Source: Rhodopirellula halodulae (GTDB taxonomy: Bacteria > Planctomycetota > Planctomycetia > Pirellulales > Pirellulaceae). From it: a stretch of DNA of 64,000 nt. A model generated the notes under the pieces. The model had not been told where the DNA came from and made no database searches. It worked only from the letters and a program-made list of their open reading frames with translations. The translations under genes and the position numbers were made by a program. Below are positions 1-64,000 of the stretch, in pieces. The stretch spans positions 62,001 to 126,000 of the forward strand of contig NZ_JAJKFV010000010.1 in the NCBI RefSeq assembly GCF_020966775.1. Reading direction: 5' to 3'. Numbering within the stretch: the stretch's first letter is position 1; each line of letters begins with the position of its first letter.

Positions 1-108
1 TCTTGGTTGGGCCGGTCAACCGTCACCGCCACATTTTGAACGAGCATTGTTTGGCACCGTTTCGACCAATCGGAGGACAATTCGCGGCAGCCTTTTTCGT
101 GAAAATTG

Positions 109-1611
109 ATGAATCCCAATGTAGATCCCAAGACGGAAGAGCAACTCACTCGCGATGAAGCGAGCCTGGATTCGCGCGCGACCGCGTCCGATGACTCTTC
201 GTTTTTGTTGAGTTCAATCGACACGCCGAAGATCTGGTTCGTGCAAAAAAATCGCGGGCACCTCGGTGGATACGAGTTGCTTCGCGAGATCGGCCGTGGC
301 GGGTTTGGAATCGTATACCTGGCGCGAGATCAAAAACTGAATCGCGAAGTTGCGATCAAGATTGCTCGTCCAGAGATCGTCAGCGACCCCATCGCGATTC
401 GACGTTTTCAGGACGAAGCTCGCGCGGCCGCCAGTTTGGAACACCCGGGAATCATCTCGATCTACGACTGCGGTGAGCAGGACGATCTGCACTACTACGT
501 GATGCCTTACTTGGATGGCGAGCATCTGGGCAGTTGGCTGGAGAGACAGGAGGGGCCGTTGCCGGAGGCCGAGGCGGCGGAGTGGATGATCCAAATTGCA
601 TCGGCGGTGCAGTTTGGCCACGACGCGGGCATTGTTCACCGAGACTTGAAGCCGCAGAACATCTTCATGCAGCAAACCAGTGCCGGCGGAAAGATGAAGC
701 CGGTGGTGTTGGATTTTGGTTTGTGTGCGAGCCCTGATTCGACGGTCGCCACCACCACGATGATCGCAGGAACGCCCAAGTACATCGCACCTGAGCAAGC
801 GATGTTTGGGAATCGCAAAATCACGCCGATGAGTGATGTGTATTCGCTGGGCGTGATTCTTTATCAGATGTTGACGGGCAAGACGCCGCTGGCACCGGAA
901 AGCTTTGCCGAAGCGGTGTTGATGCTGCACCATTCCAACATTGATAGCCCCAAGAAACATCAGGCTGGATTGTCAGATGCGATGGAAGCCATCGTGCTGA
1001 AATGTTTGCGACGTGATCCGGACTTGCGATACGAATCCGTCAACGCGCTCGCGGAGGACTTGCAGCGTTTGCTGGACGGGCGGCCGGTGGAGGCGCGTCG
1101 TCCCAGCGTGATCGAATGGTTTGGGTACGAACTGTATCACGGGGCCTTGGAAAAGGTCTTCGGCTGGGCCGTGATAGGGATCAACCTGCTGATCTGGGGA
1201 TGGGCGGGCGTCGGTGGCTTGCTCATTTGGGGACGTTATCCCAATGAACAACAACTGGTGGAAACGATCCCCGAGTTCCTTTTGTTTGTGGTGGTGATCG
1301 TGATGCCGCTGCATTTGATCGGCGGCTACTCCGGTTGGATGATGATCCAACGCACGTTGAAGTACCGGTGGCTGGCCTTCATGGGCGTGCTGTCGCTGAT
1401 TTGGTCCGTGGTTCAAGCGTCCAATTTGTTCAGCGACCAATCCACGTTGAGTATCTATGAAGGGCGCGTGGTCGCCTCCACCCTGGTGTTCCTTGTGATC
1501 GCGCCTTGTTTCTTCTTCCAAGGATGCATGTTGCTGGCGGGAGCTTGGACTGCATGGCGTCGCCGTCGTGCTCTGGTGAAGGAACAAACGGCAGCGGCGA
1601 CTAGCGTTTGA
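109..1611 (+). CDS. Membrane Ser/Thr protein kinase with four C-terminal TM helices
   Basis: A Hanks-type kinase that should phosphorylate Ser/Thr on cytoplasmic targets. Counting from the ATG at 109 (a TTG lies directly before it), the glycine loop GRGGFG is near residue 62, the VAIK lysine near 84, the catalytic HRDLKPQN near 177-184, DFG near 202 and the APE motif near 227. All catalytic elements are present, so it should be active. From about residue 350 to the end there are four hydrophobic segments, which makes this a C-terminally anchored kinase rather than the common single-helix type with an outside sensor. The substrate and signal cannot be read from the sequence. Its 3' end overlaps the end of the convergent gene by 11 bp. 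Confidence 0.93.
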   Translation: MNPNVDPKTEEQLTRDEASLDSRATASDDSSFLLSSIDTPKIWFVQKNRGHLGGYELLREIGRGGFGIVYLARDQKLNREVAIKIARPEIVSDPIAIRRFQDEARAAASLEHPGIISIYDCGEQDDLHYYVMPYLDGEHLGSWLERQEGPLPEAEAAEWMIQIASAVQFGHDAGIVHRDLKPQNIFMQQTSAGGKMKPVVLDFGLCASPDSTVATTTMIAGTPKYIAPEQAMFGNRKITPMSDVYSLGVILYQMLTGKTPLAPESFAEAVLMLHHSNIDSPKKHQAGLSDAMEAIVLKCLRRDPDLRYESVNALAEDLQRLLDGRPVEARRPSVIEWFGYELYHGALEKVFGWAVIGINLLIWGWAGVGGLLIWGRYPNEQQLVETIPEFLLFVVVIVMPLHLIGGYSGWMMIQRTLKYRWLAFMGVLSLIWSVVQASNLFSDQSTLSIYEGRVVASTLVFLVIAPCFFFQGCMLLAGAWTAWRRRRALVKEQTAAATSV

Positions 1612-3619
1612 TTTCGAACGGGAGTTCGTTTTGGCCGTACTTTTTGCCGTGGACGTCTTCCATCGTCAAACGCAAACGATAGGACCCGGGTCCCAAGGAA
1701 TCCGGCAGGTACATCTGATAGGCGATGAAGTAGTCCCGCAGCTTGTTCTTCGAAATCTGCTTGTCCACCGGAAGTGATTGGCTCGCCACACGTTGTCCTG
1801 ATTCATCGAGCAAGTCGTAGCTGCCTTGGAGCATTGTTTCGAAGCCTGACGTGCCGTCCGATTGAGCTTTCTTGGAAACGAAGTTCTCAATTTCACAGTA
1901 CAAGATGACTTGTTGGCCAGGCGTGAATTGGCGTTTGGGAAAGGGCTTGATCTGACCATAGGCTTCGATCTCGGTGCAAAACTCAAGCGACCGAACCTCG
2001 AGAGAATCCGTTGCCGCGGCAAGGAACTCAGTGGCCTGCCGGATTTGCGGCAAAGCAGAACTGAAACGGCGTGAGGGAACCGGATGACCATTGGGATCGA
2101 TGATGGTCCACAACCCCAGCAATTGGTGACGCAGGTATTCCTGTTCTTGCGTGGTCAGACCTTCGAGCTTGTCGACCGCGCGATCAGGATCGCCCGAAAG
2201 CACCATCAAGTGACGCTGGATGATTTGGCGACGTTGCTTTTGAGCTTCGGTTTCGTTGGGGACTGGCTGAGTCAGTCGGTGAAGTAAGGCGTCGTACAAC
2301 TCCGAGTCGCTCAAGGTTTCGACCTGAACCGCTTGAGCCACTTGGTCGCTCTTCGTGTCTTCGTTCGCTCGAGTCGCTGCGACTTGCTGAACGTCGTTTG
2401 TGGCAGGGACGTTTAAGTTGGTTTGGGGCAACTCAAATGCAGGTTGGTTTGCTGTTTGAGGTTCGGTGGTGGATTGATCGTTCATCGAGAACGAAGCTGG
2501 CGTGGCAGCCACGGACGTCTTGGCCGGAGTTTTGTCGGAGAATGACCATCCGTTGGAAGATGCTTGCTCGGTGGAGGTTTGTGCGATGGCGGATGCGCCG
2601 TCTGCTTTGTCTTGCGGGAGTTCCGCGAAAGCGTTTTCGATCACTTGATCGGTGAAGCTGAACTCCGATGTCTCATGCTCAGGGGCATCGAATGGTTTTG
2701 TCGCGGGCATCGCGGACGCGATATTCGCGATCGCGTTTTGTGTTTCGCTGGACGGTGCTTGCGGAGATTGCGATTGCGACGATGGACTTTGGCTATCGGC
2801 GGCGGGGTGTTTGGGTCGGTAGTCCGCGGCAATGCGTTGCGGCGTCAATCCGCGATCGATCACCTCATCCGGAAGGGTTGGCAAGGAGTCGAGCGAAGAC
2901 GCAATGACTTGGTCGATCGCGGTGGGTTGTTGGGTTGATTGGGCTCTCTTCCAAGACATCGCCATCAAACGGCGAATCGCTTCGCGTCGCACGGCTGGCG
3001 GATGATTCTTGAGAGCTTCCTCGATCATGCTGAGGTCCACTCCCGCGTAGGACGAATCTTCGCTGGAACGGGGTGAGGTCGCTGAAAGTTCGGCGTTGCT
3101 GTTGTTTTTTCGTGGCGCGTCGGAACCGAAGATCGGATCGTCAGAATCGCTGACAAAGCTGACCTGCTGAGTGGTAGCGTTGGAGTTTGATCGGGAAAGA
3201 TCTCGCGAATCGGCTTCGGCGGCGGTTTCGGTTGCGGGACGTGCCTGGGTGCGAGGTCCGTTGTAAGTCTGAGAATGAGTTTGCGGAGTGTTCTTTGCAT
3301 CCGCGGGTGTTTTCGATGTGGCCAACCGCTGCGGCACTTCCTCGGGCAACGTTTCCGGAGAAGCGTTTTCACCGGAGATGAAGATGTCCGAAGGACCCTG
3401 ATTCGCGTGACGTTCCAAACTAGATCGAGAGTTCAGCGGATTGAACAAACGGGAACGATGACAACCGATGCTGCTGAAACCGGTGGCGACCAACGCGATT
3501 GCCAGGCTGGATCGTGTCAGGGCGTTCCATTGAGTGGTGAAGCACCAACGTCTCGACGAGCATGGACGGGTGGTCCATTCGGTGATCGAGAGGGCAACGT
3601 GAGTGCGTGACGCGGACAT
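1601..3619 (-). CDS. Large secreted or lipoprotein-like protein, function unknown
   Basis: I do not recognise a named family. The frame stays open to 3853 from a TTG, but the ATG at 3619 places a hydrophobic stretch (LAIALVATGFSSIGC) near the N-terminus that looks like a signal peptide with an imperfect lipobox ending in Cys. The middle 400 or so residues are rich in Ser, Thr, Gln, Ala and Pro, typical of a flexible envelope linker. The last 130 residues look folded and beta-rich, with alternating hydrophobics (for example QQVILYCEIENF) and a GPGSYRLRLT strand. I infer an exported protein with a C-terminal beta-sandwich domain. The start is uncertain. Confidence 0.7.
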   Translation of the reverse strand: MSASRTHVALSITEWTTRPCSSRRWCFTTQWNALTRSSLAIALVATGFSSIGCHRSRLFNPLNSRSSLERHANQGPSDIFISGENASPETLPEEVPQRLATSKTPADAKNTPQTHSQTYNGPRTQARPATETAAEADSRDLSRSNSNATTQQVSFVSDSDDPIFGSDAPRKNNSNAELSATSPRSSEDSSYAGVDLSMIEEALKNHPPAVRREAIRRLMAMSWKRAQSTQQPTAIDQVIASSLDSLPTLPDEVIDRGLTPQRIAADYRPKHPAADSQSPSSQSQSPQAPSSETQNAIANIASAMPATKPFDAPEHETSEFSFTDQVIENAFAELPQDKADGASAIAQTSTEQASSNGWSFSDKTPAKTSVAATPASFSMNDQSTTEPQTANQPAFELPQTNLNVPATNDVQQVAATRANEDTKSDQVAQAVQVETLSDSELYDALLHRLTQPVPNETEAQKQRRQIIQRHLMVLSGDPDRAVDKLEGLTTQEQEYLRHQLLGLWTIIDPNGHPVPSRRFSSALPQIRQATEFLAAATDSLEVRSLEFCTEIEAYGQIKPFPKRQFTPGQQVILYCEIENFVSKKAQSDGTSGFETMLQGSYDLLDESGQRVASQSLPVDKQISKNKLRDYFIAYQMYLPDSLGPGSYRLRLTMEDVHGKKYGQNELPFEIKR

Positions 3620-3949
3620 GACGAACCTGGCATCGGAGGCTGGAGGGACATTCGACCGGTCGCACGCTACGAAAACCGAGTCCTCGGCAACAATGTCAAT
3701 TTGATTCAGGCATTCTTCACAAAACGTCGCCTTTTCCGGTGATTCATTGATTTCTCCCCCCAATCGAGCTTGTCCCATCGTTGCATCTCGGTAGGATTCA
3801 GTCTGATCGTTGATCAGTTCTGCTCCTGCCAGACGACTTGCTTTTGCTAGCAAATGATTGACATCGGAGCCAATGCCGACGGACGGGCATGATGGACAGG
3901 CCTTTCACGTGATCGTGTTTCCTTGAAGCTCCCCTCAGGAGGGGATCGA
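3620..3949. other. 330-bp region upstream of two divergent genes
   Basis: This stretch lies between the preferred starts of the low-complexity envelope gene (minus) and the DUF1573 gene (plus). The minus frame stays open from 3619 to a TTG at 3853, so part of it could be a longer N-terminus, but the encoded peptide has no signal-like features. On the plus strand AGGAGGGG lies about 8 bases before the ATG at 3950 and is the only clear site. A TTGACA at 3858-3863 has no matching -10 box at normal spacing. Confidence 0.4.
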
Positions 3950-4957
3950 ATGAATAGTCGAGTGTTGTTGGTAGCGTTTGTCGTTCTGGGAACAGCCTTC
4001 GCGGGAAGCGTTCAGGCGGATTGGACCCAAACCGTCTTTCCGGTCAAGAATCACAATTTTGGGACCGTGGCTGTCGCTTCCAAAACGGAATTTCGATTCC
4101 CAGTCGTCAACACGTTCACAACGGATTTGCATATCCGATCGGTTCGCGAAAGTTGTGGTTGCACCACCGCGATCATCGAGACCGAAACGATTGCTCCGGG
4201 TGAAACGGGATCGATCTTGGCGCGTTTCAACACGCCCACGTTCCGTGGCAAAAAAGGCGCCACGCTGACCGTGGTGATCGACAAACCGTTTTACAGCGAA
4301 GTGTTGCTTCGCGTGGACGGTTACATCCGCAGCGACATGGTGTTCCACCCCGGTGCGATCGAGATGGGAACGATCAATCAAGGCGAGCCAAAATCCGGAA
4401 GCACCAAGCTGTTCTACGCCGGTCGCAGTGATTGGCAGGTGATGGACATTCGGTCCAACACCCCGTGGTTGGTTCCCTCGTTCAAGCAAACCGAACGTGG
4501 TGCCGGCAAAGCTAACTATGAACTCTCGGTGGAAGTCCGCGAAGACGCACCCGAAGGCTTCTTTCAAGACGAGTTGATCGTGCAAACGAACGACCGCAGC
4601 ATGCCCAACGTTCCTTTGCGAGTCACCGGCACCGTGGAGTCAGCTCTGTCGATCGCACCCCAATCGATCGCTGTGGGAACGATCAAACCGGGCGACAGTG
4701 TCTCTCAGCGTTTGGCCATCCGAGGACGCAAACCTTTCGCGATTGAGTCGATCGAATGCGAAGGTTGGAAGGTCGACTTCACCGCCAGCGAAGACGAACG
4801 CATGATTCACATGGTCAACATCACGCTGACCGCGGACTCGGCTCGCGGCAATCAACGCGTGCCAATGGTCATCCGCACCAAGGGCGAAAATGCCGTCACC
4901 GCGAAAGCCATCCTGACCGGCAACATCGCCGCCGAACAAGTCGCGAAGGCTCAGTAG
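3950..4957 (+). CDS. Exported DUF1573 family protein
   Basis: A 335-residue protein with a clear signal peptide (residues 1 to about 23, cleavage after SVQA). The DUF1573 hallmark follows: an Ig-like strand region beginning NFGTVAV, then the ESCGCTT cysteine motif near residues 68-73 and an APGETGSI turn. DUF1573 proteins are Ig-like envelope proteins common in Planctomycetes and Bacteroidetes; their biochemical role is not settled. At least two further Ig-like repeats follow (the SAPQ/GTI segment near residues 240-250 echoes the first). ATG 3950 was chosen over the TTG at 3923 because it has a strong AGGAGGGG ribosome-binding site and puts the signal peptide at the N-terminus. A terminator follows at 5005-5028. 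Confidence 0.9.
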   Translation: MNSRVLLVAFVVLGTAFAGSVQADWTQTVFPVKNHNFGTVAVASKTEFRFPVVNTFTTDLHIRSVRESCGCTTAIIETETIAPGETGSILARFNTPTFRGKKGATLTVVIDKPFYSEVLLRVDGYIRSDMVFHPGAIEMGTINQGEPKSGSTKLFYAGRSDWQVMDIRSNTPWLVPSFKQTERGAGKANYELSVEVREDAPEGFFQDELIVQTNDRSMPNVPLRVTGTVESALSIAPQSIAVGTIKPGDSVSQRLAIRGRKPFAIESIECEGWKVDFTASEDERMIHMVNITLTADSARGNQRVPMVIRTKGENAVTAKAILTGNIAAEQVAKAQ

Positions 4958-5004
4958 TCCCTGCTGATTCAAGACGAGCGACGCTCATTGCAATGCTCAA
5001 CTTC

Positions 5005-5028
5005 ACGCCGTCTTGTGACGGCGTTTTT
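5005..5028 (+). terminator. Rho-independent terminator after the DUF1573 gene
   Basis: A perfect 8-bp stem (ACGCCGTC / GACGGCGT) with a TTGT loop is followed by a run of five T on the plus strand. It lies about 50 bp beyond the stop of the DUF1573 gene and before the convergent fliK, so it should end plus-strand transcription. This is the clearest intrinsic terminator I found in the window. Confidence 0.85.
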
Positions 5029-5075
5029 CATGCGCTCGCGCGTTCAGCTCAATCGCTGAATTCGACCTGATGAAA

Positions 5076-5115
5076 TAGGCCCTGATGGATTAGGCCCTGA
5101 TGGATTAGGCCCTGA
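5076..5115 (-). repeat. 15-bp tandem repeat spanning the fliK stop codon
   Basis: The unit TAGGCCCTGATGGAT occurs at 5076-5090 and 5091-5105, with a 10-bp partial third copy at 5106-5115. Read on the minus strand, it contains the end of fliK (Arg-Ala-stop). Because the period is a multiple of three, a second in-frame TAA recurs at 5090-5092. It looks like a recent slippage duplication that includes the stop codon. Confidence 0.85.
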
Positions 5116-6772
5116 CATCAACGCCCGTGGTGGACGAATTCCATCCGACGGCGGCTGCTGCGACGGGCGTGTTCTCAAGCGGAGCGGTTTCGGCTCGTTG
5201 GCGTCGTCCAAAGTCTTTCGAGCGATTCGCCTCTCGATGCTGAAAATGTTCGCGATCGGCGTTAGCGTCTCCGCCAGAGAACGATTGTGAACTGTCGAAG
5301 TCGCTGCCGCCTCCAGCGTCAGTTGTGATTTCGATGGACTCCAACCGCATGCCTTGTGATTCCAATTGAGATCGCAGTTGTGGCAATCGTTCACGCAGCA
5401 CTTGGCTGGCGGCTTCCGATTCGGTCACCATCCGTCCGCGGAGCGTGTTGTCTTGGATGTGCACTTCCAGGCGTACCGAGCCGAGTTCAACCGGCGAGAG
5501 CCGCATGCGAATGTGGCCGCCGTTGGTGCCCAGCGACTGAAAACCGCGACTGACGCGTTGCACCAGCTTGGCTCGTGCCACGGCTGAGTTCTGGTCCACA
5601 CCGGAGGATTTGGTGCCGGTCTGTTGTGCGTCCTTCGTCTTCGCGATGGTGGCTTCGGTTCCGGTCACCGGCGTCGTTGGATCAGTCGTTGCCGATGCCG
5701 CGGTGGTTGAGCTCGCTGCGGCGGACGACCCGGTGGCGGCTCGCGCGGCAGCCGCAACCGCGGAGGTGGCGTTGACCGCTTGGCTTGCCGGCGTTGCGGA
5801 CTTTGTCACGGCGGATTCGATTGCCTGTTCGAACTGTGATGGATCGATCGACTCGCTGGATTCGGCTGACTTGACCAGTTCCGGGGCGATTGAAAATCCG
5901 CTCGTCTGGGCGGTCGGGCTGGAAGCTTGCGATCCCGCCGGGGTGTTGTTCTGCGAAGGTGACGAATCGGAATATCGGCGACGCTCGGTCCGACGAATGT
6001 CATGCGCCGCGTCGTCGCCGGGCTGATCATCGGTCGTGTTAGCTTCCGACGATTCAACTTCCCCACTGGAAGCGGTTGATTCTTCGGCCGCGGTGATGGT
6101 TGATTCAGCGAAGGCTTCGTCTTCCACAACCGCCTCAGATGATTTTTCGTTCTGGCGTTGTCTTGTATCGCTCTGGGCAGCCACGGCGACTTCTTCGTGC
6201 ACGACGCCTTCGTTGGCATCAACCGCTTGTGGTTCCGTCGTTGGTTGAGCGATGGATGTTTCCTCTTCCGAGATCACTTCCAGCTCGCCGGCAGACTCGG
6301 TTTCTTCGCCCACCGCATCGCTTTCATTCCACTCAATGGCCTGCGGTGAATAAGAGGTTTCTTCTTGGCCTTCGGATTCCGCTTCCGAGATCACCTCGGT
6401 TTGAGTTTCCAGCGTGTCGGTTACTTGTTCGTTTCCGACAACGACCGCCGCAACGGTGGTGGACTCTTCTGTGTCTTGTTCTTCCGTGTCGTCGCTGGAT
6501 TCCGCACGGACGGATTCTTCTCGCTCGATTTCTTCTGGAGCGGCGACGGGGTCCGCGGCGGCGACTGGTTCGCTGGCCGCGATGCGAGCGAAGATCTCCG
6601 CGAACGGGTCACTCAGACCGGATGCGGATTCCGCAAAGCCAGCCGCGATCGCCGGGTTGGAATTTCCAGAAGATGTGCTGAGAGCGGCCAACGCGGAATG
6701 CTTGCGTTGGTCCGTCGTATTGGTTGAGGCCAATGCCTCGGTCCTTGATTGGACTGGTCGTGTCGTCGTCAT
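5105..6772 (-). CDS. fliK: Flagellar hook-length control protein FliK
   Basis: FliK is the secreted ruler and switch that stops hook export and starts filament export. The first 370 or so residues are low complexity (Ser, Thr, Glu, Ala), as is usual for the variable ruler part. The conserved C-terminal hook-control domain starts near residue 395, with the typical LSPVELGSVRLEV motif, then RGRMVTES and an LRERLPQLRSQLESQG helix. It is the last gene of the fliG-to-fliK operon. ATG 6772 is preferred over the TTG at 6826, which directly abuts the previous stop; a G-rich stretch lies upstream of the ATG. At about 555 residues it is longer than the enteric protein. The stop codon lies in a 15-bp tandem repeat. 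Confidence 0.9.
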   Translation of the reverse strand: MTTTRPVQSRTEALASTNTTDQRKHSALAALSTSSGNSNPAIAAGFAESASGLSDPFAEIFARIAASEPVAAADPVAAPEEIEREESVRAESSDDTEEQDTEESTTVAAVVVGNEQVTDTLETQTEVISEAESEGQEETSYSPQAIEWNESDAVGEETESAGELEVISEEETSIAQPTTEPQAVDANEGVVHEEVAVAAQSDTRQRQNEKSSEAVVEDEAFAESTITAAEESTASSGEVESSEANTTDDQPGDDAAHDIRRTERRRYSDSSPSQNNTPAGSQASSPTAQTSGFSIAPELVKSAESSESIDPSQFEQAIESAVTKSATPASQAVNATSAVAAAARAATGSSAAASSTTAASATTDPTTPVTGTEATIAKTKDAQQTGTKSSGVDQNSAVARAKLVQRVSRGFQSLGTNGGHIRMRLSPVELGSVRLEVHIQDNTLRGRMVTESEAASQVLRERLPQLRSQLESQGMRLESIEITTDAGGGSDFDSSQSFSGGDANADREHFQHREANRSKDFGRRQRAETAPLENTPVAAAAVGWNSSTTGVDVRA

Positions 6773-6826
6773 CGCGGTCCCCCCACCGTGATCATCGGGA
6801 TCCTGGTGGGACGGCCTTGACTTCAA

Positions 6827-7477
6827 TCACCCACCGCGAGCTTCGTCGATGAGTCCGGTCGTTGGCATTCCCTCGCCGATGCGGCGTAGGATCTCGTAGA
6901 GCTTGTCCATTTCTTCCGGAGTCGCAAACTCTGCCAAGATATCTTTTCGTTTATCGATCGGCATAGCTTGAATGATACTGACAACGTCATCGATTTCATC
7001 GTCATCGTACATTCGCAAAAGCTGCTCTTTTGCCTGTTCTGCCTCAAGTGCCTGCAAAGTGCGCTGCACTTCTTGCAGTCCTTCGTCTTGAGCTCCTTTT
7101 CGAATTTCGTCCAAACTGCGGTCGAACGACGATCGACGTTCATCGAAACGTTCCCGTTGAAGCTTCAATTCGGCCATTTGCAAAGCGATGTCGTTCTTGG
7201 CCTCTTTCAAGCTGCGCATGCGGATGTCACTGTCCAATCCATCGCGTCGACGCGCGTCCAGGATTTCATCGAAGTCCGGCTGCTCGCGATCTTCGCTTTC
7301 TTGCATGATCTGGCGCAATTGATTGCCGGTGATGTCGATCCCGTTCATCAACGCAATGACTTTGGTCAGCGTGCTGGCGTTCAACGTGCCTCGCGAAGCG
7401 AAGTAACCCATCAGGATCAGCAAGGTCACGCAGGTGGCCGTGCTCATCATGGCGAACAGTCGCATCAAGAATCTCAT
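6827..7477 (-). CDS. MotE-like flagellar coiled-coil membrane protein
   Basis: A 216-residue protein with one N-terminal TM helix (residues about 7-29), a charged coiled coil (about 85-150) and a C-terminal helical segment reading DDEIDDVVSIIQAMPIDKRK. That last part resembles the MgtE-N/FliG-like helical repeats of the MotE family. MotE-type proteins sit next to fliJ in many flagellar operons and act as periplasmic helpers of the motor. The start codon overlaps the end of fliJ by 4 bp, and fliK follows, so operon context and domain order agree. The MotE label rests on architecture and context, not on strong sequence identity. Confidence 0.72.
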   Translation of the reverse strand: MRFLMRLFAMMSTATCVTLLILMGYFASRGTLNASTLTKVIALMNGIDITGNQLRQIMQESEDREQPDFDEILDARRRDGLDSDIRMRSLKEAKNDIALQMAELKLQRERFDERRSSFDRSLDEIRKGAQDEGLQEVQRTLQALEAEQAKEQLLRMYDDDEIDDVVSIIQAMPIDKRKDILAEFATPEEMDKLYEILRRIGEGMPTTGLIDEARGG

Positions 7478-7968
7478 CGTTGAGTCTCCTTGGAGTCAGC
7501 AGCATTTTGGGAGGCAATGGCTCGGCGGCGAAGCAGCACACGCGCGGAGGTCAGGTCGTCCGCTTCGGCTTGTTCCTGTTTCGCAACGAGCATCCGGTGT
7601 TCGGCCAATTGAGTTTCACGAAGTCGTTCCAAACGTTTCACTTCGGCCTCGGCCAAGATCAATTTGTCGCGGCGTTTGTTGAGCTCTTCGTGCAGTTGCG
7701 TGAGGGTTTGACGCAGTGACACCTGATCCGCGTGCAATTGCACGTCGTAGCGTCCCTGGTGGAGCATTTGATCAACAGAAACGTTGGCTTGTTGCAGCGT
7801 TTGGTGTTTCTCGGTGCGAATCGCTTCGCGTTGCCGATCGATGTCGGTGATCTGATCGTTGATTTTTTGAATGGCCTCTTCCGCCTTGCCCACTTCGGCA
7901 CCCGCCTCATCACGCTCACGGGCGCGAAGATCCAGCAGCGAGTCGAAACGAAAACGGAAAGGACGCAT
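7474..7968 (-). CDS. fliJ: Flagellar export chaperone FliJ
   Basis: A 164-residue protein that is almost wholly a two-helix coiled coil, beginning FRFDSLLDLRARERDEAG as FliJ proteins do. FliJ is the stalk of the flagellar type III export ATPase: it binds the FliI hexamer and the FlhA gate. Length and charge pattern fit the family (usually about 145-165 residues). It lies downstream of fliI with a 129-bp gap, unusually large for this otherwise tightly packed operon, and its stop overlaps the start of the MotE-like gene by 4 bp. Confidence 0.9.
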   Translation of the reverse strand: MRPFRFRFDSLLDLRARERDEAGAEVGKAEEAIQKINDQITDIDRQREAIRTEKHQTLQQANVSVDQMLHQGRYDVQLHADQVSLRQTLTQLHEELNKRRDKLILAEAEVKRLERLRETQLAEHRMLVAKQEQAEADDLTSARVLLRRRAIASQNAADSKETQR

Positions 7969-7996
7969 GGGGATGAAAGAGAGGTGGTAGGAATGC

Positions 7997-8017
7997 GTCC
8001 GGTGGAACCGGACCTAC
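7997..8017 (-). repeat. Dispersed hairpin repeat between fliI and fliJ
   Basis: The 21 bases here are the exact reverse complement of 63399-63419 beyond leuB. The core is a 7-bp inverted repeat (GTCCGGT / ACCGGAC) with a 3-base loop, so single-stranded RNA or DNA would fold into a short hairpin. It sits in the only sizeable gap of the flagellar operon, at 7969-8097. An identical element 55 kb away suggests a REP-like dispersed repeat; the number of copies elsewhere is unknown. Confidence 0.75.
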
Positions 8018-8097
8018 GGGGGTGAGAGCCAACCAATACGTGGCGTCAGGCAGGGGGTGTCAGCATGACGGGGGGCAGTTCGGTCAGTCGATCGGTG

Positions 8098-9504
8098 TTA
8101 CGGGTTATTGGTTGGTTGCTGCGGTTGGGGAGCGTTGAGTTGTGCGAGTGCGGCGGTGGCGGCTTGATGCAGCTTCTGCAATCGTGCTTGCGAATCCGTG
8201 ATGGGAGTGATCTCGTTGGCGTCTTGTCGCAACAAATCATTGATCGGGTCACGCAGTGCGATTGCGGTGTCGATGCGTGGGTCGCTGCCGGCACGATAAG
8301 CACCGATGGAGATCAGGTCTTCGCTGGATTGGTACTGCACCATTTGCTCGCGAATGCCGAGCATGGCTTGGTAAACCTCACGTGCGACCAAATGGTTCGC
8401 GACCCGGCTGACACTTTCGGGAATGTCGATGGGCGGGTAGTGACCTCGGTGAGCAAGTTTCCGGTTGAGCACGATGTGCCCGTCCAGCAAACCTCGGACG
8501 GTGTCCGCGATGGGTTCGTTGTTATCGTCGCCTTCCACCAGCACGGTGTAGAACGCGGTGATCGAGCCTTTGGATGTACGGCCAGCACGTTCCACCAATT
8601 GCGGCAACATGTTGAAGACGCTGGGCGGATAGCCTCGCGTGGTCGGTGGTTCTCCTGCGGCGAGACCCAACTCACGCTGAGCCATCGCGAAACGAGTGAC
8701 GCTGTCGACTAGGAGCAGAACGCGATGACCTTCGTCGCGAAATTGTTCGGCAATGGCGGTCGCGGTCCAAGCGGCGGACAAACGTTGAGCCGCAGGTTTG
8801 TCGCTGGTGGCGACAACCACGACGCTGCGTTTCAGGCCTTCGGCTCCCAGAGCACGCTGCATGAATTCTTGGACTTCGCGGCCTCGTTCGCCAACCATTG
8901 CGATCACGATTCGGTCGGCGGTGGTGCCTCGCGTGAGCATGCCCAACAGCGTGCTCTTGCCAACACCGGAGCCAGCAAAGATGCCCAACCGCTGCCCCAC
9001 GCCGCAGGTGAGCAACGAATCGATCGCACGGACGCCGGTTTGCAGCGGTTCATCAATCGGTGGGCGATCCAGCGAATCCGGAGCCGAGCGTGAGGCGCTG
9101 ACTCGAATCAGATCGTCGCTGAGTGGTTGACCGTCGATGGGACGGCCAAACGCATCAATCACGCGGCCGCAAAGAGAGTCGCCCACACGAAGCGTCAGTG
9201 ATCTGGAAACCAGTCGCACTCGGTCGCCGGCCGCGAGCGCCGAGATGGCTTCCATGGGAGCCAAAATGGGACGTGTGTCATCAAAGCCGATCACTCGCGC
9301 CAGCGTCGGTTTCGCGTCGGGTGGCATTAGTTCGCAAATGGCACCCAGCGGAGCCGTCATGCCTTGGACCGTGACCGCGTCTCCCGTGACCGATGCGACA
9401 CGTCCTCGGACTTGTGAAAGCACCAAAGACCCGAGCGAATGACGAATCGTTTCGGGATCGGGTAGACGAGGTGGATGCAATTGGGGAACGGCGGGCAAGG
9501 TCAT
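8098..9504 (-). CDS. fliI: Flagellar type III export ATPase FliI
   Basis: FliI hydrolyses ATP to help unfold and feed substrates into the flagellar export gate. The 468 residues carry Walker A AGSGVGKST (177-185), the GERGREV segment (205-211), Walker B LLLVDS (263-268) and the ERAGRT arginine region (about 305). The N-terminal beta-barrel domain includes the RVIDAFGRPIDG turn shared with F1 beta subunits. The gene overlaps the end of fliH by 4 bp, so the two are probably translationally coupled, consistent with their physical complex. Its length is close to the enteric protein (about 457). Confidence 0.97.
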   Translation of the reverse strand: MTLPAVPQLHPPRLPDPETIRHSLGSLVLSQVRGRVASVTGDAVTVQGMTAPLGAICELMPPDAKPTLARVIGFDDTRPILAPMEAISALAAGDRVRLVSRSLTLRVGDSLCGRVIDAFGRPIDGQPLSDDLIRVSASRSAPDSLDRPPIDEPLQTGVRAIDSLLTCGVGQRLGIFAGSGVGKSTLLGMLTRGTTADRIVIAMVGERGREVQEFMQRALGAEGLKRSVVVVATSDKPAAQRLSAAWTATAIAEQFRDEGHRVLLLVDSVTRFAMAQRELGLAAGEPPTTRGYPPSVFNMLPQLVERAGRTSKGSITAFYTVLVEGDDNNEPIADTVRGLLDGHIVLNRKLAHRGHYPPIDIPESVSRVANHLVAREVYQAMLGIREQMVQYQSSEDLISIGAYRAGSDPRIDTAIALRDPINDLLRQDANEITPITDSQARLQKLHQAATAALAQLNAPQPQQPTNNP

Positions 9505-10373
9505 AGGATCTCCTCGCGCAGTCGCTCCAGTTGAGCCTGCAATCCGGCGCGGATCTCGCCGCCTTCCTGTCGCACGACGACCTCGCCGACGGGAAGTGTT
9601 TCATCCGGAATCACGCAGGACTCTTCCGGCAAATCGGGACTGGCAAGCAGTTCGTCGAACCGTTGGCCAAGCTCCGCCAACAAATCAGGGTGAACCGCCA
9701 AAACCAATCGACCCGCCGAGCGTGTGCTGTGCAAAGCTTCGCTGGCCCAACGCACCAGCAGGTGTTGTTGATGCGGGCTCTCTTCATAGCCGGCTTCTTT
9801 GAGCGACGTCGGGACCGGAAGCTCGTTCAAGTTGGCTCGGACCAATCGTTCGGTCGCTGCGATGGCGGTTTCAGTCAGAACTTCCGCGTACTGCTGCATC
9901 CATTGGTCAAACTGCGCGTGCATCTTGGTGCTGGCAATCTGCAAGGCTTGCAACTGCGATTTGGTTTTGGCTTCGGCAAGTTGTGCGATCTTGGTTTCGA
10001 TGTCCTGCGATGCCTTTTGCACACCGTCCTCGTAGCCGCGAGCCTCGGCGGCTTGTTTCATTTCAGCGGCTTGCTTTTCGGCGTCGGCGAGCAACTGCCG
10101 TGCTTGCTCACGAGCTTGCCGGAGTTCTTCCCGTCCTTTTTCGGCCAGGTCGCTCAGGTTGAAATCAGCCAAGCCAGAAAGCCCACCAGGTTTCTTTCCG
10201 ACAACGTCTCCTGTGGACGAATCGCCTTCTGTCGCGCGGTCGACTTGTTCGGCGGGGACGCGGGTGGATTTGCCAGCTTGCGTTGGTGGCAGAGAGTCGT
10301 CCCTGGCCAGCGCTGCTAAATCGGCACTCTTTTTGGAATCGCCGCCCGAGTTGAATTTCAGAATCGAAGCCAT
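9501..10373 (-). CDS. fliH: Flagellar export ATPase regulator FliH
   Basis: FliH dimers bind FliI, hold it inactive and link it to the rotor C-ring. This 290-residue protein has a disordered N-terminus, a central Ala/Glu/Gln-rich helix (LRQARE, LLADAEKQAAEMKQAAE, about residues 85-130) of the FliH/V-ATPase E type, and a folded C-terminal domain (about 170-290) with the VHPDLLAELGQRFDELL region. Only 2 bp separate it from fliG, and it overlaps fliI by 4 bp. Position between fliG and fliI is the usual flagellar order and supports the call. Confidence 0.9.
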   Translation of the reverse strand: MASILKFNSGGDSKKSADLAALARDDSLPPTQAGKSTRVPAEQVDRATEGDSSTGDVVGKKPGGLSGLADFNLSDLAEKGREELRQAREQARQLLADAEKQAAEMKQAAEARGYEDGVQKASQDIETKIAQLAEAKTKSQLQALQIASTKMHAQFDQWMQQYAEVLTETAIAATERLVRANLNELPVPTSLKEAGYEESPHQQHLLVRWASEALHSTRSAGRLVLAVHPDLLAELGQRFDELLASPDLPEESCVIPDETLPVGEVVVRQEGGEIRAGLQAQLERLREEIL

Positions 10374-10375
10374 GG

Positions 10376-11737
10376 TCAGGCCGCCATCGCTCGGGAAGAG
10401 TTGTCAGAGGAAGCTGCGATCACCACGGCCTCTTTTGCATCGTCGATTTCACGAAGTTCCATGGAACCCACGTTGGCCAGTTGTGTTCGAACCTGAGCCG
10501 CCTGGGCTCGCGGCAGCACGTTGATGGCAGCATCGGCGACTTTGTTGGGCAGACCGCACAAACACAGCATGGCCGTGCGAGTCGGAACGCGACCAAGTGC
10601 TTCGCACAACAAACGCGGTTTCATTTTCACGAGTCGTTGATGGATGTCGTCCGTCGACAAACCAGAGTTGGCACTTGAGTTCGCTGGTGCCGAGTTGGCG
10701 GCTGTCGCGGTCGCTGGACCGTCGTTGTGTGACGCAGGTGGTTGCGGCGAGGGCGTCGCGTGAACGGAATCGACCGCCGATTGACCGGAGTTCATCGCGG
10801 CAAGATTGGGGTGCGGAATCGTCGCGGGTGGTTGTGCCGCGTGGGACGGGGACGCCGGTGCAGCGTTGGGATTGGCGACTCCGGCGGGAGGCATTTCCGA
10901 CAAGATGGCTTTCAATCGCGGTGACACGGCGGCGGCTTCGACCGGGACATGGCGTGCGGCTTGTGCCGGATCCCAGCCTTCGGTGGGTGCGTAGGCGTCG
11001 ATCAAATCTTGCAGCGGATTGGACTTCGATTTCGCGATCAGCGTTTGGGCTTTGTCGCGGAAGGTGCTGGCCAAATCCTCGATCATCGAATCGGGGAACT
11101 CTTGCAAGCGGCCGATTCGACTGAGGATGTCCTGACGTTCTCGGGGTGGAAAATGCGGCAGGATCGAGGCGGCTCGACGTGGATCGATCGACGCCATGAC
11201 GACCGCGATCGTTTGGGGGTGCTCGCTTTGTAGCAGTCCACGCACATCGTCGTCGCTGATGGAATCGAGGAATCCAAAGGACGAGGTGGCTGGGCTGGTG
11301 GTGGGGACGGCGGCCGAATGGCTCGGATTCGATGGGGGACCGGGAGAATGTGTTTGGACGGCGGTGCGACTGAACACAATTTCATCGACCGAGTCATTCT
11401 TGGTCGGGGGGCTGGGGCGAAGCGAACCGCTGCGACGCATGGTTCCGGCAAAGGATTCCAGCGCGCGCTTGTGTTCGAGCGGATCCACGTCGTCCAGGGC
11501 GGCGACTTCATATTGCAGCCGTTGTTGAGACTCGACCGGCAATTCGCCCAACAATTTCGCGGCGACGGGACGCGGCAAATTCTTCAGAACAATCGCCACA
11601 CGTCGCAACGAAGCGGCGCGGCGAGCTTCATCGTCAATGCGTGGAGAGGCGGCAGCCACGAGGACCCCTGGTGGACGGAGACAAACGGGGGCAGAAAACG
11701 TGTGAGCTTCGAAAGCCATCCTGCCCACTCTGGTCAT
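10376..11737 (-). CDS. fliG: Flagellar motor switch protein FliG with divergent motor domain
   Basis: FliG forms the top of the rotor C-ring and meets the stator. The N-domain spans about 38-102 (VAIVLKNLPRPVAAKLLGEL). The middle domain spans about 155-235 and keeps the EHPQTIA motif (172-178). A long Ala/Pro/Ser-rich linker (about 285-360) follows, and the C-terminal helical motor domain is about 361-440. Aligned without gaps to my memory of the enteric C-domain, the torque residues K264, R281, D288, D289 and R297 correspond here to C394, A411, T418, Q419 and E427. At 453 residues it is about 120 longer than usual. First gene of the operon; start at ATG 11737, with M7 (11719) as an alternative. 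Confidence 0.9.
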   Translation of the reverse strand: MTRVGRMAFEAHTFSAPVCLRPPGVLVAAASPRIDDEARRAASLRRVAIVLKNLPRPVAAKLLGELPVESQQRLQYEVAALDDVDPLEHKRALESFAGTMRRSGSLRPSPPTKNDSVDEIVFSRTAVQTHSPGPPSNPSHSAAVPTTSPATSSFGFLDSISDDDVRGLLQSEHPQTIAVVMASIDPRRAASILPHFPPRERQDILSRIGRLQEFPDSMIEDLASTFRDKAQTLIAKSKSNPLQDLIDAYAPTEGWDPAQAARHVPVEAAAVSPRLKAILSEMPPAGVANPNAAPASPSHAAQPPATIPHPNLAAMNSGQSAVDSVHATPSPQPPASHNDGPATATAANSAPANSSANSGLSTDDIHQRLVKMKPRLLCEALGRVPTRTAMLCLCGLPNKVADAAINVLPRAQAAQVRTQLANVGSMELREIDDAKEAVVIAASSDNSSRAMAA

Positions 11738-11932
11738 AGTGAAACACGGCGGTCCAAGTGAAGGCCGAATTGTCTCGATCCCCCCAGCCCGCTAAACTTG
11801 CACCCGTTGGTCACCGGCCATCCACCCACCTCCAGCGAGCATGGCGGGCCGGTTTCTCACGAATCATTCCGTGGGTGGTGCTTTTCATCCACGACGTGTC
11901 CTGTATTTCCTCTTGTCGACCCGAGCACGCAC

Positions 11933-12307
11933 ATGTCAGCCATCACCGAGCAAATGCAGGGTGAAGTATTGATCGTTGGATTCACCGACACCGCCCTTCG
12001 TGACGCCCAGCGGATTGAAACCGTTGGCCGCGAAATGCAAGAAATCGTTCCACAGGCGATTCACAAAAAGATGCTGATCGATTTCTCCGGGTTGGCATTC
12101 ATGTCGTCCGCGATGATCAACAAGCTGATCTTGCTGAACAAGAGCTGCAAAGCGCAAGGCGTGGCTCTCAAGTTCTGCAACGTTTCACCGTTGGTAATGG
12201 AAGTCTTCCGCATTGTGAACTTGGGCAAACTGATCGATATCCAGGGCGATCAGGAAGTTGCCGTGGCGAGCTTTGACAAGAAGGGCTGGTTCGGCGGCAA
12301 GAAATGA
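11933..12307 (+). CDS. STAS-domain protein (anti-sigma factor antagonist type)
   Basis: A 124-residue single-domain STAS protein. The conserved core reads LIDFSGLAFMSSAMINKLILL (about 48-67). S58/S59 align with the serine that partner kinases phosphorylate in SpoIIAA/RsbV-type switches. The GEVLIVGF strand near the N-terminus and the FRIVNLGKLI end also fit. Start ATG 11933 begins the fold directly; upstream codons in frame look non-coding. Its stop overlaps the start of a soluble histidine kinase by 4 bp, so both are probably made from one transcript and may act in one pathway. No RsbW-type kinase or sigma factor is adjacent. Confidence 0.88.
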   Translation: MSAITEQMQGEVLIVGFTDTALRDAQRIETVGREMQEIVPQAIHKKMLIDFSGLAFMSSAMINKLILLNKSCKAQGVALKFCNVSPLVMEVFRIVNLGKLIDIQGDQEVAVASFDKKGWFGGKK

Positions 12308-13056
12308 CATCCGCCGATGGGGCCAACTCCCGAGGCCGCGATCCGGACGCCCTCACCGGATCGCAACAAGCTGACGCCCAGCGAACTGAGGCGGAGCGGG
12401 CTGAGGCTGAACGAGCCGAAGCTGAACGGGCCGCGATTGCGGGCGAGTTGCACGATGATCTGCTGCCATATCTCTTCGCCGCCGCCGGATCCATCGCGGC
12501 ACTAAAACGCAAACATCCGGAGCTCGAATCGGAGTTGCAGCCGGCGGCGCAGTGGATTGATCAAGCTCGCGAAATCGCCCGTCGAATCATGCAAGTCGCG
12601 GTCTTGCCGGATGACTTCAGCCGCGGCCCGTTGCATGCGGCGAAGGATTTCTTGGACGGCGTTGTGTTGTCGTCACCGACGTCGATCGCTTTGCAAACGC
12701 ACTGGAATGGGCTGGCAGAAAGCTCGCAGTGGTCTTGGGCGGAATCCGAAACGATCGCGGTTTATCGCATTGTTTGCGAAGCGGTTCGCAACGTCGTGCG
12801 CCATGCCAACGCCTCCCAGGTGACCATCGATTTCATGGCGCAAGACGGCGGATGGGAGATTCAAATCCGCGACGACGGTTCTGGCTTCGATACGGACGGC
12901 GTTCCCGACCAATCGCATGGGATGCGTCTGATGCGGCAGCGTGCCGAAGACGCTGGACTGTGTTTGAAAGTTCAATCGAATCCAACAGTTCAATCGAATC
13001 AGTCGTCCGGTGCCGGAACCCAAGTGAGCCTTTCGCGATCCGGTAGCTCGATTTGA
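12304..13056 (+). CDS. Soluble NarL-family (HisKA_3) sensor histidine kinase
   Basis: A 250-residue kinase with no membrane helix. After a short disordered start come three EAERA repeats (29-43), then the dimerisation and phosphorylation helix with GELHDDLLPYL (phospho-acceptor H50). The HATPase domain follows, with the N-box RNVVRHANASQVTID (about 162-176) and G-box DDGSGFD (about 195-201). HisKA_3 kinases autophosphorylate on His and pass the phosphate to NarL-type regulators; none is adjacent. The 4-bp overlap with the STAS gene suggests that STAS may be a partner or substrate-like regulator of this kinase (inference). Confidence 0.87.
   Translation: MTSADGANSRGRDPDALTGSQQADAQRTEAERAEAERAEAERAAIAGELHDDLLPYLFAAAGSIAALKRKHPELESELQPAAQWIDQAREIARRIMQVAVLPDDFSRGPLHAAKDFLDGVVLSSPTSIALQTHWNGLAESSQWSWAESETIAVYRIVCEAVRNVVRHANASQVTIDFMAQDGGWEIQIRDDGSGFDTDGVPDQSHGMRLMRQRAEDAGLCLKVQSNPTVQSNQSSGAGTQVSLSRSGSSI
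12388..12432 (+). repeat. Three in-frame EAERA (15-bp) repeats
   Basis: Three consecutive copies of a 5-residue unit lie directly before the phospho-acceptor helix of the histidine kinase. DNA copies are similar but not identical (GAG/GAA and CGG/CGA changes). The unit extends a charged helix and may set the dimer register. Copy number could vary between strains because the array is tandem and in frame. Confidence 0.7.
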
Positions 13057-13091
13057 TGCGGCCGATGGATCTGATTCAACAGCCAATTTGA

Positions 13092-13115
13092 TTCACCGTA
13101 GTTGCCCTCGGTGAA
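13092..13115. terminator. Possible hairpin between convergent kinase and DAHP synthase genes
   Basis: A 7-bp stem (TTCACCG / CGGTGAA) with a 10-base loop lies between the stop codons of the histidine kinase and the convergent DAHP synthase. Neither side has a long T run, so it would be a weak or factor-dependent terminator at best. The placement between convergent stops is the main support. Confidence 0.3.
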
Positions 13116-13129
13116 CCAAACGCCGGCCG

Positions 13130-14185
13130 TTACTTGTTGGTTTGACGTCGCTCGATGACGGCTTGGCCAAGGTCGCCCAGCAATTGTTCGGTTGTGTCCC
13201 AACCGACGCACGCATCGGTAACGCTCAGACCTTTGACCAACGGTTCGGCGCTCAGTTTTTGATTGCCTTCCAGCAGGTTGCTTTCGATCATCACGCCCAT
13301 GATGCGATCATCGCCTTCGGAAACCTGAGCGCAGATGTCGCGACAAACATAGGATTGTCGTTTGAAGATTTTGCGACTGTTGGCGTGGCTGCAATCAACC
13401 ATGATCCGCGGTGGCAAGTCAGCTTTTTCGAGCAGCTCTGACGCCATGTCGATGCTGGCGGCGTCGTAGTTCGTGTACTTGCCACCACGCAGGATGATGT
13501 GGCAGTCAGGATTCCCCGTGGTCGCGAAAATGGCGGAGGTGCCTTCTTTGGTGACGGACAAGAAATGGTGTGGACGACGGGCCGAGCAAATCGCATCGAC
13601 CGCGATTTGGACGTTGCCGCTAGTGCCGTTCTTGAATCCGACGGGGCAAGACAGCCCGGACGCCAATTCCCGGTGCCCCTGGCTCTCGGTCGTGCGAGCA
13701 CCGATGGCACCCCAGCCGACCAAGTCAGCGACGTATTGCGGGCTGATCAGATCCAGGAATTCCGTGCCGGTCGGCAAGCCCATCGCGTTGATGTCACTGA
13801 GAAGCTTGCGAGCGGTTCGCAGGCCGTAGTTGATTTCGAAGCTATCGTCGAGTTTGGGGTCGTTGATCAGACCCTTCCATCCGACGGTGGTGCGAGGTTT
13901 TTCGAAGTAGACCCGCATCACGATCAGCAGGTCCTCGGCATGTTTCTTTTGCTGGACCGCCAATTTTTCCGCGTATTCGCGAGCGGAGTCTGGATCGTGG
14001 ATCGAGCACGGTCCGACGATCACCAGCAAGCGATCGTCCTTTTTCTGCAACACATTTTGGATCGCGGCTCGTCCATCGGCGACGGTTTGCGAAACTTCGT
14101 CGCTGGCGGGAATTTCGGTCAGCAACTCTTGGGGTGACATCAGGTTTTTGATGGCGCCGATACGAAGGTCATCGGTGCGGATCAT
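13130..14185 (-). CDS. 3-deoxy-7-phosphoheptulonate synthase (DAHP synthase, class I)
   Basis: Catalyses the first step of the shikimate pathway: phosphoenolpyruvate plus erythrose 4-phosphate to DAHP. The 351 residues match the AroF/G/H type in length. Active-site signatures are GPCSIHDP (58-65), RVYFEKPRTTVGWKGLINDP (91-110), a metal-binding MVDCSHANSRK near 265-275, and GVMIESNL near 300. It stands alone and is convergent with the histidine kinase gene. Feedback specificity (Phe, Tyr or Trp) cannot be read with confidence, so no letter is given. Confidence 0.96.
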   Translation of the reverse strand: MIRTDDLRIGAIKNLMSPQELLTEIPASDEVSQTVADGRAAIQNVLQKKDDRLLVIVGPCSIHDPDSAREYAEKLAVQQKKHAEDLLIVMRVYFEKPRTTVGWKGLINDPKLDDSFEINYGLRTARKLLSDINAMGLPTGTEFLDLISPQYVADLVGWGAIGARTTESQGHRELASGLSCPVGFKNGTSGNVQIAVDAICSARRPHHFLSVTKEGTSAIFATTGNPDCHIILRGGKYTNYDAASIDMASELLEKADLPPRIMVDCSHANSRKIFKRQSYVCRDICAQVSEGDDRIMGVMIESNLLEGNQKLSAEPLVKGLSVTDACVGWDTTEQLLGDLGQAVIERRQTNK

Positions 14186-14446
14186 GAGCTTGCAGTGGGT
14201 CGGGGGACGAGGATGGAGGCCGTATCGTAATTGAATTCCAAAAGATTGGAACGAGCCTTTGTATCGGCCGCTCGGGCACGAATCATTGAACCGATGCGGC
14301 CTTGGCTGGTTCGCGAAAGGTTGGAATTTGTTGAGCTGCGAAGCACCGACCCACCTGATGTCGCGGGTGGTCTATACTTGGTCTTGGTGGAGCCGCGAAA
14401 TGCCCGCTCCGCTTCCCACCTCCCGCCTGCCCACCCCCGCCTCGCC

Positions 14447-17119
14447 ATGTTTCAGTTGCCACGTTGGATGACGTTGGCCGCGCCGTTGTGGTGTGTCGCC
14501 ACCACCGCATTGGCTGTGGACTACGCCGAGCAGATTCAGCCTCTGCTGAGTGAGAAGTGTGCCCCGTGCCATGGAGCGTTGAAACAAGAAGCCGACCTGC
14601 GATTGGATGCCGGTGTCTTGATTCATGAGTCCGGCATGGTTGACGTGCAGGACCCATCGGGCAGCGTCCTTCTCGCTCGTGTGATCGCCGACGACCCTCA
14701 CGAGCGAATGCCGCCGGAAGGGGAAGGCGAGAAGCTGACTTCGCAGCAAGTCGATTTGCTGTCGCGATGGATCGCTGAAGGAGCGGTCTATCCAGACGAT
14801 GAAGCCATCCCGGATGACCCGGCGAATCATTGGGCTTACCAACCGCCGGCCAAGACGGTGGCCTCTTTTGCGAAGGTGGCTTCTGATCCGAGTCATGCAC
14901 CGAACGAATTCTGTGAATCAAAGCTGGACGAGCTGCTGGCCCAGCAGTGGGCGATTCGCGGAATTGAGCCCGCTGCCCTGGCTGATGCTCGGACGCTTGT
15001 TCGGCGTCTGTATCTCGATGTGTTGGGTTTGCCACCGACGAAAGAGGAAGTCGATCGCTATCTCGCGGACGATGCTCCGGATGCTTGGCCTCAGTTGGTG
15101 GATCGTTTGTTGGAGCATCCCGCGTACTCTGAACGTTGGGCTCGGCACTGGATGGACGTTTGGCGGTACAGCGATTGGGACGGCTACAAAGACGCGCTGC
15201 GCGGAAGTGCGCGGCATATCTGGCGATGGCGAGATTGGATCATCCAGTCGTTGGCGGAGGACAAAGGCTACGACCAAATGATTCGCGAAATGATCGCGGG
15301 CGATGAGATTGCTCCGTTGGATCAAGACGTGTTGGCCGCCACCGGGTTCTTGGCGAGGAACTTTCACAAGAGCAACCGCGATATCTGGTTGGACGCGAGC
15401 GTGGAGCACACGGCCAAAGCGTTCCTGGGTTTGACGCTGAACTGCGCCCGTTGCCACGACCACAAATACGATCCGATCGCCCAGACGGATTACTACCAGT
15501 TCCGAGCGATCTACGAACCGCATCGCATTCGAACGGATTTGGTTTCCGGAGAACCGAGCATCAAGAAAGACGGTTTGCCGCGTGCTTACGACGCTGACTT
15601 GGATGCGGAAACGTATCTGTATGTGGCCGGCAATGAAAAGACGCCTGACAAGGACAACCCACTGCAAGCCGCTTTGCCGTCTTTGTTTCAACGACCTTTG
15701 AAACCCGTGCCGGTTTCTGTTCCTCGCGAAGCGGCTTTTCCGAAGTTACGAAAGGAAGTGCAAGACCGCCAGGTTCGGGCGGCACAGAAGAAGATCGATG
15801 CGGCGACGAAAGCCTACGAGACGGCTGTTTCGTCGAAGGACGTGGATGAGTCACAGAAACAGATCGCGTTTGAGCGTCTCGCGTTGGCCCAGTCTCAGTT
15901 GACCGCCCTTCAATCACGTTGGACAGCGGAGTGGGCCGTTCTCCATGAACGGCCGGGACAGTCGGAGTTGGCACAAGCAGCCGCTGCCGCGGAACGACTG
16001 GCCCGTCTAGCGGAGACTGAACTTCAACTCAGCGAGACACAGCAGAAGCTTGACTTGGTCTTAGACAAGACGTTCGAAACGGAAGAAGCAAAGACTAAAG
16101 AAGTCGCATCGCTCGAGAAGTCACACGATGACGCTCGGAAGAAACGCGATGAAGCGAAACAGGCGTTGGTGTCGAGCGACGGTGACTACACCAAGCTCAG
16201 CGAACGTTATCCGACCACCAGCAGCGGTCGTCGCTTGGCTTTGGCGGAGTGGATCGTGGACCCCAGCAATCCATTGACGGCTCGCGTGGCCGTGAACCAT
16301 GTGTGGTCGCATTACTTTGGCAAACCAATCGTTGAAAACACCTTCGATTTCGGATTGCGGTCTCCGCGGCCCCTGCAGATCGAGGTGCTGGATCATTTGG
16401 CGGTGGAGTGGATGCGGAACGGTTGGAGTTGGAAGCATTTGCACCGAATGATCCTGAATTCGCGAGCCTATCGGCGAGCCTCCAGTGGTCAGGGAAACGC
16501 TTGGGATGTCGCGCAAAAAGCGGATCCCGACAACGAAACGTTTTGGCGTGCGGTTCCGCGGCGATTGGAAGCCGAGGCAGTTCGGGACGCGTTGCTGCAC
16601 GTCGCTGGTTTGCTGCGGGAGGATCGCGGCGGACCGGAGACTCCATTTGCAGACGGCGAACGCGTTTATCGACGCAGTGTTTATTTGCAACACGCCTACG
16701 AGAAGCAGAACACCATGTTGGTGTTGTTTGATGCGGCGAACCCAAACGATTGCTACCGACGCAGCGAGAGCGTGGTGCCTCAACAGGCATTGGCGTTGGC
16801 CAACAGTGATTTGGCTCTGTCCGCTTCGCGAACGTTGGCGAGGAATCTGCAGGCACAACTTGGCAACCCGAGTCCGAAGGACTTCATCCAAACCGCGTTT
16901 GAAACAGTGCTCTCGAGACCGGCCAGGGAACAGGAACTCGATGCATGCGTTGAATTCTTGCATCAGCAAACTTTGTTGCGCCGTGAGGCCGATTCGCTCA
17001 CGCCGAGTCCCGGTGGAACCGAAGCCGCCGTGAAGGCATCCGGCGATCCCGATCAACGTGCCAAGGAAAGCTTGGTGCACGTCCTGCTCAACCACAATGA
17101 TTTTGTGACGATCCGATGA
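14447..17119 (+). CDS. PSD1/DUF1549-DUF1553 cytochrome c-type protein
   Basis: A planctomycete-type secreted protein of 890 residues. A signal peptide (1 to about 24) precedes a planctomycete cytochrome c domain with the haem site CAPCH (38-42) and a DERMPPEGE-like segment. DUF1549 follows (LYLDVLGLPPT, ERWARHWMDVWRYSD), then a second NCARCHDHKYDPI motif, a coiled coil (about 440-590) and DUF1553 (RVAVNHVWSHYFGKPIV, PQQALALANS). The role is unproven; these genes often sit near sulfatases and polysaccharide genes and are suspected to take part in redox breakdown of complex carbon. ATG 14447 begins the signal peptide. It overlaps the next gene by 4 bp. Confidence 0.9.
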   Translation: MFQLPRWMTLAAPLWCVATTALAVDYAEQIQPLLSEKCAPCHGALKQEADLRLDAGVLIHESGMVDVQDPSGSVLLARVIADDPHERMPPEGEGEKLTSQQVDLLSRWIAEGAVYPDDEAIPDDPANHWAYQPPAKTVASFAKVASDPSHAPNEFCESKLDELLAQQWAIRGIEPAALADARTLVRRLYLDVLGLPPTKEEVDRYLADDAPDAWPQLVDRLLEHPAYSERWARHWMDVWRYSDWDGYKDALRGSARHIWRWRDWIIQSLAEDKGYDQMIREMIAGDEIAPLDQDVLAATGFLARNFHKSNRDIWLDASVEHTAKAFLGLTLNCARCHDHKYDPIAQTDYYQFRAIYEPHRIRTDLVSGEPSIKKDGLPRAYDADLDAETYLYVAGNEKTPDKDNPLQAALPSLFQRPLKPVPVSVPREAAFPKLRKEVQDRQVRAAQKKIDAATKAYETAVSSKDVDESQKQIAFERLALAQSQLTALQSRWTAEWAVLHERPGQSELAQAAAAAERLARLAETELQLSETQQKLDLVLDKTFETEEAKTKEVASLEKSHDDARKKRDEAKQALVSSDGDYTKLSERYPTTSSGRRLALAEWIVDPSNPLTARVAVNHVWSHYFGKPIVENTFDFGLRSPRPLQIEVLDHLAVEWMRNGWSWKHLHRMILNSRAYRRASSGQGNAWDVAQKADPDNETFWRAVPRRLEAEAVRDALLHVAGLLREDRGGPETPFADGERVYRRSVYLQHAYEKQNTMLVLFDAANPNDCYRRSESVVPQQALALANSDLALSASRTLARNLQAQLGNPSPKDFIQTAFETVLSRPAREQELDACVEFLHQQTLLRREADSLTPSPGGTEAAVKASGDPDQRAKESLVHVLLNHNDFVTIR

Positions 17120-18597
17120 AACGATTTGATTCAATCATCACGGGTTCCAACCCACCCCAGCCCCGTTTCGCGAATCGGCGAGCGTTTTTGTCGGAGATGG
17201 GGATGGGGTTTGGTGGCGTTGCCGCGACCGCGATGATGGCTCGCGAGGCGGCAGGCTCGGAACCACAAGTGATACATCGGCCGGCCAAAGCGAAGAACGT
17301 GATTTGGTTGTTCATGATTGGGGGGACCAGCCACGTCGAATCGTTCGACCCAAAACCAGCGCTGAATCAGTACGCGGGCAAAACGGTTCAGGAAACACCA
17401 CACGCGGACGTGTTGTCGTCACCCTATCTGGAGAACGAACGGGTGGTCGCGTTTGATCCGAACAACGGTTTCATTCGCAACGAGATCTATCCGCTGCAGG
17501 TGGGCTATCGCAAACGAGGTGAAAGCGGGTTGGAGATCAGCGATTGGTTCCCGCACGTGGGTGGATGTGCCGACGATCTTTGTCTGATTCGATCGATGTG
17601 GACGGAAGACAGCAATCACGGGGCGCAACTGCAATTCCATACCGGGCGTCACCGTGTCGATGGTTTCTTCCCCACGATTGGTTCTTGGGCGAACTATGCA
17701 CTTGGGACGCTGAACGACAATCTGCCCGAGTTTGTGGTGATGGGAAAACCGGTGGCGGATTGTTGCGGCGGCCGCGAATGTCATCGAGCCAATTACTTGG
17801 GGCCACAGTTTGACGGTGTTCCGCTGGACATCGAGTCGAAACAACCGATGCCCTACGCGTTGCCTCCCAAAGACGTGTTTTGGGAAGAGCAAACGGCCAA
17901 GTTTGAATTGCTGGGCAAGCTCAACGCGATGACGGCCCAACGCTATCCGAATGACGCGGCTTTGGCCGCTCGGATCCAATCGTATGAGCTGGCGGCGAAG
18001 ATGCAAACCGCCGTGCCGGATGTGGTGGACCTCGATCAAGAAACCGAGACGACCCATCGCATGTATGGTTTGGAAAAGAAATCGACCGCCGCGTTTGGCA
18101 AACAAATGTTGACGGCTCGACGCTTGGTGGAGCGTGGTGTCCGTTTCGTTCAGGTGTACCACGGCAGCAATGGCGGCGCGGGCCAGTGGGATAGCCACAA
18201 AGGATTGAAGAAAAACCACACGCGGTTGTGCGAGCAAACGGATCAACCCATCGCGGCATTGCTCAAGGATTTGAAACAACGCGGATTGTTGGACGAGACG
18301 TTGGTGGTTTGGGCGACGGAGTTTGGTCGTACGCCGGGATCACAACACGGCGATGGTCGTGATCATCATCCGTACGGCTTTTCCGTCTGGATGTCAGGCG
18401 GTGGCGTGCGTGGTGGAATGGCTCATGGGGCAACCGATGAGCTTGGCTTTCACGCGGTCGAAGATCGACACTACGTCACGGACATTCACGCGACGATCTT
18501 GAATCAGCTTGGAGTCGATCCAAGGAGTCTTTCGGTGCCGGGCCGTGTTCGTTTGGAACGTGACTACGGTCACGTGATCCGCGACATCCTCGCCTGA
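17116..18597 (+). CDS. DUF1501 protein with Tat-like signal
   Basis: DUF1501 proteins are related to the alkaline phosphatase/sulfatase fold but have no assigned reaction. The 493 residues start with an N-terminal segment NRRAFLSEMGMGFGG that resembles a twin-arginine signal. Family landmarks include NVIWLFMIGGTSHVESFDPK near the N-terminus, MWTEDSNHG, RLVERGVRFVQVYHGSNGGAGQWDSH, and WATEFGRTPGSQHGDGRDHH towards the end. It is the standard downstream partner of the DUF1553 gene, with which it shares 4 bp, so co-expression and joint export are likely. Confidence 0.92.
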   Translation: MKRFDSIITGSNPPQPRFANRRAFLSEMGMGFGGVAATAMMAREAAGSEPQVIHRPAKAKNVIWLFMIGGTSHVESFDPKPALNQYAGKTVQETPHADVLSSPYLENERVVAFDPNNGFIRNEIYPLQVGYRKRGESGLEISDWFPHVGGCADDLCLIRSMWTEDSNHGAQLQFHTGRHRVDGFFPTIGSWANYALGTLNDNLPEFVVMGKPVADCCGGRECHRANYLGPQFDGVPLDIESKQPMPYALPPKDVFWEEQTAKFELLGKLNAMTAQRYPNDAALAARIQSYELAAKMQTAVPDVVDLDQETETTHRMYGLEKKSTAAFGKQMLTARRLVERGVRFVQVYHGSNGGAGQWDSHKGLKKNHTRLCEQTDQPIAALLKDLKQRGLLDETLVVWATEFGRTPGSQHGDGRDHHPYGFSVWMSGGGVRGGMAHGATDELGFHAVEDRHYVTDIHATILNQLGVDPRSLSVPGRVRLERDYGHVIRDILA

Positions 18598-18632
18598 TGG
18601 TTGATCGCGAGTTAGACAACAGCCTGATTGTC

Positions 18633-19616
18633 TCAATCGCTTTGAAGTGTCGCGTGGATGTGATCCACCATCACTTCGACGCCGGGCCCCGGACGATCGA
18701 TCAACAAACTCACCATCTTGATACGAGAGAGATCAAGTTGTCTGTCGTTGGGGCCGTTGAGCATTTCGCTGGATGGAAACACGACGTGTTGCGGTTCGTT
18801 CGCTCGAAGTGTCACGTAGTGTTTGGCCACATCGTTGTGGTAGTCCTGGTGATTCTCGTCCATCACCTTCACGATGATTTCCCAAGTGCGATCGGGATCA
18901 GGAACCGGCGTTTTCAAACGGAGGACCAAGTCGAGTTCCAACGTGTCAACCGACGTCCAATCCGGGGCGACTTCCAACAACGTCATGGCCGGGTGCGGTG
19001 CGTCTTGAGGCAGCCAACGCAGAGCAAACTTGCCGTCGGTCACGTCCTCGGTGGTTTGCGAGCGGCGACAACGATTGAAGTGCCAACGCGTGATTTCCAT
19101 GCGTGTTTCGAAAGACGCAATCCTTGGAAACTCAGAATGAACGCGGAAACAATCGCGGATGACTTGAAGCGGGCCAATCCAACTGCTGGTCAGCAACAAG
19201 ACGCCCAGCAATTGGAGGGCTCGACGAGCCTTCGATGATTCGAGCCCACCAGCGATGAACCATGCCGCCGCGGCAATGATGCCCAGCCCGTTTGAGATGG
19301 CGTCGTGAACGGCGGCCGATCGACCAATCATGCCTTGGACCATTTCGACCAAAACACCCAGGGCAAACAACGATACGACCGTCAGAAGAATCCGGCGTCG
19401 CCATGGAAATGAGCCCGTGACCAACGGTCGCAGGGTTTGGAGCAACACCAACGTCAACAACGTCAGTCCCGCGAAAAGTGGGGCGTGTGCCATGTCGCCG
19501 ATCGCGCCCGGCATGCGTCCATGAAAGGGCATGGGGACAAACAGCCCGGTCAACGCCACCAGGAAACATCCAGGCAGCGCGAGCCAGATCAGTCGCGATG
19601 ATCGGCGTTCACTCAC
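18633..19616 (-). CDS. VanZ-like membrane protein
   Basis: A 327-residue protein with an N-terminal four- to five-helix membrane part (about 1-190) containing the VanZ-like landmarks DMAHAPLFAGLTLL and FALGVLVEMVQG...SAAVHDAISNGLG. The soluble C-terminal 140 residues look beta-rich and are not part of the usual VanZ core. Named VanZ proteins affect glycopeptide tolerance, but most family members have no known role. The start codon overlaps the stop of flgE by 1 base, so it would be expressed with the flagellar hook genes; whether it has a flagellar role is unknown. Confidence 0.82.
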   Translation of the reverse strand: MSERRSSRLIWLALPGCFLVALTGLFVPMPFHGRMPGAIGDMAHAPLFAGLTLLTLVLLQTLRPLVTGSFPWRRRILLTVVSLFALGVLVEMVQGMIGRSAAVHDAISNGLGIIAAAAWFIAGGLESSKARRALQLLGVLLLTSSWIGPLQVIRDCFRVHSEFPRIASFETRMEITRWHFNRCRRSQTTEDVTDGKFALRWLPQDAPHPAMTLLEVAPDWTSVDTLELDLVLRLKTPVPDPDRTWEIIVKVMDENHQDYHNDVAKHYVTLRANEPQHVVFPSSEMLNGPNDRQLDLSRIKMVSLLIDRPGPGVEVMVDHIHATLQSD

Positions 19617-22051
19617 TATCGTCGAAGGTTGAGAAGTTCGTCGATCAATTGCTGAGTGGTGGTGATCACTCGGCTGTTGCCCCGGTACTGGGTGCTGGCC
19701 AGAACGAGTTCCACCAAGTCTTTGCCGATGTCCGTGTTGGACAATTCCAACGCACCACCGATCACGGTTCCGATCCCGTTTTCACCGGGTTGGCCGGTGA
19801 CGGGCAGACCCGTGTTGACGCCTTCGGCATACAGGTTCAAACCGCGAGCTTCCAAACCAGCGGGGTTGGCGAAACGTGCCAACTGCAATTGGCCCAAGTC
19901 GCGAGAAATACCGTTGCTGAAAACGCCTCGCAGGGTTCCGTCTTCACCCACGATGAAGCTGTTGAGCACCCCGGGTTCACTACCGTCTTGTTGGGTGGCG
20001 GCCAGCGTGGCTTCTTCCGTTGCCAAACCAGACACCAGCGAAAAGTCCATCTCGAATTGCAACGGCGAGACGCTGGGGATGCCTTGCCGGTTGATCGAAA
20101 TGGTTTCTTCCGTGGCCGTCACGAAGTTGCCGTTTCCGTCGAACTGGATCAAGCCCGTTCCGACGGTGATGTCGGTGCTGCCGGGAACGCTGTTGTCAGG
20201 ACTGTCGGCGTACCAACGATAGATGGTGGCTTGGTCGGTGCGACTTTCCAGTGTCGCGGAAACCCGAACGTTGATGGGCACACCCAGCGAGTCATAAACG
20301 ACGAAGTCGCTGGAAGCACTTTGTCCGATGGCCTCTTGTTGGGTACCAAACGCCAAGTTGGGCGTGGTGACTTGACCGAATTCGTCTTCCAAACGGAAGG
20401 CCGACAGTTCGATGTCCACGGCGTTGGCTTCCCCATTATTGGAAACCAAGCGAATGCGGCCGTCTTGGATGTAGGCACCTGCCACCAAGTCGCCGGTTTC
20501 GCCTTCGATGTTGTTGTCCGAACGCGGGATGGGGTTGGCCGAGTCGACTTGCGATGTCTGGATGCCCGATGCGTCGGACAAGAAATCCAGCAAGTCCTGC
20601 ATGGTGGTCGTGTCGGTGATCTCCAGCTCTTTGGTGCCGAGCGTCCGTCCGCCTTTGCGTCCGGTGTAGCTCAGCGTGCCTTCGCTGAAGACGTTTTCGT
20701 AGGTGAGCCCGTCGCGTTTCAGCACGTCTGTCAGCAACGTGTTGGAGTTCACGGCGGGACCGTTCATGTCCAACAGTTGATTGGAGGGATCGGTCAGATC
20801 CGAGATGTCCGCGTCGGTGGCGGAGTCGGTGAAGGTGTCACCGGGGGCCACTTCGCCGACCAAGTAAAAGTTGTTTTGGTCACCCGCGAGGTTGCGATAG
20901 ATTCGGATGGAGTCGTACGCGGGAAAACCACCGCCGGCCGGCGGCGTGGGTGGCGTGGGGAAATCGCTGAGTGTGATGCGTCCGTCGACCACGCTCTTGG
21001 GACCCAAGAACGAACTGGGGCGGCTTTCCGGATCACCTGAGCTGTAATAGGTGATCATGTAGGTGTAGTTGCCCGTCAGGGTGTCTTCGTTCAGTGGGGT
21101 TCCCGACAGTGGCACCGAACCGTCGTCGTTGTAGGTGCCGCCCGCAGCCGCGGAAGCCAGGAACTCAAAGTCCGAACCATTGGGGCCGGTGCGATAGATG
21201 TTGACCGTCGGGTAATCACCGCCGGTGGGATCCGCCGGCAAGTTGCTGAAGTCGACATTGCCGTTTGCGCCCACGTTGAACGAACGAGCCGAGCTGGGCG
21301 CGCTTTCATTGCCACTGGCATCGACCAGAGAGAAACGATACTGGTACGTGCCGGCAGCGAGCGAACCTGCGCCGACCGTTCCGCTCACGGTAACCGAGTC
21401 AGCGATGGGTGCGGTTTCGATCGATACTCCGGTGGCGTCCGGTTGAGGAACTTGGCTGTCGCCCAGGTGCAGGCTTTCGATGACCTGAGCCGCCGTGGCC
21501 ACGTCGCCTTCCGGGGTCAATGTGCCCTCGAAAGAAACGTTCTCGGTCGCCTTGGCAACGGTCTTGGTTCCCAGGGGCACGGACAAGGGAACGAGTTCCG
21601 AAGTCTGCAATCGAAACTGCTCGTCGATGCCGTAACCCAACAAACGCTGACCGGTCGCGTTGACCAATTCCGCGTCACTGTTGAGTTTGAAAATCCCGTT
21701 TCGGGTGTAAAGCTTCTCGCCGTCGGCAGCTTCGACTTGGAAGAACCCGTCGCCTTGGATGGCCAGGTCACTACTGCTGCTGCTGATTTCGATGGTGCCC
21801 TGGTTGTGGTTGGCCGCGATTTCAGCGACTTGAACACCCAGACCGATTTGTCGTGGGTTCGTACCACCGTTGTTGGCGGAAGGGCCGGCACCCAGCGATA
21901 GCGTTTGCAAAAACTGCGTGGCAAACACCGCGTCCGACGACTTGAACCCGACCGTTTGAGCGTTGGCCAGGTTGTTACCGATCACATCGATCTGTGTTTC
22001 AGCGGCACTCAGTCCGGTCAGGGCCGTCGTCAGTGCTGATTGAAGTCCCAT
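19616..22051 (-). CDS. flgE: Flagellar hook protein FlgE with a large inserted module
   Basis: FlgE polymerises into the hook universal joint. The N-terminus (MGLQSALTTALTGLSAAETQ, IGNNLANAQTVGFK) and the C-terminus (LELSNTDIGKDLVELVLAS, QYRGNSRVITTTQQLIDELL) are the conserved D0/D1 coiled-coil parts. The D2-type segment SSDFVVYDSLGVPINVRV is near 575. At 811 residues it is about twice the enteric hook protein; the excess includes residues about 215-420, a tandem pair of fibronectin-like units (GTYQYRFSLVDASGNESAPS and NYTYMITYYSSGDPESRPS, each followed by an IYR-type strand). It lies downstream of flgD and overlaps the VanZ-like gene by 1 base. Confidence 0.95.
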   Translation of the reverse strand: MGLQSALTTALTGLSAAETQIDVIGNNLANAQTVGFKSSDAVFATQFLQTLSLGAGPSANNGGTNPRQIGLGVQVAEIAANHNQGTIEISSSSSDLAIQGDGFFQVEAADGEKLYTRNGIFKLNSDAELVNATGQRLLGYGIDEQFRLQTSELVPLSVPLGTKTVAKATENVSFEGTLTPEGDVATAAQVIESLHLGDSQVPQPDATGVSIETAPIADSVTVSGTVGAGSLAAGTYQYRFSLVDASGNESAPSSARSFNVGANGNVDFSNLPADPTGGDYPTVNIYRTGPNGSDFEFLASAAAGGTYNDDGSVPLSGTPLNEDTLTGNYTYMITYYSSGDPESRPSSFLGPKSVVDGRITLSDFPTPPTPPAGGGFPAYDSIRIYRNLAGDQNNFYLVGEVAPGDTFTDSATDADISDLTDPSNQLLDMNGPAVNSNTLLTDVLKRDGLTYENVFSEGTLSYTGRKGGRTLGTKELEITDTTTMQDLLDFLSDASGIQTSQVDSANPIPRSDNNIEGETGDLVAGAYIQDGRIRLVSNNGEANAVDIELSAFRLEDEFGQVTTPNLAFGTQQEAIGQSASSDFVVYDSLGVPINVRVSATLESRTDQATIYRWYADSPDNSVPGSTDITVGTGLIQFDGNGNFVTATEETISINRQGIPSVSPLQFEMDFSLVSGLATEEATLAATQQDGSEPGVLNSFIVGEDGTLRGVFSNGISRDLGQLQLARFANPAGLEARGLNLYAEGVNTGLPVTGQPGENGIGTVIGGALELSNTDIGKDLVELVLASTQYRGNSRVITTTQQLIDELLNLRR

Positions 22052-22125
22052 CGGTGGTCGTCTCCACAGTGTTTAGGTTGCATCGTGAGCTCACACTGAG
22101 GATCGACCGGTATAACCGTCAAACT

Positions 22126-22593
22126 TTACTCAGTTTGAATTTCACGTATGTTCTCTATTTGCATCGTCTTCTGACCCACGTGAACTTTGACAGAACGTGT
22201 TTCGTTGTCCTCATTTGTTTCAACGGTGATCTTGTCAACGACTCCCGTGGTGTTGGTTTGGTCGTCGGCCAAGCCGGTGACGGTGCGGCCGATCAAACCG
22301 CTGGCGGTCACCAATTGCTGGCTGTTGGACAGATTGCCCAGCGTTTCGGTCAGTTCGTCCGTCGCACCGATCTCGCGGATTTGACCGATCTGTTGGACCA
22401 TTTGAGCGTTGTCGACGGGGTCCAGCGGATCCTGGTTCTGAAGCTCGTTGATCAACAGCTTCAAAAAACTGTCCGTGTCGAGCGAATTGTATCCGTCATT
22501 GGTTCCGCCGCTGATTTGGCCCGCTTTTTCACTGGAAGAGAAATTCGCGTTGGCGAGCGAGCTGGACGTGGTGGGTTGGCTGGCGGAGGACAT
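22126..22593 (-). CDS. flgD: Flagellar hook capping protein FlgD (short form)
   Basis: FlgD caps the growing hook and guides FlgE assembly. The conserved N-terminal part is present: SLDTDSFLKLLINELQNQDPLDP then MVQQIGQIREI. The following QQLVTASGLIGRTVTG matches the start of the C-terminal region. With ATG 22593 it is 155 residues, so the Ig-like domains of larger FlgD proteins are mostly absent. The upstream GTG at 22650 would add 19 residues without family support. flgE follows 74 bp downstream. Confidence 0.92.
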   Translation of the reverse strand: MSSASQPTTSSSLANANFSSSEKAGQISGGTNDGYNSLDTDSFLKLLINELQNQDPLDPVDNAQMVQQIGQIREIGATDELTETLGNLSNSQQLVTASGLIGRTVTGLADDQTNTTGVVDKITVETNEDNETRSVKVHVGQKTMQIENIREIQTE

Positions 22594-22796
22594 AGCGCAA
22601 TGATCCGTGTGAGTGGCGTTCCGCCGGCGTGCATCCACGCCGCGGTTCACGTTGCGATAGCAATTTTGGGGAATTCAACGCGAGTCCATTTCTGCCTTTC
22701 GGCGAACTCGTGGCTTCCCTACACTCGCCCGAACGCGACCAAGAATGATTCGAGGTCCGCTCCATCGAAGTTCCCAACGGCACGGAGGCCTACGGC

Positions 22797-24008
22797 ATGG
22801 AAGCCAAAAACGTCCGGCAGTCTGTTTCTGCACCCATCACACTTTGCAAGCAAATCGGGGTGTCGTGCGGTGTCTTTGCTTTGGTGGCTGTATTCGCTTT
22901 GCAAGCAAATGCCGCCAACTATCGAACTCGGAACTTCATCATCGAAGCCCCCTCGGCTCAGCTTGCGAAAGCCGTGGGAGACGCAGCCGAAAAATACCGT
23001 GATGACTTGGCCAGCTATTGGACCGGCAGCAAATTGCCGCCTTGGCCAACGCCCTGCCCCGTTCGCGTGGTGGCGGGAAATTTGCCAGCTCAGGGAGTGA
23101 CCACGTACAACCCCGCGCCCGTTCGTGATTTCCAAATGGAAGTCGTCGGAACGCCCGAGCGAATTCTCGATAGCGTGCTGCCTCACGAAGTCACCCACAC
23201 GGTCTTGGCGACGCACTTCGGTCGGCCGCTTCCACGTTGGGCGGATGAGGGCATTTGCACGACCGTGGAACACGATTCAGAAAAAGCCAAACACGAAGCC
23301 AAGCTTCGCGAGTTTTTGTCGACCCGACGTGGCATCGCGATGAACCGTTTGTTCTTACTGACGGAGTATCCTTCGGATGTGTTGCCGATGTACGCCCAAG
23401 GCTACTCGGTTTGTCGTTTCTTGATCGAACAACAAGGCCCCGAGACGTTCATTCAGTTTCTCGGCGACTACATGCAACGTGGCTCGTGGACCAAACACGT
23501 GCAACAGCATTACGGATATGATTCGCTGGCCGAGCTTCAAGAGTACTGGTTGGCATGGGTGGAAGCGGGCAGCGGCCCCGTCGCACAATTCGCGAAACGC
23601 TCACCTCGTGGACAGGCAGGCAACACACAGATCGCTTTGGCAAGTGCCACCGGTCCTTCGAACGCACCGGCGCCAACCAATCCAAATCGCGAAACGCGGG
23701 TGGCTCCCGCAACGGCACTCGCGGCCGCCAGCGAGTCGTCGTCTTGGTACGTGCGGCAACTCAATCGAAAAGACGCCACATCCGACGTCGAGACCATTCC
23801 CGCGGGGCCTGGTTCGTCGATGACCAACGCGACGGCTCAAGCTGCATCCGCAGCCATGGCCGCGGAGCATGGTCCAAGCGTTCGAACCTCAACGTCCGAA
23901 TCCTCGCCACGTTGGATGCCGCCTTCGGTCAAATCCAGCGGTCGCTATTCCGTTTCCACGCCGCAGGGTGAGTCCAGCGGATCTTGGGGCGGGAGTCGAT
24001 GGCGATGA
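22797..24008 (+). CDS. Secreted MA-clan (gluzincin-like) metallopeptidase
   Basis: A predicted exported zinc peptidase of 403 residues. A hydrophobic signal region (about 20-40, ending ALQANA) precedes a compact catalytic domain. The zinc motif is HEVTH (130-134) and the third ligand is probably E151 in RWADEG, the gluzincin arrangement seen in planctomycete peptidase-MA proteins. A helical region with YAQGYSVCRFLIEQQG follows (about 200-250), then a Ser/Ala-rich tail of about 130 residues that looks disordered. It lies 44 bp before the GAF-HlyD gene and on the same strand, so it may be the first gene of that cluster. The substrate is unknown. Confidence 0.85.
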   Translation: MEAKNVRQSVSAPITLCKQIGVSCGVFALVAVFALQANAANYRTRNFIIEAPSAQLAKAVGDAAEKYRDDLASYWTGSKLPPWPTPCPVRVVAGNLPAQGVTTYNPAPVRDFQMEVVGTPERILDSVLPHEVTHTVLATHFGRPLPRWADEGICTTVEHDSEKAKHEAKLREFLSTRRGIAMNRLFLLTEYPSDVLPMYAQGYSVCRFLIEQQGPETFIQFLGDYMQRGSWTKHVQQHYGYDSLAELQEYWLAWVEAGSGPVAQFAKRSPRGQAGNTQIALASATGPSNAPAPTNPNRETRVAPATALAAASESSSWYVRQLNRKDATSDVETIPAGPGSSMTNATAQAASAAMAAEHGPSVRTSTSESSPRWMPPSVKSSGRYSVSTPQGESSGSWGGSRWR

Positions 24009-24052
24009 TTCATCGCACCGCGAAATAGCGATACACCATTGATAGAGGTTGG

Positions 24053-26191
24053 ATGACAGCCGCCGCGTCGAGTGAACCGTTTGTCTTTGCACCTGGTGGG
24101 CCCGCAACCGCGGAAACCACCGGGACCGGTCCACATACGCGCGGCCCGTTCACCGGCGGCTCTTCTGCCCATCTGGTGGATCAGGCTCGGCAAGAGATCA
24201 CGCAGATTGTCCGCGAGGTCGCCGCCGCATCGCATCAACCAAGACAACGCGCCGAGTACCTTCGCTTCCTGGCGGATCGAGTGCTGCGAGCCATGGCCGG
24301 GCATGGCGTTGTGATTTGGACCCGACCCGACCAAGAAAGCTCAAGTGCGAACGACTACTCGGCGGAATGTCGATTGGGACGTGTCACTGATGTCGCCTTG
24401 GTGGACGAAGCCGTTGCGGTTCATCAGTGTTTGCTCAGCGAAGTGGCTGACGATGGTGTCCCGGTGGTGGTGCCGTCCACTCCCGACGCGCGGCAACCAG
24501 ACGTTCCGGCCAATCCTTTGCCCTATCCGGCGGCCATCGTTCCGATTCGGATTGATCCGTCGTCAAAGTTGCCTGAAGGATTGATCGAAGTTTTCCTCGA
24601 AGATGGTGGGACCGCGGCGAGCCAACGAGGAAGCCTTCGTTTCCTGGCTCAGATGGCGGACTTGGCTGGCGAATTTCTTCGCACGCGACAGTTGCGAAAG
24701 CTTACACAACTGTTGGATGCCACCAATCGCGTTGATGCGGCGGTTGAACGACTGCACCGAATGACCTCCACTCGCTCCATTCAAACCGCTTGGGTGGATA
24801 TGACGGCCGAGTTGTTGCAACTGGATCGAGTTGCCCTGTGTCAAATGGATGGTGGGAAGCCAAAGTTGGTGGCGGTGAGTCATGTGGACCGGATTGATCA
24901 ACATGGTGACGCCGCAGAGAAGATTCGACACGCCGCACAGAAAGACTTGCAGCCTCAACATGGTGTTTGGATGGCCGAACGTGTCTCTGATGCGGGCCAA
25001 GAAGACGAAAGCACGTCGCAACCAGAGGGGCCTTCGTTTGTGGTGGCGTTGCATCCTCATTCGCAGTGGCGATTGATCGGGTATCGAACCTCTTCGCAAA
25101 CCGCTTTGTCAGACGAGGTTTACTGGGGAACGCTCTGTCGCTTGCTGTCCGGAGGCTCTTCCGCCTGGACGGCGGCTCGCCGAGTGGAATCCATTCCCGG
25201 TGGCCGTTGGTTCTCGCGTTTGCTCGTTCAGCCAGAATGGAACGAACCTTCTGCTGGCATGCATGCTGGCGGAACGCCATCACAATCTGCGCCAAATACT
25301 CCGCGAATGCTTCGTGTCAGTCGGATCCGAAGGTTGCTGTTTGGGGGAGTGATCGCGATCTTGGCCAGCGTATTGCTGTGTCTGCCCGTGCCAATGCTGG
25401 TTCCGGTTTCCGGCGTCATTCGACCGCTGAAATTGGACACCTATCACGCGGCAAGCGACGCGGTGGTGAAGGCACTGCACGTTCAGCACGGACAAACCGT
25501 GCAGCAAGGTGATTTGCTGGCCACTCTTGTCTCGACCGACTTGCAAGAACAAGAAACCCAATTGCTGGGCCGCCGAGCTGTTCTGATAAGGCAACGTGAG
25601 CAATTCAATCAAACGTTGATGGCAAATTCGGCGTCCGCGGATGAAACCCGTGCGAGTGACGGTCGCGAATTGGATGAAGAGATTGATTCGATTCATCAGC
25701 AACTGGAGTTGATTCGGCAATCGAAAGAACAGTTGGTCGTGCGTGCGGAAAACTCAGGACGCGTCGATGCGTGGCGATTGAATGAACGTTTGGCCAATCG
25801 GCCACTGCGTCGCGGAGATCCTCTGCTCAGCATTATTGCGGAAAAGACCGACTGGGTCGTGGATGCCCGGATACCTCAAACCCGGTTGCAGTCGGTCGAT
25901 TCGGCACTGCAAACCGATCGGCTAACCGCCGAAGTGGGCACGACTTGGTCGAGCCAGTTGGAGATGACCGGGACCGCCCAGCGTTTCGGGCCGATTGTTC
26001 CGGATCCGAGCGACGGAACGCCTTCCGTGGTGATGAGGCTGGCGTTGGATCAGCCTCCCGAATTGGGAGACCAACCGCTTTCGGAGGTGCCGGCTCGCGT
26101 GACGCTGCACTGCGGTCAAACACCGCTCGGTTGGATGTTGGTGCAGGACTTCGTTCATTGGTGCCAAGTGCAATGGGGAGGCTACTTCTGA
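24053..26191 (+). CDS. GAF-like sensor fused to HlyD-type membrane fusion (adaptor) domain
   Basis: A 712-residue two-part protein. Residues about 30-400 are cytoplasmic and hold one or two GAF-like regions (for example LLDATNRVDAAVERLHRM into TAELLQLDRVALCQMDGG). One TM helix (about 428-450) follows, then a periplasmic barrel-sandwich hybrid (SGVIRPLKLDTYHAASDAVVKALHVQ, GQTVQQGDLLATL), a coiled-coil hairpin (about 495-565) and the returning lipoyl half. HlyD-type adaptors usually bridge an inner-membrane pump to an outer-membrane channel, but no pump is encoded nearby. The stop shares one base with the next start (TGATG), implying coupled translation. A GAF sensor on an adaptor is unusual. 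Confidence 0.82.
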   Translation: MTAAASSEPFVFAPGGPATAETTGTGPHTRGPFTGGSSAHLVDQARQEITQIVREVAAASHQPRQRAEYLRFLADRVLRAMAGHGVVIWTRPDQESSSANDYSAECRLGRVTDVALVDEAVAVHQCLLSEVADDGVPVVVPSTPDARQPDVPANPLPYPAAIVPIRIDPSSKLPEGLIEVFLEDGGTAASQRGSLRFLAQMADLAGEFLRTRQLRKLTQLLDATNRVDAAVERLHRMTSTRSIQTAWVDMTAELLQLDRVALCQMDGGKPKLVAVSHVDRIDQHGDAAEKIRHAAQKDLQPQHGVWMAERVSDAGQEDESTSQPEGPSFVVALHPHSQWRLIGYRTSSQTALSDEVYWGTLCRLLSGGSSAWTAARRVESIPGGRWFSRLLVQPEWNEPSAGMHAGGTPSQSAPNTPRMLRVSRIRRLLFGGVIAILASVLLCLPVPMLVPVSGVIRPLKLDTYHAASDAVVKALHVQHGQTVQQGDLLATLVSTDLQEQETQLLGRRAVLIRQREQFNQTLMANSASADETRASDGRELDEEIDSIHQQLELIRQSKEQLVVRAENSGRVDAWRLNERLANRPLRRGDPLLSIIAEKTDWVVDARIPQTRLQSVDSALQTDRLTAEVGTTWSSQLEMTGTAQRFGPIVPDPSDGTPSVVMRLALDQPPELGDQPLSEVPARVTLHCGQTPLGWMLVQDFVHWCQVQWGGYF

Positions 26192-27285
26192 TGTCTCAGC
26201 GAAACACAATGCGACTCGGTTTGCGAAAATACCATGGCGATTCACTCATACTCGTTGTCGCGTTGGCTTGCGTCGCGACCGCCTGCATCGCGATCGAGCA
26301 GAAGGTGGTCGCGGACGAAGCCTCGTCCGGCAAAGTCGAAACCAACGTGGTGGAAGTCGACGACGTGGTGGTCGATTTTCGCGAGCAGGTGGATGTGCCG
26401 GCGCTGCAAAGCGGCGCGGTGGACCAGCTAAACGTGCAGATGAATCAGTTCGTTCGTCGCGGAGAAGTCTTGGGGCGTTTGGACGCTCAGTCGCTGACGA
26501 TTCGCCGACGAGCGGCTTTATTGCGTTTCGAATCGGCCAAGTTAATCACGGAAGATGACTTGGAATTGAAGTTCGCTCAAACGTCATTGGAAGAAGCGGA
26601 AGCGGAACTCGAAGCCAGTCAAGCCACCGAGCAGAAATACAGTGGCACGGTGGCTGTGAACCAACTTCGCCGAATGCGATTGGCGGTGGAACGTGCCAAG
26701 CTAGAGGTCACCCGAACGAAGAAACACATTCGGCAGGCCGAGATTGACACACAACTCGCAGCCGCGGATCTGGCGTTGATTGATGATGAACTATCTCAGT
26801 TGGCATGTGTCAGTCCGTTGGATGGTGTGGTTCTGACCGTGCACCAACAACCCGGGGAATGGATCGCGAAAGGGCAGCCTTGGGTGACCATCGCAAGTGT
26901 TGGCGAATTGACGCTGCACGCGTTGGTGAATGCGGACGAGCTTTCACCGGCAACGTGCATTGGTTTGCCGGTCACCGTGCATTGGGGAAGCGAATCCGAT
27001 GGCACCGCAAAGACGCTGACCGGGAAAGTCACTTCGGTGGATCCGAAGCGTTTGCCAGGCAACCGATTTCGCTTGCATGCCGAGGTGGTGAACCGACGCC
27101 AAGGTCACGATGGCACTGTGCCACCGGAATCAGCCATCGTTCCGGGATCAGGACACCGCGTGGATCATCATTGGCAATTGCTACCCGGCGCGAAAGTCTC
27201 GATGCGCATTTATCGTTCGCGAGCCGAGATGGCTTGGCGATTGAATTGGGATGAGTCGTCATCAAGCCGCGGAATGATGCGATGA
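26191..27285 (+). CDS. HlyD-family periplasmic adaptor protein
   Basis: A 364-residue single-pass adaptor. The N-terminal hydrophobic segment (about 17-33) is a signal anchor. The first lipoyl half is VPALQSGAVDQLNVQMNQFV with RRGEVLGRLD, followed by a long coiled-coil hairpin (about 100-190, rich in Glu, Ala, Arg) and the second lipoyl half LACVSPLDGVVLTVHQQPGEW. A beta-barrel domain (about 240-330) ends it. ATG 26191 is chosen because it overlaps the previous stop and starts just before the anchor. It overlaps the following M50 gene by 4 bp. It probably forms a complex with the other two HlyD-domain proteins (inference). Confidence 0.87.
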   Translation: MSQRNTMRLGLRKYHGDSLILVVALACVATACIAIEQKVVADEASSGKVETNVVEVDDVVVDFREQVDVPALQSGAVDQLNVQMNQFVRRGEVLGRLDAQSLTIRRRAALLRFESAKLITEDDLELKFAQTSLEEAEAELEASQATEQKYSGTVAVNQLRRMRLAVERAKLEVTRTKKHIRQAEIDTQLAAADLALIDDELSQLACVSPLDGVVLTVHQQPGEWIAKGQPWVTIASVGELTLHALVNADELSPATCIGLPVTVHWGSESDGTAKTLTGKVTSVDPKRLPGNRFRLHAEVVNRRQGHDGTVPPESAIVPGSGHRVDHHWQLLPGAKVSMRIYRSRAEMAWRLNWDESSSSRGMMR

Positions 27286-29411
27286 ATCGCGATGGTCACG
27301 CAGCAACGTTGACGGGAACGCCTCGTGAATCCACGGCGGGTTCGCTGAGGCGGGATCTGCGTGTCATGCCGTTGCCGGATGGACGTGGGTTGGTTGTTTT
27401 AGATGACATCGCCGGGCGATTTGCCAGGACGTCACGGCGAGTGTGGCAAAAACTGACCGCCGCCGAACGAGGCGAGCGGTCGGATGTGGCCGCCAATTCC
27501 GATGCCATGTGGAACGAAGCTCGTGCGGCGGGATGGTTGCGACGATCCGCGAGTTCATCGCGGCGGGTTGCCTCGGAGGCTCGGTTCTCGTTGCTCTCTT
27601 TCCGGACGCCGATCGGTTCCATGGATCCCTTTGCCAAACGATTGGCTCCGATCAGTGGCATCGTGTTTTCACCCATGGCAATGATGTTGTGGTGTTGGGT
27701 CATCATCGTGTCTGTCGTGTTTTGGATGGTCCGTTGGCAGCAATGGGTGGGGGCGGTTCCTGCGTTGCAGACGTATTTATTGGAACTGAAGCCGGTCGCC
27801 ATGGCACTGACGTTTGTGTTCACAAAAGCGGCTCACGAGTTGGGGCACGCTGTGTTGTGCCGTCGACTGGGATCGCGTTGTGGCGTTTTGGGGATTTGGT
27901 GGCTGTGTTTCATGCCTTGCCCGTATGTCGATGTGACGGATGTTTGGCGCCAACCGACGTCGGCACGCCGTGCGGCCGTGATGGCGGCGGGGATTTGGGT
28001 TGAGTGGTTGATTGCCGTGGTCGCGTTGTGGGTTTGGTGGTTAGCACCATCCCATGATGTGAAGATGACCGCGATGAATGTGGTGTTGGTTTGTGGAGTG
28101 AGCACGATCCTCTTCAATGCCAATCCGTTGATGCGATACGACGGCTACTTCATCCTGAGTGATTTGTTGGACACAGCGAATCTGCGAGGCGAGGCTCGTC
28201 GGGCTTGGCGTCTGTGTTTGATGTCACCGATGGCTCGATGGTGGCGTCTTGGCATGCGTACTTGGTCGATGACGTTGTATCACCTTTCGTCAAAGATCTA
28301 TCGCGTCTCGATCACCTTGGCCATTGCGGGGTGGTTGTTGAGCTGGGCAGATGGTTGGGGGCTGTGGCGGATTATGTTCGCGGGGATGGTGATCGCCTCT
28401 CTCGGTGTTGCGACGCGTTGGTTTGGCAGCCTGCGTCATTTGCTGCGGGGAACGAATGATTGGAATGGGATTGCACGCGGCCGACGGTTTTGTTTGCTGG
28501 CTTTGGTCATCGCGTTCGTGGTGGGATGTTTGACCATTCCGACACCTCGCTATCGTCACGTTGAGGGAACCTTGCGTGCGAAGGAGACTTCCGCGGTTTA
28601 TTTGCCCAGAACAGGCAGGATCGAATCGGTTGAAATTCGAGTTGGCGAATTCGTCGAAGAAGGTCAAACGCTCGCGAAAGTGACTGACCTGGATCTCGAG
28701 CGTCAATTGGCGGCCACCGTTGGCAAACAACGCGTGCTGCAGCGGCGGGTGGAAGCGACACGTTTGGTGTCTCTCAAGACGGGGCAGTCGCCAGCGGATT
28801 GGGACGCGTTGGAAACGGCGACGACATCTTTGGAAACGACACGAAACGAATTGCAAGAACGGCGATCGGAGTTGATCCGAACCAGTCCTCATGCCGGAAT
28901 TGTTTTGCGACCGACACAAGTAAATCCGACAAAGCCCGCCGAGAGCGATTGGCGGATGAGTGACCCGTTTGCGTTGAGCCCTCACGAGGGGCAACCGGCA
29001 GACGATTCGCGGCCTTGGTGCCGGATTGCTCGTTCGTCCGCGTTGGAGGTGGTGCTGCCGATCGACGCCGAAGATCGTCAATGGATTGGACCCGATGCAA
29101 AAGTTTGTTTGACGCTTTCGTCCATGCCAGGCGAGAAGGTGGAGACTCGCGTGCGTGATGTTTCTCCCGTGCAAACTGAATTGGTAGGTGACAAATCGCA
29201 TATGACGCAGTCTCAGGTAGGACGTGCTCCACACGGTGAAGGCCCACAGAACTATGAGGCGGTTTGCGATCTGTCGTTCGTGAATTCGCCGGGGGCCACT
29301 GATCGAGAACTCGACCGCTTGCTACGCTGGGACGGAGCCAGTTGCCAAGCGGTTCTACGTTTGCCTTCGCGTCCCCTTTGGAAAGATTTGAAACGTTCAT
29401 TGGAGCGTTGA
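27282..29411 (+). CDS. M50 (site-2 type) membrane protease fused to a lipoyl/HlyD domain
   Basis: A 709-residue membrane protein with an intact zinc protease core: HELGH (185-189) within a TM helix and NPLMRYDGY (281-289), whose Asp is the usual third ligand. About eight more hydrophobic segments run to residue 420. After the membrane part there is a barrel-sandwich hybrid (VEGTLRAKETSAVYLPRTGR, GEFVEEGQTLAKVTDLDLE, about 425-470), a short coiled coil and the second lipoyl half. The first 80 residues (PLPDGRGLVVLDDIAGRFAR) weakly resemble PqqD-like peptide-binding domains. Related M50 proteins occur in peptide-maturation loci; here substrate and export route are unknown. Confidence 0.86.
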   Translation: MNRDGHAATLTGTPRESTAGSLRRDLRVMPLPDGRGLVVLDDIAGRFARTSRRVWQKLTAAERGERSDVAANSDAMWNEARAAGWLRRSASSSRRVASEARFSLLSFRTPIGSMDPFAKRLAPISGIVFSPMAMMLWCWVIIVSVVFWMVRWQQWVGAVPALQTYLLELKPVAMALTFVFTKAAHELGHAVLCRRLGSRCGVLGIWWLCFMPCPYVDVTDVWRQPTSARRAAVMAAGIWVEWLIAVVALWVWWLAPSHDVKMTAMNVVLVCGVSTILFNANPLMRYDGYFILSDLLDTANLRGEARRAWRLCLMSPMARWWRLGMRTWSMTLYHLSSKIYRVSITLAIAGWLLSWADGWGLWRIMFAGMVIASLGVATRWFGSLRHLLRGTNDWNGIARGRRFCLLALVIAFVVGCLTIPTPRYRHVEGTLRAKETSAVYLPRTGRIESVEIRVGEFVEEGQTLAKVTDLDLERQLAATVGKQRVLQRRVEATRLVSLKTGQSPADWDALETATTSLETTRNELQERRSELIRTSPHAGIVLRPTQVNPTKPAESDWRMSDPFALSPHEGQPADDSRPWCRIARSSALEVVLPIDAEDRQWIGPDAKVCLTLSSMPGEKVETRVRDVSPVQTELVGDKSHMTQSQVGRAPHGEGPQNYEAVCDLSFVNSPGATDRELDRLLRWDGASCQAVLRLPSRPLWKDLKRSLER

Positions 29412-29515
29412 GTGGGGATCTGATTCGTCCCGCGTCCATCTCAAGTGTTTCCGTCTTGTCACGTCCACCATTGTCCAAAGATTCCAATCCCATTTGGCCA
29501 TCAGCTGAACAGCGG

Positions 29516-30103
29516 ATGAAGTTGCCGGTGGTCAATGGTTTGCATCCGAGTTTGCAACCAGAGGACGAACTGCTGAAGCATTGTCAATTGCGAACGCAGG
29601 CTCGAAGTGGCCCGGGGGGACAACATCGCAATCGAACCGCATCGGGGGCGTTCCTCACCTACGACACTCGGCATCCGGAGGTCGGCCCCATCACGGCGGA
29701 AGCAACCGAGCAGAGGCAACAGGCACGCAACCGTTCGACCGCACTGACGCGATTGAGGTATTTGTTGGCGGTGACCCTCCGCACGTCCTCGCCGGAGTAT
29801 CCTTCCAATTCAACGGAATCCGGGAAGATGGATCCGACAACGGAATGCCACGTGCTGGAGAGCGAATTGCGAATGCGGTTTCGCGGCACCGCTTTGAAAC
29901 TGAATGACCAAAACGCGGATAAGCCAGCGTTGTTGGCCTTGGTGCTCAATGATCTTTGGACCGCCGGGGGCCAACCCAGTTTGATTGCGGAGTGTTGGAA
30001 GGTCTCGACCACCAAACTTGTGAACTTGGTACGCGATCATCCTCCGGCGTTTCAATTGGTCAATCGCATTCGGCAACATCACTCTCGGCCCCCGCTTCGA
30101 TAG
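29516..30103 (+). CDS. Peptide chain release factor-like protein (GGQ domain)
   Basis: A 195-residue protein with the release-factor catalytic signature SGPGGQHRNR (31-40), where the GGQ glutamine positions water for peptidyl-tRNA hydrolysis. It lacks the codon-reading domains of RF1 and RF2, so it may act in ribosome rescue like ArfB, although the long C-terminal helix region (about 80-195) differs from the ArfB tail. The start at ATG 29516 gives a compact protein; the frame is open upstream to 29342, but that part overlaps the M50 gene and has no family look. Six bp separate it from the rhomboid gene. Confidence 0.85.
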   Translation: MKLPVVNGLHPSLQPEDELLKHCQLRTQARSGPGGQHRNRTASGAFLTYDTRHPEVGPITAEATEQRQQARNRSTALTRLRYLLAVTLRTSSPEYPSNSTESGKMDPTTECHVLESELRMRFRGTALKLNDQNADKPALLALVLNDLWTAGGQPSLIAECWKVSTTKLVNLVRDHPPAFQLVNRIRQHHSRPPLR

Positions 30104-30109
30104 AACAAC

Positions 30110-30880
30110 ATGATTCCAATCCGCGATGACATCCCGAGTCGTACGACACCGCTTGTGAACTATTTGGTGATCGCGTTGTGCGCGGTTGCATTTCTGGCTC
30201 AGCAAGCTTCGTCCGACAACAGCGAAAGCATCATTTCAGGGTTTGCGATGGTGCCGCTGCGATTGACGGATCCATCGGCCACGCCGGTGATGCAGCAGCG
30301 TGTTCCGGTGCGAACACCTCGAGGGGTGGAGGTGATGGAAGTTCGCCAAGAGATCGGGCCGCCCGCAGTTCCCGCCTGGATGACATTGATCACTTGCATG
30401 TTCCTGCATGGCGGTTGGATGCATTTTCTCGGCAACATGTGGTTCTTGTATATCTTTGGCGACAACGTGGAAGATCGCTTGGGCCATTTGGGGTTTGCGC
30501 TGCTGTATCTGGGGACAGGAGTGCTGGCCGGTCTCGCACATTTATTGAGCGACCCGGGGAGCCCGGTGCCGACGCTGGGAGCCAGCGGTGCGATTGCGGG
30601 AGTGATGGGAGCGTACGCGTTGCTCTATCCGCATGCACGGGTCTTGGCCGTTCTGCCGTTGATGTTTGTGTTTCCAACCTTCGTGTTGCCCGGGCCGGTG
30701 TTTCTGGGGATCTGGTTTGTCATTCAGTTGGTCAACAGTCTTGGATCGCTGGCGGGTGGCGAGGCCGGCGGAGTTGCGTGGTGGGCTCACGCGGGCGGAT
30801 TCATCGCCGGAGCCTTGGCTGCGTTGGTGATCGGACGTTCTCCTCTCGGGCACGAAGCGGTTCACGAACGTCGCTTTTGA
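30110..30880 (+). CDS. Rhomboid intramembrane serine protease
   Basis: A 256-residue membrane protease with the catalytic serine in GASGAIAG (S159) and the catalytic histidine in WWAHAGGF (H227). The HFLGNMWFLYIFGDNVED segment (105-122) supplies the oxyanion-side residues. A loop of about 45 residues between the first and second helices (about 45-90) is longer than in GlpG. Rhomboids cut single-pass membrane proteins near their helix ends. It follows the GGQ gene at 6 bp and is the third protease type in the 22.8-30.9 kb cluster, after the MA and M50 enzymes. Confidence 0.95.
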   Translation: MIPIRDDIPSRTTPLVNYLVIALCAVAFLAQQASSDNSESIISGFAMVPLRLTDPSATPVMQQRVPVRTPRGVEVMEVRQEIGPPAVPAWMTLITCMFLHGGWMHFLGNMWFLYIFGDNVEDRLGHLGFALLYLGTGVLAGLAHLLSDPGSPVPTLGASGAIAGVMGAYALLYPHARVLAVLPLMFVFPTFVLPGPVFLGIWFVIQLVNSLGSLAGGEAGGVAWWAHAGGFIAGALAALVIGRSPLGHEAVHERRF

Positions 30881-30989
30881 ATCATTGTCGAGCCTGTTGT
30901 CGAGGATTTCTGCTCCCTCGATCCATTTGGACGCGGTTTCAGATGCCATTGTTGTTGGTTGACGTTGGTCGATTGGCTAGAATGGCAAC

Positions 30990-32276
30990 ATGTCTCAATC
31001 AAGCTCTTATGATCGTCGTCGTTTTGTGCTTCGTTCCATGGCGGGCTCGCTCGCTCTGCCCGGGTTGCCGTCGTTGATGGCCAACACGGTTGGATCCAAT
31101 TCACCGGTCTTGGCAACCAGCGGTGCCGGCGTTGGAGCCCGACGTTTTGTTGCGGTTGGCAATTTGCTTGGATTTCAGCAAAAGCATTTCTTCCCGGAGA
31201 CTCCCGGCAAAGAATTCGAAGAGACCACCTTGCTGAAACCTTTGGCGGCCAACCGTGATCAAATCACCGTGTATCGCGGTTTGGACCATGGCATTCGAGG
31301 CGGGCACTTTGCGGTCCACACGTTTTTGTCCGGCGTCTTGCATCACGAGTCCAAACATCGGCAAGACGGAAACGTCACCATCGATCAATACCTTGCCGAT
31401 GAGATTGGCAAACAGACGCGTTTCGCTTCGTTGACCGTTGGATCCGAAGGCGGCATCCACGGCGGATGTCAATTGTCATGGACCAAGTCCGGCATTCGTG
31501 TCCCACCCATCACCGGGCCGGCGGAGTTGTTCGATCGTTTGTTCAAAACAGACTCGGAGCAGCGTCGTTCGCAGAAAGTCCGTGAGAACTCGCTGCAGGC
31601 ATCCATACTGGATTCGATCACCGAAGAAGCGGGCGCTTTGTCCAAACGCGTCAATCAAGAAGACCGGGCCAAACTGGACGAATATTTCAGTTCCATTCGC
31701 GATGTGGAAAAACGTTTGGAAGTGCGTCGCCGTTGGGCGGACCAACCCAAACCGGAAGCTCCGTTCGAAAGACCCGCGGACACCAACACGGTGGATGATT
31801 TGCCGATGTTGTACGAGCTGATCGCTTTGGCTCTGCAAACCGATTCGACTCGGATCGCGACGTTGGAAATTGGTGGTAGTTTCTTGCCTCAAAATTTGGG
31901 CATTGATAAGTCGTATCACAGCCTGTCTCACCACGGCAACGACGAGGAAACGGTGGCGCATCTGGTCACGTTGGAGACTTACCAGATTGAACAGTTCGGA
32001 AAGTTCTTGACTCGGTTGTCTGAAATCGAAGACGGCGAGCAAACATTGTTGGATTCAACCGCGGTTCTGTTTGGTAGCGGAATGGGCAACGGCAGTTCTC
32101 ACACCAACACCGATTTACCGATCGTGTTGGCAGGCGGAGGCTACGGACGGGGCGAATACAAAAAGGTCAACGGAAACCGCCACAAGATTCCTCTGTGCAA
32201 TTTGTACGTCGACATCGCGCAGAAAATGGGAGTTCAAACGGAATTGTTCGGTACCAGCACCGGCAGTTTCTCTTGA
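30990..32276 (+). CDS. DUF1552 protein with Tat-like signal
   Basis: A 428-residue protein of the DUF1552 family, typical of planctomycetes and of unknown activity. The N-terminus YDRRRFVLRSMAGSLALPGLP fits a twin-arginine export signal. Family landmarks are VAVGNLLGFQQKHFFPET, VYRGLDHGIRGGHFAVHTFLSG, SLTVGSEGGIHGGCQLSW and, near the end, LFGSGMGNGSSHTNTDLPIV. The partner DUF1592-type gene starts 20 bp downstream, the usual two-gene arrangement, so the pair is probably co-transcribed and exported. Confidence 0.93.
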   Translation: MSQSSSYDRRRFVLRSMAGSLALPGLPSLMANTVGSNSPVLATSGAGVGARRFVAVGNLLGFQQKHFFPETPGKEFEETTLLKPLAANRDQITVYRGLDHGIRGGHFAVHTFLSGVLHHESKHRQDGNVTIDQYLADEIGKQTRFASLTVGSEGGIHGGCQLSWTKSGIRVPPITGPAELFDRLFKTDSEQRRSQKVRENSLQASILDSITEEAGALSKRVNQEDRAKLDEYFSSIRDVEKRLEVRRRWADQPKPEAPFERPADTNTVDDLPMLYELIALALQTDSTRIATLEIGGSFLPQNLGIDKSYHSLSHHGNDEETVAHLVTLETYQIEQFGKFLTRLSEIEDGEQTLLDSTAVLFGSGMGNGSSHTNTDLPIVLAGGGYGRGEYKKVNGNRHKIPLCNLYVDIAQKMGVQTELFGTSTGSFS

Positions 32277-32296
32277 TCGCAGCCTCGTTGAATTCA

Positions 32297-34807
32297 ATGA
32301 ACGTGCTTTCGAATCAGACGCTCCGGATCGGCGTCGCTTGTTGCATCTTGATGGGTTTTGCGGTCGCGGACGTCACCCAAGCGGATGCCGAAGAAACATC
32401 AACGGGCGAGCCTGCCATCGTCACGGACTTTTTGAGCAAGTATTGCTTGGATTGTCACGACAAGACGACGGCGGAAGGGGAACGCGAATTTGAGTCTTTT
32501 TCGCTGCCGATTCGTTCCGAACAGCAGTTGATCAGCACTGATGAGATCATCGACCAGGTCACGCTGAAGGCGATGCCCCCGGAGGACAGTGAGCAGCCAT
32601 CGGACGAAGAACGTTTGGAGTTGTTGCAAACACTTCGCGACGGTGTTCAAGACGCGAAAGATCTCTTCGCCGGGCGATCCGGACGTACCGTGATGCGTCG
32701 TCTTTCCAACCGCGAATATGAGGTGACTTTGGCGGCGTTGTTTGGTCGTCGTGTCGACACGTTGGGTTTGACTGCCGATTTTCCAAAGGAGAACACCAGT
32801 CATCATCTCGACACGATTGGCGAGTCGTTGATCACCTCGGGGTTTTTGTTGGATCAGTACTTCCAAGCCGCGTCGCGCTTGGTGGAAATGCGGTTGGGAA
32901 AGCCAGACGTCGAACCAAAGTCGTGGCACTTCACTGAGAACTTCAAGCAGTACGAGGAGTTGTCGGGGGCTCACAGCAGCGTGCTGAAGAACAAGTTCCT
33001 GTGTTTGTACGAGCAACCGAACACGGACACACGCCAGGGCGGGTACGGACACATTGAAGACTTCCTCGAGGGAGTGCCCGTGTCCGGTTTGTATGACATC
33101 GAAGTCCATGTTCAGGCGATGCACCGCGACACGCACTACGATCCCAAAATCTTTCGAATCGACTTTTCAGAGCCTTTCCAAATTGCGGTGGTCCCCGGCG
33201 ATGTGACCAAGGGACACATTCATTACCCGCAAGCAATCGAGCCAGTCTTGGCGACCGCGATCGTGCCGGACGATGAACCGGAATGGCTGAAGTTTCAGGT
33301 TTGGTTAGAAGCGGGACAAACCCCTCGTTTCATCTTCCCCAACGGTCCCTACGAATCGCGGGCGTCCGTCATTGAGGTGAACCGCCGCTACAAGGACGAG
33401 TTTAAAAATCCAAAAGTCGGTGTCAGTCGAACCTCGTTGCTCCGCGAAGGTTTCTTGCCGCACATCCGAATTGGCGAAATTAAAATTGCTGGTCCGTTGA
33501 AAGAGCCCGGTGGAAGCTTGGAAGAGCGTGCCGTGTTCGGCGAATCCGGATTTCAGGCGGAGCAGGCGCTGCAGCAGCTCTATGATTTTGCGCAGCGAGC
33601 GTATCGCCGACCGTTAGAAACTGCGGATCAGCAACGAATCCAGGCGTTGTTCGAGAGGCGTGTTGCAGAGGAAGCGAGTCCACGTCAGGCGGCTCTCGAC
33701 GCGGTGAAGATGATCCTTTGTTCGCCGTCATTTTTGTATCTCAGCGAGATCACGCCAGAGGATCAGACTCGTCTGAGTGCATTCGATCTCGCGTCACGGC
33801 TGTCGTACGCTCTGTGGGCTGCACCGCCGGATGACCAACTGTTTGAATCGGCCAAAAGCGGCAAGCTCGATGACGTTGCCGAGCTTAGGAATCAGGCGGA
33901 TCGGATGTTGGCTGATGAACGGTCGAAAGAATTTGTCCAAGGATTTCTCGATAGCTGGCTGAACTTGCGAGACATCGGGAACTTGCCGCCACCTCGAAAG
34001 AAGGTGCCCGAGTATTACTCTGAAAACTTGCCCGAATCGATGAAGCAGGAAGCAAGGCTTTTCTTTCGCCATTTGCTCGATGAGAACGGGCCGGTGATGG
34101 ATCTGCTGGATGCCGACTACACGTTCGTCGATAAGAAACTCGCGAAGTTGTATGGGTTGCCAGAAAAGGATTCGATGCGTTTGGCGGATGGGTTTCAACG
34201 AGTCAGTCTGGCGGGCAATTCCCAGCGAGGTGGCGTGTTGGGAATGTCAGGTGTGCTGACCGTTAGTGCCAATGGTGTCGACACATCGCCCGTGACGCGT
34301 GGCGTTTGGGTGCTGGAAAACATTCTCGGGACGATTCCACCACCGCCACCGGACGAGGTACCCGCGATCGATTCCAACGTCAGCGGAGCGAAGACCATCC
34401 GCGAACGTCTCGAAAAGCATCGTGAAGATCAAGCGTGTGCAGTGTGCCATCGCAACATTGATCCGTTGGGTTATGCGTTGGAAACGTTCGATTCAGTTGG
34501 CAGATGGCGAAGCAAATATCCCAAGGTCAAAGGATCGGCGGCGAAGGTGGATGCGTCGGGCAAGTTTCCTTCGGGAGAGGAATTCAAAGGCTTTGACGAT
34601 TTCAAAGACAAACTGCTCGAAAGTCGTCGAGAACAATTCTCTCGGGCATTGATTGAAAAGATGCTGGCGTATTCCACCGGGCGTCACATGGAACCCACCG
34701 ATCAGTTCGAGATTGATGAGATCTCGAAGACAGTCGAAGACAGCGGTGGTGGACTGCGGACGATGGTGATCGCTGTGCTAACCAGCGATCTCTTCCGATC
34801 TCGCTGA
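32297..34807 (+). CDS. DUF1592/DUF1588/DUF1585-type cytochrome c protein
   Basis: An 837-residue exported protein. After a signal peptide (1 to about 30), a haem-binding motif CLDCH (50-54) lies in a PSCyt-like segment. DUF1587 (TVMRRLSNREYEVTLAALFG), DUF1595 (FAQRAYRRPLETADQQRI), DUF1592 (RLSYALWAAPPDDQLF, LDSWLNLRDIG), DUF1588 (QRGGVLGMSGVLTVSANG and TSPVTRGVWVLENILG) and DUF1585 (LIEKMLAYSTGRHMEPTD) follow in the usual order. A second haem motif, CAVCH, precedes NIDPLGYALETFD. ATG 32297 starts the signal peptide; codons upstream overlap the DUF1552 gene. The function is unproven but probably redox-linked. Confidence 0.92.
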   Translation: MNVLSNQTLRIGVACCILMGFAVADVTQADAEETSTGEPAIVTDFLSKYCLDCHDKTTAEGEREFESFSLPIRSEQQLISTDEIIDQVTLKAMPPEDSEQPSDEERLELLQTLRDGVQDAKDLFAGRSGRTVMRRLSNREYEVTLAALFGRRVDTLGLTADFPKENTSHHLDTIGESLITSGFLLDQYFQAASRLVEMRLGKPDVEPKSWHFTENFKQYEELSGAHSSVLKNKFLCLYEQPNTDTRQGGYGHIEDFLEGVPVSGLYDIEVHVQAMHRDTHYDPKIFRIDFSEPFQIAVVPGDVTKGHIHYPQAIEPVLATAIVPDDEPEWLKFQVWLEAGQTPRFIFPNGPYESRASVIEVNRRYKDEFKNPKVGVSRTSLLREGFLPHIRIGEIKIAGPLKEPGGSLEERAVFGESGFQAEQALQQLYDFAQRAYRRPLETADQQRIQALFERRVAEEASPRQAALDAVKMILCSPSFLYLSEITPEDQTRLSAFDLASRLSYALWAAPPDDQLFESAKSGKLDDVAELRNQADRMLADERSKEFVQGFLDSWLNLRDIGNLPPPRKKVPEYYSENLPESMKQEARLFFRHLLDENGPVMDLLDADYTFVDKKLAKLYGLPEKDSMRLADGFQRVSLAGNSQRGGVLGMSGVLTVSANGVDTSPVTRGVWVLENILGTIPPPPPDEVPAIDSNVSGAKTIRERLEKHREDQACAVCHRNIDPLGYALETFDSVGRWRSKYPKVKGSAAKVDASGKFPSGEEFKGFDDFKDKLLESRREQFSRALIEKMLAYSTGRHMEPTDQFEIDEISKTVEDSGGGLRTMVIAVLTSDLFRSR

Positions 34808-34884
34808 GCTGAATTTCCAAACGGCGTCTCGAAGTCGTGTCGCTATTCACTCTGCGAACGAGGCACCGGACAACCAATGCAACG

Positions 34885-35151
34885 TCAGCTTCCAACCGCC
34901 TTGTTCGTCACATCGTCGTTCTTCGAACTCGACTGACCCAAGTTGTCCGTCGCACCCTGCTTCTCCAGCCGATAGCCAAATGCTGCGAATAAAATCCACG
35001 CGATGGTTGCATCGGTCAACAATCCTCTGAATTTTTGATATGCCGGCAGAGATTGCAGATCCCAAATGCTGAAAAACCTCATCGTGTTGGTTGGGATCGC
35101 ATAGATGAAGTGCTCGTAAACGACAAAGTAGGCAGACACGAAAAACCACAA
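34885..35151 (-). pseudogene. Membrane-protein fragment in frame with the upstream gene
   Basis: An 88-residue frame (TTG at 35151) encoding one membrane helix (FVSAYFVVYEHFIYAIPT), a second hydrophobic segment (ATIAWILFAAFGY) and a charged tail. It lies in exactly the same frame as the 227-residue gene at 35179-35862, separated by a single TGA at 35179-35181 and nine open codons. The nine codons between also read as membrane-like sequence (GLGVFLIAVL). It may be the broken 3' end of one longer gene, or a small separate gene with a weak TTG start. I recognise no family. Confidence 0.5.
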
Positions 35152-35178
35152 GACGGCGATTAGAAAGACTCCAAGTCC

Positions 35179-35862
35179 TCAGTTTCGCAATCGGTGGGAT
35201 GGATGGAGACGTTGTGCGAAGCAGCCGGTTCCCGCGATGGCTAGTGCGATGGCAACGCTGTTCAACATCTCAAATGCCTCCCACTTCGTCGGGGACCACT
35301 CCAGCCAACGAAGGATCGCCGCGAAGATTGCTGCCAACACAGTCAATGCCAACAATCGTTGAATGGTGATCGATTGCTGGGTGATTGCTTCGTGTGGCAA
35401 CGTGTCCTCTGGTGATGCCTTTCTAGCTAGGCGACGGTTTCCAGTGGTCAACCACAACATCCCAGTCGCCAGCATCCAGTAAATGGACTGGACGATGTAC
35501 TGGAGGGCACGGCCGTTTTGCCAATCGTCATTGAGTCGCCATCGAAGGAGCTCCCAAGAGTCAGGACGAACCACCCAAAACCCTTGGACCGTGGCCGCAA
35601 AGAGAGGAAGCAGCACGAACACGAACAGCACGACCAAGAGTCGCGACAGCGTGTTGAGTACAGTGACCTTCGCCGGCGAAGTGAACGCGATCAGAATCGC
35701 GGTTGCCGTGTAGAACACGTCATTCGCGTGATTGGCCCACCAGCTCCAGGATCGTTTTAAATCGGGGTGCATGGTCCAGTGGAGACTCGACCACGCGAGT
35801 GGCAGCGTATTCACCGCGAGAACAACGACGACCAAGAGTGGAAGGATCCATCTCATTTTCAT
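35179..35862 (-). CDS. Multi-pass membrane protein, function unknown
   Basis: A 227-residue protein with an N-terminal signal anchor (WILPLLVVVVLAVNTLPLAW) and about five further helices (about 50-65, 80-105, 135-150, 170-190, 195-215). I do not recognise a family. Its ATG overlaps the stop of the ceramidase-like gene by 4 bp, so the two are translationally coupled. The frame remains open past its TGA into an 88-residue membrane fragment, so it may be a truncated form of a protein of about 325 residues. Confidence 0.72.
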   Translation of the reverse strand: MKMRWILPLLVVVVLAVNTLPLAWSSLHWTMHPDLKRSWSWWANHANDVFYTATAILIAFTSPAKVTVLNTLSRLLVVLFVFVLLPLFAATVQGFWVVRPDSWELLRWRLNDDWQNGRALQYIVQSIYWMLATGMLWLTTGNRRLARKASPEDTLPHEAITQQSITIQRLLALTVLAAIFAAILRWLEWSPTKWEAFEMLNSVAIALAIAGTGCFAQRLHPSHRLRN

Positions 35863-37382
35863 GATCCGTCTGATTGCATTGCGCGCTCGCGGCGTTTCAG
35901 CTCATTCAACAGACCCAGAAGCGTCTCTCGTACTTTGGGTTCTGCGTCCACGGCAAGGTAACTGGATTTGGCTCGCCAGGTTTCGTAACCACCCAATGCA
36001 TGTTGCTCGGGCGTTGGGAGGTAACCGTTGTATCCGTTGGCCAATTCGATCGTGAAAGTTGGTTGGAAGGGACTGGCTTTTTTGATCGCTAATCCGGTTT
36101 CCACGAAGGTTTCGCAGGGGCTGCTCACGATGGCTAGATCGCCGATTCGGATGGCTTGTAACTTGACCGTGACGGTGTCCGGGTAGTCGACTAAGTCAAG
36201 CGTTTCGTTGGCGTAGATCAAGCGTCGGTCTGACCAAGGACCCGAGCCGGCTTCGGCGATCAAGTTCTTGGCTCGAGTGATGTCTTCTTCGGTGGGGTGG
36301 CGAACACCAAGTTCCAACTCGGTTTCCAGCATGTCGATGCTCACCCAGTCTTCCATGACCGTGCGTTGGTGGGCGACCATGGCGGAGGTCGCCACATCGT
36401 TGGCGACCACTCGAATTTGTTCGAATGGCTCTTGCCGGGGATGGCCTTCGAAGAAGTTGACGTTGTTGATGTCACCACTGGTGCCGTTGGTCATGGTGAC
36501 AACCACGGGTGACCGAGCGTCGTCGCTTTCAAGCATTTGTGTGACCTGCCGCGCGAATTCACCGAAGTAGTCCGCAGAAAGTGATTCCGATGGCACGCCG
36601 CCGACATAGTGCAGCGAATAGTTGCCCCAAACGGCGATGGGTTGACCCTCGAGATCTTGCACGCTGAGCACGGGGATCTCCGGATCAATGGGCCCCGCGG
36701 GGCGCAACAGCGTGGGGCTGTTGGCGCTGGGATTCATACGGACTCGATCGGTCCCCTCATCAAATGGGTCTGTAATCGCAGTGCCGGGCCGAAGGAACCA
36801 TCTGCGGTTGAAGACTTGGCGGGGATTGTTGCCCACCGCCCAGCCCACCTTGGCGGGCTTCAATCGCGAATGAGCCTGGACAATTCCCTTCGCGATTTGT
36901 TGAGTCAGGAACGGGATGTAATCGTGTTGAACCTCGCTTTGAAATGTGGGTGCCACTGACACAGCCGTGTGCGTGTGCGTCGCGGAACAAAGCATGTGAT
37001 CGGTTCGAATGCCGGTTGCTTCAGAGGCAATCGTCTTGGCTTCGTCGTAGATCTCACGCGGGATCATGCAGCTGTCACAGGTGACCAACGCGATGCTGGT
37101 TTCTCCGTTATCGAGAACCAAACAACGTGCGTGCAATGGATCGTGTGCGCGAATTGCTTCTCGATGAGTCATGCTGCCGGAGGAGCTGACCGGGAATGAC
37201 TCCGGCGTGATATCGATCGCCACCGCCCCGGCACGAAATTGTTTAGGCATTTCGTCGGCTACGCCGTGGGGCCGTGTGAGAGCGGCGAAGATCACGCCGA
37301 GCACCACGCCAAAGATCACCAATGAGCATGGCAAAGAGTCCATGCATCGTTGCCCTGTTCGCTCGCAGTTCATCCTCATCAT
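35859..37382 (-). CDS. Neutral/alkaline ceramidase-like hydrolase, exported
   Basis: A 507-residue protein resembling the N-terminal domain of neutral/alkaline non-lysosomal ceramidases. Key segments are FRAGAVAIDITPE near residue 50, the zinc-type motif SATHTHTAVS (about 134-143), and TNGTSGDINNVNF, which lines up with the nucleophile loop of the family. A signal anchor lies at about 18-36. True ceramidases release sphingosine from ceramide; planctomycete members are mostly untested and could cut other amides. The ATG at 37382 has a GAGG site upstream; M14 (37343) is an alternative. Coupled to a membrane protein gene downstream. Confidence 0.82.
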   Translation of the reverse strand: MMRMNCERTGQRCMDSLPCSLVIFGVVLGVIFAALTRPHGVADEMPKQFRAGAVAIDITPESFPVSSSGSMTHREAIRAHDPLHARCLVLDNGETSIALVTCDSCMIPREIYDEAKTIASEATGIRTDHMLCSATHTHTAVSVAPTFQSEVQHDYIPFLTQQIAKGIVQAHSRLKPAKVGWAVGNNPRQVFNRRWFLRPGTAITDPFDEGTDRVRMNPSANSPTLLRPAGPIDPEIPVLSVQDLEGQPIAVWGNYSLHYVGGVPSESLSADYFGEFARQVTQMLESDDARSPVVVTMTNGTSGDINNVNFFEGHPRQEPFEQIRVVANDVATSAMVAHQRTVMEDWVSIDMLETELELGVRHPTEEDITRAKNLIAEAGSGPWSDRRLIYANETLDLVDYPDTVTVKLQAIRIGDLAIVSSPCETFVETGLAIKKASPFQPTFTIELANGYNGYLPTPEQHALGGYETWRAKSSYLAVDAEPKVRETLLGLLNELKRRERAMQSDGS

Positions 37383-37477
37383 CGACCTCGCATTCCAACA
37401 ATGGACAGTCTCTCGTCAACCTCTCATCAACGAGGAGCCATGCTAACCTTTCTTCAAGGCCGAGGAGGGTTTCCGAG

Positions 37478-38767
37478 TCAATCAGAGTCCTCTGATTGCG
37501 AACGTTTTTGAGGCGGCGGCTTCGGACCTTGATATTGGTAGTAGGTGCACTCGATCCGGCCGTTGTAAAGTTTTCGCCGGCGATTTGCTTTGCGTCCGAT
37601 CGCTCGTTCCAGATGCGGGTAGGCGGTCAGAAAGTAGTGCGACCAAGTCGGGAGTTTTTCAAACAAGTCGGGCAGTGATTCGTAGAGAGCGTCCAGTTCT
37701 TGGTCTTCTTGGCTATCGCCGCCGTATCCTGGAAACCCGCTGTCGTCATGACGTGAAGACGGGCCCGAACCGATGCGTTGCCCGTATGGCGGGTTGGTGA
37801 TCAAACAGCCGTATTGCCTTTTACTACTGATCTTGGCCGCCGGCATGGCCTGAAAGTGAATGTCATCTTGCACACCCGCGCGAACCGCGTTGTCTCTTGC
37901 TGCCGTTAGGACTCGGCCGTTGATATCGCTGGCAAGGATTTTCTCCTCCAACGCGGGAAGAGCTTGAGCTGCCGCCGTGGTTCGGCAATCCGACCAGAGT
38001 TCGTCGGAATAGTCCGGCCAATCCTGGCAAGCAAATTCGCGATCCAGTCCAGGTGCCATGTTTCGACCGATACGAGCCGCCTCGATGGGAATCGTGCCAC
38101 TGCCGCAAAAGGGATCGATCATGGCTTTGCCGGACCGCCAGTAGCTGAGCATGACCATGGCTGAAGCCAGTGTTTCTTTCAGCGGCGCCGCAGAGATGTG
38201 TGTCCGATAACCACGACGGTGCAGGCTGCGTCCGGTGGTGTCGACGGTCAACGTGGCGACGTCTTTCAAAATGGACACGTCGACTTTGTAGAGAGGTCCG
38301 GTTTCCGGCAGTTGCTGGGTGCCGTGGTCGCGCATCATCGCATCGACGATGGCACGTTTGACGCTGCGTTGGCACGCAGGAACGCTGGTCAGAGTGGATT
38401 TGATCGAACGGCCGGTGACGGGAAACGCGGCGTCGACCGGCATCAGTCGACCCCAGGCGATGTTTCGAGTTGTTTCAAACAAGGCGTCGAAGTCACCAGC
38501 AGGAAATTCACCGACCTGAATCAACACGCGGTCCGCGGTTCGCAACCAAAGATTGGCTCGACAGATCATTTCTCGAGTCCCGCGAAACGAGACTCTTCCC
38601 GTGTCGCTGATGCTGGCTTCGATGTCGATGCCTTTCAGTTCTCGTTTGACTACCGCTTCGAGTCCAAACGCACAGGGCACGATGAGATCGAACATCGGCT
38701 GATCGGAGGGCGGCTGGTCGGAAACGGGGGTGTCAGCGGTCATTGATTTACTCGGTTGAGTTTCCAT
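37478..38767 (-). CDS. THUMP-domain SAM-dependent rRNA methyltransferase (RlmL-type)
   Basis: A predicted N2-guanine methyltransferase acting on large-subunit rRNA, by analogy to the RlmL part of RlmKL. With ATG 38767 it has 429 residues. The N-terminal ferredoxin-like and THUMP region runs from about 20 to 165 (DLIVPCAFGLEAVVKRELKG). The Rossmann methyltransferase domain follows, with the SAM motif DPFCGSGTIPIEAARIG (about 223-240) and the catalytic NPPYG motif (about 325). The frame is open to 39112, but the extra N-terminus is basic and unlike the family, and would overlap the divergent sulfatase start. The exact modified base is not certain. Confidence 0.9.
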   Translation of the reverse strand: METQPSKSMTADTPVSDQPPSDQPMFDLIVPCAFGLEAVVKRELKGIDIEASISDTGRVSFRGTREMICRANLWLRTADRVLIQVGEFPAGDFDALFETTRNIAWGRLMPVDAAFPVTGRSIKSTLTSVPACQRSVKRAIVDAMMRDHGTQQLPETGPLYKVDVSILKDVATLTVDTTGRSLHRRGYRTHISAAPLKETLASAMVMLSYWRSGKAMIDPFCGSGTIPIEAARIGRNMAPGLDREFACQDWPDYSDELWSDCRTTAAAQALPALEEKILASDINGRVLTAARDNAVRAGVQDDIHFQAMPAAKISSKRQYGCLITNPPYGQRIGSGPSSRHDDSGFPGYGGDSQEDQELDALYESLPDLFEKLPTWSHYFLTAYPHLERAIGRKANRRRKLYNGRIECTYYQYQGPKPPPQKRSQSEDSD

Positions 38768-38924
38768 CGTTGGTCGGACGCGGTCTAGGATGGCTCGGAG
38801 TTGGTGTGAAGATGGTTCGGGAATAGAGTTGCGTCCACACGGCAGCACACTGTAGCCGATCGTCTGGAAATTGCGTCTACACTGAGACGGGTTTCGTTTC
38901 TTCAACCTCCTCCTAGGGTCTGTC

Positions 38925-40295
38925 ATGCGAAAGACTTTGGCGGTCTTGGCAAGTTTGTGGGTGTCCATTGCGTCAAGCAGCGGACAAGCTCCGTCCGCGA
39001 CAGACCTACATTCGGACGACGGTGAACGACCCAATGTCATTTTGATTCTTGCGGACGATCTGGCGGTCGGCGATCTATCGCATCGAAACAATGGTCTGAC
39101 AAGGACGCCCAATCTCGATCGGTTGGCTACCCAAAGTGTGCGGTTCCGGAATGCCTACAGCGGATCATGTGTTTGTGCACCAGCCAGAGCAGCCTTGCTG
39201 ACCGGGCGTTATCCTCATCGCACCGGAGTGGTGACGCTGAACCAGGAACGCTATCCGGACTTGACTCGACTGCGAGCCGATGAAACCACCATCGCGAATG
39301 CGTTGAGCGACCGGGGATACGCAACCGGGTTGGTCGGCAAATGGCATTGCGGAATGGGAGAGAAATATCACCCGTTGCGTCGGGGTTTCGATGAATTTGC
39401 TGGGTTCATCGGTCCAAACACTTACAGGCGCTATCGCTTGGACGTGAACGGGATGGTGTCGGAGGCCAATGAGGGATATCTGACGGAAGAACTAACCGAT
39501 CGAGCGGTAGATTTTGTCAGGCGTCATCAGGATCATCCGTTCTTTCTTCATCTCGCCCACTACGCACCGCATCGACCGTTGGAAGCCCCTGAGGAAGTGG
39601 TCCGTTTCTATCAAGAGCAGGGATTCGATGAATCCACTGCGACCATCTACGCGATGGTTGAGGTCATGGACCGCGGCATTGGCAAATTGCTTGACGAGCT
39701 GAAGCAGTTGAAACTCGATTCGCGCACACTGGTCATCTTCGCGAGTGACAATGGCCCTGATCCTCTCACGGGTGAACGTTTCAACGAAGGTCGTCGCGGA
39801 ACGAAGTACCAGATTTACGAGGGAGGCATTCGAATTCCGCTGTTCTTGCGTTGGAGCGGAAAGATTGAACCAGGTGATCGAGACACGCCGGCTCATTTTG
39901 TCGACTTGTTCCCGACGATCGTCGAAGCTTGCCGTTTGGATTACGAAACAAGCTTGCTGCTTGATGGTGTGAGCCTACTTGGGCTGCTGGACGACAATTC
40001 TGTTCTCAGTCAGCGATCGTTGTTCTGGCAATGGAATCGCGGTTTGCCGAACTACACACACAATGCAGCCATCCGAGACGGCGGTTTCAAGCTTATCAGG
40101 CCGTACGTCACACGTACCGCGAATCCGAAAGACTCCCGGCAATCGCCTCAGTTGTTCGATCTCACCAAGGACGAAACTGAGCAAAATGATGTCTCGGCAA
40201 AGCATCCTCAACGCGTCAACGAAATGCTCCGTCAACTGGACCAATGGTCGAGGAATGTGGAACGAGATCGTGTCCGCAAATCGAAGGGGCGATAG
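38925..40295 (+). CDS. Sulfatase (formylglycine-dependent, exported)
   Basis: A type I sulfatase of 456 residues that should remove sulfate esters from a carbohydrate or related substrate. A signal peptide covers about residues 1-22. The metal-binding start is NVILILADDLAVGDLS (DD at 44-45). The active-site signature is CAPARAALLTGR, with C84 as the formylglycine site (CxPxR type, matured by FGE). Further motifs are GKWHCGMG (about 117-124) and FASDNGPDP (about 272-280). Such enzymes are very numerous in marine planctomycetes. Substrate cannot be set from sequence. Confidence 0.95.
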   Translation: MRKTLAVLASLWVSIASSSGQAPSATDLHSDDGERPNVILILADDLAVGDLSHRNNGLTRTPNLDRLATQSVRFRNAYSGSCVCAPARAALLTGRYPHRTGVVTLNQERYPDLTRLRADETTIANALSDRGYATGLVGKWHCGMGEKYHPLRRGFDEFAGFIGPNTYRRYRLDVNGMVSEANEGYLTEELTDRAVDFVRRHQDHPFFLHLAHYAPHRPLEAPEEVVRFYQEQGFDESTATIYAMVEVMDRGIGKLLDELKQLKLDSRTLVIFASDNGPDPLTGERFNEGRRGTKYQIYEGGIRIPLFLRWSGKIEPGDRDTPAHFVDLFPTIVEACRLDYETSLLLDGVSLLGLLDDNSVLSQRSLFWQWNRGLPNYTHNAAIRDGGFKLIRPYVTRTANPKDSRQSPQLFDLTKDETEQNDVSAKHPQRVNEMLRQLDQWSRNVERDRVRKSKGR

Positions 40296-40353
40296 CGGAC
40301 GAGCGTGAAGGACGGACGCGGGAGCTTGCCATTGGCGGCCAAGTTTGCCGCGA

Positions 40354-41508
40354 TCAGTGTGGATGTGATTGGTAGTGCTGACGCAAAATATCCTTGCCGT
40401 AATCGTTGCCGTTTGGTGTGCGGACAACGGTGTGGATGTGATCGCGAGTTGGCTCGGAGGTTCGGAAGGGAGCGACTCGCCGTTGGTGATCGAACTCGAT
40501 CAGGATCACAGGGCTGTGCACGCGATAGTAGTAGACACTTTCGTCGGTCATTCCTCCGATCCACGCAAAATAGGTGTCGTTGAGATGTTCCTTGACCTCT
40601 GACATGCGAACTTTAGCATGACCTTCTCGCATATTGCCGACGTACTCGGCGATGAGATTCAGTAATGCCTGTCGTTGCGATTCGTTGAGCTTGGATCCGA
40701 TGATCCCGGCATAGTCCAAGACGACGTTGTCTCGGTAGGCTTCAGTCAAATTGTTATTGCCATCTTTTCGGCTCATGAGAATCGCTTCGGACTGTTGATC
40801 CTTCGACAGCATCTGAATCAACTGCAACCCTTTTTCTTGTTCTTCCTGCAATACAATTGTGCCTTCGAACCGGCCCGAGTCGGCTTCGATCGGTTCGGAA
40901 CCCATGAAAACGGGGCTCATCACGACTTGGTCACCAAGAACGAAGTAGTTGATGACGACATGGTGTCCGTCTAGTTGCCATCCCCAGGGTTTGGTTTCCG
41001 AAGGTTCACCCATGATGGTGATCCAGTAAAGCCACTCGTTGTACTCTTCAGGACGTTTCGCAAGCTCGCCAAGCGTTCCGTTTAGCTTCATGATGTCCTG
41101 CGTCTTCTTCAGACCCTTTGCGCTAAGACTTTGTTGAAGCATCGCGAAGGCGAGATCGCGTTGGGTTTCATTCATTTCTTCGAAACCAATGCCCTGACGG
41201 GGGCTGCGATGGCGATTGTCCCACTGTCGCCACTCGATGTCGTCCGCCGGGAATACGGTTCGTTTCCGCTGAGATTCGTCAAGCCCCTCAAGGAAGTCCC
41301 GAGCAGCATCGCGGACGGGCGCGGTTGAGACACCGGTTGATTCGATTCGAAACAATCCCTCAGAGGTGCCTTCCGATGTTCGAATGCCCCGAAACGGCAT
41401 TTCGACGGACCGACCACCACGAGGCGGTTGTGCCACGGCATCGAAGGTGTTTACGCCAAGGAGAAAGCTTATTGCGACAAGTGTGTTGGATAGTTTGGGA
41501 CGATACAT
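40354..41508 (-). CDS. DUF3500 family exported protein
   Basis: A 384-residue protein with a signal peptide (1 to about 26, ending DAVAQ). DUF3500 landmarks are [51 protein letters not shown] and [10 protein letters not shown], with FAWIGG and [16 protein letters not shown] near the end. The family is widespread in environmental bacteria and has no assigned activity. It is convergent with the sulfatase and no operon partner is evident; NagA lies 279 bp upstream on the same strand. Confidence 0.88.
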
Positions 41509-41787
41509 CGAAAAGTCCTGTGTGAGTGAAGTGACAACGGCACTGTTGGGTGTCTTTGTAGCTCAATCCGTCTTCGAAGGGATTGAGCTTTGTAACAAGT
41601 GGTTGCGAGTCGTTGGGATCCGAGTCATCGAAAACAATGGAATGTATTAAATGACGATGTCTTTTCGGTTGTCGCCGCCAATCAGCAAACTCTCTGTGTT
41701 TATCAACATTTCCGATCAGCGAATCGGTGGATGACGGAGTCTCAGTGAGCGCGTACGACGTGTGGCCTGCTTGAGCAGGACCAACGC

Positions 41788-42987
41788 TCAAGTGGCGTTG
41801 CGAATTCGCTGACCGTTGATGTGAACACGTTTGACCTGTAGTGACTTGTTCAGCAAGATGATGTCGGCACGTTTTCCGGGGGTGAGACTGCCGACTTCCG
41901 CGTCGATCCCGGCACGCTCCGCGGGGGTGAGCGACGCCATTCGCACAACCTCATGCAGAGGAATGTTTGCGTTCCGATGCATCGTGCGAACCATGTGGTC
42001 CATGCCCATCACGCTGCTGGCCAAGGATCCTTCGGGTGCCCAACCGACATTGCCGTCATTAGTAAACCAAGAACCATTGGATTCGGGACCGAAGCGATAG
42101 CAACCCGGTGGCATGTCGAGCGCCCGGTTGCAATCAGTGACGAGGCACAACCGGTCGCTGCCCTTCATCTTCCAAGCGAAATGCAATAGCTCTGGGCTGA
42201 GGTGCATTCCATCGGCGATGACTTCGGTGCTCATCTCGGGATTGGACAGGACATATTCCAACATGCTTCCTCGCATCGGAAAACCAAAACGTTTTCGAAC
42301 GGATGAAACGTTGCTCATCGCGCACCAGAAATGGTCCACGTGTCGCATGCCGTTCTTGAAAGCCGCGCCCATCTCATCCCAACTGGCGTTGGAATGCCCG
42401 CACGTGACCAAGCAGCCTTGCTGGGTTGCGTGCCGATAGAACGCAGAGGCTCCGGCGAGTTCCGCGGCGCAGGTCGCAATCTTGACGATCCCGGTTTTGA
42501 AGTACCGTCGGTACTCGGTTGACTTGGGGGCTCGGCAAACGGAATCATCGTGACAGCCGACCTTGTCTTTCGCGAAGTAAGGACCGTAGAGGTGAACGCC
42601 CGCGATCTTGCTGCCCATCGAAGCGTCCCAGTTGGTTCGCACCTCATCGCAAGCTGACAACATTGCATGAATTTGCTCGTCGGTGCCAGTGCTGGTCGTC
42701 GGGAACAAACACGTGGTCCCGTGTCGAGCGTGGGCCTGGCACACCGTCGCGATTGCTTCGGGCGAAGCGTCCATCACGTCGGCTCCGCCACCACCATGAA
42801 TGTGAATGTCCACAAAGCCAGGCGAAATGAATCCACCTTTGACATCGACCATGTCCGCCGATTTGGGAACGCGAGATCGAGCTCGACCAACATAGACAAT
42901 ACGTTCGCCTCGGCAGAAAACAACGGCATCGGGAAGAACGCGGTCTGGCAAGATTGCCGTGCCATTGAAAAAGCAGATGGATCGCAT
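41788..42987 (-). CDS. nagA: N-acetylglucosamine-6-phosphate deacetylase
   Basis: Removes acetate from N-acetylglucosamine 6-phosphate, feeding amino sugars into glycolysis and cell-surface precursors. The 399 residues fit the family (enteric NagA 382). Metal and substrate motifs are PGFVDIHIHGGGG (H62, H64), CGHSNAS (about 211), the HVDHFWCAMS histidine region and the catalytic Asp in LVTDCNRALDMPPG (about 288). No nagB or transporter is next to it. It is divergent from the inverse autotransporter gene across a 196-bp gap. Confidence 0.93.
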   Translation of the reverse strand: MRSICFFNGTAILPDRVLPDAVVFCRGERIVYVGRARSRVPKSADMVDVKGGFISPGFVDIHIHGGGGADVMDASPEAIATVCQAHARHGTTCLFPTTSTGTDEQIHAMLSACDEVRTNWDASMGSKIAGVHLYGPYFAKDKVGCHDDSVCRAPKSTEYRRYFKTGIVKIATCAAELAGASAFYRHATQQGCLVTCGHSNASWDEMGAAFKNGMRHVDHFWCAMSNVSSVRKRFGFPMRGSMLEYVLSNPEMSTEVIADGMHLSPELLHFAWKMKGSDRLCLVTDCNRALDMPPGCYRFGPESNGSWFTNDGNVGWAPEGSLASSVMGMDHMVRTMHRNANIPLHEVVRMASLTPAERAGIDAEVGSLTPGKRADIILLNKSLQVKRVHINGQRIRNAT

Positions 42988-43183
42988 GTGCGGAGCTTGG
43001 AGATTGTCGGAGGAAACAGAAAGCGAAGCCGCGGAGTCGCTATTGACCGGTGGCGGTGCATCGAAAAGGCCGTGCTCATTGTGAGCGTGCTTGCTTGTTC
43101 AGTGTTGTCCAAAGGAATGCACTGATTTTGCGTTTTCGATTGACTGTAACGGTTAGGAAGCCGATACGGGGAATGACGCAGCC

Positions 43184-45325
43184 GTGATAGGGGGAAGGAT
43201 TCCGCTTCAGCGGCGCGTGTGTTTCAGGGAGTCGCCTGTGTCCTGCCGATTGTTGCCTGCCGTGATTGCGATGGTGCTATGTTGCACGTCGTTGCTGGCG
43301 CAGTCGTCTGGTTTGGTGATGACCACCAGCGGCGAATTGGCCTACGCCGCGAATGATCCGCCATATCGAGCGTACGCGTCTCTCACGGGACGGGCCGATG
43401 ATCCGTCTCGAGTCCACACGGACTTGTTCGCGCCGATCATTGCAACACACGACGATCTTTTGTTTGCCGATGTGCGTGGTCAGTTTCTGTACGGGGGCGG
43501 AGCGGAAGGCAATCTCGGATTGGCGTACCGGCACATGTTTGGCGGAAGCCACATCGCGGGCGTGTATGGGTTCTACGACGTCAAAGAGTCCAAGAACGAA
43601 AACACGTTTAACCAGGCCACCTTGGGTGTGGAGTGTCTGAGCGATGTTTGGGAGATGCGTTGGAACGGCTATCTTCCCGAGGGCGGTTCGGCGCAAGCCG
43701 CCAATGCGACCGCGGTGATCTCGGCCGGCAACCTCGTTGTTCAAAACAATGTCGAACGGGCGTACTTCGGGACGGATGCCGAAATCGGTGTCTTGCTTTG
43801 GCGATTGCCGACTTGGTGCGATACAGAACTCAGAGGCTTCGCCGGAGGCTTTCACTTCGACACGAACTCACCCGCCGCGACGTCGATCGCGGGACCTCGG
43901 TTGCGAGCGGAAGTGCGTTCTTTTGACTTGCCGTTCTTGGCGATGGATTCGCGATTGACCGTGGGTCTTCAGTACCAACACGACAACGTTCGCGAATCGC
44001 AAACGTCCGCTACTTTTGGCGTTCGGATGCCGTTTGGGTTCGATCGAAACCGTCGGCGAAAGATGACCCGCATGGAACGGCGGATGACCGATGCCATCGT
44101 TCGCGATGTGGACGTCGTTTCGGAAGTCACGCCTGTTCCTGGCGGCAAAGAAATGGCACAGCACGCCAAATACGATTTCGAAATTGGTTCCGTCACCGTG
44201 GTGGATGCCAGAACCGAAGATCTGCAAACAGTTGTGGCTAACGCAACCACTGACTCTGTGATCATCAATGGAACGTACGGTGAGATCCGACTGTCGGATC
44301 CGATCGAGGTGCAAGACGGGCAGCAGTTGCTTGGGGGCGGGTTGCCCGTGAAAGGTGCGGTGACCGGCGTGGAAGCGATTTTTGGTTCCCCGGTGCGGCT
44401 TGTAGGAACGGATCCAGCGCGAGCTGTCATCCTAACGGCCGATCACAGCGTGATCTCAGGATTCGACATTCACGGTGGCCTTCACGGTATCTCCAGTGAC
44501 CTTCCGGGTGGGCTGGACAACTTGGTCGACGTTCTGATCTTCAGCAACAATGTGACCGGAGCGGATGACAGCGGTTTCCGGTTTGGCGAATTGGATATCG
44601 ACAGCGTCATCGCCCACAACCGAGCCACCGGCAACGGTGGACATGGTTTTGACGTCGAACTCAACGAAGGCGAATTCGTTCAGAACAACGCTTTGGGGAA
44701 CGAAGGCAACGGATTTGACCTGTTCGACAACCACGGGACGGTGTCGCTCAATCGGTCCCTTCGCAACGAAGGTTTCGGATTCTTTGCCGACGATAACTCG
44801 GGTGATTTCAACTACAACGAATCCTATGAGAACGAACTCAGCGGATTTGACTTCCTGGATAACAACGGATCCATCGTTGGCAACTTGTCAGCGGACAATG
44901 GTTTGCAAGGTTACACGTTTGCCGCCAACAACGATTTGGTGGAAGACAACTGGGCGTTCGACAACGGATCGCTTGGCTTTGACTTTGACGACAACAACGG
45001 AACGATCCAAGACAACCTCGCCTTTGACAATGGCGATGTGGGCTTTGATTTCGCCGACAACTATGGCGATTTCCTAGACAACGTGGCGTCGGGGAACGGC
45101 CTGTACGGGTTCTCGTTCAACGACAACTTCGGCAACTTCCTTCGAAATGGAGCGGACTCCAACGACGACACCGGATTTGACTTCGTCGAAAACGCCATTG
45201 GTGGAACATTCTCGGACAACGTCGCCAATGACAACGGATCGTTCGGCTACGACGGCGTCAACAACGGAACGGCTAACAACAACACGGGTTCGGGCAATGG
45301 CGACGGAGGCAACACGTTCCCATGA
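43184..45325 (+). CDS. Inverse autotransporter beta-barrel with C-terminal beta-helix repeats
   Basis: A 713-residue outer-surface protein candidate. After a signal peptide (ending CTSLLAQ) there is an N-terminal beta-barrel (about 50-285; LFAPIIATHDDLLFADVRGQ, NLGLAYRHM, GVYGFYDV, GVRMPFGF) of the inverse-autotransporter type. A linker with a HMFGGSH-type barrel lip leads to a passenger with VIINGTYGEIRLSDPIEV and ten 22-residue right-handed beta-helix repeats (484 to about 706). By analogy to intimin-like proteins, the barrel would anchor and the helix would project outside. The GTG at 43184 and another at 43238 both have purine-rich sites upstream. It overlaps the TonB receptor gene by 4 bp. 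Confidence 0.83.
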   Translation: MIGGRIPLQRRVCFRESPVSCRLLPAVIAMVLCCTSLLAQSSGLVMTTSGELAYAANDPPYRAYASLTGRADDPSRVHTDLFAPIIATHDDLLFADVRGQFLYGGGAEGNLGLAYRHMFGGSHIAGVYGFYDVKESKNENTFNQATLGVECLSDVWEMRWNGYLPEGGSAQAANATAVISAGNLVVQNNVERAYFGTDAEIGVLLWRLPTWCDTELRGFAGGFHFDTNSPAATSIAGPRLRAEVRSFDLPFLAMDSRLTVGLQYQHDNVRESQTSATFGVRMPFGFDRNRRRKMTRMERRMTDAIVRDVDVVSEVTPVPGGKEMAQHAKYDFEIGSVTVVDARTEDLQTVVANATTDSVIINGTYGEIRLSDPIEVQDGQQLLGGGLPVKGAVTGVEAIFGSPVRLVGTDPARAVILTADHSVISGFDIHGGLHGISSDLPGGLDNLVDVLIFSNNVTGADDSGFRFGELDIDSVIAHNRATGNGGHGFDVELNEGEFVQNNALGNEGNGFDLFDNHGTVSLNRSLRNEGFGFFADDNSGDFNYNESYENELSGFDFLDNNGSIVGNLSADNGLQGYTFAANNDLVEDNWAFDNGSLGFDFDDNNGTIQDNLAFDNGDVGFDFADNYGDFLDNVASGNGLYGFSFNDNFGNFLRNGADSNDDTGFDFVENAIGGTFSDNVANDNGSFGYDGVNNGTANNNTGSGNGDGGNTFP
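44633..45300 (+). repeat. Ten 22-residue beta-helix repeats (66-bp period)
   Basis: Within the inverse autotransporter gene, units of the form N-G-x-x-G-F-x-F-x-D-N-x-G repeat every 22 codons (one unit has 24, the last 21). The codons differ between copies, so this is an old protein repeat rather than a recent DNA duplication. Its regular Asn/Asp/Gly spacing fits a right-handed beta-helix with possible calcium-binding turns. Confidence 0.85.
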
Positions 45326-47637
45326 CGCCTTCGCAAACTCGATCCAATCGACATTCATCATGGACGGTGAGCTGGCTGGTCAGCCTGATGGCGGTCGCTT
45401 TGTGTACCAACATGACCATGGCGCAGAATCCGAAACCTTTGCCGGTTGGAAGGCTGCAAGCTCCAGTGACCAAGGAAGCTTTGGCAGTCCAGAATGAAAA
45501 ATCGAACGACGAGCTAGATGACGAGGCCGCGCTCAAGGCGGACGCTCGTGTTGCAAGTCTGTTTGGCGATGTCAATCAAGTCAAAGACTTGCCGCCGGAT
45601 CGTGAGCCGCTGGCGAATTCTCCGGCGGCCGATGCGGTGTTTCGCGAAGAGGCTTTGGGGCGACGCACGGCGGACATCGGCGATTTGCTCAGACGTTCCA
45701 AAGGGGCGCACGGAGTATCAATTCAAAACCGAACCCCCATCGTCAGTGACACTCGAGTCCGCGGGCAACGTGTGGGACAGGTGTTGGCATCCGGATCGTA
45801 TTGGGCGCCTGCTCGAATGGATTTGGACACCATGATGAGCAAGATCGATTCGCGTTTGATCCAGGATTCGATCTTGATCAAAGGGCCGTATGCCAGCCGC
45901 TATGGGCCGGGGTTTCGGTTTGTCGACTTGGAGTTTTTGCAGTCGCCCCGTTACGAGAATGGTTACGAGGGACATGGCGCGACCAGCGGCACCTACAACA
46001 CCAACGGCGAACAGTTTTATGGTCGGCAATCGTTTTGGGGTGGTGCCGAAGATTACGGGTTTCATCTGAGCTACGGTCATCGCACGGGTAACGATTATGA
46101 AACCGGACAAGATGGATTCTTCATTCCAGCGAGCTACAAGTCACGCGATTTGTTCGTGGCGTTCGGATTTGACTTGAATGAGAACGAACGAATTGAATGG
46201 AATGCGTTGCGACTGGATCAAACCGACGTGGAATTCCCCGGTTTGGTGACGGACCTGAACTTTCTGGTGACCGACGGATACGAAGTCACCTACGTCAACG
46301 AAGCTCCCGGCTTTGCGGACTACTTCACATCGGAGGTCTGGTACAACCGAACGCGATTCGAGGGCGACACAACGCGGCCGGGAAAGGCTCGGCAAATTCC
46401 AACTTTGGCCGACGCGTTCCAACCTTCGTTCCTGGGTGCGGACGACGGGTTCACCAACACCGATGGAGACGCTTTGTCGGCCGGGTATCGATTCGAGTCC
46501 ACGTTCTTCAGTGAGGGTGCTCAGTGGTCGATCGGGACGGACCTGATTTATCTGAACCAGGAACTGAACGAGTACGACTTCTACGATCCAGATCCGAACG
46601 ACAATAACTTCCCGATCCCACGCAGTGACTCGATCGACGTCGGACTATACGCCGAAAGAATCGTGCAGGCGACGGATGATCTGGTGCTCACCGCAGGCAC
46701 GCGTATCGATGGCGTCTTCACCGATTCGAGGGATATCGTGCAGGGTGTCCCGGCTCCGCTCAGTGAACTCGAAGGCACAACGCTGGACAAAGAGTTTTTC
46801 TTGGGAGCGGCTTACCTGACCGCGAATCGAAATTTGGGTCGTGGTTGGATTGGCAGTGCCGGGATGGGATTCGCGATGCGGCAACCGACACTGACCGAAA
46901 TGTACGCGGAGTACACGTTCATCGGCTCGTTGCAACGAGGACTGACGTTCTTGGATGGTGATCCGCTGCTGAGTTCAGAGAAGTTGTATCAGCTAGATCT
47001 TGGTGTGGAGTACAACGACGACCGGGTTCAGTTTGGCTTGCACGGACACCACGCGTGGGTGCAAGACTTCATCACCTACGATTTGTTTGATCCCGCCGGA
47101 ACCATTGATGGTTTTCAGCAAGGCGCGTCGTTTGTGAATACCGACTTGGCGACTTTGATGGGTTTTGAAACCTACGGGCAAGTCGAGTTGTCGTCGATGC
47201 TGTCGCTGTTTGGGATCCTGACCTATGTCGAGGGCCGCGACCGTACACGCCTCGAACCGTCGCGACACACTGGTGATCCGTATCGCAGTGGCAACAGCAC
47301 GGTGGATGCCGAACCGCTGCCGGGGATCGCGCCGATGGAAGCTCGCACTGGGGTTTTGATTCATGACCCGCGACCATCGGATCGTTGGGGAGTCGAGCTC
47401 GCTGCCCGCATCGTAGACAACCAAGACCGCGTCGCAACGACGCTACAGGAAATCGAGACGCCAGGCTTCACGGTCTATGACATTCGGGCCTATCGCCGTT
47501 TTGGAAGCTTGTTGGTCACGAGCGGTTTTGAGAATGTGACTGACAAGTTCTATCGCGAGCACATCGATTATCGGTCAGGGCTCGGCGTCTATCGGCCAGG
47601 GTTTGGCTTCTACGTGGGAGCCGAGTTGACGTACTGA
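45322..47637 (+). CDS. TonB-dependent outer membrane receptor
   Basis: A 771-residue outer-membrane receptor with signal peptide (1 to about 35). The plug domain (about 95-215) has VSIQNRTPIVSDTRVRGQRVGQV and LIQDSILIKGPYASRYGPGF, close to the plug signature. A 22-strand-type barrel follows to a C-terminal aromatic (VGAELTY). Such proteins import metal chelates, vitamins or glycans using TonB energy. I cannot name the ligand, and no clear TonB box is visible near the N-terminus. The 4-bp overlap with the inverse autotransporter gene makes this an unusual surface pair. It ends 19 bp from the convergent cyclase gene. Confidence 0.9.
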   Translation: MTPSQTRSNRHSSWTVSWLVSLMAVALCTNMTMAQNPKPLPVGRLQAPVTKEALAVQNEKSNDELDDEAALKADARVASLFGDVNQVKDLPPDREPLANSPAADAVFREEALGRRTADIGDLLRRSKGAHGVSIQNRTPIVSDTRVRGQRVGQVLASGSYWAPARMDLDTMMSKIDSRLIQDSILIKGPYASRYGPGFRFVDLEFLQSPRYENGYEGHGATSGTYNTNGEQFYGRQSFWGGAEDYGFHLSYGHRTGNDYETGQDGFFIPASYKSRDLFVAFGFDLNENERIEWNALRLDQTDVEFPGLVTDLNFLVTDGYEVTYVNEAPGFADYFTSEVWYNRTRFEGDTTRPGKARQIPTLADAFQPSFLGADDGFTNTDGDALSAGYRFESTFFSEGAQWSIGTDLIYLNQELNEYDFYDPDPNDNNFPIPRSDSIDVGLYAERIVQATDDLVLTAGTRIDGVFTDSRDIVQGVPAPLSELEGTTLDKEFFLGAAYLTANRNLGRGWIGSAGMGFAMRQPTLTEMYAEYTFIGSLQRGLTFLDGDPLLSSEKLYQLDLGVEYNDDRVQFGLHGHHAWVQDFITYDLFDPAGTIDGFQQGASFVNTDLATLMGFETYGQVELSSMLSLFGILTYVEGRDRTRLEPSRHTGDPYRSGNSTVDAEPLPGIAPMEARTGVLIHDPRPSDRWGVELAARIVDNQDRVATTLQEIETPGFTVYDIRAYRRFGSLLVTSGFENVTDKFYREHIDYRSGLGVYRPGFGFYVGAELTY

Positions 47638-47648
47638 GTCTGGATGGC

Positions 47649-47666
47649 CGAAGCGATTAGGCTTCG
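47649..47666. terminator. Possible hairpin between convergent genes
   Basis: A 6-bp inverted repeat (CGAAGC / GCTTCG, 6-base loop) overlaps the stop of the FHA-GGDEF gene and lies just past the TonB receptor stop. No T run follows on either strand, so terminator activity is uncertain. The position between convergent stops is the main support. Confidence 0.3.
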
Positions 47667-48619
47667 CCACAAACTCGGTTGCGACCGGAACGTTTGGCTT
47701 CATAGAGCTGGTTGTCGGCCGCTTCCAACAACTCATTGGTGGTCTTGGGTGACGATGGATTCATGACCGCGAATCCGAAGCTGGCGGAGATTGCCAGCGG
47801 GCCCGCGGCCGTTTCGAACGGTTCGCTGCAAATGACTTGGCGGCAGCGTTCCGCAATTTCGTGAGCTTCGTCGGAGCCGGTCGCCGCCAACACCATGCAG
47901 AATTCTTCACCGCCGTAACGGGCTAACAAATCGTCGACGCGGCAAATCGATTCGATACGTTTGCCAAAGGTTTGCAATACTTCGTCGCCCACCAAATGAC
48001 CGTGCGTGTCATTGACTGATTTGAAGTGATCGATGTCCAGCATGACCACGGTCATTTCCAACTGTGAACGCATTGACCGAGAAATTTCGCGGCCGAGGGC
48101 TTCCAGCATGTACCGCTTGTTCAACGTCCCGGTCAGGGCGTCTCGGGTCAGCGCGTTGTAAACCGTTTCGTGATACTGCGTTTCGATGCTGTCCGCGGAC
48201 AGGAAACGAAACAGGAAACTTCCGATGCGTACCGTGTCGCCGGTGTGGAGTTTGACATCGCCCTGAATTTCACGCTCGTTCACGAGTGTTCCGTTCGTGC
48301 TGTCGAGATCACGAACCACGTATCCATCGGCGTCGCGAATCAATCGGGCGTGACGACGCGAAACGCTGCTGTCAAACAGCGGCAAATCGGATTCAGGCGA
48401 CCGACCGATTTGGAATTCGTCTTGTTCGAGTAGCATCATGCCATCGATGACATCCGGTGGGTAAATCTGGACCAAACAACATTCATCTTGTGTTGGCGCG
48501 GTCGAAGCAGTGGGCGTTTGACGCAACGTGGCTTCGGCGACGCATGCGGCGTCCGATTCCGATGAGCCGAAAGCGGGTGAACAAGCGGCGCCGGGACTGA
48601 ACGAGGAAATGTCTGACAT
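47657..48619 (-). CDS. Diguanylate cyclase with N-terminal FHA domain
   Basis: A 320-residue c-di-GMP synthase candidate. The FHA domain (about 48-140) keeps the phosphothreonine-binding residues in FQIGRSPESD (69-78), SSVSRRHARL (84-93) and LDSTNGTLVN (105-114). The GGDEF domain (about 155-318) has LTGTLNKRYM, DIDHFKSVND (195-204) and the active-site GGEEF (236-240). An inhibitory RxxD site (RVDD, 227-230) lies five residues before it. FHA domains bind proteins phosphorylated by Hanks-type kinases, and a large kinase gene lies upstream on the same strand, so the kinase may control c-di-GMP output (inference). Confidence 0.95.
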   Translation of the reverse strand: MSDISSFSPGAACSPAFGSSESDAACVAEATLRQTPTASTAPTQDECCLVQIYPPDVIDGMMLLEQDEFQIGRSPESDLPLFDSSVSRRHARLIRDADGYVVRDLDSTNGTLVNEREIQGDVKLHTGDTVRIGSFLFRFLSADSIETQYHETVYNALTRDALTGTLNKRYMLEALGREISRSMRSQLEMTVVMLDIDHFKSVNDTHGHLVGDEVLQTFGKRIESICRVDDLLARYGGEEFCMVLAATGSDEAHEIAERCRQVICSEPFETAAGPLAISASFGFAVMNPSSPKTTNELLEAADNQLYEAKRSGRNRVCGEA

Positions 48620-48713
48620 TGGAATCAGCGGGTACGGAGGGCGAATGACGGAACGAGAGAAAGAACGTTCCTGAACGACGGTGCATCCGAATCAAACATG
48701 GGTCACTCTGTGC

Positions 48714-51700
48714 TCAATCCGAGTCCACGTGGGTTGGCGAGTCAAAGGAGTTCGAGGTTTCAAATTCAGTGGTTCGGGTTGTGTCGTTTGTCAGGTCTGA
48801 CTGGTCATGTGTGATCTGCTGAAGTCGTGCAGCCTGCTCTTCGGTGAGTTCACGTCGATCGATTTCGTTGTGGAAAGACCGTTGTTGTTTTTCGAGTTCC
48901 ACGATCCGGGGCGTGTTGTCCGGCGATGAAGCGTCGTGAATCAAATGTTCCAGCAATTGCAACACATCGAGCAGCTCATCGTTGGAGAGCGAATCGTGGT
49001 CGTGAAGTACGTCAAACGCCGTGACGGCGTCTTCCGCGTGCTTGCGAGTTGAGTCGGAGAGTGAGCTCGCGTTGCGGTTCTCCAGTGAAACCAAGGCGAA
49101 CTTGGTTTGCGCGTAACGTCGCATAGTTTGAGTCGTCATGTTCTCGCGAAGGAGTGACTCATATGTCTGCAGCGATCGATTCAGCAGTTGTTTGGCTCGC
49201 TCGGGTTGTTGCGATTCGCCATGAGACAAGAGCTGACCCAAGTTGTTTTCCGCGGTTGCCAAATTGATTCGGTAGAATCCGTCGCTGTCAGTCATCCGCC
49301 AAGCGTGTTCCAGCGATTCAATGGCGTCGTTGTAGTCGTCGGCCGCTGCTGCGGGTTGATGGCTCGCAACCCGTAGGTTTCCTCGCTGCAGCAAGGCATG
49401 TGCGAGAGATTGCAGAGTGTCGACTCGGTCAGGAGATTGCAGACATAGTCGTTGAAGATCGGTGATGAGTTCGGACCATGCATTGATTGCTGGTCCGTGT
49501 TGCTGTGCGAGTTGCAAACGCTCCGCTTGGCGCTGTTGAATGGTTTCATTCAGACGATGATCCGCCGCGGTGCCACGGAGCGACACCAAGGTGCGAGCGG
49601 ACCGCACTGCGTTTTCGAAATCGGTTGGATCCCATTTCCTATCAGTTCCATCGCTGGACGTTTCAACGCTCATGCTTGCCAAGCGTTCGAGGGCGAGTTC
49701 GAGTCGAACCTTCGCCGAGACGACTTTGCAATGGAATGGCGATGGGATCGAGTCTTGCGTGTGCACGGAGTCTTCGCGAAACGCATTGCCGCGAGAGTTC
49801 AGCCAACGCCGGGCTGTTTGGATTTCTTGCCATGTCTGTGCGATCGATGTCTCGGAAGAAGCGAGCAACAATCGCCCGATCAACGCATTGATGCGTTCCA
49901 GTTGCAACTGAGTCAGGGGATCTGTTTTGGCATCAGCAGTGAGTGACGTGTTTCGAACGACAAGAGTTGAACGTTCGCCGATCGTTGACAGACGTTTTTC
50001 CGCGGCGGCGTATTGTTGTTGAGCCTCTTGGTGGTCTCCCGTCAGTCGGTGCAAGTCACCCAATCGCAGCCGAGCCCTGACTTCACCAAGGACCGCCAAA
50101 AGATCGCTGTGGTTGAACTGGGGGGAGATGCTCGATGCATGAAGGTTCTTTGATTCAACCAGGTTTTTTTGGAAGTCAGAAGCGATGGTGCTGTACTGCT
50201 GAATGGATTGTTGAATCAGCTCGTTCCGAATCGGTTCAAGTCCCGGATAGAACTGCAACGAACCACTGAGTTCGACCAACCAAGTGTCCGTGGTTTCGAG
50301 CACTTCACCGAGTTGCTGAATCGTCTCTTGATGGGCTCGCTCCGCCTCCATGCGAGCCATTTTTTCCGCCTGGTGTGAACGGTGAATGACAAATCCAAAG
50401 ACAAGCGATGACAGCATCAGCAACAAGATCGATGCGGTGGCGGTTGCTGTGATGCCCTGGTGATATCGACACCAGCGAACGCCGCGTTCCCAGAGGTTTT
50501 CTTGATGAACGCTGACAGAATCACCAGCGATGAATAGGCGGACGTCACCGGCGAGCGACGCGGCATCCGCGTAGCGATCAAACGGCGATGCCGACATGGC
50601 CTTGCGAACGATCGAAAGAAGCGGCGCGGGTGTGAGCGGCTGGACGGTCCGCAGATCGGGGGCATCGCCACGGGCGACCTGTTCGAGAATCCGCTCGACT
50701 CGTTGACCGTGATAGGGACTTCGCCCCGCGACGAGTGTGTAAAGGATCACGCCAAGCGAATAGAGATCCGAACATGAACTGATTCGCGAGATTTCTCCGC
50801 GTGCTTGTTCCGGTGACATGTAAGCCGGCGTGCCAACGATTGTTCCATCGGGCTCGATGAGCGTCGACACATCGGCGTGCCCGCTGGGTTGGTTCCGTGT
50901 CTTTGAGGAACGATTGTTATCGGGGCTTTGCGAACCATCTTGCTTGGACGACTGTGCCAACCCCCAATCCAGGACCACGGTCTCACCGAAGTCACTGATC
51001 ATGACGTTGGATGGTTTCAGGTCTCTGTGGACGACGCCGCGTTGATGGGCATACGCGACCGCATGGCAAACATCCACAAAACGCTGAAGAAGTGGTTCCA
51101 GCGAATAGCCGAACTGGAACGACGTCTGTTTACCGTGGGAATGGTTGCGATGGTGTTGCTTGAGGAAGTCGCTCAGCGTCATCCCGTCCAGCAGTTTCAT
51201 CACATAGAACGCATTCTGCCGATCGCCAAGTTCGTGCACCGGAACGATGCCGGGGTGTTGCAGTTGGCTGGTGACTTTGGCCTCGTGAAGGAAGCGTTGC
51301 CGTTCTTGTTCGGAGACATCTTGCGCGTCGCAAAATCGCTTGACGGCGACTTCACGGTCCAACTGTCGATCCAGCGCGCGGTCAACAATTCCCCAACCGC
51401 CTCGACCGACTTCCTCGAGACTCTCGTAGCGGGATGTTGGCGAGTCCGGTGATTGCTCGCGACGGGTGGTGGGCGAGTTGTTGTTCTTGTTCGAGGGCGA
51501 GCTCTTGTGAGATGTCCCGCCCAGTGTTTCGCCATCGAGTGAATGCTCGTCCGTTTCACGCCCGGATCTGGCCCGCGTTGATCGAGAACGGCTCTTGCGG
51601 AATCCAGCCGATGCATGGCTTCGATGACTGTCGCGAGAGTCATCTTTGCATTCGTCACCAAGGTTGCCGACGCTGAAGTTTCCGGTCGGTTCGCTGGGGT

Positions 51701-51719
51701 TGGAATGATGGACGGTCAT
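48714..51719 (-). CDS. Large Ser/Thr kinase with TM helix and TPR-like C-terminus
   Basis: A kinase of about 1001 residues counting from ATG 51719 (the frame also opens at a TTG, 51812). Kinase elements are GRGGWG (about 105-110), the AVK lysine (127), HRDLKPSN (231-238) and DWG (251-253) in place of DFG, a known natural variant in this kinase class. The GTPAYMSPEQA activation segment is intact. One TM helix lies at about 422-444, and the remaining 550 residues are helical, with TPR-like pairs (for example LGDLHRLTGDHQEAQQQYAAAE). The N-terminal 95 residues are Ser/Arg/Thr-rich. It is followed on the same strand by the FHA-GGDEF gene at 94 bp. Confidence 0.92.
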   Translation of the reverse strand: MTVHHSNPSEPTGNFSVGNLGDECKDDSRDSHRSHASAGFRKSRSRSTRARSGRETDEHSLDGETLGGTSHKSSPSNKNNNSPTTRREQSPDSPTSRYESLEEVGRGGWGIVDRALDRQLDREVAVKRFCDAQDVSEQERQRFLHEAKVTSQLQHPGIVPVHELGDRQNAFYVMKLLDGMTLSDFLKQHHRNHSHGKQTSFQFGYSLEPLLQRFVDVCHAVAYAHQRGVVHRDLKPSNVMISDFGETVVLDWGLAQSSKQDGSQSPDNNRSSKTRNQPSGHADVSTLIEPDGTIVGTPAYMSPEQARGEISRISSCSDLYSLGVILYTLVAGRSPYHGQRVERILEQVARGDAPDLRTVQPLTPAPLLSIVRKAMSASPFDRYADAASLAGDVRLFIAGDSVSVHQENLWERGVRWCRYHQGITATATASILLLMLSSLVFGFVIHRSHQAEKMARMEAERAHQETIQQLGEVLETTDTWLVELSGSLQFYPGLEPIRNELIQQSIQQYSTIASDFQKNLVESKNLHASSISPQFNHSDLLAVLGEVRARLRLGDLHRLTGDHQEAQQQYAAAEKRLSTIGERSTLVVRNTSLTADAKTDPLTQLQLERINALIGRLLLASSETSIAQTWQEIQTARRWLNSRGNAFREDSVHTQDSIPSPFHCKVVSAKVRLELALERLASMSVETSSDGTDRKWDPTDFENAVRSARTLVSLRGTAADHRLNETIQQRQAERLQLAQQHGPAINAWSELITDLQRLCLQSPDRVDTLQSLAHALLQRGNLRVASHQPAAAADDYNDAIESLEHAWRMTDSDGFYRINLATAENNLGQLLSHGESQQPERAKQLLNRSLQTYESLLRENMTTQTMRRYAQTKFALVSLENRNASSLSDSTRKHAEDAVTAFDVLHDHDSLSNDELLDVLQLLEHLIHDASSPDNTPRIVELEKQQRSFHNEIDRRELTEEQAARLQQITHDQSDLTNDTTRTTEFETSNSFDSPTHVDSD

Positions 51720-51974
51720 GGTGGGGCCGTGATCGGCATTTCGAGTTGGGTTCGCTTCGCCAAACGTGAGGAACCCTAATTCCTGGGGTCCAAAGAACGA
51801 TAGGTTGCTCAATGCTGACGACGGAAAACGGGGGCTCGGTGAGGGTGACTCCAGTTCGGTTGGTGGAGGTTTGTGTTGGTTGCAGCAATTGGTGGGCTGG
51901 ATTGGGGCTGTTCGATTCAGCGGGCGAGTACTATTTTTGCCGCAAAATTTTCCTCCTCGTTTTGGTGTTCAAGC

Positions 51975-52538
51975 ATGCTCGCGAAAGAAGTGAAGTCCGG
52001 TACGGTGGTGGTTCATGATGGCGATCCCGTGATGATCGTCGGCATTTCGGTCCAATCACCCTCCGCTCGTGGAGCCGCGACTTTGTATAAGTTCCGGGCT
52101 CGCAACGTGATGACTCGCAACAAAGTCGACATCACGTTGAAGGGAACCGACGTGCTTCAGGAAGCCGACTTCTCACGTCGTGACGTGCAGTTGATGTACA
52201 CCGACGCGGACCACTTGCATGTGATGGACAAAGAGGACTTTCAGCAGTACGAAATCCCACTGGAAGACGCCGAGGAGCAGTTGCCTTACATCACCGAAGG
52301 GCTCGAGGGACTGCGAGCGTTGATCTACAACGACGCTTGTGTTGGTGTGGAAGTTCCCGCGACGGTCGAGCTGAACATCGCGCAGTGCGACCCGGGCGTG
52401 AAAGGAAACTCCGCCACGTCACGTACCAAGCCGGCAACAATGGAAACGGGTTTGGTGGTGCAGGTTCCGGAGTACATCAAAGAAGGTGAGCGACTGAAAA
52501 TCGACAGTCGCACCGGCCAGTTTCTTTCGCGAGCATGA
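51975..52538 (+). CDS. efpL: Elongation factor P-like protein EfpL (YeiP)
   Basis: A 187-residue EF-P paralogue that helps ribosomes through stalling motifs. It matches EfpL/YeiP rather than classical EF-P: the tip loop reads VQSPSARGAATLYKFRA with R32 in the place of the modified lysine of EF-P. The MDKEDFQQYEIPLEDAEEQL segment and the GVKGNSATSRTKPATMETGLV end are typical of the YeiP branch. ATG 51975 starts the N-terminal KOW domain; 102 upstream bases in frame look non-coding. Because an arginine occupies the tip, no EpmA-type lysylation is expected. Classical EF-P is not in this window. Confidence 0.93.
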   Translation: MLAKEVKSGTVVVHDGDPVMIVGISVQSPSARGAATLYKFRARNVMTRNKVDITLKGTDVLQEADFSRRDVQLMYTDADHLHVMDKEDFQQYEIPLEDAEEQLPYITEGLEGLRALIYNDACVGVEVPATVELNIAQCDPGVKGNSATSRTKPATMETGLVVQVPEYIKEGERLKIDSRTGQFLSRA

Positions 52539-52554
52539 TCGCTCGGCGAGTCAA

Positions 52555-52899
52555 TCAACGCGCGGGTTCGGGGACGACCGTTGCTTGGCTGGAGTTGATC
52601 ATGGAGGGGAAGTCCTGTTGCGGTTGCACCCAACCGGAAGAAGCTGAGCCGTCGGTTGGCGCGCCCTGCATTGGAGTGCCATCGCTAAACGTCGAGTCGT
52701 ACGATTCGCTTCGTTCGCGATAGTGTTCTTCCATCATCTGCGAATTCCGGTCTTGAGCCTCCATGTACTTTTGGATCTCCGATTCCGGTTCGCCTTCGAC
52801 AACGTTGTTGGCGACCGGAACGGTTTCAGGAACTGGTTCGGTGCATCCGAGGTTCAAACACAAGAGTCCGAGAAAACAGCCGGTCCATACCGTTCGCAT
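52555..52899 (-). CDS. Small lipoprotein, function unknown
   Basis: A 114-residue protein with a signal peptide (about 1-18) ending CLNLGC, an acceptable though imperfect lipobox, so it should be a lipid-anchored envelope protein. The mature part is acidic and Ser/Gln/Pro-rich, with a short helix (PESEIQKYMEAQDRNSQMME). I recognise no family. It is convergent with EfpL, 16 bp away, and has no operon partner. Confidence 0.72.
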   Translation of the reverse strand: MRTVWTGCFLGLLCLNLGCTEPVPETVPVANNVVEGEPESEIQKYMEAQDRNSQMMEEHYRERSESYDSTFSDGTPMQGAPTDGSASSGWVQPQQDFPSMINSSQATVVPEPAR

Positions 52900-53215
52900 T
52901 GAAGAAGCCCCCGGGGCACTGAAGGATGGGCATCGAAAGATTCAATGCTTCCACACATCATGCGCATGAAGTTATCGGAAGAAATCCAAAAAGGAGAAGA
53001 GACCGCATTGTGGTTGTGTCATTGGAAAACTTCAAGTTGTCCATTCGCAGCCTTCGGACGCGGGACGTCTTGCCGGATGCGGCGGAAAACACGGCAACTG
53101 AACGTGTTTTGGTCTCTTGGGGGAAACTTTTGAAATTTGAGCGTTTTCCTGATGGAAAAATTCGCTGGATTCCGCACTGGGTCTCAGATCAGCCCATTAA
53201 CTCCAAGGGAATCCA
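52900..53215. other. 316-bp region before the cupin gene, no firm gene
   Basis: A plus-strand frame of 109 codons covers 52926-53255 and would overlap the cupin start. Its product has no signal peptide, membrane segment or family look, and it uses rare-looking codons compared with neighbours. I see a purine-rich AAGGAGAAGA near 52991-53000 and an AAGGGAAT site just upstream of the cupin ATG at 53216. Promoters for the lipoprotein (minus) and cupin (plus) probably lie here. Confidence 0.35.
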
Positions 53216-54112
53216 ATGTCAAACAACTTACGCCCCGCGTTTTCAGGATTGCTAATCGCCATCGCGATGTCCGTTTCGTCGTTCGGGCAAGACACCTTTC
53301 GTGCCGAATCTTTGGACCGATACCCCATCGCGAGAACGCAGGTGGTCCATGTCAGCGAAGTTTCGTGGCAACCGCTCAACCCGGCTCGAGGTGATAAGGC
53401 ACCGAAGGCGGGGACGCTGTGGGGCGATCAGACCAAACCAGGTAAGTCGGGGTTCCTCGTCAAATTCTTGGATGGTTTCTCGTCGCCTCCTCATATCCAC
53501 AACATCACCTATCGCGGTGTGGTCATCTCGGGAGGCCTGCACAACGACGACCCAGACGCAGAACCGATGTGGATGCCCGTGACATCCTATTGGACTCAAC
53601 CAGCCGGGGAGGTTCACGTCACGGCCGCTCGCGGAAGCAGTGTGGCTTACGTCGAAATTCAGGAAGGTCCCTATCTTGTCATGCCGCCTGAAAAAGCCTT
53701 CGGAAATCAAGAACGCCCGTTGAATGTGGATGCGTCCAACATCGTTTGGTTGACGGCATCGGAGTCGGAGTGGATCGACGAGGCATCATTCAATTCGTCA
53801 GCCAGTGCGCCCGCGATTGCCTATCTGTGGCAGATCGCCAGTCAAGAAAATGACGACACGCCACCGGTAAGTTGTTCATTGGTACGGCTGCCCGCCGGAT
53901 TCGAGGGAACCTTCGTCAATGAACAGGGAGCATTTCGGTCGGTGGTGATCCAGGGTGATGTCTCACTCGAGGGACATGATGTTCAGGGGCCCGAAACGCT
54001 TTCACCGGGAGCCTATTTCGGGTTTGAAGGCAAAGCATTTCAAACGGTTTCGGCATCGAAAGATGCAGTGGTTTACGTTCGCTCGGAAGGACCGTTCCGA
54101 ATCGTACGGTAG
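53216..54112 (+). CDS. DUF4437 cupin-fold secreted protein
   Basis: A 298-residue protein with a signal peptide (1 to about 24, ending SVSSFGQ). Two cupin-like halves follow. The first has [19 protein letters not shown] (about 90-108), with two His in a metal-binding position, and the second (about 210-298) reads [22 protein letters not shown] and lacks that histidine pair. DUF4437 cupins have no assigned reaction. The next gene is a short-chain dehydrogenase 112 bp away on the same strand. Confidence 0.86.
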
Positions 54113-54224
54113 CCATCAGGCTCGTTGAGCTTTGCCAGTCAATGATGGTTCGGCTTTCGGTAGCCGCCGGTCACGTCAATTCAACGCGAAGTCGTTGTTC
54201 AATCACCAAACGAGAATTACCGAA

Positions 54225-54989
54225 ATGACATTTCACATCCGAGACAGCGTTTTCCTGATTACCGGAGCCAACCGAGGAATTGGCAAAGTGATTTTGGAGG
54301 CTGCACTTCAGCGAGGCGCTAAGAAAGTTTATGCCGCGGTGCGTGACGTGCAGACCGCGGAAGACTTGGTCGAGACGCACGGCGATCAAGTGATCCCGGT
54401 GCGACTTGATTTGAACGATCCCGGTTCCATCCGAGAGGCCGCGTTGGTTGCGAAGGACGTCAACGTCGTGGTCAACAACGCGGGTGTGTTGCAAGTTTGT
54501 TCCGCGTTTGCGGATGAAACCATCGAAACGTTGCAATATGAAATGGAAGCAAATGTGTACGGATTGATTCGAGTTGCACAGGCGTTTGCCCCCGTTTTGA
54601 AAGCCAACGGAGGTGGCGTTTTTGTGCAACTGAACAGTGTTGCTTCGCTCAATGCATCTCCTGACTTCGCCACGTACTGCGCGTCCAAGGCGGCGAGCTA
54701 TTCCATCACTTTGGGATTGAGGAAATCGTTGCAGGAACAGGGCACTTTGGTGGTCAGTGCTCATCCCGGACCCATTCAAACAGACATGGGGAGGTCAGCG
54801 GGCTTTGCCGAGTTTGCTTCGCATCCGGAAATCGTCGCACCAGCAATCTTCGACGCGATCGAGCAAGGATATTTTCATGCTTGGATCGGTCCCTTGGCTG
54901 AATTGATCAGTGAGCCGTATCAGCCGTTTGTCGAGCAAATTCTAAGCGGCGATATGAAGCAACTTCGGGAGCAAGCCTTTGGTCTGTAG
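54225..54989 (+). CDS. Short-chain dehydrogenase/reductase (SDR)
   Basis: A classical 254-residue SDR using NAD(P)H. The cofactor motif is TGANRGIG (13-20), NNAG (about 86-89) supports the fold, and the active site is S141-type SVAS with YCASK (about 152-156). An arginine in [10 protein letters not shown] suggests NADP(H) preference, which is an inference. ATG 54225 starts just before the first beta strand; the longer frame from 54132 adds an unlikely N-terminus. Substrate cannot be assigned. Confidence 0.92.
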
Positions 54990-55009
54990 TCAGATCGCGG
55001 TTTGGGTTG

Positions 55010-56059
55010 ATGAGCAAGCTTGTGATGAATGGATTGCAGGCAAGATTTCGAGACAGTTTGCAATCAAGTCAGGGTTACGGAATGAGTGTCGGGAATCAGA
55101 CGCACAATATGACGAGAGTTCAAGGTCACCAGAAGTCGTATGTCTTGGTCGCGGTGTTGGCTCTTGTTGGATGCTTGATATGCTTCGATCGCATGTTGGC
55201 TGCGGAGAACGTAGGTCAGGCGACCGCATTGGTCGAAAAGGTTTCTGCGACGAATGCGATGGAATCGACCTCATGGGCCTTGATCGGATTGGTCGCGGTG
55301 ATTGCCTTCGTGGCTGGATTTGTCCACAGTGGGATTGGCTTCGGATTTGGCATCGTCGCGATTGGCTTGATGCCCTTTGTGATCGACGCTCGGCAAACAC
55401 ATTTGCTGGTCAGCCTTTGTGCGGTTCCGGTACAGCTTGGGACGGTTTGGGCTTACCGCCGAGGAATCGTCTGGAGGCCGTTGCTGATTGCGTTGGCGGG
55501 AGCAACGATCGGTTTGCCGTTGGGGCTGTGGTTGTTCCATTCCATCAATTTGGATTGGCTGACGCGTGGGACAGGATTGGCGTTGCTGCTGATGATCGCC
55601 TACTCCTTTCGCAATCGCAGTCTGGCTCGCAAGCGAGTGGATGAGGCTAAATCCGGCGTGGAATCGTGCGATGAAGATGTCATGGAGACTGATCGCAACG
55701 ACACCGCCACCGCCGGAGTTGGGATCGCATCGGGATTTTTGATGGGCGCGGTCACTATGCCAGGACCACCTGTCGTTGCTTACGCCTTGCAACAGGATTG
55801 GGACCAGGATCACTTCAAGGCGTTCGTGAACCAGTTTTTGCTGGCGTTGTCGGTCTTCAAGACGCTGGCTCTCTTTTTGACAGCCGATGTCTCACAACAG
55901 TCCGTGGTGGAGGCGTCTTTGGTGTTTCCGATGGCGTTGATTGGAATCGCCGTTGGAAAACGATTCAGCCAACGACTTTCCACCGGCGGATTTCGCAACA
56001 TGGTGGCGATTGGCTTGTTGGTGGTCGCGATTTTGTTGATCGTGAAGGGAGCCGGGTGA
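55010..56059 (+). CDS. TauE/SafE-family sulfite exporter-like permease
   Basis: A 349-residue protein with about eight membrane helices in two related halves, typical of TauE/SafE (also called DUF81). The conserved opening of each half is visible: [20 protein letters not shown] (about 104-123) and [21 protein letters not shown] (about 243-263). A charged loop separates the halves (about 205-235). Family members export sulfite, sulfoacetate or related anions. An extra N-terminal helix (about 45-65) may be a signal anchor. Starts at 55010 (ATG) or M25 are both possible. Confidence 0.9.
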
Positions 56060-56239
56060 GACGAGTTCGGAAGCGGCCCGTTCGGTCGCGGACTGGTCGG
56101 TTGCGGCCGGTCTATGCGAAATGGCGTGCGAAGTGGCCATACGAGATGACCATCCGTTGGCCGAAGCACGTCATCTCATGCGACTCACGATTAAAATTTG
56201 AAGATCCGGTTCCACGTTTCCATTCAAAGACCGAATGAC

Positions 56240-58513
56240 ATGAAATCCGAAGAAAGTCTCTTTGCTGAAGCGATTGAACTGCCAACTCAAGAGCGGAAGG
56301 CATATTTGGATCGGGTTTGCGAGGCTGATTCGTCGTTGCGGGAACGGATGGAGCGGTTGTTGCTCGCGCACGAGCAGACCGACCCTTTGCTTGACTTCGA
56401 GGAGTCGGCGGAGGACGGCGCTTCGGATCGGTTGAATGTTGATGTCGGCCAAGACATCGGGCCCTATCGATTGCTGCAGAAGTTGGGTGAAGGTGGTTTC
56501 GGTGTCGTCTTCATGGCGGAACAGCGTGCTCCCGTTCGGCGGCAGGTGGCATTGAAGGTCATCAAACCGGGAATGGATTCTCGCTCCGTGGTTGCACGGT
56601 TCGAAGCGGAACGCCAAGCCTTGGCAATGATGGACCATCCGAACATCGCCAAAGTATTCGACGGTGGGACGGTCTCCGATAGCAATTCGGGTTCCTCAGT
56701 CCAACGCCCCTATTTTGTGATGGAGTTGGTTCGCGGCGTGCCCATCACCGAGTACTGCGACGCCAACTCGTTGTCTACCGCGGAACGCATGCAATTGTTT
56801 GTGTCCGTCTGCAATGCCGTTCATCATGCTCATCAAAAAGGCATCATTCACCGGGATATTAAACCGTCCAACGTGATGGTTACGCTTCACGATGGCGAGC
56901 CTGTCGTAAAAGTCATCGATTTCGGCATCGCGAAAGCACTGCATCAGCGATTGACCGAAAAAACTTTGTTCACTCAGTACGGGATGATGGTGGGAACGCC
57001 GCAGTACATGAGTCCGGAGCAAGCGGAATTCAGTGGGTTGGATGTTGACACTCGAAGCGACGTTTACTCGTTGGCCGTGTTGCTCTATGAGTTGATGACT
57101 GGTACCACGCCCTTGGAAGCGAAGTCGCTGCGGACGGCGGGGTATCAAGAGCTGCAGCGGATGATCCGTGAAGAGGAGCCACCAAAGCCAAGCCAACGAG
57201 TGAGTTCATCGGGGGCAAAGTTGACGGTGTTGGCAAAGCATCGCAGTGTCAGTCCGAGTCAGCTGCCGCGTGAGATCAGCGGGGATCTCGATTGGATCGT
57301 CATGAACGGCCTGGAAAAGGATCGTCGGCGACGTTACGACACGGCCAGTGATTTTGCAGCCGACATTCGGCGAGCTTTAAAAGATGAGCCGGTGCACGCG
57401 GGACCGCCTTCTGCTCTTTATCGTACCAAGAAGTTCTTGCTGCGACATCGTTCGCAAGTGTTTGCTGCCGCCTTGTTGTTGGCGGTTGTTGGTCTGGTCG
57501 GCGGTGCGGCTTGGCAAACCCAACGGCTGAGAAAGGCGACGCAGCAGCAAAACGATTCACAACTGTCGCGGGCCGTGGACGATGCAACCGCGATGTTGTT
57601 GTCAGTCAATGATTCGACTCCGACCGATGATCGTTGGGACGGCACGGACTTGTTGGTCTCTCGCGTACGCGAATTGTCGCTCACGACTCAGGTGAGTGCA
57701 GTGACCGCTCAACGAACACATCGGTTTTTGAAACGCTATGAAGCGGCACGTCGAGATCGCGAATTTGTTCTGGCGATGGAAGAGTTGCTGGTGCAGCGTG
57801 CCACGCAGAATGATCTTGCGAGTTGGACTGCCATGGAAACGGAGTTTCGAGAGGTTCTTCGTCAGCGAGGTTATGATGTGGATCGGGAGTCACCTGCGGA
57901 CTTGGGAGAGCGTATCCATGATGATCCGACCAACGTCAAACTGACCGATGCATTGGAATTGTGGATCGGAACGCGACAGCATCTGGCGGATCTGGGAGGT
58001 CCCGCATTGACCTCGGAGGAGAAGCAGACTTGGATCGATGCGATGTGCGTTTCGGATCCTGACCCGCTGCGTGCCGTGATCCGGCAAATAGTTTATTCGA
58101 CCGAGTCGAAAGAATTGGCTTCTTTGGACAATGCTGTTACCGAGAGTGATTTGACGCAGGCGTGCGCTCGCAAGCTGTCGTGGTTGTCGGAGTCGTATGC
58201 GAAGGTGGGGGATCCTTCGCGATCAGAAGAAGTCTTGCGTTTTGCGTTGGCTCGATACCCTGATGACCTGATGTTGAACTTCGAGCACGCCCAATCACTG
58301 ATGGGTGAAGAACAATGGGAACGTGCCATTCGTTATCTGATGCGCTGCACCGCGATTCGACCGGAGATTCCGGGGGTGTGGGAAACGTTGGCGGAAGCTT
58401 TACGCCAAAATGGTGAACTGGATGCGGCGGAACATGCCTTGCAGGTTGCCGTCGATTGCCGATCGGATTCGTTTCCGTCCAGTCAGGCGATCTCAGTGCG
58501 TGATCAAGGTTAA
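56240..58513 (+). CDS. Ser/Thr protein kinase, TM-anchored, linked to an ECF sigma gene
   Basis: A 757-residue kinase. An N-terminal helical region (about 1-70, [18 protein letters not shown]) is common in planctomycete and acidobacterial kinases paired with ECF sigma factors. Kinase motifs are GEGGFG (about 83-88), the ALK lysine (106), HRDIKPSN (204-211) and DFG (227-229). One TM helix lies at about 407-427, and the C-terminal 320 residues are helical, ending in TPR-like pairs. ATG 56240 was chosen because earlier in-frame codons lack family support. The ECF sigma gene follows by 47 bp. Confidence 0.92.
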
Positions 58514-58560
58514 ACTGGTTCGGGGCGGTTGATGTTCGCTGTTTTGACGAGTGCATTGAT

Positions 58561-59121
58561 GTGAATCAGATCACCGAAATTCTGGAAGCGTTGGAATCGG
58601 GAGATCAACAAGCCGCAACCGATTTGTTGCCGCTTGTGTACGACGAACTGCGACGACTCGCGGCGGCGAAGCTCCATCGTCAACGGCCTGACCACACGTT
58701 GCAGGCGACGGCATTGGTGCACGAAGCGTGGATGCGTTTGGTGGGGGACGATGAGGGAAACGCACACAAATGGAACTCACGGGGGCATTTCTTTGGTGCT
58801 GCCGCCGAAGCGATGCGGAGGATCCTGATCGATCACGCGCGAGCCAGTTCCGCCGACAAGCGTGGTGGAGGACGTCACGCGATTCAGTTGGAATCGTGGA
58901 ATCATCCAGCGGCATCAGAACCCGAAAAACTGTTGATGCTTGATGAAGCGTTGGGCCGGTTGGAAGAGCAAGACGCGGTGAAAGCCGAGTTGGTCAAACT
59001 GCGTTTTTTCGCGGGCCTGACGATCAAAGAAGCCGCTGCCGCGTTGGATTTGTCGACCGCCAGTTGCGAGCGATATTGGGCTTACGCGCGGGCTTGGTTG
59101 AAAGCGGAGCTGGAAGATTGA
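58561..59121 (+). CDS. ECF sigma factor of the kinase-linked (TIGR02999) type
   Basis: A 186-residue extracytoplasmic-function sigma factor that should direct RNA polymerase to its own promoter class. Region 2 begins [20 protein letters not shown] and includes [15 protein letters not shown] (about 48-62) and [19 protein letters not shown]. Region 4 is [21 protein letters not shown] with [15 protein letters not shown] at the end. The start is a GTG at 58561. It lies just downstream of a Ser/Thr kinase, the known neighbour of this sigma class; phosphorylation by the kinase is the likely control, since no anti-sigma gene is present. Confidence 0.93.
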
Positions 59122-59153
59122 CGTCGTCGCGTCGAGCCTTCGCCTTTAAAAAA

Positions 59154-60452
59154 TCACGGACGCTGTCCATCACGCGCTCGCTGCATTGCCCGTTGTTGAT
59201 CAAGGATGGCTCGTTCGAATGGTGACACCCGATCGCTCGGGCGGTATTGTTGTTGCAGTTGTTCGTCTGGAACAATCGGTGTCACGCTGCCTTGATTTTG
59301 CATCGCACGGGCGGACTGAAAGACGTCGATGGTTTGGTCTCTCAGCTCGGGGCCAGGTGGCAAGAGGAACCGGCCGATGCCTTTGCCTTGCATATTGATG
59401 TCTTCGATCCGATTGTTGCCACGAGCAGTTCGGTCAATTGCGACGGATTGAACTCGCCATTCGTGAACAACGATTTCGTACCGCGGTTGCGCCGGGATCG
59501 AACGTCGGGTCTCTCGAGTGACCCATTGTCCGTCGGGTGAGAGAAGTTCGTAGGTTTCGACCCACTCGTACCCCGCATCGCGTCGTAGTTTGACGGACTC
59601 CGTTTCGCCAGGAGCCAAACGGAACGTCTTCGTCAGCCCGGCTTGACGCGAATCCGACAGTGTGACATTCACATCGCGTTCACTGCTATTCGTGAATTGT
59701 ATGTTGGCGGGTGCCAAGTCCGGCAAAGGCACTCGGCGAGAGTCGACCGGGACGGGCCCGGGATTCAGTGGGATCGGCGACACGGGAACGGGACCAAGCG
59801 GCAAATCAAAGCCTGTCCATCCAAGCGACGGTGCCGGGCCAAACTGAGGCAAGCCAAATCCGCCATAGTTTGAATGCCCCCACACCACTCCATTGACCAG
59901 CGGACCTGCCCATTCCACGTAGCCGCCAGCCCAAGGGCCGTAGACGGGGCCAGCAATTGGGCCGAGACCCGCGGGACGCACGAACCGATACGACGATTGT
60001 GGGAAAGGAACGAAGTCATCCAGGTCGGCGTACAAGAAGTTCCCAAAACCACTGCGTGGGAATTTAAGGACTCTGGCCAAGAACGTGTTGTAGTAACCTA
60101 GGAAGCGCCGATCCGGCGTATCGAAACGTCGGTCCCTGGAGTAGACGATTTGCTGGCCGTCACCGTGACGGTAGATCAAACGGCCGCGGCGAAGGGAGAT
60201 GCGACCCGTGACAACGCCGTTGGGTTCGACGAGGTCGTATTCATCCGATGGGTTGTCTCCTGGACGGCCACGATACGAATCACCTCGGCGATCGCCCGGT
60301 CGGAAAGGAGGTTGGCCAAAGACGTTGCTCGAAAGCGTCAACATCAGTAGAGTCGTCGCGATCCATGTGAACGACGCTCGTCGCTTCAGCAGTTCCGTCC
60401 CGCCGAGAGTTGTCGATTCCAACGTTTGTTGATGGAAGCTTCGCATCGTCAT
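59154..60452 (-). CDS. Exported protein with Gly/Pro-rich repeat region, function unknown
   Basis: A 432-residue protein with a signal anchor or signal peptide (about 30-47, IATTLLMLTLSSNVFG). Residues about 55-230 are rich in Gly, Pro, Tyr and Arg (GPVYGPWAGGYVEWAGPLV). A beta-rich middle (about 245-330; IQFTNSSERDVNVTLSD, FRLAPGETESVKLRRDAGYEW) looks folded. The C-terminus is polar. I recognise no family. It is convergent with the ECF sigma gene and lies downstream of a glycosyltransferase gene on the same strand. Confidence 0.75.
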   Translation of the reverse strand: MTMRSFHQQTLESTTLGGTELLKRRASFTWIATTLLMLTLSSNVFGQPPFRPGDRRGDSYRGRPGDNPSDEYDLVEPNGVVTGRISLRRGRLIYRHGDGQQIVYSRDRRFDTPDRRFLGYYNTFLARVLKFPRSGFGNFLYADLDDFVPFPQSSYRFVRPAGLGPIAGPVYGPWAGGYVEWAGPLVNGVVWGHSNYGGFGLPQFGPAPSLGWTGFDLPLGPVPVSPIPLNPGPVPVDSRRVPLPDLAPANIQFTNSSERDVNVTLSDSRQAGLTKTFRLAPGETESVKLRRDAGYEWVETYELLSPDGQWVTRETRRSIPAQPRYEIVVHEWRVQSVAIDRTARGNNRIEDINMQGKGIGRFLLPPGPELRDQTIDVFQSARAMQNQGSVTPIVPDEQLQQQYRPSDRVSPFERAILDQQRAMQRARDGQRP

Positions 60453-60553
60453 GTCCGCCGATTCAGAAGGTTCTGACCAGAAACGCGGTGTCCGACCGCC
60501 GGTTCATCGTACCAAGCGGAAGCGTTCGTGCGAGGCGGAAATTTGCAGACGAA

Positions 60554-61843
60554 TCAGGCTTCGTCGCGGGCGTCCGATGTATCGAGCAACCGTCGGTAGA
60601 CTCCGGCCACGCCATTGGCCATCGTGTGATCGCTGAAGTATTGATGGTGTCTCGTGACGGCCAAGTCCGACATGGATTGCCAATCATATTGCCCGGTGAC
60701 CAAAGCTTCGATTTGTTCGGCGAGCGAGATGGGATCGCGAGGATTCGCGAGCAGACCTTCCTTGCCGTGGCGAATAGCTTCCGGCGTGCCTTCCACCGAA
60801 GTGGCGATGATCGGTGTTCCCGCAGCCATGGCTTCCAACACGACCATTGGCAACCCTTCTCCGTAGAGGCTGGGCAGCACCATCGCGTCCAATCGAGCGA
60901 GCTCGGACGGAACGTCTTCGGTGAACCCCACCCAATTGATCAAGTCTCCAACACCGAGGTCGCTGATTTGCGAGTCAATCTGTTGGCGATAGTCGTCTGT
61001 CTCGAATGGGCCGATGCACCGCAAAGTGACTTCGGTACCGCGACGGCGAAGTTCCGCCAGCGAATCCAAAACCACTTCCAAGCCTTTCCGCGGACGCATC
61101 AATGCGATCATCCCGATTGTCCATCGTGAGCCGACGGACGGAATGCTGTGATGCGGAGGATGGATCGCGGGGACTCCATTGTGCACGACCGTGACTTGGT
61201 CTGCGCCGAAACCTTGTTGAATGGTGTCTTCGCGAAGACTGTTGGAGACCGTGATCAGATGGGAGCAGTTGTTGAGCGATCGTCGTTCGATCCAGGCGTT
61301 GATGCGATTGGCCCAAGCTCGTTCGCAATCACGGCCGGCGGGACTGTGAACGTGGTAGACCCAAGGTTTGCCGGACCAGCGAGATGCCATGGACGCCAAC
61401 ATGGCCGTGCGAGGTGTGTGCGCATGTAGCAACTCATATTCGCCTTCAGCGATGACCCGGCAAAGTCGTTTCGCGGCGGTCCAATCCAAGCGATTCCGCA
61501 TCGGCACTCGGTGGCATTGTCCCCAGGTTTCGCCGGGGATGCCCGATTGACGTTCCTCCAGCATGTCCGCGAAGCGACCAGGTTTGACGCATGCGAAGTC
61601 TGCCGTGACATTCAGTTCCGGCAAGCATCGCCCCAGGTGCGATTGCACGCGTTCGGCACCGGAGAAATGCTCGCCATTGACCAGATGCAGCACGCGGATG
61701 GCTCGAAGCTCTGGCGAACTGCCAGTCGCGGTGACGTGTGTCACCGGTGCTGCGGGAGCGACAGCCGACGGTTCCATGCCGGAGATGGAGGGAACCGGAG
61801 AAGGCACGGCGGTTGGAAATGCGTTGTCGGTGGAGGCTTGCAT
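60554..61843 (-). CDS. GT4-family glycosyltransferase
   Basis: A 429-residue GT-B glycosyltransferase of the GT4 type. Landmarks are VLHLVNGEHFSGAERVQSHL near residue 52, LLHAHTPRTAMLASMASRW, NCSHLITVSNSLRED, GMIALMRPRKGLEVVLDSL and the donor-site motif PSLYGEGLPMVVLEAMAAGTPIIA (about 340-363), where the Glu pair binds the nucleotide sugar. ATG 61843 (MQAST) is preferred because residues before it look non-coding. It probably adds a sugar to a lipid or polysaccharide. No other glycan gene is adjacent. Confidence 0.92.
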   Translation of the reverse strand: MQASTDNAFPTAVPSPVPSISGMEPSAVAPAAPVTHVTATGSSPELRAIRVLHLVNGEHFSGAERVQSHLGRCLPELNVTADFACVKPGRFADMLEERQSGIPGETWGQCHRVPMRNRLDWTAAKRLCRVIAEGEYELLHAHTPRTAMLASMASRWSGKPWVYHVHSPAGRDCERAWANRINAWIERRSLNNCSHLITVSNSLREDTIQQGFGADQVTVVHNGVPAIHPPHHSIPSVGSRWTIGMIALMRPRKGLEVVLDSLAELRRRGTEVTLRCIGPFETDDYRQQIDSQISDLGVGDLINWVGFTEDVPSELARLDAMVLPSLYGEGLPMVVLEAMAAGTPIIATSVEGTPEAIRHGKEGLLANPRDPISLAEQIEALVTGQYDWQSMSDLAVTRHHQYFSDHTMANGVAGVYRRLLDTSDARDEA

Positions 61844-62223
61844 GGGGGCGTATCGGCGTTGTCGGTCGGTAATTCGCTGATGGCGGATCGAGACCTCACG
61901 TGACGATCTGGCACCTTGTCGCGATGGGCCTTCGCGGCGTTGGTTCCGGTCGTTTCGAACGTTGACCAAGGGGATCCGTCTTGGCCACATCCGATGGGGA
62001 AGTCTCGAAGCGAGCTTTTTCAATTTTGTGTCACGGACGAACCCCGTGACCCCAGCGAATGTTCGGGATCTTAAGCATTGCGCGGTACTTCGCCGGTTGT
62101 GCGGGTGGCGACGGTTGCGTGAGCAGGACCCTGGGGCAAACGGCGTGATTCGGCTAAGTTCTGTGCTGAAAATTCATCGTTTCATTCCCCGACCCCCACC
62201 CACTCAACCTCGCTGCTGTCCCC
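61844..62223. other. 380-bp region between divergent glycosyltransferase and leuB
   Basis: No convincing gene is seen. A minus frame runs on from the glycosyltransferase to 62023 but is basic and unlike the family; a plus frame at 61962-62270 overlaps leuB and looks random. The region probably holds the promoters of both divergent genes. I see no consensus -35/-10 pair and no leader peptide rich in Leu codons before leuB. Confidence 0.35.
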
Positions 62224-63303
62224 ATGAATTCCTCCATCGTTTTGTTGCCCGGCGACGGGATCGGACCTGAAATTGTCGAACAAGCTCGTTTGGTTTTGGC
62301 CAAAGTTGCGGAACGATTCGGGCACACCTTCGATTTCAGCTCGCACCTGATCGGCGGAATTGCAATCGACGAGACCGGCGACCCACTTCCCCAAGCGACC
62401 GTGGACGCCTGCCGAGGTGCCGGAGCGATTTTGCTGGGAGCCGTCGGTGGCCCCAAATGGGACGACCCGTCCGCCAAGACGCGACCCGAAGCCGGTCTGT
62501 TGAAAATCCGCAAAGAACTGGGACTGTTCGCCAACCTACGTCCCATCAAGTTGTTCGATGAGCTGGCCGACGCATCGCCTTTGCGTGCGGACATCGTCAA
62601 AGGGACCGACATCCTATTCTTCCGCGAACTGACCGGCGGGATCTACTTCGGTGAGTCGGGGACCTCCGGCAGTGGCGAAGAAGAGTCTGCCTATCAGTCG
62701 ATGACCTATTCGGTCGGCGAAGTGAAACGGATCGTGCGGATGGCAGCTCAAGCCGCACGAGGCCGATCGAACCGATTGACCAGTGTCGATAAAGCCAACG
62801 TGCTCGAACCCAGTCGTCTGTGGCGCCGCGTCGCCGCTGACGTGATGGCAAACGAGTTTCCTGACGTTCAGTACGACGTGGTTTTGGTCGACGCGATGGC
62901 CATGCACTTGATCAATCGTCCGTCAGAGTTCGATGTGGTGGTCACCGGCAACATGTTCGGCGACATTTTGACTGACGAAGCTTCTATGTTGCCCGGTTCG
63001 CTCGGGATGCTTCCAAGTGCATCGCTGGGTGATGATGGCCCAGGGTTGTATGAACCGATTCACGGATCGGCGCCGGACATTGCCGGCAAAGGCATCGCCA
63101 ACCCGCTCGCGACGATTTTGGCCGCCGCGATGATGCTTCGTCATTCGTTGGGGCTGGCCGATGAAGCCGACGCGATTGAGAAAGCCGTTGCCGCCGTCAT
63201 CACCGATGGGTTGCGAACACCCGATTTGGCTCGTGGTGACCAGTCCAAGAGCGTTTCGACCGAAGAAATGGGTGCCGCGGTCGTCGCGAAATTGGCGTCC
63301 TAG
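62224..63303 (+). CDS. leuB: 3-isopropylmalate dehydrogenase
   Basis: Oxidises and decarboxylates 3-isopropylmalate with NAD in leucine biosynthesis. The 359 residues open with [17 protein letters not shown] and carry [10 protein letters not shown], the [11 protein letters not shown] substrate loop (about 138-148), the catalytic Tyr of [12 protein letters not shown] (about 159-170), the Lys of [10 protein letters not shown], and the Mg-binding [24 protein letters not shown] (about 247-270). Other leu genes are not in the window. No operon partner is tightly coupled. A tandem repeat and a cdsA-like gene follow. Confidence 0.97.
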
Positions 63304-63328
63304 GTTCGTCGGGTAGCGAGTCGCCGGT

Positions 63329-63419
63329 GTAGGTCCGGTTCCACCGTACGCCTGCCTGCCGATGTAGGTCCGGTTCCACCGTAAGCCTGCCTGCCGATGT
63401 AGGTCCGGTTCCACCGGAC
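63329..63419 (+). repeat. 35-bp tandem repeat containing a hairpin-forming dispersed element
   Basis: Copies start at 63329, 63364 and 63399, a period of 35 bp (about 2.6 copies). Each begins GTAGGTCCGGTTCCACCG. Only the third copy completes the perfect inverted repeat GTCCGGT/ACCGGAC, and its 21 bases are the exact reverse complement of 7997-8017. The array lies about 25 bp after the leuB stop and before the cdsA-like gene, so it may form RNA hairpins in the 3' region of leuB. Confidence 0.85.
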
Positions 63420-63555
63420 TTCTACAAACCCACTCCAATACCAATTAAGTATCGCCAGCCAGCATTCACCCAGCTCGACTCCCTGGCTGGCGTCACAGGC
63501 TGGTATAGAATTGGGCAGCTTTCTCAGTCCAAGTCTCCTTCGATCGAAGTTCACC

Positions 63556-64000
63556 TTGCCTGATATCACCACCTTCATTCTGATCGCGGTCATCCTCGCG
63601 GCGCTTGGCATCGCAACATTGGTTGCGGCGCTCCTGGGTCGCACGGATTCCGTCTCGGTGGACGCCGCGATTGTGAAGCGTTTCCGTTCGAAGCTGCGTG
63701 TGTGGTGGACGATGGTCGCAATCTTTGTGATCGGATCCTTGATCCATCGCATTGGTTTGGTGGTTTTGTTTTCGATGGTGTCGTTTTGGGCGTTGCGAGA
63801 GTTCATCTCCATGACGCCCACGCGACGTGGTGACCATCGCACGTTGTTTTGGATCTTCTTCATCTTCACGCCGCTGCAGTACATCCTGATCGGGCTGGGA
63901 GATGACTACTATCCGTTCTACAGCATCATGATTCCCGTTTACGCCAGCCTATTCATTCCGGCTCGTGCCGCGATTGCTGGGGACGCGAAACGATTCTTGG
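63556..64000 (+). CDS. CdsA-like phosphatidate cytidylyltransferase (partial, 3' end outside window)
   Basis: A partial membrane protein of about 148 codons that runs off the end of the window. It has three or four TM segments (IAVILAALGIATLVAALLG, VAIFVIGSLIHRIGLVVLF and further) and the segment FWALREFISMTPTRRGDHRT, which resembles the N-terminal part of CDP-diglyceride synthases. That enzyme makes CDP-diacylglycerol from CTP and phosphatidate for phospholipid synthesis. The start is taken as TTG 63556; a TTG at 63511 is also in frame. The catalytic C-terminal signature lies beyond the window, so the call is provisional. Confidence 0.68.
   Translation, partial: MPDITTFILIAVILAALGIATLVAALLGRTDSVSVDAAIVKRFRSKLRVWWTMVAIFVIGSLIHRIGLVVLFSMVSFWALREFISMTPTRRGDHRTLFWIFFIFTPLQYILIGLGDDYYPFYSIMIPVYASLFIPARAAIAGDAKRFL

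Follow-up and report, generated by a model that had tools for sequence, protein, structure and literature searches.

A conserved gene trio of HlyD-type adaptors and an M50-HlyD protease in Rhodopirellula halodulae and the possible link of its family to giant LEPR-XLL proteins

A stretch of 64,000 nucleotides from the genome of Rhodopirellula halodulae (contig NZ_JAJKFV010000010.1, positions 62,001 to 126,000; hereafter, the window) includes three consecutive genes which encode a GAF-HlyD protein, a HlyD-type adaptor and an M50-HlyD fusion protein. The cluster is genuine and conserved; it belongs to a known type of module that is still uncharacterised, and the window has it in a diverged, SecA-less form. 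The locus itself has been known since 2015 (Kamneva, Poudel & Ward, 2015; PMC4452313); new in the present analysis are the proposed link to LEPR-XLL proteins as substrates and the RRE-like M50 component. In our judgement, chances are about even that the three proteins form the inner-membrane core of an exporter of LEPR-XLL giant proteins which is type-I-like and ABC-less, and in which the M50-HlyD protein both reads and cuts the leader.

Results

Organization and domain content of the gene trio

The genes of the cluster, their domains and the gene that follows are located in the window as listed below.

24053..26191, + strand: GAF-GAF-TM-HlyD protein of 712 aa, with a cytoplasmic sensor-like part, one transmembrane (TM) segment and a periplasmic lipoyl/short hairpin/barrel adaptor
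24248..24595, + strand: first GAF-like domain of that protein (residues 66-181), assigned from AlphaFold2 topology only
24770..25192, + strand: second GAF-like domain (residues 240-380), assigned from the AlphaFold2 model; Pfam GAF_3 E 0.004, under the cut-off
26191..27285, + strand: HlyD-type periplasmic adaptor of 364 aa with an N-terminal hydrophobic segment; Pfam HlyD_3 E 9.7e-14
27282..29411, + strand: RRE-like/M50/HlyD fusion protein of 709 aa; Pfam M50 E 1.4e-07, HlyD_D23 E 8.3e-08
27360..27584, + strand: putative PqqD/RRE-like domain of the fusion (residues 27-101), from the AlphaFold2 topology (strand-strand-strand-helix-helix-helix) and the family profile
27834..27848, + strand: HELGH zinc motif (residues 185-189), HExxH being family-wide
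28134..28148, + strand: RYDGY (residues 285-289) with the distal zinc ligand D287, from a pattern match in the family
28539..29381, + strand: HlyD portion of the fusion (residues 420-700), from Pfam and Foldseek (MexA/MacA)
29342..30103, + strand: RF-1-domain (ArfB-like) gene; Pfam RF-1 E 8.9e-10; frame given from 29342, the real start being probably further in

The overlaps described in the first-pass annotation of this DNA are present in the sequence. The frame of the HlyD adaptor is open up to position 25945 and its ATG at 26191 overlaps the preceding stop codon by one base (TGATG), while the M50-HlyD gene overlaps the adaptor gene by four bases. HlyD was identified by Pfam in all three products, the match of the GAF-HlyD protein being to HlyD_3 (E 6.6e-12). 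Whether the RF-1-domain gene takes part in the module is doubtful.

Structure models were obtained for two of the proteins, each as a single chain. The AlphaFold2 model of the GAF-HlyD protein (mean pLDDT 84.1, pTM 0.54) comprises the two GAF-like domains followed by a TM helix at residues 419-443. Of the 60 proteins in the family alignment, 44 are matched by Pfam GAF (PF01590), the window protein not being one of them. The model of the M50-HlyD protein (mean pLDDT 84.8, pTM 0.76) consists of an N-terminal domain, a helical core containing HELGH and RYDGY, both as annotated at first pass, and an adaptor part. Foldseek returned adaptors for both models among the 50 matches listed for each (MacA and MexA in the case of GAF-HlyD), and hence the assignment of the GAF, RRE and M50 parts rests on profiles and topology; PqqD is absent among the 50 matches listed for M50-HlyD. 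A separate observation concerns the TolC-tip motif R-x3-L-x6-S/T, taken from the consulted parts of PMC3391258: it occurs in 15 of 71 small adaptors and 16.1 times in shuffles, so that it is not enriched and was rejected as support.

Scanning the trio and the window ORFs around it (18597 to 34807) revealed neither a pump nor a TolC gene, in agreement with the claim that the cluster itself contains none. Likewise, the search beside the trio gave no gene for a LEPR-type protein, a giant protein, an outer membrane efflux protein (OEP, TolC-type) or SecA.

The M50-HlyD family has a conserved active site and a putative RRE-like N-terminal domain

HExxH is present in all 112 M50-HlyD proteins compared. 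The RYDGY-type pattern is present in 110, and as the remaining two show RADAYY and RYDAYY, the distal D is kept in 112/112. This conservation favours a working protease over a mere pore, and the M50 component is, judging from its sequence, apparently catalytically intact.

PqqD and TfuB1 are leader-peptide binders with an RRE fold. Both are matched by the M50-HlyD family profile (3g2b, E 0.0095, and 6jx3, E 0.024, respectively), as are an archaeal site-2 protease (3b4r, E 0.0044) and many adaptors. Pfam PqqD was detected in three of the nine family members scanned and gave no match in the window protein. The nearest NCBIfam M50 models are RiPP-maturation proteases, which are matched by 9/9 family members scanned. 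The window protein scores 108.1 bits against daptide_HExxH (NF041824, cut-off 300) and 25.7 bits against YydH/LiaK (NF058609, cut-off 225); in a paralogue from the same genome (L010) the match to the daptide model extends over the N-terminal domain too.

In a tree of the 112 M50 proteins, obtained from a short search that leaves the position of the window protein unsure outside its pairing with Rhodopirellula maiorica, these two form an isolated long-branch pair with 36-38% identity. R. maiorica carries the same set of three genes with an RF-1-domain gene downstream in the same place (52% identity between the RF-1 genes). Since the window M50 protein lies on a long branch, its function may have drifted.

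The trio is recurrent in Planctomycetota and is not associated with ABC pumps

A scan of named genomes was evaluated at its best 80 loci, all from records titled planctomycete except one titled only "bacterium". Among these 80, 48 extend 4.5 kb or more upstream of the M50 gene; the full trio, in order and on one strand, is present in 28 of the 48, GAF-HlyD only in 10, HlyD only in 6 and neither in 4. As the trio also recurs within the R. halodulae genome (L010), its arrangement is more than a chance one. Throughout the phylum, M50-HlyD proteins at E 1e-40 or better were detected in 67 of 294 genomes, with three candidates scored per genome. Upon rescoring 20 genomes without M50-HlyD, with up to 54 candidates each, no full-length M50-HlyD was found, and one genome (G178) gave a partial match in the M50 region.

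We compared the surroundings of 37 M50 loci from 17 genomes (six from R. halodulae and 31 of 33 other places, two places of G069 being left out) with 20 control regions, each displaced by 200-300 kb, from 13 of these 17 genomes; as there are close relatives among the genomes, the counts in this comparison, and in that of LEPR proteins below, are not independent samples. Another HlyD adaptor is present at 32/37 M50 loci and in 1/20 controls, which is consistent with the initial view that adaptors and M50 protein form a conserved unit lacking a dedicated pump, with a GAF part that may be ligand-sensing. OEP genes were found at 9/37 loci vs. 0/20 controls, short SecA-like genes at 10/37 vs. 0/20, and non-core ORFs with a LEPR-type motif at 6/37 vs. 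0/20 (7 vs. 0 with a broader pattern; a chance match inside the M50 protein of L153 is left out of the count). Twenty-one of the 37 regions contain neither OEP nor SecA, and such loci are common in Planctomycetota. In two loci (L155 and L156) the M50 gene falls outside the ORF selection and is present by genome search, and two others (L135 and L163) are short.

An ABC ATPase-like gene was detected at one of the 37 M50 loci, 7 kb from the M50 gene, vs. 4/20 controls, as counted with a single-sequence profile that may miss some and that does not cover RND or MFS pumps. When a larger set of 112 M50 rows was considered, 7 had such a gene at a distance of 9 kb or less, 2.3 kb being the shortest. 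A trio consistently flanked by a dedicated ABC pump had been set beforehand as evidence against the pump-less reading; the pattern found is a different one.

Six M50-HlyD genes in the R. halodulae genome

The 6.6 Mb genome contains six M50-HlyD genes, the window copy being on contig C10. On C2 (L010) the trio is repeated. On C12 (L011), GAF-HlyD and M50 genes are accompanied, at about 2 kb, by a 1,700-aa ORF with the motif LESRRVL. On C14 (L012), a DUF4347/LEPR-XLL giant gene lies opposite OEP, HlyD, HlyD and M50-HlyD genes, and on C4 (L013) a DUF4347 gene lies opposite OEP, SecA-like, HlyD, HlyD and M50-HlyD genes. On C29 (L014), two giant genes, M50-HlyD, HlyD and HlyD are found together with a divergent OEP gene. 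Altogether, OEP genes are present at three of the six loci, a SecA-like gene at one and a large ORF with a LEPR-type motif at four. As OEP genes accompany L012, L013 and L014, the lack of a TolC gene holds for the window and not for the family.

Two of the three DUF4347 places in the genome adjoin M50-HlyD genes. LEPR-XLL (NF012209) was found on C9, C14 and C33, of which C9 and C33 are contigs without an M50-HlyD gene. SecA_DEAD has three places, none of them in the window: C4 (together with another M50 gene), C9 (alone) and C11 (full length). OEP genes unlinked to M50 loci are also present.

A subset of secondary SecA genes is linked to M50-HlyD loci

SecA proteins were sorted into canonical and secondary by score and place, and not by length alone. 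Of the 25 secondary SecA genes, ten have an M50-HlyD gene at a distance of 6 kb or less, vs. none of 18 canonical ones. The open frames of the secondary genes measure 610-752 aa in 23 of the 25 cases, the other two being of 926 and 1,307 aa (739 and 678 aa in their counterparts from the sister genome). Secondary SecA is present in 14 of 18 genomes picked for having M50-HlyD, and none was seen in 20 genomes that lack it, two cases being doubtful: G016, with a second SecA of 831 aa, and G021, with a sole SecA whose open frame is of 525 aa and whose score is canonical-like. The wing-and-scaffold domain gave no match in 10/10 secondary SecA proteins scanned, and it is matched by the full-length SecA scanned alongside; the secondary proteins scanned retain the DEAD, preprotein-binding and P-loop domains. 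The unlinked secondary SecA on contig C9 of R. halodulae (L166) clusters with proteins from other planctomycetes whose genes are linked.

Most giant neighbours inspected at M50-HlyD loci share an N-terminal LEPR-type motif

A tblastn search with the M50 protein of L012 matched 80 plasmid records. Nine of the 11 proteobacterial regions inspected contain a giant gene, HlyD and M50-HlyD, with SecA-like and TolC genes depending on the locus. They come from Pseudosulfitobacter, Thalassospira, Citrobacter, Mesorhizobium, Alisedimentitalea, Azospirillum, Methylosinus, Variovorax (with a giant gene of 48.7 kb) and E. coli. As for the other two, the Sinorhizobium region is without annotation there, and the Rhizobium match lies at the start of its record, where the one visible side shows none of these genes. 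In complete E. coli genomes, the TolC-HlyD-HlyD-M50 stretch was matched in 24 of 5,426, with at least 80% coverage in 22.

Several of the giant neighbours carry LEPR-XLL (NF012209) or DUF4347 (PF14252). Thirteen of them were inspected first, nine proteobacterial (those of E. coli and Citrobacter being near-identical) and four from R. halodulae, and 12 show a LEPR-type N-terminal motif. In 11 of the 13, a region with more K/R than D/E is followed by the motif, for example LEPRFLLSAD, LESRQLFDGA or LEDRVLLSG. In Alisedimentitalea, LEPRLLLAAD is located in frame just 5′ of the annotated start, and in the second giant gene of C29 (C29b) no motif was found within the first 170 residues. Six further large neighbours from planctomycetes include two with LEPRVVL, one with LESRQLL and three without motif, the total thus being 15 of 19; those without it are C29b, G121a, G291 (cut at the locus edge) and G238. 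The motif was found in none of 182 control ORFs, with a pattern drawn after the sequences had been seen. The first 12 motif-bearing giants have no Sec-signal-like hydrophobic stretch within their first 75 residues, by the rough measure of a 15-residue Kyte-Doolittle maximum of at most 1.75 (counted for Alisedimentitalea from the annotated start); the LESRQLL protein (G205, L137) has a strongly hydrophobic segment near its start.

At the genome level, in what are as far as shown the same 294 genomes, M50-HlyD is present in 26 of 27 with LEPR-XLL (NF012209) vs. 41 of 267 without it, a co-occurrence that is confounded by phylogeny within the phylum. No LEPR match was obtained in 41 of the 67 M50 genomes, the NF012209 model, of 24 positions, being weak. 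Of 85 LEPR places, eight have an M50-HlyD gene at a distance of 15 kb or less, vs. about 1.0 expected, a count that is likewise confounded by common descent. The proteobacterial loci are more independent support for the substrate link.

Discussion

A possible export pathway for giant LEPR-XLL proteins

Taking together the gene content of these loci, their domains, the conservation of active site and linkage, the motif of most giant neighbours inspected and the co-occurrence in genomes, we propose the following model. In the M50-HlyD protein, a cytoplasmic PqqD/RRE-like domain would be combined with a metalloprotease core inside the membrane and an adaptor on the periplasmic side. The RRE-like domain would bind the N-terminal leader of giant surface proteins, which is of LEPR-XLL type and for the most part basic, and the M50 site would cut it. 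The two other HlyD proteins would extend the conduit to a TolC-type channel, while a short SecA-like ATPase, linked or unlinked, may power the inner-membrane step. The GAF part may gate or regulate export. With no LEPR, OEP or SecA gene alongside, the window trio would serve unlinked substrates, presumably the LEPR-type proteins encoded on C9 and C33, via unlinked partners.

More broadly, LEPR-XLL could serve as the N-terminal signal for a secretion system in its own right, one without ABC transporter and common to planctomycetes and proteobacteria, in the latter including some E. coli plasmids and islands. The RRE-like M50-HlyD would read and cut the leader, and a SecA without wing-and-scaffold, or another motor, would move proteins as long as about 16,000 residues through HlyD and TolC, the window trio representing a deep-branching, unlinked copy of the core. 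We put this wider proposal forward tentatively and judge it to fall somewhat short of an even chance.

Other readings of the module

That an M50 protein might replace a pump was the starting idea for the window cluster, which at first pass was taken to be an undescribed system. The locus type is in fact already described in the parts of Kamneva et al. (2015) consulted, and so is the idea of replacement, there together with SecA; moreover, some of the related loci carry TolC-type or SecA-like genes. The 2015 view, in which the M50 protein is mainly a membrane pore with SecA_DEAD as the motor, proteolysis being incidental and the substrate unspecified, accounts for the same gene set without ABC transporter and fits the DEAD, preprotein-binding and P-loop domains that secondary SecA has kept. 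The HExxH and distal D of all 112 proteins nevertheless argue for catalysis, and the lack of a wing-and-scaffold match in every secondary SecA scanned (10/10) and the 27 of 37 M50 loci without linked SecA also count against it. We regard it as unlikely.

Two further explanations appear to us still less probable, and equally so. One is that of the first-pass annotation, by which the trio matures and sets free a small signalling peptide, or cleaves an anti-sigma-like protein, upon sensing by the GAF part; nothing in the present data came out in favour of the anti-sigma variant. The daptide and epipeptide proteases are indeed the closest NCBIfam M50 models, a PqqD/RRE-like domain and a GAF part are there, and the window trio is without a giant neighbour; yet the scores (108.1 bits against 300, 25.7 against 225) stay far under the model cut-offs, and the genes linked in relatives, for giant proteins, TolC and SecA, point away from a small peptide and to giant LEPR-XLL proteins instead. 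The other explanation is a housekeeping envelope adaptor complex that has split off from giant-protein systems and serves, for example, in envelope stress sensing or in lipid or metabolite efflux via an unlinked pump. In its favour, adaptor and M50 loci without OEP or SecA are common in Planctomycetota, and the window and R. maiorica proteins are an isolated long-branch pair with a conserved RF-1-domain neighbour. Set against this are a domain set and an invariant active site as in the giant-linked members, and the fact that no pump was found alongside. The export of LEPR-XLL giants is the reading that we retain, at the strength stated above.

With the LEPR-XLL link, both the 2015 locus family and the motif acquire a specific role that can be tested, along with a candidate leader, protease and motor. 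If the link holds, some of the largest bacterial proteins would be exported by a tripartite route that needs no ABC transporter, and an intramembrane protease would be a secretion component.

Comparison with known systems

Kamneva, Poudel & Ward (2015; PMC4452313) describe, in the parts consulted, loci of HlyD, GAF-HlyD and M50 genes with a secondary SecA_DEAD and no ABC transporter in planctomycetes and proteobacteria, with OEP at some loci and with cases of unlinked SecA; an operon of Methylobacterium extorquens AM1 is among those that they name. They propose that SecA_DEAD and the M50 protein stand in for the ABC transporter, and call the broader biological role "completely unknown". The parts consulted name no substrate, and "LEPR" occurs 0 times in the main text. 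Among the matches listed from open-access PMC text, judged by title and abstract start, there is no follow-up to that article and no paper linking LEPR-XLL or DUF4347 to its locus. The window trio likewise consists of HlyD, GAF-HlyD and M50 without ABC transporter; it differs in that its copy has no linked SecA or OEP.

LEPR-XLL/DUF4347 proteins, none of which was found in the window, are the proposed substrates. The DDxP proteins, considered as a candidate and set aside, are a type-I-linked family according to the consulted parts of PMC7730722, and different from the present one. The type I secretion system (HlyB-HlyD-TolC) resembles the module in its HlyD adaptors and, in relatives, in the TolC-type channels and giant surface-type neighbours; unlike that system, the cluster has no ABC transporter, and the neighbours share an N-terminal signature. 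The RiPP M50 proteases (NF041824, NF058609) have the M50 core in common with the protein described here, in which, however, a HlyD domain is fused to that core, scores are far under the cut-offs, and the neighbours in relatives are adaptors and giant proteins.

Genes flanking the window trio

The GAF-HlyD, HlyD and M50-HlyD genes of the window are bordered by the following genes:

19616-22051, minus strand: long flagellar hook-type protein (811 aa) with FlgE/FlgG-like ends, upstream of the trio
22797-24008, plus strand: Peptidase_MA_2 protein, directly upstream of the trio
29342-30880, plus strand: RF-1-domain (ArfB-like) gene and rhomboid protease gene, downstream of the trio

At the locus of Rhodopirellula maiorica, the closest relative with the same trio, the RF-1-domain gene occupies the same position as in the window, and no BLAST match to the Peptidase_MA_2 gene was obtained.

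Giant genes and their N-termini

The second giant gene of the R. halodulae locus on contig C29 was inspected at its N-terminus:

L014:2770-8724: giant protein of 1,984 aa

The LEPR-type motif is absent there, the N-terminus being an acidic, T/E-rich stretch. At the Alisedimentitalea locus (L198), an in-frame LEPR-XLL-type leader precedes the giant gene as annotated and was omitted by the annotation. A small DUF3467 gene was observed between the giant gene and the adaptors in three alphaproteobacterial loci (L126, L128 and L131).

SecA-like genes away from M50-HlyD

The following SecA-like genes lie apart from M50-HlyD:

L164:7800-12153: SecA-like gene adjoining a GAF-HlyD gene
L166:8557-10791 (R. 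halodulae contig C9): SecA-like protein of 744 aa, no match to the wing-and-scaffold domain

The L164 region contains no M50 gene; the sole M50-HlyD gene found in that genome lies outside it. Contig C9 carries no M50-HlyD gene, and its SecA-like protein clusters with M50-linked SecA-like proteins from other planctomycetes.
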